From: Odobenus rosmarus divergens
Lineage: Eukaryota; Chordata; Mammalia; Carnivora; Odobenidae
Reading direction: 5' to 3'
NCBI RefSeq assembly: GCF_000321225.1
Contig: NW_004450563.1
Coordinates: 717,329-781,328, forward strand
DNA length: 64,000 bases
The notes beneath the pieces are model-generated. The model saw only the letters and a program-made list of their open reading frames with translations, did not search any database and was not told the origin of the DNA. The translations under genes were made by a program, and so were the position numbers. This document shows positions 1 through 64,000 of this stretch, one piece after another. The stretch's first letter is position 1, and every line of letters starts with the position of its first letter.

Positions 1-1130
1 TTGGGTTGCCTTTACAGCCTAATATTAGGAGAGGTAATTCTGCTTCTACCTAGAAATGTAAACACAAGTATTATGTGTATGTAAACACAAGTATTTAATA
101 TTTAATTCTCCGTCCTTAAAATTCTCATGGCAACACTGGAAGAACATGAATATTGGGTACCATTCTACATCAAGTCTGAAGAAAAGTAAAGAGGAATCAA
201 CAATATTCAGTTGCTGAGAGACTACGTTTATATGACACATTTGGAAGAAAGTGCAGTAAAGACTGCCAAATTGTTCTGTTAACAGGGCCTTCTCACTTAC
301 CATCCCCTTTGCTTAGAATGTTTTGTTTTGTCTTTTTGCAAGACTGATTCCTTTGATCCTTAAGGACACAGCTGAAATCTTAGTAGAAGTTCCTGAAATA
401 ATCCTTTTTAGTATCTCCAGCCCCTCAATAACATTTCAAATTTAATAAGACCCTAAATAATCTGATTTATATCTAAAGCCAAACGGAGTGACCTAATTAT
501 AATAAAGCACTTTGAATTTGGGCACCAAAACTGTGGATAAAATTGAAAAAAGCAGGTATCATTAGGAATATATTTGGAGAGGATTTCTAACCTACTTGAG
601 CCTAGCCAGTCTAGTCCCTGAATGTCTGGCCATGCTTAATGGCCATTAAGATGACTCTAACCAAGTAATCTGAAAGGCCCAATGGCCATCTGTCTAAAAC
701 AGCCTTAGATTAAGAGAGTATTTACTGGGTAGTGCCAAAATTGTTATAAACTCAAGACATTCAGGGAAGTAATTTTTCTTCTGAATGGACAAGTAACAAG
801 CCAGTTTTCTTGAGGATGCCAAGGCTATCAAAATAATTTCAATTCCCTTCTCCACTATACCTTGACTAGGGTAATTAGGGACACTAAAAATTTAACTTCT
901 CTTTTCACTAAGCTTTCTACCCTTTCTTCCTTGTATGATTTTGAGAATAACCAAGGTAACATTAAAAATTAACATATCTTATTCATAACTCTTTTGCATG
1001 AAGTCTATTTATAAAGACTTGGTCATTTGGAGAGGAATGACGGGGAACACTCTTACTAACCTTATTTCTAGAAATAGAAATTTAATCTGTAGTGAAAGAA
1101 GCTATCTTGATGACTCCCATTATAGCTATT
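1..1130. other. unassigned AT-rich non-coding DNA
   Basis: I see no recognisable repeat, gene or RNA here. The reading frames on both strands are short and have no recognisable domain. It is probably old intergenic or intronic sequence. Confidence 0.5.
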
Positions 1131-1335
1131 ATTTAACACCTTATTCTTGTAATTCTTTTCACAATTTCATTAAATATGCTTATTGGTTTGATTACACATG
1201 TTTAAGTCTTCTTTCTATAACCAGACAGTGGGCTTCTATTCATGTTTCTTTTGTTCTCTTTTATATATTCATTTCCTAAAATACTACCTGGAATATATAG
1301 AAGGAGCTAAATAAATATGTATGGATAAAGAATTA
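1131..1335 (+). repeat. L2 LINE 3'-end relic (or MIR)
   Basis: The segment ends with a diverged form of the L2/MIR tail: a 'cctggaatatatagaaggagct' region followed by 'aaataaatatgtatgga', matching the 'gtgcctggcacatag...gctcaataaatatttgttga' pattern of these mammal-wide repeats. The match is visual only, and the 5' edge is a guess. Confidence 0.4.
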
Positions 1336-1555
1336 AGGACTAAATAATTAATGCCCCCAGAAGAATATACTGATTTGTTTCAGAAACACAAAGGATGTTG
1401 GCAAAAACTAGCTTTAATATCATTAGATGAGAAGAAATCTCAGTTGTATTGGGTCTTCCCATGATACTCATTTCTACCTGTACTTGCTAAGGATAGCATA
1501 ATACAGAAAGTGAGACTATTATAATTTTAATGACGATATTCATTCCTCTTAATAA

Positions 1556-1791
1556 ATAGGGTACTGTCCTGGGGCGCCGGGGTAACACAGCTGGTTAAGT
1601 GTCTGACTCTTGGTTTCGGCTCAGGTCATGGTCTCAGGGTCATGAGATTGAGCCCTGGAAGGGGCTCCACCTCAGCACAGAGTAGGCTTGGGTTTCTCTT
1701 TCCCTCAGGCCCCATCTCTCTCATGCTCATTCTCTCCCTCTCTCTGAAATAAATAAATAAATCTAAAAAAAAAATACATAGGGTACTGTCC
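1556..1791 (+). mobile_element. CAN-SINE (tRNA-derived carnivore SINE), complete
   Basis: A tRNA-like head ('ggggcgccggggtaacacag', 'ggttaagtgtctgactcttgg') is followed by the 'ggtctcagggtcatgagattgagccc' region, a CT-rich stretch and an AAATAAATAAA/poly-A tail. A perfect 14-bp target-site duplication, ATAGGGTACTGTCC, flanks it at 1556-1569 and 1778-1791. This older subfamily variant has 'gactcttggtttcggc' in the body. Confidence 0.92.
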
Positions 1792-3935
1792 CAACATGTA
1801 ACAATATACATGAGAAAGATCATTACAGGCAAAATATTTAAGACTTTAATTTTTACCCAGGCTGCATCTAGCTTAAACTGTGAAAAAAGTATATCAATGG
1901 CAACCTGCAGACTTTCCCTCCTCATTTTTTTTTTTTGAGCCAGAAAAATCTGAATAGTAATAACTGTCTTTGAAAAGCATCCATGTCAACAATCAATACT
2001 GAATAAACACAGCCCTCTCTTAGTAAGTATGAACAAACAGAATGATCACTGGAAAGGTATAAGACTTAGAAGCTCTAAATAAATAAGTGATCTGATAATA
2101 CTAAGCAAATATTCCTATGTGGTTAAACATAATAAAGTTATGGAATAATATAAAATATATAGTAATAAGACTTGCAAAGAAAATGCAAATACAAACCAGA
2201 ATATGCATTATAGTGAATATATATATATATATTTGTCTAAAAGTTCCCCCGCCTTATTTTTCTGGGAAATTCTTTCTTTCACCCTTCAATTATGAGAAGA
2301 GAGAAAAATCTGTTATTATCTTATAAATACTGACACAACCCTAACTCCCACTCCAGCACTCTATCCTGCCTCATTGATAGGTCCTGCTAGTGCTGACGAC
2401 ACTTTGTTCAAACAGGTTAAGGCATCACTCTGGAGAACCCAGCCAATAGGTGCACACTTGGTAAGAAGACAGCACTATGTAGGAATTGTAAAAAAAAAAT
2501 AACAGCTATCTTTTCCAATGGGCAAACACACAGTGTTACTGTACATAAATTAGCAAGCAAGGTGAATGGATTTCATTCCTCTTAGGCCTTCTTTCATCTA
2601 GTGTTCTTGTCTTCTGGCCACAGTTGACTGAACCTATACTGAAACTTGACTTGAGGCAGACCACCAAGAGTCTGGCTTTAGTGTACTGGTCTTAGAAACA
2701 GAGATGGTATTTCATTTTATAGACAAAAAATCAAGACGTGAAAAATCAGAATAAAACACAGCTCTGAAAGATGTTGCATATTCAAAAAATAAATTTGTGT
2801 AATAGGAGGTTATTTTTTATAGAAATTATTTTCATTATTAGGAAAATTATGTAGAGAAAAGTTACTTAGTAATGAAAAATATCATCATCTCTCACCCCTG
2901 TCTCATTGTCATCATCTTGATTAGCATCATATAAATCTACATACCCAACTTAATTCAGCAAAATAATTGAAGGTAGTGAAGTGGGGGATATGTGATAGTA
3001 TACCAAATTTCCATATTTAAAACAGGAAGGGTGAAAATACAGATTTATTTTCATTAAAGATAAAGACCAATTAAGGCAAAAAAAAAAAAGATATGTCATG
3101 CTTGAGTTGCAAGAGAACCATCTCCCTTACAAATGAAGGGGAATAACCAAATATTAGCAATCTAACTCAAAGAATACAACACATTCAAACATCTTTTTCA
3201 GGAAACTAAAGGCCTGTAGTTTAATACTTAATTGATTATAATCATAAATCAATTAAAAATCATTATCAGTAGTTGTACAAAATATAACTGATAATTTCAA
3301 ACACTTATCCTTACTAAAAAAAAAAAAAAATAACAAACTACACTAAGAATAAAGCCTTCAGCAAATGGAAGAAAAAGACAAATATTTTATCTGTCAATAT
3401 TTTTTTGTGTTCCATTCAAAGAAAATATCCAAACTTTCATGTCCAAAATACTGCACCATGGCTTTTGGGGATGGCGCGGGGAGAATGCAGGTAATTGGTT
3501 TAGAGTTAGACTAATGAATTGGATACCTGTGGTAGAAATTCACACTTAGATTGAGAAGATGACGGGGTTTGCAAGTAGGGGTTGCCGAGGACCAAATTAA
3601 AGGCCCATAATCAAGTGGCACATTTTAAAATGCTGGGGAAAGAAAAACAAAATAAATCCAAAGAAAGTGGACAGAATACAATAAGGATAAAAGCTCGAGT
3701 TATTTAAAAAGACATAGAAACAACCAAGCAAAAGGTTGCTTTAAATAACCCAATACTTAAAGTTTTCACAGATTGATGAAGAAACAAGTTTTAGCAAAAA
3801 TAAGAGAAATCAGGAATGGAACAGGTGATATAACCGAACGTAAAGCAAACATTAACTAAATAATAAATAATAAATGGCTAGTATCCAACATAACTTGGAT
3901 AAAATTGAAAATGTCCTTAGAAATAAATAACAGAC
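1792..3935. other. unassigned AT-rich non-coding DNA
   Basis: No gene or clearly classifiable repeat is visible. It holds several A-runs (2490-2500, 3079-3091, 3315-3331) and a short AT repeat near 2218-2231. Confidence 0.45.
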
Positions 3936-3939
3936 TAAA

Positions 3940-5440
3940 AAATAAATGGATCAAAATTGTAGCATGGAAATTTCCAGCTCTCATCCTCCCTCCAAGAACA
4001 TCAATTTGAACAACTGCGCATAAAAATACCTTCATAGGAGCCAAGGATTCCAGGTGAGGGGTTGCAGTACCTGGGCGAAGAACAGAAATAACAAAGTGCA
4101 CACTGAGGAGGGCAGGAAAGAAAGATTCACATCACCTCATCCCTCCTCCAAACCTGGCAGCCCCACGAACTCAAGGGAGGACAGTGAAGTGACGACTGTG
4201 CACGGACCCCCAAAGCCGGTCGCCCCGTTAACAGGCCAACTCCTAAGGCCTTGGGTGTCTCCTGGTGAGCTCCCACAAACCCGGCCCCTACGCACCTCGA
4301 AGCCTCCAGCTGCTTCCGCAGTTGTGGTGGTATTCTGGGCACCAGGCTTCCGGCTCTCTGCGCGCTTTACGGCAATGCGGCATTAACGCTCTCCCCCGTG
4401 CCTTACGGCAGACGTCCTCAACACCAGGCTCTCCTTGGACTCCCGGGAATAGAGGCGTGGGCTCTTGGTGTCTGATGGCCCACGGCGGGTCGCGAAGGAA
4501 CAAGTTTCCGCCTGGCTTTTACAAACCCAAGTCTCCCAGCTCCAGCTACCCCAAGCGGCTCCTACGGCTTCAGTGACTTCCTCAGCTCAGGCTCCCAGAG
4601 TGTGCCTTGAAGGCAGGCCTCAGCCCACACAGGCATGGGCTGCAGCAGTCCCAAATGGGCCCCAGGCGTTTTCCTCGGCACCAGGCTCTCTGCGAGCTCC
4701 TGAGATCCCAACCCCTTGGCTTTGGTGGCTTCCTCAGTTCTAGGCTCCCAGAGAGCCCGTGAATGTAGGCCCCCAGCTTACCAGGTCACTGGCCGGCTCC
4801 AACACCCCCAGATGGCGCCTTCATGTCCAGGGAGCTTCCTCAGCACCAGGCTGTCATTGAGTTCCCGGAAGCCCAGTTGCTGGGTCCACTTAAGTGCCTG
4901 TTTCTCCCTCAGCTCCTGCGGACTGATGCTCCCAATGGCCCCCTGTGGACCCAGAGTCCAGGCTCACCCTATCTGTCTTTAGTGCCTGGTTGACGTCTGT
5001 GGGCACAGAATCTAGGTCCTGGGTCCGTCACAACAGACTCAAGTGCCAGGCCCACCTCAGTGAACCTAGGCTCCAGACCTGCTTCTCCATGCCCAGGCAT
5101 CAGGCTGGACCACCTGCGGACCCAGGCACCAGATCCACCTACCTCAGGACTCCCAACAGCAAGTCCACCTGTGGACACCACCAGACTCTTTAGACGGGCT
5201 GACCAGTGAAGGGCTTTGCCTGCAAAAGCCAGTCTATAAAAACTGGAAGAGGTACCTACATCCTCCATTGTGCAGACACCAAGACAATCCCATAAGGATC
5301 ATGATTATCATGGAAACATGACACCACCAAAGGAAACTAATAAAACTCCAATGATTGATCCCAAAGAAATGGACATCTATGTAGTGTCTGAGGAACTCAG
5401 AATAATCTCCTTAAGGAAATACAATAAACTATTATCCTTT
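3940..5440 (+). mobile_element. old LINE-1 5' UTR plus start of ORF1 (L1M/HAL1-like), sense
   Basis: This GC-rich 1.2-kb block is full of 'caccaggct', 'gacccaggcacca' and 'ccagctcc' motifs typical of mammalian L1 5' UTRs. It ends in 'gaagggctttgcctgcaaaagccagtct' wording, which I recognise from L1 5' regions, followed by a reading frame (about 5300-5440) containing MTPPKETNKTPMIDPKEMD. That is the diverged N-terminus of an L1 ORF1-type protein (RNA-binding chaperone of the retrotransposon particle). The frame drifts into unrelated sequence soon after, so this is a fossil. The GC content stands out from the surrounding AT-rich DNA and should not be read as a CpG-island promoter. Confidence 0.7.
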
Positions 5441-7440
5441 AATTTACTATATTTGCTGCTGGTGGACAGGGATTTTGATAGATTCTACCATGCTAGTTCT
5501 GCCAAACTTGCCTGATACTGTCAGCAGAACTCCTATTTGACCCACCGGAGAAGTGAGTCTGCCTGATCTGGAATATCTTCTATTGTTGGTTTGGAGATTG
5601 GGAAACGCCAACCCTGGGCTGTTGCCTTCTGCTGTGGTGGTGTTCCAGTCCTCAGGTATCTCCATAACAAAATGAATTCACTTTCATACTACTTTTCACT
5701 GTTCTCCTTTGGTTTTCTCTTGTGTTGTTTCCAGGCCTTACAGTTGTATTTGAGTCTTAATTATTTTGTCCTGACCAGAAATCCTCAACCACTTCTTTGA
5801 GACCTTCCTACTAAAGATTAATATATAAAATTCTGCCTCCTTTTGTATATATTCTTGCATACACAGCTAGCTAGAGGAAAAGTAAATAAGATGTAAATAA
5901 CGACAACAAACAAAAAACATGGATTACTGAGATTTAGATGACCAAAAAAAAAAAAGTAATAGTTTTATCTACAAGAACATTAGGAAACATTCATTTCCTA
6001 ATACATACTGAAATTTGTTTCTAACTCCAATTTTTAATATTGGTGAAATTCAGAACACACTTGTTTCTTTTGGGAATGCTTTTGTCAATGATGTGTTGTT
6101 TTCAAGTGTTCTATGGCTAATATTACTACAGGAAGAAAATTTTCTCTCATTAAAGTGTATTTTAGACAAAATTTTTTAAATGAAGAAGTTAGTGTCACCA
6201 GGGCTATTACTTGGATTCATAGATATTTGTTCAATAACCAATGGTGTAGTTTAAGGACTATAAACTGCTTATCATTAAACTGCAAAGATATAGCAAGGCT
6301 TTTAGTTATCTGACTAAGCATGATTACTAAGAGCTCAGTATCACATTTTATTCTCTTTCAGCACCATAGGTACAATATCTCATGGTTTTCAAACTCTCTT
6401 AGACTGATATTCAATTGTGTAAGAAGTCCCTGTTTATGATGAGATGGACTTATGCTATGCTTTGAGTCCTTTCATAAAGCTTCTTTCTGTAAAGATTCTG
6501 TTCTTTTGAGCCAAACTTTAAAATTCTTGGAATTTTCCTGGTAGGGGATATATGTCAAATCCATCTCTATTTTTATCACAATAGCCAAACTGAACAATAA
6601 CTGTGTTTTTTATTTGTTGATCCTCCTTACTATATGTGCTGGAAATTTCTTACATACTTTGTAGCTAAGTTGGAGGGGATTCTAAAATATGAAACACTTA
6701 CATAAAAATAGGGATGTAAGTTGAGTAAGTTCTTATGAGGGAGACATAAGCTTGTCCATCAGCTCTTGCTAGGTGTATGATAGTACTAACCACCACTTAT
6801 AGTAAGTGTAGTAACTGAGAGATCAAATCCTAACAGTGCAACTGGATAATCTCTAAGAAATTCAGACTCACACAGAGCACTAACTCAACATTGTCAAAAC
6901 AATTGAATCCAATTACAGATGTCTGTGCTGTCATCCATCGTATCTATTCTGGGGTTTCTGAAATTATTAATAACTACACTAGCTATCTTCTCAGAAGAGA
7001 GGAAAGTATAATAGGGGAAAACAGAATAGTGCAGTACATTTTCAAATTAATACTTACACATGGATAATGTGGTGGTAGACTTCTACAGCAATCCAATGAA
7101 CAGCTGATCTTACATGCCTTAAAGGCTTATTCCTCTGAGAGAGATAGCAGTCCAATCACTTGTTCTGTTTTTGCTCCAACTGCCTTTTCCCAAGAATGTG
7201 ACTTAGCAAAGCAGCAGGGTCACTGAAAGGTGATACACATTTTATTCATTGACTTTGAATGGAGATGATGCTTTGTACGGCTTCTGTAAGGTCCAAGCTG
7301 TAACTAAAAGTTCTCAAACTTCCTCAACTGTCTTTAGGAAGAGGGGTTCTTTGTGGGCTGCAATCATAGAATCCATAGTATGCATCATACATTTTGTAGA
7401 GTTGACCACTGGTTGAGGCAGTAGCATGGCAAAATCAAAT
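5441..7440. other. unassigned non-coding DNA
   Basis: I recognise no gene or repeat here. Short frames at 5591-5800 and 6113-6313 have no recognisable domain. Confidence 0.45.
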
Positions 7441-7506
7441 TAATTAGCACACATAAACATTTGTAGTAGTGCCTGGCATATAGTATGCAATAATAATAAA
7501 AAAAAA
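7441..7506 (+). repeat. L2/MIR tail fragment
   Basis: The string 'gtagtgcctggcatatagta' followed by 'tgcaataataataaaa' resembles the conserved 3' tail shared by L2 and MIR. The fragment is short and the call is weak. Confidence 0.35.
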
Positions 7507-8535
7507 ACCTCTTATTTTTAATGATACCAACCATTTACTTTTTATCTCAGCCAGGCAAAAAACCAGAGAGAATGATCACAACAAAAAGAAAAACAGTAGC
7601 AATAACAGCAACTGAGTAAAATACGTACAACATATACCCCCAATAAATTTTAGAGTCAAGAATTAAAACCAGTCTATCTGATCCTAAGGCTCATACATAT
7701 AAGCATTTTGCTATTTTTTATGCAGGACATGCTAAATTTATCAACTGCTACTCTCAGAAGTTTGAAGAATTTTGCTTCCAGTTGATCAGTAGCTGTTACA
7801 TGTTATAGACTTAAGAGAAGAAAATATAGGAATGCAGGAGACTATGTCATGCATCAAGCTGAGAGAGCTAACACTAGCAGCAATTTTTTAAAATACTTCC
7901 TCTGCTGGCTTCTCAGAATACAGAACTACCCAAATCAGTGGGGTTAAAAAACACAAATCTCTGCTCCTGAACAGGGGGAGAAAAAAGGAAACTTTACTAT
8001 GAGAACAATAGTGGCAAGACTGTCTCTGCTTACTATTATACTTGATACAAAAAATTTTTCATCACTTATTTTCCCTAATCCTTATACCAATACAAATTTA
8101 ATTTGTACACAAATACATCTAAAACAAGTTTTCAAATTATCTTTTTCTAATATCCTGAAATATTTAGAATTATAATAAATGCTAATATAATAAAAATCAT
8201 AGTACCAATTATGCAATGTTTTTTGTTTTGATTAGAGAGCATCATTTAAATATACAAGAGCAAATTCAATGATAGGTTCATGAAGATCCAATAAACTTAT
8301 TTAGGCCATATACACACGCACACTATGGTTTTTCTAAAGCTTTTTTACTATACTTGGTATTGATACCAGTGAAAAATTTCAATCATTTATATGGACATTT
8401 GTATGTATTTATAAGGAGAACCAACAGATGCTTATTGTTTCAAACACCATCAGTACAGCCATCTGAGTTTATTCTGGAACCCTTTCTAAAAATGTTGATA
8501 AAACTCAGAAATCACTAATAGTCACAGCAATATCA
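7507..8535. other. unassigned AT-rich non-coding DNA
   Basis: Nothing recognisable is visible beyond simple AT-rich stretches. Confidence 0.45.
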
Positions 8536-8536
8536 G

Positions 8537-8878
8537 AAATCATTTTGCAGAGAAAGTCAATTATATGGTTTCACTTATTTGTGGAATATAAGGAATAGCA
8601 TGGAGGACATAAGGAGAAGGAAGGGAAAAATGAAGGGGAAGAAATCAGAGGGGGAGAAGAACCATGAGAGACTGTGGACTCTGGGAAACAATCTGAGGGT
8701 TCTAGAGGGGAGGGGGGTGGGGGGATGAATTAGCCCAGTGATGGGTATTAACAAGGGCACGTTCCGCGTGCAGCACTGGGTGTTCTGCACAAACAATGAA
8801 TCATGGAACACTACATCAAAACTAATGATGTACTGTATGGTGACTAACATAACATAATAAAAAAAAAATAATTTTGGC
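8537..8878 (+). mobile_element. 5'-truncated carnivore L1, 3' UTR only, sense
   Basis: It begins in the terminal L1 3' region ('cttatttgtggaatataagg'), then runs through the purine-rich block 'gagggggagaagaaccatga', 'gagactgtggactctgggaaa', and 'gtgatgggtattaacaaggg' to a terminal 'aacataataaaaaaaaa'. An approximate TSD (aaatcattttg.cag / aaataattttggca) flanks it. The same 3' end occurs in antisense at 56528-56763 and 63728-64000, which makes this copy a useful undamaged reference for the C-block region. Confidence 0.85.
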
Positions 8879-9633
8879 ATTCTTATCATCAGTGTTACAG
8901 AATTCGTTCCATTGAGATAGTATGACTTAACTGATCACTCTCATTACTAAAGACCCACGGTTTGTCCCAAGAAATGGCGAAAACCGTCAGTGTGAAACAA
9001 AGCAGAGTGGAATGCACACTTTATGGATTAACTGTTATCAGCAATAGGTTCTATCGCAACCACAGTGTCAGCAGTCACAACCTTGAGCTGAATGCTCTTA
9101 CACCTCCTTTTCCACCATCAGTCCTTCCACTTCATCAGCTTTTCAGATGACGGAAACCTCTACAAATAACAAAAATATAGGAAGCCTTCCTTGACATACC
9201 CTGGAAATGGAAGTAAAGTGCTGTAGGCCAAGGTGGAGACAGGGAAGACCCAAGCAGTACCACATACTGGGAATTGAGATTTTTCATGTCCTCACTCCTG
9301 AATGTCAGGGAGCTAGATGAGGAGGATATGAGGAGATCCAACATCAGTCCCACAGAGCTGAAGTGACAGAATGAACACCAGACTTTAGAAATGTGACCAA
9401 GATATTTGCATATCAATCTGGCCTTAGCCTAACTATGGTGGAAATACTAGAAACTGAAAGGGAAGTAACATACTTGCTCTTACTATGGGCAAAATGAAGT
9501 CCATTCAAATAAAAATACCAGAGGTAAAGAGTGATTTAATTTTCAGCATGATGTGATAGACCAAATCAGAGCATATCAATTCAGAGCATATCAGAAATTA
9601 TTGATTACAAGAATTTCATTTTAGAAATTGTTT
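8879..9633. other. unassigned non-coding DNA
   Basis: I recognise no gene or repeat. The frames at 8962-9150 (plus) and 9135-9416 (minus) have no identifiable domain. Confidence 0.4.
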
Positions 9634-9845
9634 TTGTCATTCTTTTTTTTTTTTTAAAGATTTTATTTGAGAGAGAGAGAATGAGAGAGAGAGAGCACAA
9701 GAGGGAAGAGGGTCAGAGGGAGAAGCAGACTCCCTGCTGAGCGGGGAGCCCGATGTGGGACTCGATCCCAGGACTCCAGGATCATGACCTGAGCTGAAGG
9801 CAGTCGCCCAACCAACTGAGCCACCCAGGCGCCCTTGTCATTCTT
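9634..9845 (-). mobile_element. CAN-SINE, complete, minus strand
   Basis: Read on the minus strand it has the full 'gggcgcctgggtggctcagt' head, the 'catgatcctggagtcctggg' body, a CT-rich tract and 'aaataaaatctttaaaaaaa'. A TSD TTGTCATTCTT lies at 9634-9644 and 9835-9845. The low divergence suggests a fairly young insertion. Confidence 0.93.
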
Positions 9846-10050
9846 AATATAAGCAAAAAAAATCATATGTTTCCAGATTAGAATATCTTAAAGGGAAGAC
9901 CTAGATGAGATAAAAAGAAATGAATAATATCATTAAACGTAAAAGTTTCCATTACAGGTATTATTAAAAATATTTATATTTATTAGTTAATGCTTATTAT
10001 GTCAGTTGATTTGATCAGCACAAATAAATCTGTGGTCTAGGTATTATTCA

Positions 10051-10171
10051 CTTTTTTAAAGATTTTATTTATTTGAGAGAGAGAGAGGGAGAGAGCTCAA
10101 GCAGGGGGGCAAGGCAAGGGGAGAGAGAGAAGGAGAGGCAGACTCCTGTGCACAGATGGAGGGGGGCACCA
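10051..10171 (-). mobile_element. CAN-SINE, truncated (tail half only)
   Basis: The 3' half of a SINE is present on the minus strand: poly-T, 'aaagattttatttatttgag', a GA-rich stretch and 'gcagactcctg'. The tRNA head and middle are missing after about 10171, where the sequence becomes unrelated. Confidence 0.85.
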
Positions 10172-12877
10172 TCACCAAAAAAAAGTTTATCTTCTACTAC
10201 AGCATTAGCTCTGAAGAATAGTTCTAGTCAGTCACATAGCTTTTGAAGGATGCTCCTTTTAGAAGTACCTCTCTTCAGGGAAGATTAGTCAGTGTGGTCA
10301 TATATTTCAATAGTTTGTTTCCCCATACTACCTGAAAATTTTATTTCCTTTTAGCACAATATATAAATTCAGTACTAAATAATATGACATAATACCTTTG
10401 GTGGTAAAGTATACTGTCTAGAAATAGCATGTACCTTTTCAATAATGTATGGGAACCATGTCTCTAGCCATCTGAAAACATTTTTGTATGCGTTGTGTGG
10501 CCAATTTATACATTAGATTTTGTTAGCTCATTAAGAAAACTCCTTTATGGATTATATAAACAAACAGTGAGCACTGCTGAAATAGCTCTTGTTTCCTTGG
10601 ATATGGATATATTTTATATATATATAGTTTCCTTGGATATGGATATATTTTAGATTTATGCTATTATAATAATTTATTATCATGATCAAAACACAATGGT
10701 ATTGTAACTCAGTGCCATTCTCTAAAGCAATTACTTATTATAGTTCTTTGAGCAGAAAGTGATTTTTAAGTAATGATAAGATTCTCTTTTATGCCTTTAG
10801 AATGTGTGACTCAGATAAGGTTACACTAGTTTTTTCAAATACATTCAGATTTAAAATAAATGAAACAAATTAATATTAGCAACACTTTTTATTAGTATTA
10901 GCCAATATAATTGTATGGGATAATGTTCAATCACAGCAGAGTCTTCTTCACATCATGGTGGTAATTCATTTCTTTGACATATTTCTTTAAAATATTCCAT
11001 TATAATCACGAGTTATTAATACTTTATTTTTATAATCTCTGAATTTAGGGAATGAATCATATCATCTTCATTTGTAAATTATCTTATGTGTCCCATCCAG
11101 CCCTCTTGTTCATAGAAGAACAAGCTGAGAGCTAGGAATCTTAGTTTCTTATCCAAGAATAAGATTGTCACTATATGTAGATACATAGATTGATTGATTT
11201 TATATCTATTTATCATCATCATTTTTTTAAACAAAATTCTACTGAATTGTCATCCTAGAATATAAGCATTTAGTTAGTTTTTTAACCATTATTTTAAATA
11301 TTCTAACTAGTGGACTATTTCACATTAGTGCTGAAAGGATTATGTTTGTTGGTTTTACGGCAGACCTCATTAAAGGGAAACCTTGGATTGATATTTCTTA
11401 CTAGATCTGTAATGCTAAAGGTAGAAGCTAACAGAACATGTCAGACACTGCTTGTCCTTACTGGTATTTTAGAAAATTTGCCATATTGTTTAGGGAAGTA
11501 GCCAAGAAAGAGACGTGGAAGACAGTAATTTCATCAGTAAATCTCCATGCTTTGTGGAATGTTCTTTTAAAGTGTTTTTGTTTACTGGATGTTGTCTACA
11601 AAAGTTTTAATTAGTTGTTAGTATAAAACCTACTGTAGAGGTTGTTAGAGGCTTTAGAGAAACAAAGAAAGAGAGAGAGCAAGAGAAAGACAGACAGGTT
11701 GGCTATTTAGTTCTCTCTATATTGTTCACTCAATACACATGAACTAAAAAAGTCATTCACTGTCCTGTGGTTTTCACTCTCCTAGAGTTTGAAAACTCTT
11801 TTTTTTCCCCAATTTTGGCAATTTCATCACTTACATATGTCCATTAAGCTTGCTTGAAAGTTCTAGATAATGATAACTACTTTTAAGATCAATACAAAAA
11901 ATTCTAAGGCCAAGTATATTTAAGAAATAATTTTGTGATAATCCTGTCTTTAGCACTTCCTGAACTAGAAGAAATGCCAGCTGTGTTCAGTGCAGGCAGT
12001 TACTGATCTGCCCTGCCTGTGGCAAGAGCTAAGTGGACCATCAGCTTTCACCCAGGATTAGTCACAGTGTCATCCTGAGTACTTCTGTTAGTGAGTTGTG
12101 TACTTTCCAGACAAAAAGAAGTGGTAGTAAGGTCTTGGCTCCCTTCTGTTTACTCATACAAGGCTTTTGTGTTTGTTTTATTATCTCATAGTTCAATTTG
12201 TTGCTAGCAAAATATATTTCTATTTTTAATTCTTATTTGCTTTACTGTGTGATCTAAATATAGTATCTGAGTTTTCACTGTTCTTCACCTTCAGGTTGCT
12301 GAATTCTCAGTGTACTTTAAAAAAGGGTTGCATGTCCTCTGTGAATAAGCATGACCATGTTGCTGTCGACTGCAAGTGAGTTTTTATCCTGCAGTAGTTG
12401 AGTGTTGGAGTCTGCCCAAACCAAGCTTAAATTCAACTTGCTTTTTTTTTTTTTTAAATCAGCTAAAGTATTTTAATTTCCATTCACCATCTGTAGCCTT
12501 GAACCTTTAAGCTATCTTTACACAAGGGGCACCCTACCGTTAAGTCATTTTATCAAACTCCCCTCTGTCTAGGCAAGCTTTATTCTCAAATCTCAAGCTT
12601 TATTCTGGGCAAGCTTTATTAGCAAATTAAAATCCTAAAATGTCTAGATACACCTGTAAGAATTATAGCTATTTACCTGGAAAGTAAATCATCAAATTTT
12701 GTTTTACATTCTTACAAAGTGATTTTTTTTACCATTAATTTCAAGTTGTAAATTTAAGCATCTCAGACCAAGTAATATGGATAGGTTTGATTAATGAATA
12801 GGTTTTACTCTTAATTACAATATTTTATATTGCCCCTTACTGTTGCACATGTATGCCTCCCCCTGCTGTCAGGTCAT
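10172..12877. other. unassigned non-coding DNA with small local duplications
   Basis: No gene or classifiable repeat is visible. Two local duplications are clear: 'tttccttggatatggatata' occurs twice at about 10590-10650, and 'caagctttatt' occurs three times at 12570-12620. A short poly-T lies at 12443-12455. Confidence 0.45.
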
Positions 12878-13052
12878 ATGTGTCCTGAGGGCACATCGCA
12901 TGTCTTTTATCTGGTTAGTTGGTACATTGTGAAAATGATGAGACTGTGTATTAATTTAGCTCAAAACTCTATATTCTTTTGTCTTCTCATTTTCTAGTAT
13001 GGTGTTTGGCACATCATGGGGTGGGAATTCGATAAATGTTTGCCAGTGAATA
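12878..13052 (+). repeat. L2/MIR 3'-end relic
   Basis: The segment shows the L2-type progression 'cctgagggcacatcgcatgt' ... 'tctagtatggtgtttggcac' ... 'gataaatgtttgccagtgaa', a diverged form of the common L2/MIR tail in sense orientation. Confidence 0.5.
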
Positions 13053-13799
13053 TTAACATAAATGTCGCATTATTTTGAAAGGGAATCGTTTGCAGTAGAG
13101 GAGTAAATTTAATTTACAAACCTCACATAAGATAAACTTGCCATAAGTGAATGAAATTTATAAGAACTTCTAATTAAGTTAAAAGATCAAAAGGATTATC
13201 ATTTATAATGAATATGCAAAGAATAAAGTTAGAATACCTACTAGCGAAATAGAAATTGTCTATAATTTTCTTCTGATACATATTTAAAATTATTTTAACT
13301 TTAAAATACTTTGAAGCTAATTCATTTCTCTGTTTAATATAACTTAACAATGAATTTTTTATTTTTAATATTTCCATAACTCTGTTCTGCAATAGCATGC
13401 TTTGAATTACAAGTGATTTCTAAACTATAATGACGATATCTTTGTTCTTTTATGTTAGCTTTCCTAATACCTTCAAATTATATAAATTTATGTGAAAAGT
13501 CATATAAAATTAAGTCATATTATTGACATAGTGATTATTTTTAAGTTTTTAATTATATGAGTAGTTATCCTATAGAATCAATATATCATGAGGGTTATAA
13601 TACAATTTAAAATTGAGGTGAAATCAGCTTATTTATGCCTACTATACAATTAAAGAATTTGACAAAACTAATTAATAACTAGAATTTTCATCCTTGAATA
13701 AAATGGAAAATAATCAAGATTCTCCATTTCAGTCTTGAATGTAGAAATGGCCTAGTAGTTATTTGGTTCTTTTCTCTTTTAAGACAAGACACTAAAGTT
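13053..13799. other. unassigned very AT-rich DNA
   Basis: There is no recognisable feature. Base composition is extremely AT-rich. Confidence 0.45.
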
Positions 13800-13925
13800 T
13801 ACTAGCTGATTCACATATACAATTTCATTTGATTAATACCTCAGTTTGTATGCTGGACATGCATAGTAGTTATGTTTTATTTTACAGCTGAGATAAGCAA
13901 TATCACTTGGTATAAGGACAGATAA
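13800..13925 (+). repeat. MIR relic
   Basis: 'atacaatttcatttgattaa', 'tagttatgttttattttaca' and 'gctgagataagcaatat' follow the MIR layout (catttaatcctca ... attttacagatgaggaaact). Confidence 0.45.
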
Positions 13926-15735
13926 ATTTTGGTTATATTTATATTAATTGCAAAAAACTTTAGAATTTAAATATATTTACAGTCCATTAAAGAGAGTGAA
14001 GTTATACATTACATTTAACAATGATATTTACATGATGAACAATACAAGTTATGGGTCAATTCAGTTCCATTGGATAGTATGCTACTCTGCCTATGTGAGA
14101 TTGGAAGAAATTATCTTAGCCTTGTTAATAATTTTAAATTTACTTAACCAGATACATGTACAGTGTCTTATGCATAATAGGTGATCTACAAGTGTGTGAT
14201 ACTGTTAGAAAATTGAGTTCTTGATATTCTGAAATGATTTGTATATTCCAAACAGTAGAGTGTATTGATTACTGATTTCCAGAGTAACAAAATGCCATAA
14301 AATTGTTATTCCAACACATGTAGTACATTACTTCCAAGGACACTGATACTGAAGTCCATGAAGTCAAAATAATATGGAAGAAAAAGGAAAATATTCCCTT
14401 TATCTTCCATTTCTCATTCCAGCTACCACCATTTAGCTCTTGATTTAAATATTCCCTTTATGCTATATATAGCACTAACTACAGACTGTTTAGAGTAGCA
14501 TGATGAGATGTGAATGAGTCCATATAGAATAAATAGTATAATAGGCAAATAATGGGTATGTTATCTGTGAGGAAAGTGTTGACAGGTGGTCTGTGACTCC
14601 GCCATTAGCTTCAGGAAAATCTTTGATTAAATCATTCTTGCAACTAACTCCAATGGATTTATAAGACTATGTTAGGTCTGAGAAAAGTGCTCTGTACCAA
14701 AAAAGAACATGGAGTTTATTTATGACTGCTTATTGAAAAAGCAGTAATTGATAAGTTACTGATAACTAATGATATTGAGCTGCAATAGAAAACAGGTACT
14801 ATTCACACACTTCTGAGGAAATGTAAAAATTCAAAGGATGCTGAAGTTTATTATTTTCCTGAGCTAGAGATGGTCTGCACCCTACAATCTTTGTGACTTG
14901 TAACCTTACACATGACTTGTACAAAGTGGAGGACATTAGAAGCTGTGCCTGAGAGTCACAAGAATTTTGCAATGCTATTGCTACTCTTGTGGTTACTTAT
15001 TTTAAATCCTCTGAAGAGGTAGATAAACTTGTCTGAGCTAAAACTTTTTGTGTCTAATGCATCTAATCTTCAATTTCAACCCAAGGCTATTATTGCTGAT
15101 AGAGTGTTCAGTACATCATCATGCAAATTCTCCTCAGTATTATAGTTAGCTAGAATATTTCTTTGTCCAAATAAAGTATTACAGAGATTTGTAAATGTGG
15201 GAGGATGTAGTGTGGTTTACAATTTATAAGAACTGAAATAATCAGTAATTCACAATGCATTTGCAAGAATGGTTTTCAATAAACTAGATATTAGACAATG
15301 AAGTACAGAGTCCCTACAAAATGGTAAACAGGTTCAGCCCTATCAATTCTCAGCTTCCTACCTTGAGATTGACTTTAGGTGGCTGTGTGAGGATGGCACA
15401 CAGGCAAAGCCCTGCATACTCCTTGACTGAAGAGACAAAGCTGAGAATCTGTGGATACCAAAGTGTCTAAGGTTTTCTGGACAGAGAACTGGAGAGCAGA
15501 GAGGGAATGCAGTTATGCAGAAGAGTGCTGTCAAATATTCAGGTAATTACATATCGACACATGCATATGAGGCAAGCTTAAGAACTATGAGTTAACAGTT
15601 CTTGGATGTCACACAGGTACAAGAAAAATACCTGTTCCCACTAGTCTAAATGGAAAGCCTCGTGACCTACAGGGCATTGGATAACATAATCAGAAGTGTC
15701 TTACCTTAGCTACACTTACAGTGAGCATAGCAAAA
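13926..15735. other. unassigned non-coding DNA
   Basis: No gene or repeat can be classified by eye. A weak MIR-like tail may lie at 14140-14200. Confidence 0.4.
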
Positions 15736-15737
15736 GA

Positions 15738-15840
15738 TACAGAGATGTTGAATCACTGTGTTGTACACCTGAAACTAATGTAATGTTGCATGTCAAATAT
15801 ACTGAAAAACAAAAACAAAAACAAAAAAACAAACAAGAAA
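15738..15840 (+). mobile_element. L1 3'-terminal fragment, sense
   Basis: 'gaatcactgtgttgtacacc' followed by 'tgaaactaatgtaatgttgc' and 'atgtcaaatatactgaaaaa' is a well-known mammalian L1 3' tail. It ends in an A-rich (caaaaa)n tail and is strongly 5' truncated. Confidence 0.75.
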
Positions 15841-15929
15841 TAAGCAAAGTAAGTGTTTTACTTTAACATTGGGGAATAATTTTTCCTAGGTTAAGTAATG
15901 CTCTGATATCACTTAATAAATATTAGAAG

Positions 15930-16870
15930 AAATTTCTGAAAGGATGAAACTATGTAATTTAACTGCATTCCAGAATCAACTTCAAGAAAATTTATGGTAA
16001 TTAAAAAAATCCAGCACCCAACAAGATATTCATAATATCTGGTGTGAAAAAACAAAACAAACAAACATGCAACGAACAAAAAATAAGCAGGCAGGGAAAG
16101 AGCAGGAAAATACTATCTATGACAAGGACAAACACAACCAGTAGAAATCAACTTGGAAATGACACAACTATTAGAATTGACACAGGATATTAAAAATAGT
16201 TATTAAAATATTTTTATATATTCAGAAAGTTAAATATGGACACGTACATTATTTAAAAGATGGAAATCAACTTCAAAGAAATTAAAACTACAATTGTTGA
16301 AATAAAAAAAAGATCAAGGATAGAGTAGGTATTGTAGAATAAAAGACTAGTGATCTTGAATACACAGCAATATAATACAAAATGAAATAGAGAGAGAAGA
16401 TGGGGTCAAAACCAAAAACAGATAGACAACCAAACAAAAATAGATAATAAAGCTATGGGGAAACTTCTAGGGTCCAATACACTTGTGATTGGAAACCCCA
16501 AAAGCAGAGGGACAAAAATATCTGAACAATAATAGCTATCATTCAAATTTAATGAAAAGTATAAACCTAAAGTTCCAGAATGCTCAACAAACATCAAGTA
16601 CAACAAACATTATTAAAATTGCACAACGGCACATCATAATCAAAGTTCTCAAAATAGTGATAAAGATAATAGCTCAAAGTCATCAGAAATAGAAGATACT
16701 CTAGTACAGAGTATCAAAGATAAATATAAAAGGTTTCTCAGTGGAAGCAATGCAAGTGAGAAGATATTACAACAATACCCCAAAGTATTTAAAAAAATAA
16801 TATTACGAATCTAGAACTTTTAAGTGAAAATGTCATTCAAAAAAAAGTTGAAATGGATTTCTCTGGTTTA
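15930..16870 (+). mobile_element. old L1M/HAL1-type ORF1 region, sense, decayed
   Basis: Diverged but ordered landmarks of an ancient L1/HAL1 ORF1 segment are present: 'ccagcacccaacaagatatt', 'gcaggaaaatactatctatg', 'atgacacaactattagaatt', 'gtgatcttgaatacacagca', 'tcaaatttaatgaaaagtat' and 'gcacatcataatcaaagttc'. The fragment at 16489-16692 (contains METPKAEGQKYLNNNSYHSN) is a shadow of it. Frameshifts and stops are frequent, so no protein is made. Confidence 0.65.
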
Positions 16871-17229
16871 CACAAATCAAGATAATCTCTAACCAGCAGA
16901 ACTGAATTACTTCAGGTAATTCAAGTAAAGGAAAATTATACCACAGGGAAATATGTATCTATACAAAGGAACAAAGAGCACAGGTAATTACATGTGTAAA
17001 TATATAACATTTTTGTTATTATTTAAATATTTTCAAAGATAATTGACTTTTTACATAAAAATAATAAAGAGCAGTGGAGGATTTATAACACATGATGAAA
17101 TAGTAATGATAGCATAAAGTTTGGTTGGGAGTAAATGGAAGTATAATACTTTAAATTTCTTACACTAAAGATGAGATATTAAAAAAGTCACTTGAAGAGA
17201 GACTGTGATAATTTCATGACATCTACAAT

Positions 17230-18555
17230 AAAGCCTAAATCAACAAATAAAATACTAAATCACATATTATAAATGTATAATAAATTTAATGAAAAGCATT
17301 TTAAGGGGAAATTTATAGCACTAAAATCCTACATTGAAAGAGAACAGATATCTCAAATCAATTATCTCAACTTATACCCTGAGTAACTAAAAAAATAAAA
17401 AGCAGATAAATCCCGAGGTAAGTAAAAGAAAGGAATTATTAAAAGCCAGATGCTAAGTCAATGAAATAGAAATTAAAACAAAAACAGAGGAAATCTATTT
17501 TTTAAAGCTGATGTTTTGTGAAGATTAATAAAATGGGTAAACCTTTAGCTGAAATAATCAATGAATAATAGAGGACAATACCAATTTCAGGAATGAGAGG
17601 ATGACATCACTACAAATTTTATAAATATTAAAAGGATCGGTTATGTAGATAGATAAAATAGATCAACAAAACAGACTAGGCAATTCAGAAATACATACAG
17701 ATTTAAAGGGCAATTGATTTTTCACAAAGGTGAAGGTGTGGTATGGTTGAAAAAGGATGATCTTTTTTTTTTAAATTTTATTTATTTGAAAGAGAGCACA
17801 CAAGCAGTTAGTGGTGGGGGAGGAGTAGAGTGACAGGGAGAAGCAGACTCTCCTCCCCACGGAGGGGCTCAGTCCCAGGACCTCAAAATCATGATCTGAA
17901 CTGAAAGCAGATGCTTAATCGACTGGTCCACCAGTTGGTTAAAGACCATGAAAGGATGGTCTTTTCAACAAATGGTTCTGGAAAAGTTGGATGTCCATAT
18001 ACAAAACAAAGAAATACATACAAATTTGATTCATACTTGTACTATATGAATAATTAACTAAAACCAGATTATACACAAAATATAAAAATTTTAGAAAATA
18101 TTTATGCCTTTGACAGGCAATTCTTAGATACATAATCAAGATTCATTAACAAAATGATCATTTGAACTTCATAAAAATATAACTTCTGCTCTTTGAAATG
18201 CACTAAAAAATAAGACAATAGCTAGAGAGAACATCTTTGTAAAGCATTTATGTGGTAAAGTTTTGCATTCAGGCTATATAAAAGAGTGCTCAAAACTGAG
18301 CAATAGAAAATAAAACAAAATTTTTTAAATGGACAAAAATTTTGAAAAGATACTTTACCAAAGATGTACAGATAGCTAATAGTACATGAACAGATGTTCA
18401 TTGTTGTAGAAGAGAAATCTATGACTACAATGAGATGCCACTACACATTTATTAGAATGGCAGAACTTTAGTAAGATTGTTGAAGAATTGGGAATTTTAT
18501 ACACAGCTGGTGGAACTGTAAAATGGCAAAATGACTTTGAAAAGCAATTTGCTTG
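17230..18555 (+). mobile_element. old L1 ORF2 C-terminal region, sense, interrupted by a SINE
   Basis: Typical L1 ORF2 coding landmarks read in sense: 'ctacattgaaagagaacaga', 'gaataatagaggacaatacc', 'caattgatttttcacaaagg', 'ttttcaacaaatggttctgg', 'caaaatgatcatttgaactt', 'atgagatgccactacacatt', 'cacagctggtggaactgtaa'. This part of ORF2 lies at and downstream of the reverse-transcriptase domain. A SINE (17767-17950) is inserted. The element stops abruptly near 18555, where antisense L1 begins. Confidence 0.75.
17752..17965 (-). mobile_element. CAN-SINE inserted in the L1 ORF2, minus strand
   Basis: Minus-strand SINE, somewhat diverged, spanning 'aaattttatttatttgaaag' to 'gactggtccaccagttggtt'. 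The TSD AAAGGATGATCTTTT (17752-17766) and AAAGGATGGTCTTTT (17951-17965) lies in the L1 coding sequence, so the SINE is younger than the L1. Confidence 0.85.
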
Positions 18556-19660
18556 GATTTAATTTAATTTTTTCTGTCCTTATTGTAGTGGCTAAAATGT
18601 CCATTTCAATATTATATTGGACATGCTGTGCTTCCTGGTCTTAGGGGAAAAGTTTTCAGACTATTACCAGCTATAGTTTTGTTATTTGTTTAGTTTTTTG
18701 TAGCTATTCTTTACAAGGTTTAGCGAATTTAATTCTATTTTTAATTTTTGTGTCTTTTAAGAATATTGATCAGAAATATAAGTTGGATTTTGTCAAATGC
18801 ATCATTGAGTAGCTCCCACAGTTTTCTATCTCCTCAGTTAATATGGGATTACATTGATTTTCTAACGTTAAACCAACCTTGCTTTCCTGGGATAACCCCA
18901 CTTTATCATTAAATATTACCCTTTATATTTCTTGTTGTAGTCTAGTTGCTAAAATGATATTAAGGATTTTTGCATCTATGGTTATGAGTGAAATTTTGTA
19001 TATTAAAAATACTTTTTTTTTTTAAGATTTTATTTATTTGACAGAGAGAGACACAGCGAGAGAGGGAACACAAGCAGGGGGAGTGGGAGAGGGAGAAGCA
19101 GGCTTCCCGCGGAGCAGGAAGCCCGATGAGGATCCTGGGATCATGACCTGAGCCGAAGGCAGACACTTAACGACTGAGCCACCCAGGCGCCCCTGCTTTT
19201 TTCTTCTTTAACGACCTTATTTTGGTATCAGAGTAACAGAATGAGATGGGAGTACTTCTACACTTTCAACTGGAAGATTTTTTTTCCAGAAATTATATTA
19301 TTTTAGGTATTTTTTTCATAAATACTTCACAGGTGAAGTCAACAGTCCCTAGAGGTTATGTGTTGTTGCTGTTGTTTTTGTTTGTTTTGTTTTGTTTTTG
19401 AAAGGTCTTTAATTATAGTTGTAAGTGCTATTCTGGTTATCATTTTTGTCTTAAGTGAACTTTGGGAATTTGTATTTCCTAAATAATTTGCTCATTTTAT
19501 GTAACTTACTTAATCTAGGAAATAAAGTATTTTATAACATTCTCTTATCTTTTTAATATCTGTAAAATCTGTAGTTATGTCACCTCTCTCATTCCTAATA
19601 GCAACTTTGATAACTTCTGAGGTCCCCATGAAAATAGGTCTCTATTAAAGGATCATGCCC
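18556..19660 (-). mobile_element. old L1 ORF2 reverse-transcriptase region, antisense, interrupted by a SINE
   Basis: Read on the minus strand this is L1 ORF2. On the plus strand the marks are 'gttggattttgtcaaatgca', 'aaaccaaccttgctttcctg', 'gataaccccactttatcatt', 'ttaaggatttttgcatctat' and 'gtcacctctctcattcctaa'. It is decayed and holds a SINE at 19013-19193. It abuts a sense ORF2 fragment at about 18555. Confidence 0.65.
19013..19193 (-). mobile_element. CAN-SINE, minus strand
   Basis: Complete minus-strand element from poly-T and 'aagattttatttatttgaca' to 'actgagccacccaggcgccc'. The TSD is unclear because the left flank merges into the T run. Confidence 0.9.
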
Positions 19661-19848
19661 TTCCCTTGTATCTTGATGTGCCTATTTACTAGTCGTAGAG
19701 GGACCGCCTGTGTACACTAAGGGCTACCATACTCTAGATGGAGTGTTTTTTTGACTCTTTTTAAGGTAAGGTACCTGAGTTAGTAAATGTGTTCCTTCTT
19801 AACTGAAAAGGGGACAGGGAAGAGTGGCAATCTCATCTGATATTTTTA

Positions 19849-20200
19849 AAAAGTACCTGACTTAAAAAAAATTAAAAAGCAAACAAAAAGCAGAATCAGA
19901 ACTATAAATAGAATAAACTGATGGTTGCTAAGGGGGGGGGTGGGGGTTGCGAAAAATGAGTGAAAGGTGGAGGGAGATATAGGCCTCCAGTTACGGAATA
20001 AGTTAGTTATGGCAATAAAAAACAGAGCATAGGAATACAGTCAGTAATATTGTAATAGCAATGTAATGGGATAAATGGTAGCTACATGTGGTGAACGTAA
20101 CATATTGTATAAACTTGTCAAATCACTAAGTTGTATACCTGAAACTAATATAACGTTGTGTGTCAAGTAAACTCAGAAAAAAAAAAAAAAAAAGTACTGA
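19849..20200 (+). mobile_element. 5'-truncated L1 3' end, sense
   Basis: 'gaataaactgatggttgcta', a G-rich run at 19933-19950 and 'gtatacctgaaactaatata' are followed by a long A tail (20177-20194). A TSD of 'aaaagtacctgac' type flanks it (about 19850 and 20190). This is a second copy of the L1 3' end type seen at 15738. Confidence 0.75.
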
Positions 20201-21150
20201 CCTACAAGAAATAGTAAGTTTATGGGCCCTACAAATTATACCAGTTTAATGAAAGATACCAATTCTATTGTTATAACTTATACCAAACAAAACTTCAAAA
20301 AGCTAGGGCCATGTCTAAAATAATATCTTCTCTCTAGCTCAGATATAAGAAATAGAACCTGTAATTAGAAAGCTAGAAAAACAGAGCATGATAAAGAAGA
20401 GTTGTTGACCTGTGACAATGGAAGGAGGATTTGACTCATAGCTATTACTCAAGTGATCAAATTAGCTAGCATTCTTAAGTTAATATCCATACTGAAAGTA
20501 AACATATATATTTGGGGTCTGTCATGCTATGGCCCAATTTAGCAAGAATAGAGACTTTCTAATATCAATGGGAATTAAAATATCACATGGGAAAATAATG
20601 ATTTATTAGAGTCATTGCCACTTCCTTAATGAATATATATATTTATATATGTACATATATATATATATATCATTATGAAGCTTGTACCAGACAAAAAAAG
20701 AAATGCCTAAAAGAAATAAATGTGTAGACTAAGCTGTGAAAAGGGCTGCTAAATTTTGTACTGGGGAAACTGAATCCCCACTACTTCTATTCAAGGACAG
20801 CTATTCACGGTTATAAAAATATATGACTTCTAAGGAATTAGAAAACTGGAAATCAAGTGGAACAGGGACATGAGAATTATCTGGTAGTATTGTTCTTGTA
20901 CCTAAATTTTTGTATATCTAAATGGCTTTTGTAATGTCATTAAAAACTTCTTCAAACGAAAGGAATATGCTGGAAGACTTGGAATCTTACCATATTTATA
21001 ATACGGATCAAATAATTCTCAAAACAATACAAATGTTTGCTGTTCATCAGAAAAATTCTTTATTGGTAATGTATAAGAGGTGAAGGAAGCCTATTGAGGG
21101 CATTACCTGAGACATGGTAGCAAATAGATTTTCTTTAGCTTGTGCCATCA
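20201..21150. other. unassigned non-coding DNA with an AT microsatellite
   Basis: No gene is recognised. A short imperfect (TA)n tract lies at about 20632-20670. Confidence 0.4.
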
Positions 21151-21164
21151 GAAGGTAAGAAGTA

Positions 21165-21371
21165 GGGGCACCTGGGTGGCTTAGTCATTTAAGGATCTGC
21201 CTTCAGCTCAGGTCATGGTCCATGGGTCCTGCGATCAAGCCCAGTGTCAGGCTCCCTGCTCAGCGGGGAGTCTGCTTCTTCCTCTGTCTCAGACCTTCCT
21301 CCCCTGCTTGTGCTCTTGCTTGCTCCCTCTCTCTTTCTCTCAAGGGAATAAATAAAAAAATCTTTACAAAA
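21165..21371 (+). mobile_element. CAN-SINE
   Basis: Head 'ggggcacctgggtggcttag', body 'catggtccatgggtcctgcg', a CT-rich tract and an A-rich tail. The flanks show only an imperfect duplication (gaaggtaagaagta / gaaagataagaaat). Confidence 0.92.
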
Positions 21372-24300
21372 AGAAAGATAAGAAATATTGTTAGTGAGAG
21401 TATGCATGATGTCTGCATGGCCAGAAGTTTTCCCATTAGTTAAAGCAGAAGCTCAAATGATAATCAAGTCCTTACTGAATTATGTCATCCTACACATTAA
21501 AACTGTTTCCAGTGGTGGAAGTCATTTCACTTCCATTGTAATTCAGGGTCTCTGTATTAGCATACAAATATAATAACATATCATACTTTTTATCATCTCC
21601 AGTCTTCTGGAAAAGTGGAATAAATGAACTATATCCCTAAGAATTATATTGCTAAATTATGTCAAATCACTGTAGCCTATGTTTTTTACCAACTGGTTTT
21701 ATTAAGAATAAGGCCAACTTCCTCCAAATTAATATTTGGAAGATCTACAAATTTAGAATTTAAACTTACCTCTTTCCCTGATATCATTAAGTATTCATAG
21801 GTAAAATAATTAAAAGATTTGCTTATTTTCCTATGTTTATTTAACCATGGAGTAACCAGATGTTGGAAAAATCTGAGGAAGTGTTTTATTGATATGGATC
21901 AGGAGACCAAGTCTACAACAAAGTGTTATAACAGAATGGATTATCACTGCACTAAGAAAGCCCCTGCATATATTGCTGATAACTCACTTGTTATCAAAGT
22001 GAAGAAGAAACTCAGCTGGAGACATGCTTTTGCATTTGAGATAGTACATCTGACTGGATGAGCTGCATCTCCCCATAAGGGCTGTAAGGTTATACTCTCT
22101 AGGCAGTAACTTACATAACAGGGGAGCTGAAGAGAAAAGATTTTATAATGGACTTACTGCAGGCAAGATCAGTTTTGTTAGTTTTTGAAAAAAAATATTC
22201 TGACAGTAATTTGATATTTGATACTTATATTTCATATCTAAATATAGTTATAGTATTATTTCTCATTCTTTTATTTTTTATTTTATTTCATATTCCTCAT
22301 TCTTTTAAAAAGGAGTTCTTCAACTACAAATTGTCCTATGAGATTAAGGCTGAAGAAACCTTTTTTTTTCTTTTTTTCTTTCCTTTTTTTCCCCTCTTTT
22401 GGCCTATAATGCAACCACGGATGGTTTAAGTTTAAAAGAAATGAAAAACTCCAAGTCTTTCCATAGTCTAAAATCAGTATTAACAAAATATTAATAAATA
22501 CACTTTTAAATTCATCACCCATTATGTTATTGAATATACCAAAAGGAAGAAATTATTCACCAATTGAGCTAATAAAAATAATGGTACTAAGGTTGAAAGT
22601 CTCTTACTGTTACCCTAAGAATCTGATTTTTATATATTTTAGCCACTTGGGTGTTAACAAAACTGAATATAGATGTAAAATGGAAAAATATTCTGGCCCA
22701 GATGATGGGTTGGTTTCTCCAAAAGGCCTGAAATTCAGTTTTCTGTAATGATGACTCTATCCTATTTAGAACCTAGCAATCTTCAGTACCCATATGTGAG
22801 GACCCTGTAATAATTAAAAGACTTTATTTCTTAATATTCTTGCATTAATGACATTTGATTTAATTCTATTTGTACATAATAAGCTTTCCCATTTTGAGAT
22901 ATTTTTACACAGGGACTAAAATATGCCCATCATCAAACTCAAGGGGACTTATTAAATACTATATTGGGGGGATAGAATCCAGGACTAGAACTGTAAACTC
23001 TTATGATACAGAAATATTGACAAACTTGATACACTGGGACAGTTACAGAAACACATAATTCAGATGCAAATGGATTGAATCAGAACATAATACAAGGTAT
23101 AGAGATCAGAACAAAACTAGAAGATATTTGGGAGAGAATTTGGAATTGGATAGCTTGGAATGAAATCATGTTCCAACAAAATATAGCTAAAGAATATCAC
23201 AAGCCCCCACCTCTATAACAATAGGACAAATAATTACAGGATATATTTACTAGTACTGAACTACAGGATTGTACCTATTCATGGGAACAGTTGGATATTG
23301 GGTATCATACTATCTATGGAGAGATTGAAAGATGACGTAAGAAGGTTTATGATATTTATAGAGGAGCTAAAAATGTTTATACAGATTGAAAAAATGTCAC
23401 AGATGGAAAGTGTTGAAAAATCAAACTAACATAATTTTCCTTAAGGATATATACTTTTTCCTATAAAGATATGGGACAAATATGTTAGATGAATGCTTGA
23501 TATTCAAAGAGATTTAATTGACTGCAGTTAAAGTGTCAACATTGACATTGATGGACATAAGAAATGGCCAATTGGCATGGTTTGTCCTTAAGGTTTAAAA
23601 TGAACTAAAACTTGCTCCTTACAGTTTAACAGTCCTACATGTACCTCCAATAAGCATCTGTAAAGCACTTCAATAATAGATAATGGGCTTGGTGCAGCAT
23701 GTCTTTCTATATTGGAAACATTATTTGGGAAGACAGGACTAGTTCTGTTGGCCCTGATTTAATCTGTAAGAATAAAAAAATAAAAACTTGAACAATTGAT
23801 GAATATTTATAAGAAATATATTGAGCCATGCAAGAAAAATTGTGAATCAAATCTTTAGGCTATCTATATTGACTAGACTATGTTGATTATGCATTAGGCA
23901 TAGTGGGACATCTAATTGGGAAAATCTAAAATGAAAACTAAAGAATAACTTTCAAATTGTAAAGCACTTAGAAAAATGAGCTACTAAAACTAATCAACTG
24001 GTTATAAAGCTGTTTATAAGATGAACAAGAATTCTTACATCTAGCTAATCAAGAATCTGCTTTAAATATATATATATATTATGTATGTTTTTAAAACTAA
24101 TATTCTTTTAAAATTTTTATTCTAAATTATATTATTTATCATCACTTTATTATGTATACTGTTTTGGAATTGTTGGGTATATAGAAAATTAAGAACAGTT
24201 CAAAGAGAAATCAACAGTGCAATATAAATTTATGGAAAATCTGAAACTCCAACATCAAAAGGGAAAATAATTGTGTGTAAAAGAATTTAATCTAACCTTA

Positions 24301-24586
24301 CTGAGGAATGATGAAGGATGTGACAAATCGTATGTGATAAACACACTGACAGGGGCATCCATAGGAGGTACTGACAAAGAATTAATGAGGAGCACAATGT
24401 ACAGAGTAAGCCTGGTAATGAATTATGAAAAACAGGACATCAGAATAAGCTCAATCTAACTACTAACATAAATTGAGTACCTATTGATTGTTTCCTAAAA
24501 GTAGGATGATATAAAACAATTGTAGTTTTAATTCCATAACCACAAAGCTGAAAAATTTAGCTTTGTAGCCAATGGCTGGCCTCATT
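21372..24586 (+). other. unassigned 3.2-kb stretch with plus-strand-biased short frames
   Basis: No SINE, L1 or LTR is visible. Short open frames cluster on the plus strand: 21819-22061, Cys-containing, with CYNRMDYHCTKKAP; 22524-22748; 22870-23058; an untitled frame around 23080-23210 with WERIWNWIAWNE; and 24271-24459. An A/T-rich stretch near 24110-24180 would encode a hydrophobic segment. The pattern could be a decayed coding fossil, for instance an old endogenous retroviral gene, or chance. I recognise no domain and assign no function. A poly-pyrimidine run lies at 22360-22400. Confidence 0.3.
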
Positions 24587-25030
24587 AATTTTCTTTTGTA
24601 ATGAAGTACCACAAAAGTGGTGGCTTAGAACAACAAAAATGATCATCTCACAGTTTTTCAGGCTGGAATTCTGAGATAAAGGAGTCAGTTGGTTTGTTTC
24701 TTTCAGAGGGCTATGAGGGAGAATCTGTTCCGTGCCTCTTTCCTAGCTTCTGGTGGTTTACTGGCAATCTCCGCCATTCTTTGGCTTATAGATGTATCAA
24801 CTGGATTTCTTCCTTCATCTTCTCATGGTACTTTCCCGGTGTGCCTATCTGTCTCTGAGTACAAATATCTCCATTTTGTAAGGATACAGTCATGCTGGAT
24901 TAGGCAATTACATCATCTTAAATTGATCATCTGCAAGGACCCTACTTCCATATAAGATCACATTAACAGGTGCTGGGTATTAGGACTTCAACATTTTTTG
25001 GAGGGACATAATTCAACTCATGATTGGCTA
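24587..25030 (-). mobile_element. MLT1-type MaLR LTR, antisense
   Basis: The plus strand shows the reverse complement of the MLT1 solo-LTR pattern: 'gaagtaccacaaaagtggtg', 'gcttagaacaacaaaaatga', 'ctcacagtttttcaggctgg', 'agggagaatctgttccgtgc', 'tctgcaaggaccctacttcc', 'agatcacattaacaggtgct', 'ggagggacataattcaactc'. MaLR elements are non-autonomous LTR retrotransposons related to ERVL. No internal region is seen, so it is a solo LTR. The frame at 24689-24955 is fortuitous. Confidence 0.8.
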
Positions 25031-25254
25031 ACAGCACACCTTTAGGATATTTACTAAATAATAAAATTAGTTAATTCTTTATTAATTGGTATGTTCCTTT
25101 GGGTATTGTTTTCTTTATTTTTTAGTATTATTTGGAATGTTTTAATATCCTCCACATGTCTACCTAACATGTTCAATCTTTTCTCTAGTTTCTTAAACCT
25201 GTGACATATTTATAATAACCATTTCAATGTCCTTTTTATTCTATTCTCTTTGCT

Positions 25255-25314
25255 ATTGATGGGTCAGTTTTTTTTTAAGGTTTTATTTATCTGAGAAAGA
25301 GAGAGAGAGAGAGG

Positions 25315-25348
<34 letters not shown>

Positions 25349-25522
25349 GAGAGAGAGAGAATGTGCACAAGCCGGGGGAGGGGCAGAGGGAGAAGCAGAC
25401 TTTGCACTGAGTGGTGAGCCTGATGTGGGGCTCGATCCCAGGAACCTGGGATCATGACCTGAGCCAAAGACAGAGGCTTAACTGACTAAGCCACCCAGGC
25501 ACCCCCATTGCTGGGTCAGTTT
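25255..25522 (-). mobile_element. CAN-SINE with expanded GA tract, minus strand
   Basis: Complete minus-strand element with TSD ATTGATGGGTCAGTTT (25255-25270) and ATTGCTGGGTCAGTTT (25507-25522). The normally short GA-rich part of the tail has grown into a roughly 65-bp (GA)n microsatellite at about 25297-25360. Confidence 0.93.
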
Positions 25523-26100
25523 TGATAGATTAATTTTTTTCTAAATATGAGTCATAATTTCCAGTTTCCTTTTGTGACCAGTAATTTTTGATTGGATGCA
25601 AAGCTATGTCAATTTTGCCTTGTTGAATCCTGGATACTTTTGTACTCCTGTAAATATTCTTGAACTTTCTCTGGCATGTAGTTAAGCTATGTGGAAACAG
25701 TGATAGGGCCTTGGTTCTACGTTTGTTAGGTGAAATGAGTGAAGGCTTCAATTTAGGCTAATTTCCCCCATTAGTAAAGGAGCTCCCTCTTTAGTAATCT
25801 ACCTGAAGTCCTTTCAGTTATGAAGTATTTCATTCTACTGATGGTGACAGAAACTATCCCTGGCCTTTGATAGTTCCAGGAAGTTCTCCCACTACTCTTT
25901 TTGTGCTTTTCCTGCTCTTGAGTCATTTTCTCACATGCATATGATAGTACTGAGCTGAACTGGAGGAGGCACCTTCTGCAGATCTTGAGAATTCTCTACT
26001 CCCCAGGGTTCTGCTATGAAAACTCTAGTCATTTTGCCTCACTGAATGCTGAGCAGCTTATCTTCATCCGAGGGAGAACACTGGGTTCTGCCTGCATTTC
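25523..26100 (-). mobile_element. old L1M/HAL1-like segment, antisense
   Basis: 'gaccagtaatttttgattgg', 'ttgaatcctggatacttttg' and 'gtgatagggccttggttcta' match the plus-strand appearance of antisense ancient L1 (L1M5/HAL1-type) internal sequence. The edges are uncertain. Confidence 0.5.
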
Positions 26101-26389
26101 CTCTTTTTGCACTGTTATCTGGATACTCTCTCTCTAGGCAGTAAGTTGGGCTAATCAAAAAGCTCACCTAATTTGGCTCCTCTCTCTAAGGAGTCGCTCC
26201 CATTTATTGTCTTATGCCCAATGTCTTCAAAACCATTGTTTCATATATTTTGTCAGAGTTTCCCCAGGTTTGAGGGCCTGATTTGGTTCATTGTTACTTC
26301 ATTATTACTGCAAATACATGTTGACTTTTGCATGATTTTCTTACATCTTTTTTCTTTTAACGTTATACCATAACATCTTACCACCTACC

Positions 26390-27000
26390 ACATAGCTTGT
26401 CTATTCCAATTCTAGATGTTTATTCAAAAGCAATGGAAGCATATGTCCATATGAAAACTATGCAAATTTATTACACAGATGTTCTTAGCTGTATTCACAA
26501 TGCCCCAAACTGGAAACAAACTACATGTACCCATATGTATATACATACATACACACATATGTATACATATACACAATGAAATACTATTTAATAAAAAGGA
26601 ATGAACTATTGCTTCACACTACAAAGTGGATGAATCTCAAAATAATTACGCCAAATGAAAGAAACTGGATGAAAAGTACATATACTCTATTGTTCTACTT
26701 ACATAAAATCTGTTTATTTATTTATTTATATTTATATAAAATAGATTGCCAGAGATTATAACCTAATCTATAGTGAAAGAAAGCAGGTTAACACTTGCGT
26801 GAGAATAGGGATGGTGTTGAGACAACCAAAGTGGGGGAGTACAATATAGGACACAGGAAACTGTTGTGGCGATTATTTAATATCTTGTTTGTGGTGATGT
26901 TTCAGAGGTGTATTCTTGCATTACAAACATATCAAGTTATACTCTTTAAATGTGTTTAAGTTATTTATGTCATTTATAGCTCAGTAAAGCAGTTAAAATA
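26390..27000 (+). mobile_element. old L1 ORF2 end and 3' UTR, sense
   Basis: Sense landmarks of the ORF2 C-terminus and 3' UTR: 'caaaagcaatggaagcatat', 'gtattcacaatgccccaaac', 'cacaatgaaatactatttaa', 'aaaaggaatgaactattgct', 'gtggatgaatctcaaaataa', then 'agggatggtgttgag' and 'ggtgatgtttcagaggtgta'. Small (TATG)n and ATTT tracts occur inside. Confidence 0.7.
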
Positions 27001-27053
27001 TTAATAACAAAAGAAAGTACATAGTTAATGAAACTTTAAAAAAATTAAAAGTA

Positions 27054-27279
27054 GGGGCACCTGGGTGGCTCAGTCGGTTAAATGTCTGCCTTAGGCTCAG
27101 GTCATGATCCCAGGGTCCTGGGATCGAGTCCCACATCAGGCTCCCTGCCAAGTGGGTAGTCTGCTTCTTCCTTTCCCTCTATCCCTCCCCCTTGCTCCTG
27201 TGCTCGCTCTCTTTCTCTCTCTCTCTTTCTCACACGCATCCTCTTTTTCTCTGAAATAAATAAAATCTTAAAAAAATAA
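27054..27279 (+). mobile_element. CAN-SINE
   Basis: 'ggggcacctgggtggctcag' head, 'catgatcccagggtcctggg' body, long CT tract and an AAATAAAATCTTAAAAAA tail. Flanks share an imperfect duplication (aaaaattaaaagta / aaaaataaaagtgg). Confidence 0.94.
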
Positions 27280-27568
27280 AAGTGGATGAGATATTTTTAT
27301 TAAAAAGAGTAGGAACTTGATGCAGAAATATATTATTACTTTTTAAATCCTTAACATTTAGTAATTTTACTTATTCTATTTATTTATATTTTATTATATG
27401 TATTCATTTATTTGTTTATAATTTATTATATTTATTTAGTATTAGTGATGATTTTATTTATCCTTCATGTACAAACACACTTGCTACATTTCAGAAAAGC
27501 ATACTTGGTTTTATTATATATACTTATTGTTTATTGTGTATTTTCAGGAGCTTTTGATTTTAACATTT

Positions 27569-27802
27569 AAAGATATATATATCTGGGGCGCCTGGGTGGC
27601 TCAGTTGGTTAAGCGACTGCCTTCGGCTCAGGCCATGATCCTGGAGTCCCGGGATCGAGTCCCATGTCAGGCTCCCTGCTCAGCAGGGAGTCTGTTTCTC
27701 CCCCTGACCCTCTTCCCTCTCATGCTCTCTATCTCTCATTCTCTCTCTCTCTCTCAAACAAATAAAGAAAATCTTTAAAAAAAAATAAAGATATATATAT
27801 CT
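27569..27802 (+). mobile_element. CAN-SINE with perfect 16-bp TSD
   Basis: Head 'ggggcgcctgggtggctcag' is at consensus, as is most of the body. The perfect TSD AAAGATATATATATCT lies at 27569-27584 and 27787-27802. It is one of the youngest-looking SINE copies in the window. The frame at 27467-27778 runs through it by chance. Confidence 0.95.
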
Positions 27803-28181
27803 ATGTATGCATTCTATATAATGGTGTTTGCATTGAATGTGGAAAGTTGAAACCCAAACTTCTTCAAGGGACAGTATTCCAGTGGTTGCAAATATGATAT
27901 TTTATCAGTATAAAATAATTTTTTTTCAAATAAAAATTGTACAAAATGGTTAGAAATAATACCATTAGCATTCATGTTGAATTCAAAATATTCAATAATA
28001 TATTATCCTACTGGAGTTCCATTACCATCTAATCACTTAGTACACAAATATATTTTTAAATCAGTGAAGTCAGTAATAGTCGTGAATGTGGAAAACAAAG
28101 TTAACCATTATAATACAATGAAGATCAATACTATATTACCATTTCTGGGAAAATGGCTCTGCTAACAAAAAAGCTTTGAAG

Positions 28182-28403
28182 AAGTTAGTTTGTGGGGTGC
28201 CTGGGTGGCTCAGTCATTAAGCGTCTGCCTTTGGCTCAGGTCATGATCCCAGGGTCCTGGGATCGAGCCCCACACTGGGCTCCCTGCTCCGCGGGAAGCC
28301 TGCTTCTCCCTCTCCCACTCCCCCTGCTTGTGTTCCCTCTCACTCTGTCTCTCTCTCTCTCTGTCAAATAAATAAATAAAATCTTAAAAAAAAAGTTAGT
28401 TTG
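28182..28403 (+). mobile_element. CAN-SINE
   Basis: Complete element with head 'ggggtgcctgggtggctcag' and tail 'aaataaataaataaaatctt'. The TSD AAGTTAGTTTG lies at 28182-28192 and 28393-28403. Confidence 0.95.
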
Positions 28404-28588
28404 CAATACTTTTTAACAGGGTGATATTTTTCCCATTATTATAAGGCCATTGATGATGAGATGTCAAAAGAAATCATTCTATGTCCTAACAATGAACTAA
28501 ACAAAATCATTATTAAAAATCAAGCATAGAATGGGAGTTATTCTGAAATATTTCTTTAAAAAAATTCTATTCACTCTTCCTAAAACCA

Positions 28589-28638
<50 letters not shown>
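28589..28638 (+). repeat. (TC)n(AC)n compound microsatellite
   Basis: About 20 bp of TC repeat is followed directly by about 29 bp of AC repeat. It is likely to be length-polymorphic. Confidence 0.95.
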
Positions 28639-28641
<3 letters not shown>

Positions 28642-29320
28642 GACTTATTCCATCAACTAGGGCATGCAATAACTCCTCCTAGAAAGACAAATAAATGCTT
28701 AACTTATCCTCTTTTACTACAAATTTTCAGAATAATGGATTATTTTAATAGTCACCTCTAATGGTAGCATTTAAGTGATTTTTTTCACATCTTTTAGAGG
28801 GATTCATGAATTTGTTATTTTTTCAAAATATTACAATTAGTTACGATCCTTTCTTTTTTGTTTCAGATGATCTCAAATTTAGCTAGGGAATCTCTTCAAG
28901 CTTGCTCATAGATACTTGACCAAATTTTCTTACTATTTGTGTTCTTTTTTATTTCAGTCCTTACAAAATATATCTGCTAGTGATCTGCAATAAGTCATTT
29001 CTCCAAAGAGTTTTCTAGTTCTCTTTAGTGAAACTAAGATGTTTATATTAGTGTGACTATTACTATGAAAGTGACATTTCTTCTTGTCAATTTCAGTATA
29101 GCTATACATATATAGGTAGATATAGATATATCTATATATATAAGCGTGGATGGGTTGTGAATATACACATACAGATATGTGGCTATGGATAATACATATT
29201 TACATTTATATTAAAATACACAATTTTATATCTGTCAAATTTGAATGAAATCTGTTTTATCTCCATCCACTGAAATATCATCCATTTGTGTGCATTGACA
29301 CCAATAAAAAAAATGATATA
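28639..29320. other. unassigned AT-rich DNA
   Basis: No feature is recognised except a short palindromic AT stretch near 29096-29145. Confidence 0.4.
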
Positions 29321-29329
29321 CTCTATATT

Positions 29330-29760
29330 GGTACTCTGCCCCTAGATTTTTTCATGAAACAATATATCCTTAAAATCATTCCATAATAGTATATAGAGAC
29401 TTTATTCATTTTTTTTTAGAAATGCATCCAATTTTATTGTGTGGATATTCCTCAGTGTATTTGATCATCCCCTATTGATAGATATGGATAATTTCCAAAT
29501 TGCTAATATTAAAAATAACGCCACTATGAATAACTTTGGCATACATTGTTTTGTATTTGTTAAGGCATTTGTTTAGATTTCTAGAATTGGCAAATGCATA
29601 TCTAACTTGATAATATATTGACAATCAACTTACATAGCATTGTGACATTTTGCCACATTAGCCAGCAATATATGAATGTTTTTAATATTGTCTTGCTAAT
29701 AGTTTATGCATTCAAACTTTAGATATATTCCTAATATAATATTTGAAAATTGATAGTTTA
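29330..29760 (-). mobile_element. probable old L1 ORF2 end, antisense
   Basis: 'attgtgtggatattcctcag', 'gataatttccaaattgctaa' and 'gccactatgaataactttgg' resemble the plus-strand view of an antisense L1 ORF2 C-terminus/3' UTR. Strong decay makes the call tentative. Confidence 0.45.
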
Positions 29761-29926
29761 GCTTGCTTTTTACATGGAGTATGTTAGGATATGTATGTTT
29801 TCAAACGTTTAAGGACTATTTGCAAAAGTTAGAATATATTAAAAGAATAAAGTCCTAATAGAAGAAAAATATGGAAAACATTTTATGTAAATTATTAGAA
29901 AATGATAATAATGCTCAAGCTATTGC

Positions 29927-30127
29927 AAAGTAACATTTTGGAGCACCTGGGTGGCTCAGTTGGTTGAGCGTCGGACTCAAAGTCATGAGATCAAGCCCCA
30001 TGTAAGGCTTCACGCTCAGCAGGGAGTGTGCTTGAGATTATTTCTCTCTCCTCCCTCTGCCCCTCATCCCGCTTGCACACTCTCTAAAATAAGCAAATAA
30101 ATCTTTTTTAAAAAAGTAACACTTTGG
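29927..30127 (+). mobile_element. CAN-SINE (older subfamily), first of a tandem pair
   Basis: Head 'ggagcacctgggtggctcag' is followed by the older body 'gcgtcggactcaaagtcatg' and tail 'aagcaaataaatctttttta'. It is flanked by target copies AAAGTAACATTTTG (29926-29939) and AAAGTAACACTTTG (about 30114-30127). Confidence 0.9.
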
Positions 30128-30328
30128 GGCACCTAGGTGGCTCAGTTGGTAAAGTGTCTGCCTTTGGCTCAGGTCATGATCTCAGGGTCCTGGGATTGAG
30201 TCCGAAGTTGGGCTCCCTGCTCAGCGGAGAGTCTGCTTCCTCTCCTTCTCCCTCTGCCCTTTTCCCACTCATGCTCACAGTCTCTCTCTCTCTTAAATAA
30301 ATAAAATCTTTAAAAAAAAGTAACATTT
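30114..30328 (+). mobile_element. CAN-SINE, second of a tandem pair in the same target
   Basis: Head 'ggggcacctaggtggctcag' and the common body 'catgatctcagggtcctggg'. It starts immediately after the middle copy of the target sequence and ends before a third copy (AAAGTAACATTTTT, about 30316). It is a different subfamily from the first element, so the pair is two insertions and not a duplication. Confidence 0.92.
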
Positions 30329-30403
30329 TTATTATAATTATGTAATTTATTTTTAGGCCATTTATTTTAAGAGCTCTTGAAACTTGTTATAGGAGGATAC
30401 CTT

Positions 30404-30584
30404 AGAAATGATCTCATGGGACGTCTGGGTGGCTCAGTCCAATTAAGCGGCTGCCTTCGGCCCCGAGTCCCACATCGGGCTCCTTGCTCAGCAGGGAGTC
30501 TGCTTCTCCCTCTCTCTCCCTCTGCTTGTGCTCTCTCTGTCAAATAAATAAAACCTTAAAAAAAAAAAAAAAGAAATGATCTCA
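30404..30584 (+). mobile_element. CAN-SINE with internal deletion
   Basis: The TSD AGAAATGATCTCA lies at 30404-30416 and 30572-30584. The element is only about 155 bp because the central 'caggtcatgatcccagggtc' part is missing between 'cttcggcc' and 'ccgagtccc'. Both ends are intact, so the deletion is internal. Confidence 0.92.
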
Positions 30585-30859
30585 CTCAGGAATCTCAATC
30601 ATGTTTGCCTATAAGAGTCACCATCAAAATTTTAAGAAATACCATTGTGAGGGACTTATCACAGAAAATGTTCATGAGGCACTTTTGGAGTGGAATCATG
30701 GTATTCATAGTAGTCAATAGCCAGGTGATTATAATATGCAGGGAGTGTTGAGAACCATTGACCAAATGCCCACATTTTACAAGTAAATCAGCTTGTTTAA
30801 GGACAGTTTTTAAAACTGAGATGTCATGTACATCTAATAAAACACACATTTCTAAGTGT

Positions 30860-31617
30860 AGAGTTTGATGAGTTTTGAAAAATTTGTATGTCTATGTAGC
30901 CATAACTTCAGTCAAAATATAGGATATTTTCATCACCCCAGGAATTCCATCTTCTCTTCTCTATCAATCTCTCTATCTCTATGCAACAACTATAACTAGA
31001 GAGCTTTATAAATGGAGTCATCCAATCTGTACTTTCATTTTTCTTCCTCTTCTTTATCTGGATTTTTTCATATAGTGTCTCTAGGATTTACCCAACTTGT
31101 TTTGTATGGTTTATTCCTTTTATTGCTGACTAATTACTTCAAAAATATACCACAATTTGTTTATCCTTTCTCTTGCCAGTGAATGTTTGGATTATTTCTA
31201 GCATTTACTATTATGAATAAAGTCACTATCCATATTCTCATAAAGGTCTTTTTGGATACGTATACAATTTTAATTCTCTTGGGTGGGATAGCTAAGTCTA
31301 TTTAATGTTTACATATATGAAGTTAAATGAATGTTTATTGTTATATGAAACTGCCCAACAGAAAGTAGTTGTATCATTTATAAATCCAATGGCAATGTAT
31401 GCAAATTTTGACTGTTTTGCATCCTTGTCAATTTTTAGTTTTGTGCACTTTTTAATTTTAACCATTATGAAGAATATGAAACTGTCCCTCATTGAGGGTA
31501 TATTTTGCAATCCCTGAACATTAGTAATGTTGAACATCTTTTAATATTTTTATTGGTCATATATTATAATATGCTGTTTTTTGATGAGCATATAGTTTAA
31601 TTTTTATAAATACAATT
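30860..31617 (-). mobile_element. old L1 ORF2 end/3' UTR, antisense
   Basis: Plus-strand marks of antisense L1: 'tgatgagttttgaaaaattt', 'atttacccaacttgttttgt', 'tgttggattatttctagcat'-like wording at 31190-31205, and 'ctattatgaataaagtcact'. It is decayed and interrupted at 31618 by a SINE. Confidence 0.65.
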
Positions 31618-31836
31618 TTGATGAATTGATTTTTTTTAAAGATTTTATTTATTTGAGAGAGAGAGAATGAGAGATAGAGAGCATGAGAGGGAAGAGGGTC
31701 AGAGGGAGAAGCAGACTCCCTGCTGAGCAGGGAGCCTGATGTGGGACTCGATCCCGTGACTCCAGGATCATGACCTGAGCTGAAGGCAGTCGCTTAACCA
31801 ACTGAGCCACCCAGGCGCCCTTGATGAATTGATTTT
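31618..31836 (-). mobile_element. CAN-SINE, minus strand
   Basis: Complete minus-strand element with head 'gggcgcctgggtggctcagt' on the minus strand. A 16-bp duplication TTGATGAATTGATTTT flanks it (starting about 31618 and 31821). Confidence 0.94.
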
Positions 31837-31879
31837 GATCAGTTTAATTTGATGAATGAATTCAAGTATTATTATTTTT

Positions 31880-33218
31880 TTATATTTAGTGCTTTTTTAA
31901 AAATCTTTTTTCTAATTTTGATATAATTACAGAATATTTCACAGAAAGTTGGCTAATTTTGTAGAGAGGTTCCATGTATCCTTCACGTAGTTTCCTCAAA
32001 TGAAAATACCTTATACTACAACACAAAAACCCATGAAATTGATGTTGATACAATCCAAAGAGTATTAAGATTTCACTGTTCTTCACATACTTGTGTGTGT
32101 GTGTGTGTGTGTGTTTGTGTTTAGGACAATGGAATTTTACCATGTTTGTAGATTCATGTAACCACCACCACAATCAAGATGCAGAGACTTCTGCATGCTC
32201 TTAGTTTGGAGGCACCACCTACCAATCACCCGCCCCTAAGCCCTGTCTTCCATCTTTTTCTGTATAATGTGTGACTTATGTGATTGAATTTTTTCACTCT
32301 GTAATTTTCTCCAGATCCATCTAAGTTGTTATATGTATCAGTAGTTTGTTTCTTTGATGAATAGAATTCCATGATGGGGATGTATCACAGTTTAAGCATT
32401 TACCCATTTAAGGACATTTAACATGTTTCCTGTTTTGGACAATTATGAATAAAGCTGCTATGAATATTTGTGTATATGTTTTTATATGAATATAGGTTTT
32501 CACTTCTCTGGGATAAATACCAAAGAATAAAATTACTGGGCTGTATGTGGATTTCCATGTTCAGTTTTATAAGAAATTGAAGACTGTTTTCCAGAGTCAT
32601 TGTATCATTTCAAATTCCCACCAGCAATGTATGAATGCGTACAGTGTATTTTATGTCTTGTCAGAGAAATCTTTCCTTACTAGAGGTTTGAGATAATTTT
32701 CTATTTGTTTGTTTGTTTCTGGGAGCTTTAGAATTTTAACTTTTACATTTAGGAATATGACAAACTTCATATTAATTTTTGTGCGTGGTGTGCGATCAAA
32801 GTAGTGGTTCATACTTTAGACTTAATTATCTAGTATCTCTGGCTAAAAACCCTTTTCTTTCTCCACTAAACTGCAATTATATATGTGACAATGTGCTTTT
32901 GGACTCTGCTATGTTCTATTGATATATACACCTATCCTTATGGCAGCATATTTATTGATTACAATAGATTTATGGTAATTTGTTAAATCAGGTACTATAA
33001 GCACTCCAGTTTTAATTTTTTAAAAGATTGAATGTGATATTCCAGTTTCTTTTCCTTTCCATACAAATTAAACAACAACAATAACAACAACAGTATGCTG
33101 TTTTTAAATTAAAAATAGTCTGTTATTTTATTGAGATTTCCACAAATCTACAGATGGAAAAATATATCATAAAAATATTGAGCTTTCCATTCCATTATCA
33201 TTGTATATGCTTCCATTT
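31880..33218 (-). mobile_element. old L1 3' UTR and ORF2, antisense
   Basis: A 3' UTR segment ('gatataattacagaatattt', 'accaccaccacaatcaagat') is followed by ORF2 in antisense: 'gatgaatagaattccatgat', 'tgaataaagctgctatgaat', 'aaattcccaccagcaatgta', 'gttctattgatatatacacc'. A (GT)n tract at 32092-32114 sits inside. It is decayed and has no usable frame. Confidence 0.7.
32092..32120 (+). repeat. (GT)n microsatellite
   Basis: About 12 uninterrupted GT units are followed by an imperfect end. Confidence 0.9.
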
Positions 33219-33470
33219 AACTAGGTCCTTTTACGGGGCACCTGGGTGGCTCAGTCATTAAGCGTCTGCCTTCACATCAGGTCATGATCCAGGGTCCTGG
33301 GATCGAGCCCCATGTCAGGTTGGCTCCTTGCTCAGCGGGAAACCTGCTTCTCCCTCTCCCACTCGCCCTGCTTGTGTTCCCTCTCTCACTGTGTCTCTCT
33401 GTCAAATAAATAAATAAAATCTTAAAAAAAAAAAAGTTTAAAAAAAAAACAAAAAACTAGGTCCTTTTAC
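33219..33470 (+). mobile_element. CAN-SINE with perfect 16-bp TSD
   Basis: TSD AACTAGGTCCTTTTAC lies at 33219-33234 and 33455-33470. The head is consensus 'ggggcacctgggtggctcag', and the A tail is extended and interrupted (33423-33456). Confidence 0.95.
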
Positions 33471-33534
33471 TGTCTCAACAATCCTTTGTATTTTAAAATT
33501 ATAGATTTTGCACAGTCCTAATAAATCCATCCTT

Positions 33535-34803
33535 ATGTATTTTAATAATCTTTACTGAGATATGATTGACACATAATAAATTATGTGTGTTTAAAGGCTA
33601 TCCTGAATTAAGCTTAAACACACACGTGAATTTGTGTGTACAATCAAGATAATGAACATAGCAGTCACCTCCAGAAGTTTTCTCACATGTCTCTATCTCA
33701 TCCCCCACCCCCAGGCAACAACTAATTTTTTTGTCACTGTGCATTAGTGCACATTTTTTTACTATTATAGACACCAAATCACACAATGTGTATTTTTTAA
33801 AACTAGTTTCTCTCATTCAGCATATTTTTATATTCATCCATTTTGAGGTGTGTATAAATTGTTCATTCCTTTCTGTTGCTGAGTAATATTCAGCTGCATG
33901 ACTATACCATAGTTTATTTATCCAATTGTCTGTTGAGAAACATTTGGATTATTTCCAGTATTTGACTATTACCAAAAAACTTCTATGATAATTTGTGTAC
34001 AAGTATTCTTTAATTTTCTTGATATATGTATGACATATGCTTTCATTTTGTTGGTTAAATAATTAGGAGTGGAATGGCTTCATTACATAATGTGTAGGGG
34101 GAAATTATTCAATATTTTGTCATTAAGTGTGTTAGCTGATTTTTTTTGAAGATTATCAGATTTGGAAAGTTCCTTTTGTTCCTAGTTTTCAGAGAATTTT
34201 GTCTATTTTACTGATTATAAGAGAAAGGTATAGCTACATAAAATTGTGTATTTGTCTGTTTCTCCTTTGTGTTCTGATACTTTTTGCTTCAGATATTCTG
34301 GATCTCTGTAGTTATATTATCTTAGTTGTATACAAATTTAGGTCTGTGATGTCTTTTTGAAATATTGACCCTTTAATGATTATAAAATATGCTTCTCATT
34401 ACTAATAACACTCCTTTTCTTCAAGCCTATATTACCTTACATTAATACAGACATGTTATTTTTCTTAAGCATAATGTTAGTATGGAACATAATTTTCCAT
34501 TATTTGACTTTAAACATGTCTATATCCCTATATTTAAAATGCATCTGTAGTTAGCATCATATATTTAAGTCAAACTTACTTGTTCTATTTGAAAAAATAT
34601 AATGACTTTTTGGAGGGTGTTGTCCATTTGAATTATTTTGACATGAATGAGTTTGTTGACCATCTTGCTAATTGTTCCCTCCATTTCTTTTATTCTTTGA
34701 TACTTTTTTTTCTATTTATCTTCTTTTGGTCAATCTAATATATTTTACTATTCCATTCTTTTTTGTGTACTGGTTTTAAACTTTATTTCTTTGTGCTTTT
34801 ATT
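33535..34803 (-). mobile_element. old L1 3' UTR and ORF2, antisense
   Basis: 'tttactgagatatgattgac', 'gcaacaactaatttttttgt', 'ttctgttgctgagtaatatt', 'ctataccatagtttatttat' and 'ctgttgagaaacatttggat' are the plus-strand view of an antisense L1 3' UTR and ORF2 end. It then continues as decayed ORF2 ('gaaatattgaccctttaatg'). Confidence 0.65.
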
Positions 34804-35035
34804 TAATAGTTGATTTATTTATTTATTTATTTATTTTAAAGATTTTATTTATTTGAGAGAGAGAGAATGAGAGATAGAGAGCACGAGAGGGAAGAGGGTC
34901 AGAGGGAGAAGCAGACTCCCTGCTGAGCAGGGAGCCCGATGTGGGACTCGATTCCGGGACTCCAGGATCATGACCTGAGCCAAAGGCAGTCGCTTAACCA
35001 ACTGAGCCACCCAGGTGCCCCTAATAGTTGATTTA
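34804..35035 (-). mobile_element. CAN-SINE, minus strand
   Basis: TSD TAATAGTTGATTTA lies at 34804-34817 and 35022-35035. The tail carries a variable (ATTT)n stretch at 34814-34838. Confidence 0.95.
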
Positions 35036-37390
35036 GATAATGTACTCTACATTCTTAATGTGATCTTGAGTTAATTTTATACAACTTTAAATAATGTATA
35101 TCATGTAGTGGCATGTAGTTTACTTCTATTTATAATCCCAGCTGTAGTTTGTGCTATTTTTATGAAATATTTCACTTCTAGAAATGCTAGAAACCCTGCA
35201 GCATATTATTTTATTTTTGCCTTTGAAAAGTAAATTGACTATAAGATGATTTAAAGAAAGACAGAAACAATTCTATTTGAGAAATTATTCACATATGTAC
35301 TATTTTCAGTAGTATTTCTTTCATGCTATGGATCTGAATTCACATATAGTCTGATTCCTATTAAGCATAAATAATTTTCTTTATGATTTTTTGTGCTGGT
35401 TTCTCAGAATTCACTTATTTGACATAGACTTTATCCTTGATTCTGAAAGATAATTTCACTGTTAGTAGAACCTATATTGACAGTTGTGTTTGTTGTTTCT
35501 TTTTGTCTTTGACAAAAAGAAGACAATGTTTCATTGTCTTCTACATTCTATTTTTTGTGACACAAAGTTAGCTATCAATGTAAATTTTGATCATCTTTTT
35601 TTTTCTCTAGCTGCTTTTATTTTCTCTACATCTTTGTTTTTCATCATTTAAACATGATATTCTGGGTATACTTTTTTATATTTATTTATATATTTATAAT
35701 TTTCAAATGTTTTTTTTTTTTCTACCCTATTTTCATTTTCTTCCTTTTCTGGGACTTGGATACACATTTGATAGACTACTTGATATTGTTGGACAGGTCT
35801 TTAAGGCTTCTCTCATTTTTTTTCAAACTTTTTCTTTCTGTCTGTGCTTCCATTTGGACAATTCCTGTTGACTTTTCTTTATTCCTGTTGATCCTTTCTT
35901 TTATTGTGCTTACTGTACTGTTTATCCGGTTCACTGAGGTATGGTGTGAGTGTGTACGTGTGTGTGCATTTGGCATTGTATTTTTCACTTCTAAGATTTC
36001 TGTTATGTATTTTCATGAAAATGCCCATACATCTCCTAAAATATCCCATCTGCTGATTCATTTCAATCTTTCCTTGTAGATTCTCTAACATAGTTATCAT
36101 AATAATTTTAAATTTATTTTCTGCTAATTATAACACCTTAGTTATTTTGGATTTGTTTATATTGATTCTGTAGCCCTTTATGTGGATAATATTTTCCTGT
36201 AATTTCATATGCCTATTAATTTTTTATTTCAAACTGGAAATTGTCAATCATGCATTGTAGGTAAAGTCTGAAATCTTTAATCTTCTAAGAAGTTTTAAAT
36301 TTTGTTCCAGTAAGCAGATAAACTACTGTAAGATCATCTTGATGTTATGGATGATTGTTTTTGCATTTAATGTGAGAATCGTCCTTAGTTATGGAATCTG
36401 ATCCTAATTTCTAACATGTGGCCTTTCTTTAGTTTTATTCACAAGTCTGAGGTGTTTACCAAGTCCCTCTGACTTGGCAGGACTATAGCTTTAAACACTG
36501 TATACCCAGTGGCAGTCAGTTGATGAAATCTCTGCTGAGAATTTTTAGTCTTCTGTCTGTAGTATTTCCCTGGGCTGCTTGGAGTCTTCCCCCTCAGAAT
36601 TACAGGTCTGGCATGGAGCAAGCATGTGTGATATGTTTCTAATCAGATCTGGGACTCCTACCTTTGTAGCTCCATACTTTTCAATTGCTTTTGCAGTCTC
36701 AAACTGTAATCTCTGACTCCTTAGCCCTAAGTGACTACTTTCTGTTTGAGCTTCACCTCTGAAACATCCTGAAATAGAACAGTACTTTCAGAAACAAAGC
36801 TGAATGAATGTAGATTTCACCTATCATGTTTACCTTCTCTCAACAGTCATATTCCCTTCAGAATCTGCTACCTTCGAATAGTTTTGTTTTTTGTTTCTGA
36901 GTTTATAATTGTTATCAGCAGAGAAATAGGCTACTCCAGTAACAGTTTTTCTACCATAACTACAAACTGGGATGCAAATCATCCTTACTAACTATTACTT
37001 CTCATTTTTTGGCACACAACATTTTAAACTCTCAAGAATATCCCCTGCCTAGGTGATTTAAAGTTTACAATGGCAGAAGGAAAAAAAAGTCCACACATTT
37101 TCTGAAAACAAACAAACAAACAAAAACATGTACATGTCTTGGCTATTATTTTCCTGAAAACTGAGATCATCTTACTGTTGACAGCTCTAACAAGAATAAA
37201 GTAAGCGTCTTAGTTATTCTCTCACCAGAGAAGATACACAAGTTTGTGGAACCCGTCACACTAGCATGGGTGCTCTGAAGAAGACTCCGACAGTGTCTGA
37301 GAAAATGGCAAAGTTTCAGAGAAGAACTGCTCCCTGCTGGGGATGTCAGAATAGAGCACAGTAGAATAGAGATTAGGGGTCCCCCCACTT
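35036..37390 (-). mobile_element. old L1M/HAL1-like internal region, antisense
   Basis: Diverged antisense ancient L1 wording recurs ('taatttcactgttagtagaa', 'tttcattgtcttctacattc', 'tcatgaaaatgcccatacat', 'ataacaccttagttattttg', 'ttcaaactggaaattgtcaa'). The 141-residue plus frame at 35654-36079 is hydrophobic because it is the reverse of T-rich antisense L1 and has no domain. Beyond about 36800 the assignment is weak. Confidence 0.45.
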
Positions 37391-38750
37391 CCTCTGCCCT
37401 AGGCTCTCTGTAAAGCCTGCTTTATTCATGTGTCATTCTAGAAGAGTATACTTAGGGAAGCTCAGGTGATGACTGAGGTTAAATTTCTGCCAGTTTGGTA
37501 GAATGGGAGCTTGTATCAATTTTAATTTGTTCAAGTTAAATAATAAAGTGTATTTATGCAGACAGTAGTTCCTTGATTGAGATTTATAACATACATTTCT
37601 GGAAAGAATGACACAATAAACATTCTAAAATATCTCAGCCTAAAAATTAGCTGGATGAGAGGAAAGTTGAGTTATTAGTTTTGTATTTTTGTTTGCAGAT
37701 ACATAAAATCATTTTAGACAGATATATTACATAAATACTAGAGGCAAGAAGAAGAGCATAAACTAGAAATGAAGGAAATAAAATCTGTCTTAAGCATGGG
37801 TAATATGTGAAGTCTTTAACCAGCTATTTTTTATATATTACCAGGGATAGGTAAGGGATAGTGGATGGGATAGGAAACATGATGTAGGGAAGAGACGATT
37901 AAGACACATTCCTGAACTTTAAAATGTTTCATATAGTCAACCTGGCTGTTATATACAGAAAGTTTCTATTTAAACTTTGTAGTACACAAGTATATAATTT
38001 GAAGAAATCTATTTGAAAAACACAAAACAGTTTACAGATCAATTCGAAAGCATTAAGAACAAACCAGGGCAAATGAGGAAAACTAAGGGCAAATTTTGGT
38101 AGCTCAGCTTCACTTAAGCAGTAATTGAACATTAAAAAGTTTTTTTAAATTAATCCAAATTACAATTTATGAGATCTTTAGATTTGGATCTTCACTCTCT
38201 TTGCAGGATTTGGCCATAATGAGTAGATTTTCCACTTTAGTTAAAAATGCAATAGGATTCTGCAGTTATAATTCAAGTTGACATATGACATATGTCATAG
38301 GGTAGTTTGGTCCAAACCACTTATAAGTCGTACATATGAACTGGGTTAATGACCTAAAGTATTTTAATGGAATTTAGATGTCATATAAACCATTCCATGA
38401 AAAAATTTTAAAAAGCTGGATTGAGTTTGGCAAATGAACTTGTTTTTTCAAATGTTTCCTTTCATGTTGGAATGAAATGATGCAAAAGAAAAGGCAAGTC
38501 CACTCAAAAAAGTTCTCCTATGTCTCCATGTTTCATAAGAATTTGATTAGTCTAGAAGTCGATGGTCTAGAAGTAGAGGAAGCTAATGGTTTTGAATAAT
38601 GCATTTTCTAGTACTTTTATGGAGTGATTACAATTATTTATTTACTTAATGTCACTTTATTATCTAGTAGAACACAGTTAACTAAGTCCAGAAGTTTTCT
38701 TACAGTTTTGCTTATCACAAATTAATTGTGTTTCTTTAAACAAACACCAA
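37391..38750. other. unassigned non-coding DNA
   Basis: No gene, RNA or repeat is recognised. Confidence 0.4.
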
Positions 38751-38754
38751 TTTT

Positions 38755-38816
38755 TGTATTAAATATTTCCTGTGTACTTAATATATGCTAGCTACTCTTA
38801 CTGATTAATATCAAAT
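38755..38816 (+). repeat. MIR fragment
   Basis: 'tttcctgtgtacttaatata' and 'tgctagctactcttactgat' resemble the MIR core (ttactatgtgccaggcactg). It is cut on the right by a SINE. Confidence 0.35.
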
Positions 38817-39022
38817 TTTTAAAAAAGATGTATTTATTTTGAGAGTGTGGATATGTGCGCGCAAGTTGGGGGAGGGGCAGAGGGAGAGAGAGAAAAGCCT
38901 CAAGCAGACTCCCTAATGAGTGCAGAGCTCCTCCTGCGACTGGATCCCACAGGCCCTCAGATCATGACCTGAGCCGAAACCAAGAGCCCCCGCTTAACCA
39001 ACTGAGCCACACAGGCGCCCCT
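38817..39022 (-). mobile_element. CAN-SINE, diverged, minus strand
   Basis: Poly-A/T boundary then 'aaagatgtatttattttgag', GA-rich tract, 'tcatgacctgagccgaaacc', ending 'gagccacacaggcgccc'. Higher divergence suggests an older copy. Confidence 0.9.
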
Positions 39023-40145
39023 GTCTTGTAGTTAAGCTGTCAGATATTTACTAGTAAAACTGGGCATCATGTAATAGAGGATAATGATAAAGTTTTAAGA
39101 ATTCAAATAGAGGATATTGAAATAAAGGAAGCAGGAAGGACTGAATGTCTACCATGGACTTAACACATTAAGAAAAAAAGAAAAACAAAGGCAATGGGAT
39201 ATCAAACTTTGTCAGTTACTGTAAATTAGAAAAGAGGAATCAGAGATGCCAGAGAAAAGAACAAGTATATAGAATCATGATTATGTAGGAAAAAGAATGT
39301 CTTAGATAGCTTTTCGAACAGATGTCATTACCCATGGCATACTGGCTTTTTTGTGCACGGTGTGATTTTGAGCATAGGAATATTTGCTATGTTTAATCAT
39401 CCTAGAGCTGTGCACACAGGCTGGTGGAAAAAGAATTACCTTATTTGATATGAATACTGTAAGTGAACAAACTGCAATGAGAACAAAGATAAGGAACAAG
39501 CTAATCTTTAAATGCTAAGAGAAAAATGCAGCACCCAGGCTAGTTCTTGCATATATAACATGTTGAGAACTATGGGGAAGTTTAAGCAGGGCCTTTCTTT
39601 AGGGCCTCCTATGTTAAAGTGTCAGAACAATTTTACCTAGCGAGAAGATGACACTTGATAGAAATGGTTTTCTGGGGCAAGGGTGTTTCTAAGTAGAGTG
39701 AGCCATAGATGAGATTTACTTCCCATAAATGATCAATGTGTTTTTATTACCAACTTGTACTTGGCAATATTGACTCAACTTCTACACAGCTCCACAATGC
39801 TGAAAAGGGCAGAATTTGATCTAGCAAAATGTGGTAGCTTTGCAACCTCATCCTCTGCAATCTACTTGGTTTCTTCCCATCTTCCCTACCTGCTGTGATC
39901 TCTTTTATCTATCTGTGGGATAGATAAATTTCAAATTCTCACTTTACATTGAATCTTTGTGTGTCTGATACCTTAGGAAAAGCATTTGTGCTTTATAATC
40001 ATGTATTTGTATTTTTTTTTCTTTTTCTGTATTGGTTGACTCAGGACTATTTCAACTTCCATATTTGCCTTGTCAATATCAAGATATCATTTCAAAACAT
40101 GTGAATATTATTAGAATATATAAAACCCAATATACATTGTACAAC
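39023..40145. other. unassigned non-coding DNA
   Basis: No gene or repeat is recognised. Confidence 0.4.
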
Positions 40146-40480
40146 ATGATTTTTTAAGGTCTGATAGTGTGATGATTTCATATATATACATATTGTGAAA
40201 TGTATACAACAATTAATTAACACATGGATCTACTCACGTAGTTTTCATTATGTGTGGGCATGGGGGGCAGGTTGAGAACCCTTAAGATCTATTTTCTTAA
40301 CAAATTTCAAGGACATAATACAGTATTTTTAGCCCTAATCACCATGCTATACACTAGACACCGGAACTTATCATATAAGTAAAAGTTTATACCCTTTGAC
40401 TATACAGTTTTTTCATATACAATTTGCCAGTCATAACTCAATAAAACTTGAAAAATGTTAAATAAATAAATTAAAAGTCA
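40146..40480 (+). mobile_element. L1MA/MB-type 3' end, sense
   Basis: 'gatagtgtgatgatttcata', 'cattgtgaaatgtatacaac', 'cttaagatctattttcttaa', 'caaatttcaaggacataata', 'caccatgctatacactagac' and 'gtttataccctttgactata' follow the order of a well-known mammalian L1 3' UTR. Confidence 0.8.
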
Positions 40481-43155
40481 AGGAAAAAATAAAAAAATAT
40501 AGAAATGTTGTTATTGTTTAAAGGACCATGGATTATGTATGTCAGCTTCTATGATGCTTATAGGTAAAAACAATTAAGGAGTTTCTACCCATAGTGTCAT
40601 CCAGTGTATTAATTCCCAGCATATTACTATTTCCAAAGGGGAAGATTTTTCAGTATAATATTCCACCACAAACTATTTTCATACAAAACAATATGATATG
40701 TTACCTTAACAGCTACAAGTGCCTTGAGAAGAACAAACATCTTACAAAGTCAGATACATAGAGCTGCAGGGCTAAGAAAACATGAAGGACAGCACATACA
40801 AACAGCCAATACCTTTCACTATCTTAGTGAAAATAAGTACATAAATCCTAGAGGTGTGGCAAAAGATGCTTATTGTTAACAAGAAAAGCAGAGAGTGGAT
40901 TTAATTCTTCTATCCTTTGCCATAGAAATTAAGGAGAGATATATTATACATTTAAGCAAGAGAGATAAAATATTTTACTCGAGACCACCCAGCTGGTAAT
41001 TTGATTGAGCTAAGGTTTGAAACCAGGTGTCTTTGTTAACTATATTCAAAAATTTATTTCCAAAGAAGAAAATTTGGCAGAAAATGGTGAGGGTATAAGA
41101 GAGTATCAAGAGAAGCATAATGAAGAGGCATACAAACCAGTCTATGGCAGAGTTTTATCTTACCCACATGTTGTAGAGTTCTTTGTGGTTTCTAATGAGG
41201 AGAAAGAAAAATAGGGGGTAATATAATCTTGCTATTGTTTTCATTGTATATGATTGAAGCTAAGTCATTTCATTGTTTTATATAATCATGATTAGATTAA
41301 TTGTTATAGTTCTTGTTCTTTACTAAAATCTTAAAGCATCTCAATCTTTTTTCTTTAAGAAATGTTTGAGATGAATGAGTAGCTGAGTAAGATGGAATGA
41401 GGGAGTCCTGACAGTGATGACTCTCTGTACGCTGTGGGAAATATTAGGTAAGTAGCTCTACAAAATGCGGCTTTAATAAGGTTTTTTTTCTGTTACTGTG
41501 CTACATATTACATATTCATAAACTTTTAAATGTTTTTCTTTCCCAAAAGTTCTTTGGTAAGTAGATATTAGAAATTAGAAAATATTTCCCCCATAGTAGT
41601 AATGTTATTAAGAGTATTCGTATTTTCAAACCATCTCCCAAATCATTACTTACTCTAAAGTGTAGTAATAAAACATAATAGAAAACAACTCTCATGCAAT
41701 ATTACTAATTAGACAAAACAGAAAACAATAAAATGTAATAAGAAGTAATTTATCTTGATGCTGATATGCAACCATTAGCAAGACCCTAGTGAAAAGAAAA
41801 TAAGGAAGTAGAAGAAAACATTTTTACATTTACAGAAGGAGACTTTGGGCATTTTTAAAGGCTTTAATGTACTATTATTATTATTGTTGTTGTTAATTAT
41901 TTCCTTTTCTTGATTCAACTTTTAAAATTTTGAAAACCATTATCTGGTCATTTTATGTTGTGCTGTTATAGATTCTTACGTATAAGACAATTCAATGATT
42001 TTAATAGATTTTTTTTATTGTTCTGGCATGATTGAAGTTATCAAGTGATCTATATTATTGCACTCAAAATAGAAATAGCATCTAGTAACTGAATCAGAGA
42101 GAAAAGTGAGTTGAGCAAATATTCTTATATTTTGTAATGAATAGTGATGGTATTTTTATACTAGCAGTTTTCTTGTTATCTGCTTCTAAATCTTTGCTAA
42201 TTAGAATGGCAAGTCAGTTGTGGAAAGGGTAAGCAATACAACAGTAGTTATTGAACTTTGAAGTTTAGCAATAGGGAACTAAGATGATAGAGGGGGTAAA
42301 TTGTCTTTTATCTCTCAGGTTGCTGGTATAACATATTTCAGTGAATAGACACTGAGTATCAACAGAACACTTGCAGATTAGACTCTTACAGATTTTTAAA
42401 AAATTATTATCATTAATTCTAACTACTAATATTCCAAGGAGTGTTGTATAGAGTTTTGTGGTCAAAACACTTTTCCATGAGTTATATCACTCTCTCATGG
42501 AATTTTGGAATAGTTTGAAGGTTTGGTTTTGTTTTGTCTTACACCAGACAAATGCCAGTAAAGAGAAGGAGAATAGCCCACTTCCAACAGACAGAATTAT
42601 GACAGGCCTTAGGAAGTAGAATTCTAGCAATAGTGAGGGAAATCTAAAACTCCTCATTCATAGACAGAACTTTGGGGACCACTTCAGAAGGGGACCAGTG
42701 GGAAACACAGGCTGGAGTAGGAAGGATCATAAGAGGGAGGGGCTTGAGAAAGGATGCTTTAAATTTAAAGCCAGGGTTGTCAAGACCTATGTTTACATAG
42801 CTTTGTATGCATGAAATGGATTGAATCATCACAGAAAAGACTTTGGACATTGAAATATAGCTTAAAAACCAGTGTTCAGATTTCAAACTGGGAATTATAG
42901 ATAAGGATGGGCCAAGATACTACTGCAAAGGTAAACTAAGTAGACATTAGAAGCAAAGCCAGCAGAAAATTGGTAGACATTTTGTCTTAACCTAACCTGA
43001 TGACTGCCTGCTAAAACAACAAAAATCAATATTATCTACAATTGTAAACAGGACCCAGAATCACATGACATTTCAAATGACAAGGATACATACCAAAATT
43101 TTTATAATATAATTTTAATAATTTAATATTTATAATCTCAACAGCTCAAATCTCA
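40481..43155. other. unassigned non-coding DNA
   Basis: No gene or repeat can be assigned by eye. A small tandem duplication of 'ctcaacagctcaaat' lies at about 43136-43170. Confidence 0.4.
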
Positions 43156-43159
43156 ATCT

Positions 43160-45062
43160 CAACAGCTCAAATGTGGGAATTATAATGTAAAACATGAAAA
43201 GAAATTTAAAAAGAGAATTTTAGGAACCAGTAGAACAATGTCAAAAATTCTAATATTCATGTGATAGGAGTCTGAGAAGGAGAAGACAGATTGCTGCAGA
43301 CAAAAAACAATTAATAATTGAAAAAGTCCGATATTTGGTTAAAAATAAAAATTTGCATATTCAGGAGCACAGCAAACCCCAAATAAAGAAATCCAAACCA
43401 AGTGACATCATAACCAAATATCTGAAACCAAAAATAAAGAAAAAATCTTGTTAGCATTCAGAAAAAAGCAACACATTACGTATAGGGAAACTGGTTAGAA
43501 TAATTTAGCAGATTTCTGATCAAAAGCCATTGAGTCAAGAAGACAATGGGATAACTTTTTTCAAGTACTGAAACAAAAGAATTATCAGTCAGTAAATATC
43601 CTTCAGAAGTATAGGTAAAATAAAATACCTCAAATGAAGGAAAATAGTATTTATTATAATAGTGTTTTAAAAGAAATGCTAAAGGGAATTCCTCATGTAG
43701 ATGGAAGGAGATAGCAGAGGGCATCCTGAAATGTCAGGGATGAATGAAAACCAACATAGATTTTAAATTACTGGGTGAATAAATTATTTTTCAACTCTGG
43801 AGTTTGTAAAAAATGGAAATCTGTTAAAGGCAAAATGATGATATCATCTGATGGGATTCTTAATGTACATAGCTGTAATAGATCTGAAAACTGTATCATA
43901 ATGGGAAAAGATAAAGGGACATATATATTGTAAAGTTTGTATGTTTTATTTGAAGTAACAAAATATTAATTTTGAGTTGGATATGTAATGTTTAAAAGAA
44001 TATTAAGTTTCCTGAAACAACCACAAAAACATTTTAACAATATATAGTCAGAGTGTTAAGAGATAAAGTAAAATGGAATTCTGAAAAAAATGTACAAATA
44101 TTTCAAAACAAAGAAGTAGACATAGTAGTAGAAACAGGAACAAAATCCAAAAGAGATGATGATAATAATAATAATAACCATATTAATTATCACGTTAAAT
44201 GTTCTAGACACATGAATGGTCTAAACATTTAAATGTCAGAGATTGTCAGATTGGAAGTAAAGTTTCAAGTCAATAATTTAAGTGTTACTTAGAAAATGAA
44301 ACCAAAAAAATTCAGACATTTAAACGAAAGGAAGCAATTAGGAGAAAAGCAAAATAAGTAAAATTTTAAAAAGAAAAATAATAGAAAAAATAATGGAAAA
44401 TATGGCTTTTCAAAATGATCAATAAAATTGATAAGCCTGAAGCAACATTGATTAAATAAATAAATACATAAATAAAAGCAATGACACAATCAATATCTAG
44501 ACTAAATATCACTAATGAACCTACAAACCTTAAGAAGCTAATACAAATAATGGGGTGATTTAACAAATGTGTAAGTGTAGTAAAAGAAATGTAAGGCATT
44601 TAGATCAGAAAGGACAATATTAAACAATCCCTATTGAAAGCATAATTATGCAGAAAATCCCATGACTCTGCAAAAAAGCTCTTAAAACTAATGAGTTAAT
44701 TTAACAAGATAAATATATAAATGTCAACCATATATTTATATAGTAACAATAAAATGTTGGAAACAATATTTAAAATATCAGTACCATTTACAATAACTCT
44801 AGAAAAAATGAAATACTTAGATATAAATCTAACAAAATGTGTGTAGGACCCATATGCCTAAAACTATAAAATGTTGATGAAAGAAATCAAATATGACATA
44901 AATAAAAGAAGAGACGTAGTATGTCATGGGTAGGAAGATTTATATAGTTAAGATTTTAATTCTTCCTAGTTTGATCTTTGGATTTAATACAATTCGAATT
45001 AAAAAGAAAAAGCAGAAAGGCTAATGTAGATATTGACAAACTATTTGCAAAATTTATATAAA
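43160..45062 (+). mobile_element. old L1 body, sense (ORF1-like to ORF2), decayed
   Basis: 'gtgataggagtctgagaagg', 'ttcaggagcacagcaaaccc', 'gatcaaaagccattgagtca' and 'tcagtaccatttacaataac', then 'gaaatacttagatataaatc' and 'tggatttaatacaattcgaa', are ordered sense-strand L1 landmarks. It continues after the SINE at 45079 and again after the DNA transposon at 45966, so one old L1 spans about 43.2-46.9 kb. Confidence 0.65.
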
Positions 45063-45078
45063 AAAAGCAAAGTTTATA

Positions 45079-45255
45079 GGGATGCCTGTGTGGCTCAGTT
45101 GATTAAACATCTTACTCTTGATTTCGCCTCACGTCATGATCTCAGAGTAGTGAGATCTAGCCCTGTATCAGGCTCTGCGCTGGGCATGGGGCCTATTTAA
45201 GATTCTCTCTCTCCTTCTCCTCCTGCCCCTCCCACCCCAAAAATAATAATACTGA
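45079..45255 (+). mobile_element. CAN-SINE, diverged, inside L1
   Basis: Head 'gggatgcctgtgtggctcag', body 'catgatctcagagtagtgag', CT tract, A-rich tail. It interrupts the L1 ORF2 region. Confidence 0.88.
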
Positions 45256-45965
45256 AAAAATAAAATACAGGAGTTGTCATTAAAAACAAAATGTATAGCC
45301 AAAAATGAGTGAAACAATAATGAATAGCCAAGAATTCTGAAAAATGTATCAATTTGGAGGACTCATACCACCACTCACTCACACCAATTTCAAGATTTAT
45401 TATAAAGTTGAAGTGGTTATGATAGGGTGATATTAGCTAAAGAATAGATATGTAGGTCAATGAAACAGAGTAGAAAATCCAGAATTGTACCTGCACAAAT
45501 ATATCAGCTGATTCTTGGCAAAAGTGCAATAGTAAATCAATAGCAAAAAGGCAATATTTTCAATAATTAGTTTTAGAACAAGTAGACATGCATGTTCAAT
45601 AAAAGGAACATCAACCTATACCTCATAATGCATAGAAAAATTAAAACAAATCATAAACCAAGCGTAAAATGTTAAACTATAGACTCTTTAAGGAAAGCCT
45701 AGGAGAAAATCTTTATGACCTCATTTTAGACCAATTCTTCTCAGATACAACACGAAAAGCAGATCCATAAACAGCAACAAACAAAACCTGCAAATTAAAC
45801 TTCATCAAAATTGAAATATTTTACTCTATAAAGAACACTTTGCTCTTTGTACAAACACTTTGTAAAGAGAATTAAAAAGCAAGCCACAAACAGGGAGTCT
45901 CTGCAAATTACATATCAGACAGAAGATTTATATCCAGAATATATGAAGAATGCTCAAAGTAAGTA
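45256..45965 (+). mobile_element. L1 ORF2 continuation, sense
   Basis: 'caatgaaacagagtagaaaa', 'tgattcttggcaaaagtgca', 'taaaggaaagcctaggagaa'-like wording at 45690-45706, 'ttaaacttcatcaaaattga' and 'atatccagaatatatgaaga' are L1 ORF2 C-terminal landmarks. Stops and frameshifts abolish coding. Confidence 0.75.
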
Positions 45966-46607
45966 CATTTGATTTTAATTATCTATGATAGTTCTGTCTG
46001 TAGAGTCATCACAGACACTGAATTACTGAACAGAGAACATTGTTCCTAGGGGAAATACAGGGTTCAGTTGCTAAGGAGTCTCTGATTAAAACATTTTCTT
46101 TAACTGACCAATACATAACCTTGTTTTATATGTGTTTCTGCTTTAAGACATCTTATTTAATACACAGTGTTGAAAAATTAAAATTGAAATAACAGCCAAC
46201 AGCACCATAATGCATATCTGGAGAAAGCTTACCTAGCTTATGCCTTTTCTCCGTAAGGCACATAGTATCTTTCTCACACTCATGAACATTACGCATCATT
46301 TCAGCATTACAGTTGAAGGACGTTTTAATCAGTGAAATCACCAACAAAACACACAAAAAATGTGAAAAGCATTGCATTAAATACACTGTCAAAAGTAAAC
46401 TTGAGTCTGAAAGCTAAAACAATGAGGTAGACGGTGCCTGTACCTCACCTGGGAACACGCATTTTGAGTGAATCGAATTTTTTACTGCTCTGCACACATG
46501 GATGTATACAAATGATGTTGAGTATTGATTTCAGAATTACTAATACATTTTCACAAATACGCTAATTTGCAAATACAGAATCTGTGAATAATGAAAATTG
46601 ACTATAA
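45966..46607 (+). mobile_element. Tigger/MER2-like DNA transposon (non-autonomous), inside L1
   Basis: Ordered marks of a pogo/Tigger-group element: 'gacactgaattactgaacag', 'cctaggggaaatacagggtt', 'accttgttttatatgtgttt', 'acattacgcatcatttcagc', 'gaaatcaccaacaaaacaca', and a right end 'gaatctgtgaataatgaaaa' + 'ttgacta'. L1 ORF2 resumes right after it, so this is an insertion into L1. No transposase frame is seen. The family name is from memory of consensus wording. Confidence 0.6.
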
Positions 46608-46895
46608 ATTAACAACCCAGTAAAAATATTGGCGAAAGTTTTGTGCAGATATTTAAACAAATATATATATACAAATAGCAAAGCACATGGAAGTTGTTCA
46701 ACCTTATTAGTCATTTGAAAGAATTAAAGTTCAAAATTAGACACCATTACACAACTAAAAGATCTAAAATTTACATATATTTGCATAAATTATATATACA
46801 CACAGGCATAACAATATCAAAAGTTAGGATTCAGAGCAATTGGAATTCTCATGCATTGATAATAAGATGCAAAATGTTATAGGTACCCTAGGGAA
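46608..46895 (+). mobile_element. L1 ORF2 end, sense (resumed)
   Basis: 'taaattaacaacccagtaaa', 'agcacatggaagttgttcaa', 'ttagtcatttgaaagaatta' and 'tcaaaattagacaccattac' continue the same ORF2 after the DNA transposon. Confidence 0.7.
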
Positions 46896-46909
46896 ACTAT
46901 TTTGTTTGT

Positions 46910-47941
46910 TCTATTTGTTTTGTTCTTTTTCACTTTGCTATTCTTTTTCTACCTACTTAAGGCAAAGATGAGGTCATTGATTTGAGACTTATTTTTATTC
47001 TCTATTGCAGATGTTTTGTTTTACAAATTTTAACTCCTGAGTGTAGCTCTAGCCCATATTTTGATACATTGTGTTTTCATTTTTATTCAGATTAAAATGC
47101 TTTATCTTTCCCTTTTAATTTCTCGTTTGACTCATGGGATATTTAGAAATGTGTTAATTATTTTCCAAATAAGCTACAGAAGTATTTTAGAGATCTTTCT
47201 ACCATTGACTGATAATTTTTCAGAAAATGTGCTTTGTATTATTTGAATCTTTTAAATTTGATGCCTGTTTTATTGTCCAAAAAACTGTCTTTCTTGGTAA
47301 ACTTTCCATGCACACTTGAAAAGAATGCATTTTCTGTTGTCATTGGGTGAAGTATACCAAAAATGCTTAGTAAGTCATCTTGGAAGATGGTATTATTCAT
47401 CTTTTCTATATATTTTGTGATTTTCTGTCTATTTGTTCTATCAGTTATTGAGAGGGCAATATTGGCATTTGTGCCTGTAATCGTGGATTTGTCTATTTCT
47501 GTTTGCAGTGTTATCAGTGTTCTCATACATTTTAAAGCTACATTACTAGTGCATAAATATTTAGTATCTTTATTTCTTGTTGATGAATTGATTCCCTTAT
47601 AAAGAAATAAGCTTCTTTATTCCTGGTAATTTCCTTCCGTGTTGCATCATTTTCAGTACTTTTAATTTTACCATATTTGTGTTGTGAAGTGTGTTTCTTA
47701 TAGGCAGCACATACCCAGTCTTTTTCAAATGCACACTAATAATCTCTGCCTTTTAGTTGGTATATTTTAAATACTTACATTTAATGTGAACATTGATAAG
47801 GTTAGGTTTAATTCTAAATCCTTGTTATTTGTGTGTATATGTTTCATTTGTTCTTGTACTCCCATTTCTCTCGTTTTTTAAAAAAATAAGTGCCTTTTAT
47901 GATTAATTTCATCTCTTTTGGTGGTCTATTAATTATTCTCA
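46910..47941 (-). mobile_element. old L1 ORF2 5' part, antisense
   Basis: Plus-strand view of antisense ORF2: 'aactttccatgcacacttga', 'aaagaatgcattttctgttg', 'ttctatcagttattgagagg', 'tgatgaattgattcccttat', 'ttataggcagcacataccca' and 'aataatctctgccttttagt'. The frames at 47239-47526 (minus) and 47363-47602 (plus) are remnants and shadows. Confidence 0.7.
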
Positions 47942-48470
47942 AAGAAAAATTGACTGGATGGGTTGAAACAAGCATGGAAGATTTTACTCAAGATTACTAC
48001 AATATAGAGCAAGACTATTACAAAGGAGAGATTGCACTCAAGTCCACTAAAACAAATGGGAGAGTTTTTAAGTGCTGAGGTGAGCTAGGAAAAATACTGG
48101 AGGCCTTTAGGGGGGAAGTTGCTCAATGAGATTAAGACACCTGTGTTTGTTAATTGGTGCTTAAAGAAGTTAGGCCTCTTTGAAGCCTTCCGCAGAAACT
48201 GGGAGATTGGGGGTACTATTTTTTGATGATTATATTTCAAAGGAATGGCTCTCAGGTACTTGTGAAAGATATTACTGGGGGTAAAACTGGCAAGACACCA
48301 GGAGAATATTTACATCTTGAAAAGGCAGAAAAGGAATTTACATTTGCAAGTTTCATAGAATAAATGATCAAGGAAAAGGAAGGTCAGGGGCCTATAGTCA
48401 AAAAGAAACCTATCTAAAATTTAGTCAAACTGAGGGGAACATTAAGACCATCTTGGTCAATATAACTTTA
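47942..48470. mobile_element. unclassified insertion splitting an antisense L1
   Basis: L1 antisense sequence stops near 47941 and resumes near 48470. Between them is about 530 bp of unlike composition ('ggttgaaacaagcatggaag', 'ggcctttaggggggaagttg', 'gacacctgtgtttgttaatt'), with LTR-like wording that I cannot name. Confidence 0.4.
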
Positions 48471-49960
48471 CTTCATTTCAGTGGTTGCTTTAGTATATAT
48501 CCAAAATTTATCAGTCTACCTTTTAGTGATACTATACCACTTCAGGTACTGTACCACTTCAGGTACTGTATAAGAAGCTTAATTTGCGTATTTTCATTAA
48601 ACCATTCTTTTGTACTACCAGTGTGATATATTTTATTTTTACGTACATTGTAAACCCCATACTCCATTGTTATCATTTCTGTTTAAGCATTCAATTCTAT
48701 TTTAATAAGATTTACTAATAAAAACATTGTTTACATACAAAATTAATATCTTCATTGCTCTACCTTCCTTTGTATAAATTTATATTTTGTCATGGCGTCA
48801 TTTCCCTTTAGTGTAAAAGACTTTCTGTAACATTCTTGTAGTGTAGATCTCTGATTTCTTTTAGATTTGGATAGTTTTAGATAATTTATTTTTCTTTGTT
48901 TTCTATTTTGGTAACCTTTATTTGTTTCCTGCAGTTTCCAATCTATTATTAATCTCCTAGAGTGTAGTATTATCATATCCATTATAATTTTCATCTCTCA
49001 GGAGTTCAGTTTGTGTTTTTCAATATCTTTAGTGCTTCTATTTAAGTTTCTGAACTTATGAAAGATAGACATAATAATAGTGTTAATGCTTTGGCCTTCT
49101 AATTCTAACATTTCTGTCACTTTTGGGTCCGTTTTGATTGATTGATTTTTCTCATTATTATGAATTGCATTTTTCTGCCTTTTGGTATGCCTGGTATTTT
49201 TTGTTTGGATGTCAGATATTATTAATACTTTGTTAGTTGTTGGATATTGTTTTGTATTATTGCTGTTTTTGAGGTTGGCCGGGTGTAGTTATTTGGAACT
49301 AGTTTGGTCCTTTTACATATCGCTTTTAGGGTTATTTGGTTAGATGATAGCTCAGCCTGAATAATCATCCTCACTTCCATTACTAAACTCTTCTGAATCC
49401 TTTATTTAATGCCTTATGAGTCATGAGGTTTCTCATCTGTCTAAGAGAATGATGTCCTATGTGAGCACTGGATACGGTTCCCTCTACTCTCCTCAGATGG
49501 TTCTTTCCACTGTCTTAGGTTGTTTCCCCACAGCATGATTAATTGATTAATATTCAGCTGCATACACAAGGGGGACCATCTTCAGGTCTCTGGAATTTTC
49601 TCTCTGTGTAGTTCTTTCCTCTCAGGGACTTCGTCTTTCTTACTTAAGATGTCTTAGTCTCTATGTTCTCTCAGCTCCAGCTCCTAAAATTAACATGCCT
49701 ACCAGGCTCCAACTGGCTTTCCTCTCCCTTTACCATTGGTCAGAAACTCTATCAACAGAGTAAGCTGATGTAGTTTCAGGGCTTGTTTCCCATTTCTCAG
49801 TGTTGATTATATTTAATTTCCTGATGTTTAATGTCCAGTCTGATGCCTGATGTCTTGAAAACCACATTTTTAAAAAAATTTTGTTTATTTTGGATTGTTT
49901 CAAGTAGGAGGTTAAATACATTTTGGCCAGTGGTAGTTTCAAACATATTTTTTTATTATT
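48471..49960 (-). mobile_element. old L1M/HAL1 5' part, antisense
   Basis: Resumes with 'ttcagtggttgctttagtat' and 'actataccacttcaggtact', then 'tctccatctctcag'-type linker wording, 'ttctgccttttggtatgcct' and 'ttggatgtcagatattatta', and ends in a GC-richer stretch (49580-49860) resembling the antisense 5' part of ancient L1. No coding capacity remains. Confidence 0.5.
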
Positions 49961-51500
49961 GAAAATGCAGTGAAATCCATTTTCACTTAATTTCCAAAGT
50001 ACAATTGTCAGGCTGAGTGAGGAAGACATATAACCACCTAGGAGAGGCACTTTTGTTATTAACATGATGGCCCTGAAGAATATGAAAAAAAATCTGTTAT
50101 TTAGAAAAATGCTAAAGGTTTTTATCTTGCCATTAATTGATTTCTTTCAGAAAGTTTTCTGTAATTTACTTAAATATCCCAATATTTTTTATACATACTC
50201 TGCCAGGGAAAATAAAAAGAAGATTCTGTCAAAAAGAAATCCCAGCATGTTAGTTATATCTATTTTATTTTGACTGACCCATGGCTTTAAAGTCTGTAGA
50301 GTATTACATTTATAAGACAAACAGGATTTCATTCAAAATAAGTGATTTGATTGGCAACAGATTCTGTATCTGACTACAGGCACAAACCATCATTCCATCT
50401 GATTTCTAGTGGATTTTTTTGTACTTGGACTCGATTTTCCAACTCCCTGGCTTGCATAAATCTACATGAATACATTTTAAAGTTATATTAGAATATCCAT
50501 TTTCACTGTAAATCTCAATATTCCCTATAACACCAGGAGGCTGCCTTACCAGTCAAAAAGTAAAGGACAATGTCCTATATATTGAGACTGGTATGTATTA
50601 GGTAAAGGGATTTGATATGAAGATTGGCTTGAATATCCCAAAACTTGTTTTGTTAAAACTAATGAAAAAATGACTTACGGTGGAATTATCTTCATTAAAA
50701 CAAAATTTCATGTATTTAATTAAAACAAAATTAAATGTAAATTATATATAAAGTATATAATCAGTTAATCATGCTGTGGGGAAACAACCTAAGACAGTGG
50801 AAAGAACCATCTGAGGAGAGTAGAGGGAACGTATCCATAAGTTTTAATTAAGCATATAATAAATGCAACTCATTACAGCACGTGCTTTTTTATATAAGTG
50901 AAGCAGCACTACCACTATTTCTAATCTGAAAATGCTTGCCACATTCTCCTCAAAATCCTAGTTTCATTCATGAAAACAAAGGGATATGCCTATGTGTATA
51001 TAAAGCACTATTTCTACATGTAGAGAATAGAATCACAGCCTGAAAGAATGCTATTATTCATCTCAATCTATATCTTTTCAAAAATTTCAATCTCAGAGGT
51101 AAAAAATGCTTAAGATATTTTTTCCCAATTTCTCTGGAGGCTTACTTTCGAAGGTTAAGTGAATACCAAAATGTTACTCTTTGTTTTTTGGTTTTTTGTT
51201 TTGTTTTTTGATATCTATGTGTACCACAAGAGTCCATATACCCTACTTTGAAGCTATGCTTTCTGCTGTTTCTTGCTGCTTGTGTCTCCTTCTAATCTGG
51301 CTTGCTTTTAACTCTTTTTTTTTCTTTTAGTTCTTTATCTGTGCAATTCCTTGGAGTCTTATGTTGAAAAGACATGACTTGCCTGCTAGCTTTCAAAAGT
51401 CACAAATGAAATGAACTTAGGAACTTGAGATATCCTGGTGCTAACTGCAAAGAACTTTCCTAAATGCTGTAGTTGGGGCAGTTAATTACATAAACCTGTT
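49961..51500. other. unassigned non-coding DNA
   Basis: No gene or repeat is recognised. A TG-poor (GTTTT)n-like stretch lies at 51180-51210. Confidence 0.4.
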
Positions 51501-51743
51501 AAAACATGATAACATAGGGACTCCTGGGTGGCTCAGTCGATTAAGCATCTGCCTTTGGCTCAGGACACGATCCCAGGGTTGTGGGATCCAGTCCCACATC
51601 AGGCTCCTTGCTTAGCAGGAAGCATGCTTCTCCCTCTGCCTGCCACTCCCTCTGCTTGTGCTCGCTTGCTCTCTCTCTCTCTCTCTCTGACAAATAAATA
51701 AATAAATAAATCTTTAAAAAAATAAATAAAACATGATAACATA
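51501..51743 (+). mobile_element. CAN-SINE with perfect 16-bp TSD
   Basis: TSD AAAACATGATAACATA lies at 51501-51516 and 51728-51743. Head 'gggactcctgggtggctcag', tail (AAAT)n. Confidence 0.95.
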
Positions 51744-52062
51744 ATAAAATGATGGGAAATACTGACTGACATATAAGAAAAAGACCCAACATTAATTTAG
51801 TGGGTTGTAAATGCATTATTGATTTTGTTCCTTAAGAACATGCTTGAAAGACAGTAAAATCCATTATTCTACAGTAGCATTTTAAAATCCAGTTATAAAC
51901 CATATCATAGTAAAATTCTTAGAACATAAATAACTTGAGAAGATGTGTTTTAATTTAATATTGAAAGTAAGAAAAAAGAGTTCAACTGTAAACTTTGGAC
52001 TTCTAAATTTGTGGGCCAATTTACAAATTAAAACTACTACAGAATTTTCTATTATTAAAAGT

Positions 52063-52285
52063 AGGGAATGCCTGTGTGGCTCATTCAGTTAAATGCCTGA
52101 CTCTTGGTTTCAGCTCAGGTCGTTTATCTCAGGGTCATGAGATTGAGTCCCATATCGGGCTCCATGTTCAGTGTCGAGTCTGCTTGAGATTCTCTCCCTT
52201 TCCCTCTCCCTCCCCCTTTGCCCCTTTACCTGCTCACATGCTCTCTCTCTATTTCAAATAAATGAATAAAATATTAAGAAAAAAA
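52063..52285 (+). mobile_element. CAN-SINE, older subfamily
   Basis: Head 'gggaatgcctgtgtggctca', body 'cctgactcttggtttcagct' (older variant), tail 'aaataaatgaataaaatatt'. No clear TSD. Confidence 0.9.
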
Positions 52286-54060
52286 GGAAATGTTAAAGGA
52301 TTACTTATAAAGTGTTTAATGTATTAGTTAACAGCCAGAGTTAGCTCCTATACTTTATAGTATTGACATCTTAGTGGGTCATAGAATGTACACATAATAG
52401 ATAACTGTATGTTTAGCATAATATAAGTTCTTCAGACATTGTTTAGCACTTTAAAAAATAGCAATGCCAATCACAGATGTACTATCTAATGAAGTCTTCT
52501 TGTGGGATATAGCATTTGAATTCATCGGGGATTAAAAAGATACTAAAACAAAAAAAACCTCATAAAATAAAAACAACAACAAAAAACGTTGAGCAAAATA
52601 CAGTGGTTGTAGGTCAGGGGAAAACCAGAACAATTCTGAAATTACTAAATTCATGTGTATAATCTTGGGGCATCTAGAAATTAAAATACATGTCTTCTTT
52701 AAAACTTCGCTTCCAGCCACCTCTATGTGGATCCTGCAAACTCAACTGGTAGGACCGAACATGAATAACATGCTGTAATATTTTTCTTCAGTCTTTTGCT
52801 ATCTAAAAACTTAAGGCAGTTTGTTATATTTGCATACCTTTCCTGAGAGGGAATGCTTATATTCAAGCACATAGACTCTGCAAAAAGACACCATGGTGCA
52901 TATAGCCTCAAACGTGCTTGAGGTCTAGAGGTGGGTATCCTTAGATTCAGATTCTGATTCCACCACTCATAAATTCTGTCATGTGAGATAAATATTTGAC
53001 CTCAACAAATGCTGGATTTCTCATCTATAAAATAAGAAATATTTATAGGAATAAAGACATAATCTGTATAAATATACAGTGTTTGAAAATATCTCATGTT
53101 GTGCTTGATGGATACAACTTGTCATCTTCATATTTTATTCCCCCTTTGTGCTACTCAAGAAAACACTACAAAAGGATCTTTAAATACATCTACTAACTAA
53201 TGTAAATACTGCAGTATTTTATTTATTCCCTAGTTGTATCCAAACACCATAAATCAAGATATTCTTGTCCACTATTCATGACCTCCATTCTGAAGGCTAA
53301 ATTTTGAACCCTGCAAATATGAATACACGCACACACACACACACACACACACATTATTGGCTTATCATAAGACACAATCCACTTCAAATCTCTATAACAC
53401 AACAATTTGGCTTTCGTTCTACTATAACATACACTATTTTTTTTTTTCAGTAAGGATATTTAAACCTGCCTGGATACTTTGTGGATATTAGTAATGTCCA
53501 GACAGGTGAAAAGCTATAAAAATTCTATAAAAAATTTACTGACAAATAGCAGCATGCTGCAAGAGACTCTTTCCATATAGAACATTCAATTGGGAAAACT
53601 GTTTTGTCATCCTTTTACCAACAGTTTAGAAACTCTGAATATTTTGAATTGCTTACTTAAAGATGCTCTAGCATGAATACATTTTAGTAATGATGGAATA
53701 GTTGGCCTGATTCACCCACTCACAGATAACCATTATAAACTCTGAAAAATTATATAAAAATAACCGTTTGAAGGTTAAAGAATGATTTAAAGAGTAACCC
53801 CCCACAATGCAGAAATTGAAGGGACATGGACACTAGAAGACATGAAACTACTGAGATTTGCCTTTGTAAGTCTTTTTGCCTGAGAGAAATACAGTCCTAA
53901 ATGTGTAATATGAGCAGAGAAAGTACTCCAAAATCTGTATATATACGCTGCATAAATATTTGATAAATCTTTGACCACTGAACTGCATCTACACAGAGGA
54001 AACTTCACGTTTCCCAGAAAAAAAGAAATAGCTGGAAGTCTAGAAGAAAAAGAAACGAAA
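52286..54060. other. unassigned DNA with one (CA)n tract
   Basis: Apart from the (CA)n microsatellite listed separately and short A-runs, no gene or repeat is recognised. Confidence 0.4.
53325..53353 (+). repeat. (CA)n microsatellite
   Basis: About 14 CA units. Confidence 0.92.
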
Positions 54061-54302
54061 AGAAAAAGAGTAGAGATTTTGGGACACCTGTGTGGCTCAG
54101 TAGGTTAAGCGTCTGCCTTCGGCTCAGGTCATGATCCCAGAGTCCTGGGATCGAGTCCTGCATCGGGCTCCTTGCTCAGTGGGGAGTCTGCTTCTCCCTC
54201 TGCCTGCTGCTCCCCTTTGCTTGTGCTCTCTCTCTCTCTGCCAAGTAAATAAATAAAATAAAATTCCTTTTTAAAAAGGAAAAAAGAAAAGAGTAGAGAT
54301 TT
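54061..54302 (+). mobile_element. CAN-SINE
   Basis: Head 'gggacacctgtgtggctcag', body 'catgatcccagagtcctggg', flanked by near-identical copies of 'agaaaaagagtagagattt' (54061-54079 and about 54285-54302). Confidence 0.94.
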
Positions 54303-54899
54303 CATTCATGGCCCACCATAGGGGAGGTAGAGTTTTGGTATATAAATTGAAGAGAGTTCCTGCCCTCTAGTACACAAAATCAACACTACTGAAAGGGAAA
54401 TAACAGACTTCAGTTCTCTACTATTACTATCCACAATGATAAACCTCATAATAATCTACAGGAAATGATGGAAATAATGAGTGAAGAGAAGTATGATTTA
54501 TGGATGCAAATTGAAACTATAGGAACAAGGACTAAGTGGTTAGTCTACATAATAAAACACAATAAATGAAATGAAAAATTGCCCTCATTAGTTTACTAGC
54601 AGATCATAGATGGCAGAAGAAACATCAATATACTTGAACACAAAATAATGAAATTGTCTTTCTGTTCCTCTGATTAGATAAAGAGGAGCAGACAGACAAT
54701 AGAAAGACAGAGACTTTTTTTTTTTAATGAGACCAGTTTCAAAGGCCAATGGGACAAAATGAAGTCTAACGAATTTTTTTAAATTTTATTTTATTATGTT
54801 AATTATGTTTAAAAGAAAAATACCCATGGGGTAAAAGGTGTGTACTGTAATATCATAACATTTTGCTGGACTATTAGTATTGAGCACCTTATGCTTAGT
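54303..54899. other. unassigned non-coding DNA
   Basis: No feature is recognised. Confidence 0.4.
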
Positions 54900-55165
54900 T
54901 GCCGAGCATTTGTTTAAAACTTTTCTCCGTTAAAGGTAAAAACAAATTAAGTTGTTTGCTTTTTATTATTGAATTTAAATATGATTTATATATTCTAGGT
55001 ATAATTCCATTATCAGATATATATTTTGCAAATATATATTCCAATAATTTTCTTAATAGCATCTTTTTTATCTTTAAACCTTTTTGAGTTTATTTTTGTG
55101 TACAGTGTAAGAAAGTGGTCCAGTTTCATTCTTTTGCATGTAGTTGTCCAGTTTTTCCAACACCA
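54900..55165 (-). mobile_element. L1 ORF2 fragment, antisense
   Basis: 'gtttatttttgtgtacagtg', 'aagaaagtggtccagtttca' and 'ttcttttgcatgtagttgtc', ending 'ccaacaccatttattga', form the standard plus-strand view of antisense L1 ORF2. It is broken at 55165 by the next L1 3' end. Confidence 0.75.
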
Positions 55166-55411
55166 TTTATTGATTTTTTAAATTTTTTAATTAATTTATT
55201 TTTGGTTTTATTTAAATTCAAGTTAGTTAACATATAGTGTATTATTAATTTCAGGGTAGAATTTAGTGATTCATCAGTTCCATATTACATCTAATGCTCA
55301 TTACATCAAGTGCCTTCCTTAATGCCCATTACCCAGTTACTCCATCTCCCCACCTACCTTCTCTCCAGCAACCCTCGGTTTGTTCTGTATGGTTTGTCTC
55401 CCTCTGTTTTT
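55166..55411 (-). mobile_element. L1 3' end (copy A), antisense
   Basis: A T/A-rich start, then 'agttagttaacatatagtgt', 'gattcatcagttccatatta' and 'ctccagcaaccctcggtttg'. It is a 5'-truncated 3' UTR of the carnivore L1 group. Confidence 0.75.
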
Positions 55412-56527
55412 TTTTTTTTTAATTATTAACATATAATGTATTAACTGTTTCAGGGGTACAGGTCTATGATTCATCAGTCTTACACAATTTGCAGCGCTCA
55501 CCATAGTACATACCCTCCTTAATGTCCATCACCCAGCCACCCCAGCCCTCCCACCCCCCTCCACTCCAGCAACCCTCAGTTTGTTTCCTGAGATTAAGAG
55601 TCTCTTATGGTTTGTCTCCCTCGCTGGTTTCGTCTTTTTTCATTTTTCCTTCCCTTCCCCTATGATCCTCTGTCTTGTTTCTCAAATTCCTCATATCAGT
55701 GAGATCATATGATACTTGTCTTTCTCTGATTGACTTATTTCACTTAGCATAATACCCTCTAGTTCCATCTACATCATTGCAAATGGCAAGATTTCATTTT
55801 TTGATGGCTGCATACTATTCCATTGTATATATATACCACATCTTCTTTATCCATTCATCTGTGGATGGACATCTAGGCTCTTTCCACAGTTTGGCTATTG
55901 TGGACATTGCTGCTATAAACATGGGGGTGCATGTGCCCCTTCGGATCACTACATTTGTATCTTTGGGGTAAATACCCGGCAGTGCAATTGCTGGGTCATA
56001 GGGTAGCTCTATTTTCAACTTTTTGAGGAAGCTCCATACTGTTTTCCAGAGTGGCTGCAGCAGCTTGCATTCCCACCAATAGTGTAGGAGGGTTCCCCTT
56101 TCTCCGCATCCCCGCCAACATCTGTCGTTTCCTGACTTGTTAATTTTAGCCATTCTGACTGCTGTGAGGGGTATCTCATTGAGGTTTTTGTTTGTATTTC
56201 CCTGATGCCGAGTGATGTTGAGCACTTTTTCATGTGTCTGTTGGCCATTTGGATGTCTTTTTTGGAAAAATATTTGTTCATGTCTTCTGCCTGGATGTCT
56301 TCTTTGGAAAAATGTCTGTTCATGTCGTCTGCCCATTTCTTGAATGGATTATTTGTTCTTTGGGTGTTGAGTTTGATAAGTTCTTTATAGATCTTGGATA
56401 CTAGCCCTTTATCTGATATGTCATTTGCAAATATCTTCTCCCATTCTGTCGGTTATCTTTTCGTTTTGTTGACTGTTTCCTTTGCTGTGCACAAGCTTTT
56501 TATCTTGATGAAGTCCCAATAGTTCAT
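55412..56527 (-). mobile_element. L1 3' end and ORF2 C-terminus (copy B), antisense
   Basis: Poly-T (55409-55421), 3' UTR ('aacatataatgtattaactg', 'gattcatcagtcttacacaa') and then about 850 bp of ORF2 on the minus strand. It is broken at about 56527 by copy C. The 3' UTR resembles copy A but is a distinct, younger sequence. Confidence 0.85.
55815..56336 (-). pseudogene. L1 ORF2p C-terminal fragment, frameshifted pseudogene
   Basis: ORF2p is the endonuclease/reverse transcriptase that copies L1 and SINE RNA into DNA. Only its C-terminal end is here. The 173-residue minus-strand frame contains the Cys-rich C-terminal motif ([16 protein letters not shown]), then [20 protein letters not shown] and WIKKMWYIYTME, near the normal protein end. 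The N-terminal third of this frame is not the ORF2 frame. The matching residues there ([23 protein letters not shown]) lie in the overlapping frame 56015-56323, so a frameshift near 56160-56180 splits the gene. A 42-bp in-frame tandem duplication (56251-56292 and 56293-56334) doubles the HFSKEDIQ segment. There is no start codon context, catalytic domain or promoter, so it is non-functional. Confidence 0.85.
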
Positions 56528-56763
56528 TTTTTAAAAATTTTTTTATTGTTATGTTAATCACCATATATTACATCATTAGTTTTTGATGTAGTGTTCCATG
56601 ATTCATTGTTTGTGTATAACACCCAGTGCTCCATTCAATACGTGCCCTCTTTAATACCCATCACCGGGCCCCCCCATCCCCCTCCCCACCTCCCCTCTAG
56701 AACCCTCAGTTTGTTTCTCAGAGCCCCCCCTCTCTCATGGTTCATCTCCACGTTATCTTTGTT
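56528..56763 (-). mobile_element. L1 3' end (copy C), antisense
   Basis: The exact reverse complement of the 3' end at 8550-8866: 'atgttaatcaccatatatta', 'catcattagtttttgatgta', 'cctctagaaccctcagtttg'. It is inserted into the ORF2 of copy B. The C-block lattice begins within it (56669). Confidence 0.85.
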
Positions 56764-57000
56764 TTCTTTGATATTTTACCCCCCCGGTATTATATATAAG
56801 AATCTGCCTAACCTAAGAGGAAATGATATTTTCCCCCCCCTTTACTTTCTAAAGTTTATTGTTTTAGGGTTTATGTTTAGGTTTATGCCAAGCAAAAATA
56901 GAGTATGAAGTAAGGATAAAAGTTCATTTTGTTTTTAGGCATGGGTTTCTGATGGTCCAGTACCATTTGCTAAAAAGATTTAATTACCTTGGAAATTTTC
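56764..57000 (-). mobile_element. older L1 ORF2 fragment, antisense
   Basis: 'gtttattgttttagggttta', 'tgtttaggtttatgcc', 'aaaagttcattttgttttta' and 'gtccagtaccatttgctaaa' are a diverged antisense L1 ORF2 segment, older than copy B. Two C7 blocks interrupt it (56779, 56834). Confidence 0.55.
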
Positions 57001-58088
57001 TTGAAAATTTTCATTCTGTTTAAGAAAAATTACAAAAATGTTTATAGCATTTTTATTTATAATTTCCAAAAGCAGTAAACAACTTGGTCGTAATATATTA
57101 TCAATTAATGTATTTCCAGATACTTACTAACATTTTTTTAACAAAATTTGCATCTAAGTTTATAAAAAAAAATATCTGTAGCTCATTACTTTTCCCTCTC
57201 TCCCTCTTTCCCTTTCCCCCCCCCCTTTTATTGTATTTTCCAATAGCCCATTGTCTGATCAACCAGGGCACTTCCCCCCCATTTTAAGGGTTAGAGTAGA
57301 CTTTGTCATTCTGACAATGGTGTTAGAGCAACCTTAAGCCTATTGCCAGTACTCCTTTTCTCTCTTTCCAACAGTGGGGTGGGAGTGATGCAGGAGAATA
57401 TATCTTAGTCTAAAGAATATTGAGGAAACCCTAGTGGTCCCCCCCTAAAGACCAGTAGCAAGTCAGTGTCACCCAATCTGTGTTACTGGATGACATTGTT
57501 TTGTAGGGCCATGAATGTGTCTCCCTTGTACTTCTTTTTCTCTTCATCCCACAGTGGTCAACAGACACTTCTCCTTTTCTTTTTGCTTTTTTTTTCTTCC
57601 CCACCCCCCCTTCATTTGAACTACTACCCCTTCAAAGTACATGTAGTTTTAAATCTTTTCCCTGTAGGCCATGATCTCATCATAGGACACTATGTTAGTA
57701 TCTTCATTTTTGTAGTGTTTTTGGATCAACCTTAAGCCAATTACTAGCTTTTCCTTTCTGCCTTCCCTTCAGTGTGGTAGGGATGGGCAAGAACATGAAA
57801 AAGTGTGTGGTAGACTTTCTTTTCCCCCCCCTCTCTCTCTCTCTCTTTTTTTTTTTAAGCATACAGTTAATTTGATATTTGTACATTTTTCAGCTACACC
57901 AAAGGTATGGTGTTGTGTACTTTTCCTTTTCCTCCCCCCCTTGCATTTGGAAGATATTTTTGGAGGTGGAGCATACATAGTTGCCTATTCATCCTCTCTT
58001 CCCACTAATTCGTGGCAACCATTGACCTTTTTATTGTCTCTATCCCCCCCCATTTTGTAGAGTGTTATAGAGTTCAGTCATACAGTGT
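57001..58088. repeat. unassigned DNA with a diverged tandem duplication of about 400 bp
   Basis: Two segments align by eye: 57318-57400 ('gagcaaccttaagcctattg', 'cttttctctctttccaacag', 'tggggtgggagtgatg') and 57714-57795 ('ggatcaaccttaagccaatt', 'ctttctgccttcccttcagt', 'gtggtagggatgg'). The offset is about 396 bp. I cannot name the family. Ten C7 blocks lie in this stretch. Confidence 0.4.
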
Positions 58089-58089
58089 C

Positions 58090-58460
58090 TTAGTCTGTCC
58101 CCCCCTGCTATAACAAAATACTGCAGCCTGGGTGGCTTATAAACCACAGAAATCCCCCCCTCATACTTCTAGAGGCTACAAAGTCCAAGATCATGGCACT
58201 GGCAGATTCAATGAGGTGGATGGTGAGAGGCCATAATGGTTCATAGAGGGTGCCTTCTTACTGTGTCCTCACATGATAGAAGGTGCTAGGGAATCTCTCT
58301 AGAGTCTCTTTTATAAGGCCCCCCCTCATTCATGAGGGCTCCACACTCCTAACTTAAGCAATTACAAAGTCCCCCCCCCCTAATATCATTACCTATGGGA
58401 GTTGGGATTTCAGCATGAATCAGGGGCAGGAGGGGTATAAACATTCAGATCATAGCATAC
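58090..58460 (-). mobile_element. MaLR-type LTR (MLT1/MST group), antisense
   Basis: 'tgctataacaaaatactgca', 'cctgggtggcttataaacca', 'ctgtgtcctcacatgataga', 'gagtctcttttataagg', 'cattcatgagggctccacac' and 'aacattcagatcatagca' are the plus-strand view of an antisense MaLR LTR. The filled slots at 58099, 58154, 58319 and 58374 overwrite conserved positions of it. Confidence 0.7.
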
Positions 58461-58532
58461 GCTCTGTAACCTTTTCAGATTGGATTCTTTCATGGAGTAA
58501 TATGCATTTAAATTTCTCCATGTCTTTTCATT

Positions 58533-58660
58533 ATATGATTTTTGTAAGATTTTATTTTTTAAGTTATCTCTCACCCAGTGTGGGGCTTGAACTCACAACC
58601 CCAAGATCAAGAGTCACATGCTCCACAAACTGAGCCAACCAGGTGCCCCATATGATTTTT
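58533..58660 (-). mobile_element. short CAN-SINE variant, minus strand
   Basis: 'agattttattttttaagtta', 'cagtgtggggcttgaactca', 'caaccccaagatcaagagtc' and 'gagccaaccaggtgcccc' make a tRNA-like SINE without the long CT tract. TSD ATATGATTTTT lies at 58533-58543 and 58650-58660. No filled lattice slot falls inside. Confidence 0.85.
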
Positions 58661-58699
58661 AGAGTAGTGAAACTGTATTATAGTGATTTGGGTACATGT

Positions 58700-58950
58700 C
58701 CTTCCCCCCCTGTCCAAACTCATAGATCAGTAGTTAATTATAATGTAAACTGTGGACTCCCCCCCATTATGATATGTTATTGTAGGTTCATCAATGGTAG
58801 CAAGTGTACCACTGTGGTGGGGGATGTTGATAATGGGGGCGGCTATGTATGTGTAGGGTCAGGGGCTACCCCCCCAATTTCTGTACCTCTTGCTCAATGT
58901 TGTTGTGAATCTAAAACTGCTCTAAAACTAAAGTCTATTAAAAATGTAAT
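58700..58950 (+). mobile_element. L1M-type 3' end, sense
   Basis: 'agtgtaccactgtggtgggg', 'gatgttgataatgggggcgg', 'ctatgtatgtgtagggtcag', 'gttgtgaatctaaaactgct' and 'aaagtctattaaaaat' follow a known ancient L1 3' UTR. C7 blocks at 58704, 58759 and 58869 overwrite parts. Confidence 0.7.
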
Positions 58951-59640
58951 TCATTTCAGATAAGTTCTATGACAAATAATATAGGTGGGCTATGAAGATT
59001 AATATAGGCAAAGTTATGAATAGTTATAGGGAACCCCCCCATGGTATTATCAGACAAGACTTTTCTGATGAGACGGCATTTGAGCAGACCCCCCCGTTAT
59101 CATGAGAATGAACAAGTGGGTATTTCAAGGAAGACTGATCCAAGGGGACAGCAATTGCAAAGGGCCTGAATTTGGAGTATGCTGTTATTTTAATGGACCC
59201 CTCAATTCTGCTCAGTAAATATTATTGACTATATGAATTGTAAGTCATTACATCCCCCCCTCTACAAGTTGATAAATTAACTCATAACTCATAACATTTG
59301 CAAATAGTCCCCCCCAAGAATTATTATATGTAGAGTTAGACTATAATTCAAAAGAAGCTATAGCCCCCCCCAATAACAGGAGATTCTGGGCACAACTGCT
59401 AAAGTAAATTGTAATAAATCATTTTTATAAAACATTTTCTTAGTTTCTAAAATAAGCATAACAACAGTGAAAAACATCATTGCTTTTGAAACTACATTTC
59501 CAAATTTTAAAAACATTTTCATATGAAATTTGTTATTTTCCTGACAATTCTATGAATGGGGGGGGAAGTAGTGCTTATTTCACCCCCCCCGGCCATTGTA
59601 TTCTCAATTTTACAGACCTATATGAATTACCCATACCACA
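58951..59640. other. unassigned DNA, probably old mammal-wide repeat debris
   Basis: 'ggcatttgagcagac' and 'gacagcaattgcaaagggcc' look like an old dispersed repeat that I cannot name. Seven C7 blocks and one off-lattice G8 run (59558-59565) are present. Confidence 0.4.
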
Positions 59641-59779
59641 AATTTCTGTATCTTAATGAAATGCTTTGAGTTCTTACTATGAGCCAAGTATTTTATATTT
59701 TCTTTTGTAATCACAGTGCTACTGTACAACAGGTGTTATTTTATTGTTCCCCCCCCTGAAGATCAGAAGTGTTATTTAA
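59641..59779 (+). repeat. MIR relic
   Basis: 'agttcttactatgagccaag' and 'caacaggtgttattttattg' match the MIR core layout. The C7 block at 59749 sits where MIR normally reads the 'ccattttac' region. Confidence 0.5.
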
Positions 59780-60006
59780 GACTAGGGTGACACAGGGGCA
59801 CCTGGGTGGCTCAGGCATTAAGTGTCTGCCTTCAGCTCGGGTCATGATCCCAGGGTACTGGGATCAAGCCCAGCATTGGGCTCCCTGCTCAGTGGGAAGC
59901 CTGCTTCTCCCTCTCCCACCCGCCCTACTTGTGTTCCCTCTCTAGCTCTCTCTCTGTCAAATAAATAACCCCCCCCTTAAAAAAAAAAAAGACTAGGGTG
60001 ACACAG
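59780..60006 (+). mobile_element. CAN-SINE with perfect 16-bp TSD; tail overwritten by C7
   Basis: TSD GACTAGGGTGACACAG lies at 59780-59795 and 59991-60006. Head 'ggggcacctgggtggctcag'. In the tail the expected 'aaataaataaataaaatctt' reads 'aaataaata' then C8 and 'tt' (59969-59976), i.e. seven bases replaced beside a native C. Confidence 0.95.
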
Positions 60007-60149
60007 TTGTATCTGTATAAATGCCCCCCCTCTCCAGTTATTATGACTATGTCATAGACATAGATTTATATTGATTTGCCCCCCCATATTCATTGAAAAT
60101 GAAAATATATTTATTTAGTATACTTAATGAAAACTTAAGTATGCATAAT

Positions 60150-60340
60150 TATTGCTATTCATAGCACTACAAGTATGATGGTATAACACCCCCCCGTTTC
60201 AGATACGGTAGTGTTATCTCATATGACACCTTATTTGAATGGACCCCCCCTTAATAAGATAGGTACAACAGACATTAAAGTGCCAGTTTTACAAATTAAT
60301 GCTCAGAAGTGCGATTGAGAAAAGTCCTACAGCAATTAAA
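60150..60340 (+). repeat. MIR relic
   Basis: 'gtgttatctcatatgacacc', 'agataggtacaacagacatt' and 'gccagttttacaaattaatg' follow the MIR order. Slots 60189 and 60244 are overwritten by C7. Confidence 0.45.
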
Positions 60341-60810
60341 TGGTACTCAGTAACCCCCCCGTAAGTTTTCTATTAAGCTTGCAAGTCACATGGCCAAAGA
60401 CATGTATACCCCCCCAGACGTGTGAATGATATCATTCAAATTAAAATCTAATTTTCCTCTTTTCCCCCCCATTGTAAATAATTTTATGTCATATCCTTTG
60501 ATCATAATTTTGGAACTTAATTTAGGAATCTTAAAAATTAGAGAAAGTTAATAATGTATCTATGACAATGAAGTTTCCTAAACATAGCCCAATTTATTAC
60601 AGATGCAGGGGCCTTTGTGTGACATTCATTATTTGCTGTGGCTGACATAAAATTTGGCTGAACCTGTTCTCATATTACTAGAGTTTATTTTTAGTTTCAT
60701 AAAAAATAATTCTAAGTATATAGTGTAATTCATTACCTCCCCCCCAATTAAAGATTTTGTTGTTTATTGTGAATAAGCAAATATGCAAATCTGGAATGGT
60801 ATGTTACTAC
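60341..60810. other. unassigned DNA
   Basis: No feature is recognised apart from C7 blocks at 60354, 60409, 60464 and 60739. Confidence 0.4.
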
Positions 60811-61006
60811 GCCCAGTTTTATTATTTATTTATTTATTTTTTAAAGATCCCCCCCTTAATTGAGAGAGAGAGAAAGAGAGGGGAAGAGGGAGAGGGAGAA
60901 GCACCCCCCCTGCTGAGCTTGATCCCAGGATCCCAGGATAATGACCTAACCCAAAGGCCCCCCCCTAACTGACTGAGCCACCCAGGCAACCCTAAGCCCA
61001 GTTTTA
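60811..61006 (-). mobile_element. CAN-SINE, minus strand, overwritten by three C7 blocks
   Basis: TSD GCCCAGTTTTA lies at 60811-60821 and 60996-61006. Three consecutive filled slots (60849, 60904, 60959) fall in it. Elsewhere the sequence is near consensus ('atgacctaacccaaagg', 'ctgactgagccacccagg'), with a native deletion in the middle. Confidence 0.92.
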
Positions 61007-61883
61007 ATATGAAGGCAGTGTTTTGAATTTTTGGCATCAACAGTTACTGAATGAAAAATCATTTAAAGACAACATGTCTGAAGCATGTCTCATGGAGAGA
61101 AGACCAAACTCTCCTAAAAAGTCCCCCCCCAATGAAGTAAACATGACTGAGGTATAATATAATTTATAATGGAATTTTCCCCCCCTAGAGTATTATTGAG
61201 TTCCTGCTCCACTGGAATATTTGCTTATAGATACACTTCAAATTGCATTTGTGTTTATAAAGATGATTTTCCTGACTAAAATCTCTTTACTTACCAGTGC
61301 AAAATGAGTAAAATATTGCATTACAGTACTGCTTCATTTATTCTACCAGTATTAATTGTGGAACTCTGAGGAACTCCAGGGAAACAAAAGAAATGACACC
61401 CCCCCTATTCTAGAAACTCTCCATTTCAGATTTTCTAGGTAGTTTCTAAATTTTAGCATAAAATTACCTATTTTAGACCTGTGGCAATCTTTTTATCTTT
61501 ATATATTTCTCTTTACAGAAAAAAAAACATGTAAATTTTAGGACATTAAGGAATTATTTATTCTAAGGGATGAATAAACAATAAATTGCCTATTTTATAG
61601 CAAGTGGATACTTCAGTACCCCCCCAAGTTGAGTAATTTCCATCTACATTGGATGGTGTGGAGGTTGAGTTAGCCCCCCCTTAATGGAGGAACATACAAA
61701 AACAGGAAGCCTTCTTTGCCTACCATCTCTACACAATACAGTTTTTAACACTGAATCAGTTATTCATTCCCCACTGCCTTTTCTCATATAATTTCTCATC
61801 AGAATCTTAACACCTCTCATGTCAAAATATTAGACATTGTCATGACAATGTTATCTTGGAGATGGTAAAGAGGAACTATTTTA
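61007..61883. other. unassigned DNA
   Basis: No feature is recognised except C7 blocks at 61124, 61179, 61399, 61619 and 61674. Confidence 0.4.
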
Positions 61884-62110
61884 AAGAATGTGGCTGAGGG
61901 GCGCCTGGGTGGCTCAGTTGGTTAAGCGGCTACCTTCGGCTCAGGTCATGATCCCCAGGTCCTGGGATCGAGTCCCATGTCAGGCTCTCTACTCAGCAGG
62001 GAGTCTGCTTCTCCCTCTCCCTCTGCCTGCTGCTCTGCCTACTTGTGATCTCTTCTATCCCCCCCACATAAATAAAATAAAAATCTTAAAAAAAGAAGAA
62101 TGTGGCTGAG
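61884..62110 (+). mobile_element. CAN-SINE with perfect 15-bp TSD
   Basis: TSD AAGAATGTGGCTGAG lies at 61884-61898 and 62096-62110. The head 'gggcgcctgggtggctcagt' is consensus. One C7 block (62059) sits in the CT/tail junction. Confidence 0.95.
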
Positions 62111-62389
62111 ATGCCCCCCCTCTTGTTCTCCTTTATATATTTCTGTTGTGTGCCTAAGGTAGAAGACACACAGTAAGAAGCTTCATAGGCTATATCCTAA
62201 GCAATATGAGCCCTTCATGAATTTTAGCATAACTTGCTAGGGAACTACCCTGGGATATAGGAAAATACTTCAAAGCAATAAAATGTTAGCATTTACTGGA
62301 CTTAAAGACACAAAAAGGAGCCAAAAGCTTCTACCCCCCCTAATGCAAGAAAATATTCAATTGAGACTCACCATATCTCAATCACTGTC
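62111..62389. other. unassigned DNA
   Basis: No feature other than C7 blocks at 62114 and 62334. Confidence 0.4.
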
Positions 62390-62510
62390 CCCCCCGATTT
62401 TAAGTTATTTCATTAATTATTTCAATGATCACTAAAGTAATTATTTTTAGCCACATTTTAAATATAAGGAAACTGACCTGGAGTAGTTTTCCCAACTTGT
62501 AAAACTAACA
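62390..62510 (+). repeat. MIR relic
   Basis: 'ttttagccacattttaaata', 'taaggaaactgacctggagt' and 'agttttcccaacttgtaaaa' match the MIR 'attttacagatgaggaaact ... cttgcccaaggtca' order. Confidence 0.5.
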
Positions 62511-63150
62511 TATAACATAGTATAGTTTGCAACATATTTTACTTTCATTGCATATTCACTGCTCTTTTCACACATCATCATAGCCAAATCTTTCTAATTG
62601 AATTAATGAATATGTAAAGAATCTCTGTGAAAGTATTCACACTTTCTTATGCTGTTGTAGTAAAGATTTGTTTTTTGTTTTTGTTTTTTAGGAATTTTTT
62701 TTCAGGAAATGAGAATCAATATCATACATAGAACGTTATTTGGGTCATTATAGTCTACAATAAAGATAAAAGTTTAAATCACATATTTTTATCCCTTTTA
62801 TTCAAAAGCCTCAAAGAATCTCAAGTAGGAAGAAAATAAAATATATACTAAAATGTGATTCGAGAAATAGTGTCCTTTGAAAAAAGTTATGATATGTATG
62901 GGATACTAAAATTTAAATTATGGCTAATTTAATGCTTGACTTATTTTGTTCAGTGTTCCACAGAGAAATAATCATTGTCTAAGTTGTAAAATATAGAGGA
63001 CAAGAAAAAAAACTCTTATCACAATTATAATCACCTCTTTTTTTTTTTCCCCCCCCTTAGTGAGAAACCTAATGTCACTGAGAAAAAAAGAGCTAAAATT
63101 GGCAGATATTTTGTGTATTAACATTCATGGTATTAATAGTAGGGAGGAAA
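62511..63150. other. unassigned AT-rich DNA, lattice nearly empty
   Basis: Slots 105-115 are all unfilled here, the longest gap in the lattice. The block at 63049 is the only filled one. No gene or repeat is recognised. Confidence 0.4.
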
Positions 63151-63385
63151 GAATTATTAAGGGGCACCTGGGTGACTCAGTTGGTTAAGCGTCTGACTCT
63201 TGATTTTGACTGAGGTCATGATCTCAGGGTGCTGAGATCTAGCCCTGCACAGGCTCCATGCTCAGCAGGGAGTCTGCTTGGGATTCTCTCTCTTTCTCTC
63301 TCTGTCCCTCCTCCCACTGGTTCATGGGCAAGCTCTCTCTCTCTCTCAAATAAATGAATAAATCTTTTAAAAAATGAACCCCCCC
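63151..63385 (+). mobile_element. CAN-SINE; right TSD overwritten by C7
   Basis: Left TSD GAATTATTAA (63151-63160), head 'ggggcacctgggtgactcag', tail 'aaataaatgaataaatcttt'. The right flank reads GAA + C7 (63376-63385), exactly where the 10-bp TSD should be, with its last seven bases replaced. Confidence 0.93.
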
Positions 63386-63727
63386 TATGATACCATTAGG
63401 ATTCCAGAGTTTTATGTCTTCAAATATTAAATACCCCCCCATAAGCTAAAGAGTAGTCTCTGAAAGAAATGTCCATTATAATAATTTTGATACTGAATGA
63501 GATAATTGTAATTTATATGATAAACTATAAAAATGCAAACTGTGAAAATTCAAATTGTAAAAGTACAGAACAATTTATGCATACGCTTATAAGAATTTTA
63601 CCTTAAAAATTAAAAAGCACACATAAAATTCATACACACATAAACATTAGGCCCACACTTACTTATTAATTTAATGTAAATACAAACAAAAAACATTCAG
63701 GATGACAACCCCCCCGTATCTTCTTTT
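63386..63727. other. unassigned AT-rich DNA
   Basis: No feature other than C7 blocks at 63434 and 63709. Confidence 0.4.
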
Positions 63728-64000
63728 TTTTTTATTCTTTTAATTATATTCTTTTTTACTGTTCCCCCCCTATTATGTTAATCACCATACATTACATCAT
63801 TAGTGTTTGATGTAGTGTCCCCCCCTTCATTGTTTGTGCATAACACCCAGTGCTCCACGCAGAATGTGCTCTCCCCCCCCCCCATCACCAGGCTAACCCA
63901 TTCCCCCACTCTCCTCCCCTCTAGAACCCCCCCCCTGTTTTTCAGAGTCCATCGTCTCTCATGGTTCGTCTCCCCCTCCGATTCCCCCCCTTCATTTTTC
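63728..64000 (-). mobile_element. L1 3' end, antisense, heavily overwritten; runs off the window
   Basis: Same 3' UTR as 56528-56763 and (sense) 8550-8866: 'tatgttaatcaccatacatt', 'catcattagtgtttgatgta', 'cataacacccagtgctccac'. Five consecutive filled slots (63764-63990) replace conserved stretches. The alignment stays in register throughout. Confidence 0.88.

Follow-up and report, generated by a model that had tools for sequence, protein, structure and literature searches.

The last 7.3 kb of the DNA stretch shown above, from Odobenus rosmarus divergens, is overlaid by a lattice of 7-base C blocks at a constant stride of 55 bases, and similar lattices are found in other contigs of the same assembly. 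We consider it very probable (about 0.9) that the lattice is a software artefact of genome assembly, that is, a contig-building or finishing fault, and not biology. This reading is favored by the in-place overwriting of repeats, by a stride specific to each contig together with differences in block width and strand, and by lattices that reach contig ends.

Layout of the C7 lattice

The window, meaning the whole 64-kb stretch that was analyzed, corresponds to positions 717329-781328 of contig C300 in a 2.378-Gb assembly of 2085 contigs. Its runs of seven or more C (C{7,}), 55 in number, all lie within 56669-63990, leaving positions 1-56668 without any, and every one of them covers a slot starting at 56669 + 55k. 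The run begins exactly at the slot start in 47 cases, and in the other eight it begins 1-3 bases early, with C preceding the block. The coordinates, count and period of the original prediction, 55 C7 blocks on a 55-bp lattice, are therefore right. C7 blocks at other residues modulo 55, which it had named as evidence against a lattice, do not occur among the window's 55 C{7,} runs. The main features of the window are listed in the table below.

Table. Features of the C7 lattice and of the remainder of the window (positions within the window)
Feature	Position	Strand	Basis
C7 lattice: 7-base C blocks, stride 55, 55/134 slots occupied	56669..63990	+	C-run listing, phase count
First block, k=0, within LINE-1 piece	56669..56675	+	Repeat-copy comparison
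Block k=60, SINE tail	59969..59975	+	Repeat-copy comparison
Block k=130, LINE-1 piece	63819..63825	+	Repeat-copy comparison
Last block, k=133, 10 bases before contig end	63984..63990	+	End comparison with C13
Unaffected part of contig C300, no C7 run, no lattice	1..56668	.	Run and period scan

Up to the end of the window, slots k=0 to 133 are available, 41% of which are still C, and the remaining 79 hold ordinary sequence; occupancy is all-or-none. The tail contains no out-of-phase C runs of six or more and three out-of-phase C5 runs. Triplets of consecutive in-phase blocks were observed 11 times, compared to none in 100 dinucleotide shuffles. When homopolymer runs of at least six bases were scanned at periods of 20-129, no comparable period was found for other letters in the tail, nor for any letter in positions 1-56660. 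Occupied slots show mild clustering, with 28 adjacent pairs versus a shuffle mean of 22.2 (p 0.028), and base preference in and around the slots showed nothing clear beyond the T-rich 3' neighbors of occupied slots. The sole G run of seven or more in the tail, a G8 at 59558-59565, is off the lattice phase (29) and is probably ordinary. A 42-base tandem duplication is located at 56250-56333, in the LINE-1 piece that immediately precedes the lattice.

The lattice can be followed no further than the window, as the next base opens a run of 19,122 N. Beyond this 19-kb gap, an isolated in-phase C7 is seen at C300:809252, accompanied by two other downstream C7+ runs that are out of phase. The in-phase run may be a coincidence, the chance of which is roughly 5% given three such downstream runs.

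Ordinary sequence replaced by the blocks

The sequence of the tail is ordinary mammalian-looking DNA with dispersed repeats, and SINE and LINE-1 copies are found in its spacers; the tRNA-type SINE and the LINE-1 are presumably carnivoran. The tail was compared with other repeat copies in the window, and pairs were kept at a flank identity of at least 16/20. SINE or LINE-1 copies span 11 of the 55 occupied slots (the other 44 have no copy), giving 37 aligned pairs. Identity inside the slot was 32% for these 11 occupied slots, versus 82% for nine unoccupied slots (55 pairs). At the first block, four window copies have CTAATTC, CTAACCC, CCACCCC (with a gap) and TTACTCC. The block at k=60 stands where two copies with 20/20 flanks have ATAAAAT without any gap and four further copies align with gaps in the A-rich SINE tail, and at k=130 both aligned copies have TCCATGA, also gap-free and with 20/20 flanks. 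Across all 37 pairs, 18 alignments are gap-free and 19 have a gap within the slot or next to it. At the slots that can be compared with repeat copies, the blocks thus replace ordinary bases and the length is kept, since about half of the slot-crossing alignments need no gap. In comparison to the unaffected repeat copies, this in-place replacement is an alteration of otherwise ordinary sequence. In a search for an allelic second copy of 60300-63000, the 40 scored candidates of 6547 gave, besides the region itself, only matches to the SINE part, and a plasmid collection gave no match to 59400-63000.

Besides that of the window, the assembly has at least three further lattices; four were examined in all, those outside the window in part. 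The strides are 55 in C300, 60 in C13, 61 in C172 and 27 in C314, with block widths of 7, 7, 7 and 13, respectively. The lattices span about 7 kb in C300, 35 kb in C314, 45 kb in C172 and 50 kb in C13. The forward-strand letter is C in three lattices and G in one, that of C172, which corresponds to C on the other strand. C13 has C7 every 60 bases (10 of 16 slots occupied in 3020941-3021847), and C172 has G7 every 61 bases (12 of 13 slots in 869507-870245 and 10 of 15 in 914217-915077). In C314, from 187337 onward, C occupies 13 of every 27 bases and the spacers are 14 bases long; all 664 slots read are occupied, comprising 543/543 in 187337-202000 and 121/121 in 219008-222260. At about 869600-869750 of C172, a tandem duplication of approximately 68 bases can be made out by eye under the G7 lattice, and each of its copies seems to show the seven bases lost in the other.

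Replacement is also seen in these contigs. Among 50 runs tested in five stretches of C13 and C172, a repeat copy lies across 12. The clearest examples are G7 in place of TGACCTG in C172 and C7 in place of GAGGGAG and GCTCCAT in C13, with matches at 19-20 of the 20 flanking bases in each case; several of the other tested runs align with gaps. When the C314 spacers were compared without gaps to the SINE copies of the window, 41 of 42 readable bases agreed if the blocks overwrite the sequence, versus at best 44 of 80 if they were inserted into it. Gapped blastn favors the insertion reading for C314 (best 85% over 52 bases, 1e-7, versus 0.12 with the blocks masked), but the worse E-value of the masked reading arises because masked bases are scored as mismatches. 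Insertion instead of overwriting is ruled out by the gap-free alignments and, for C314, by the ungapped comparison.

Assembly-wide, C7N48C7 occurs 9705 times in the forward and 914 times in the reverse orientation, and triplets of C7 blocks at stride 55 number 7501 forward and 13 reverse. By extrapolation, C314 alone would give most of this forward excess, and the strand bias at stride 55 is therefore no independent genome-wide evidence. The three-block search at strides 61-74 had 3556 matches in the forward and 8786 in the reverse orientation, the C172 and C13 lattices being among the matches listed, and these uneven strand counts leave room for further affected contigs.

Contig ends and phase slips

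All four lattices examined have an N gap within 5-13 bases of at least one end, as expected of an assembly artefact, which would follow contig ends and not biological units. The lattice of the window closes 10 bases before its 19,122-N gap, and that of C13 closes 13 bases before an N gap; C13 blocks were seen from 3012001, and N is present at 3010001-3010250. The first block of C172 lies five bases after a 206-N gap, and that of C314 lies 10 bases after a 57-N gap. At the far end of the C314 lattice, 25 bases separate the last 13-base C block from the next gap, and a C7 in the following slot ends four bases before that gap. Against a strict link to contig ends, the other end of the C300 lattice is internal to the contig, with no gap seen. 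The same is apparently true of C172, in which the last block was seen at 915010-915016, no gap is present up to 915100, and seven 250-base samples taken past the lattice, from 916001 to 940250, contain no G7.

The phase of two lattices is not constant. The C13 blocks observed as far as 3038 kb are at phase 0 and those from 3042060 onward at phase 59, and the phase of C172 runs from 0 to 60, then 57, then 58 (part of the C13 and C172 phases were computed by hand from the positions of search matches). These slips amount to 1-3 bases and occur at few places. The segment between 875918 and 876154, in which C172 first slips, contains a T10 run, a kind of site at which indel polishing or a true length polymorphism would give rise to changes of a single base. 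The argument that natural indels would soon break the phasing is sound in principle: the phasing in the window is unbroken over 7.3 kb, but it does slip in the longer lattices of C13 and C172. No slips would be expected if a lattice had been written after the scaffolds were finished, which disfavors writing at that stage.

Several observations concern the sequence at the contig ends. The C13 and C300 lattices end at a common LINE-1 position, ...CCGATTCCCCCCC(T)TCATTTTTC, at which LINE-1 copies elsewhere have TCTTCCCCT or CCCCCCT. At the far end of the C314 lattice, the neighboring contig opens with the same 35 bases that close the lattice-bearing one (C10, 14 bases, C7ATCC), so the C runs at this place are either natural or common to both contigs. 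These 35 terminal bases, at C314:222251-222285 and 222336-222370, are common across a 50-N gap, and since the flanking contigs share them, the gap is probably a missed overlap. The terminal sequences suggest a C-rich contig-end stretch as the template or anchor of the lattice. The template is a weak step, given that LINE-1 copies differ at this position and that the last block and the end C-run are one and the same in C300, C13 and C172.

Origin and consequences of the lattices

In the proposed fault, a contig-building or finishing step would have overwritten the sequence with C runs at a stride that is constant for each contig but differs between contigs. The runs would apparently have a contig end as their anchor and possibly a C-rich contig-end stretch as their template, the latter being the weakest step of the scheme. 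We infer that the writing took place on contigs, most likely before their orientation into scaffolds, because the letter is C in three lattices and G in one. Indel edits made late, after the writing, would be the cause of the small phase slips. Partial occupancy would result from later read-based repair, in which short-read polishing returned some slots to their original sequence. C314 has lost nearly half of its bases, so that no reads would have been drawn to it and the overwriting would have persisted there. A point against the scheme is that stepwise copying of blocks would require a separate, putative repair step for the empty slots. The strides were also considered as odd k-mer lengths (27, 55 and 61), and this idea was dropped on account of the C13 stride of 60. 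More tentatively, the lattices may represent an undescribed failure in which a contig-end homopolymer is stamped over as much as about 50 kb of upstream sequence, with the loss of up to half of the true bases and with polishing partly masking the result.

The original prediction had named file or pipeline corruption, an assembly or polishing fault, and a watermark as possible sources. The evidence favors the assembly fault. A late watermark, or damage to the file once finished, is harder to reconcile with lattices that respect contig ends and slip in phase by small indels. Deliberate marking, in which periodic C blocks were planted in chosen contigs as a watermark, canary or test, would be consistent with the clean stride and width of each contig, and slot occupancy could carry bits. 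Yet the occupancy in the window gives no text in 5-8 bit readings at all offsets, in both polarities and both bit orders, and the 664 filled slots of C314 leave no message there. In addition, lattices that reach contig ends, lie in one case on the other strand and slip by small indels are unlike a mark on finished scaffolds, and we regard marking as very unlikely. An exact period overwritten in place is also what disk, transfer or format-conversion damage with a fixed byte stride would leave in a finished file. Such damage is an even more improbable source, as the stride varies by contig (27, 55, 60 and 61), the lattices begin or end at contig gaps and slip by 1-3 bases, and one of them lies on the opposite strand.

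The only point in favor of a real DNA structure, such as a satellite, a regulatory grid of dispersed elements or the product of mutation that makes C-runs at a fixed spacing, is that the assembly contains the sequence, and we put the probability of such a structure close to nil. The spacing varies between contigs, the blocks cut in place across ordinary SINE and LINE-1 copies, and the lattices reach assembly gaps. C-rich minisatellite and satellite arrays resemble the lattice in their regular period, but Tandem Repeats Finder gives no 55-base array of similar units in the window, and on inspection the spacers are not copies of one another. A CRISPR-like array has a conserved repeat of about 20-50 bases between its spacers; here, only C7 is repeated, in place of bases of dispersed repeats. 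As a control, three C7 blocks at stride 55 were found in 21 viral contigs, each of which has at most five in-phase starts compared to 55 here, and in several of which the in-phase C7 lies in tandem-like spacers.

The assembly fault shares with consensus, gap-filling and polishing errors of draft assemblies that wrong bases are confined to contigs, reach their ends and are accompanied by signs of later indel edits. It differs from such errors in being a strictly periodic overwrite by one base, in place, over 7-50 kb. To our knowledge, no assembler fault of this strictly periodic form has been described. The portions of the literature covered by our search contain no published account of one, and the sections consulted of a fur seal assembly paper (PMC6071602) describe no such fault.

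The lattices are a warning about data quality, as they affect no fewer than four contigs of this assembly and C314 has lost 13 of every 27 bases wherever it was read. Gene models, variant calls and repeat annotation would be disrupted by them. Other assemblies are easy to screen for the signature, which consists of fixed-stride runs of C or G reaching an N gap. If contig-end stamping is indeed the cause, it would mean silent damage to many contigs, and perhaps to other genomes from the same pipeline.
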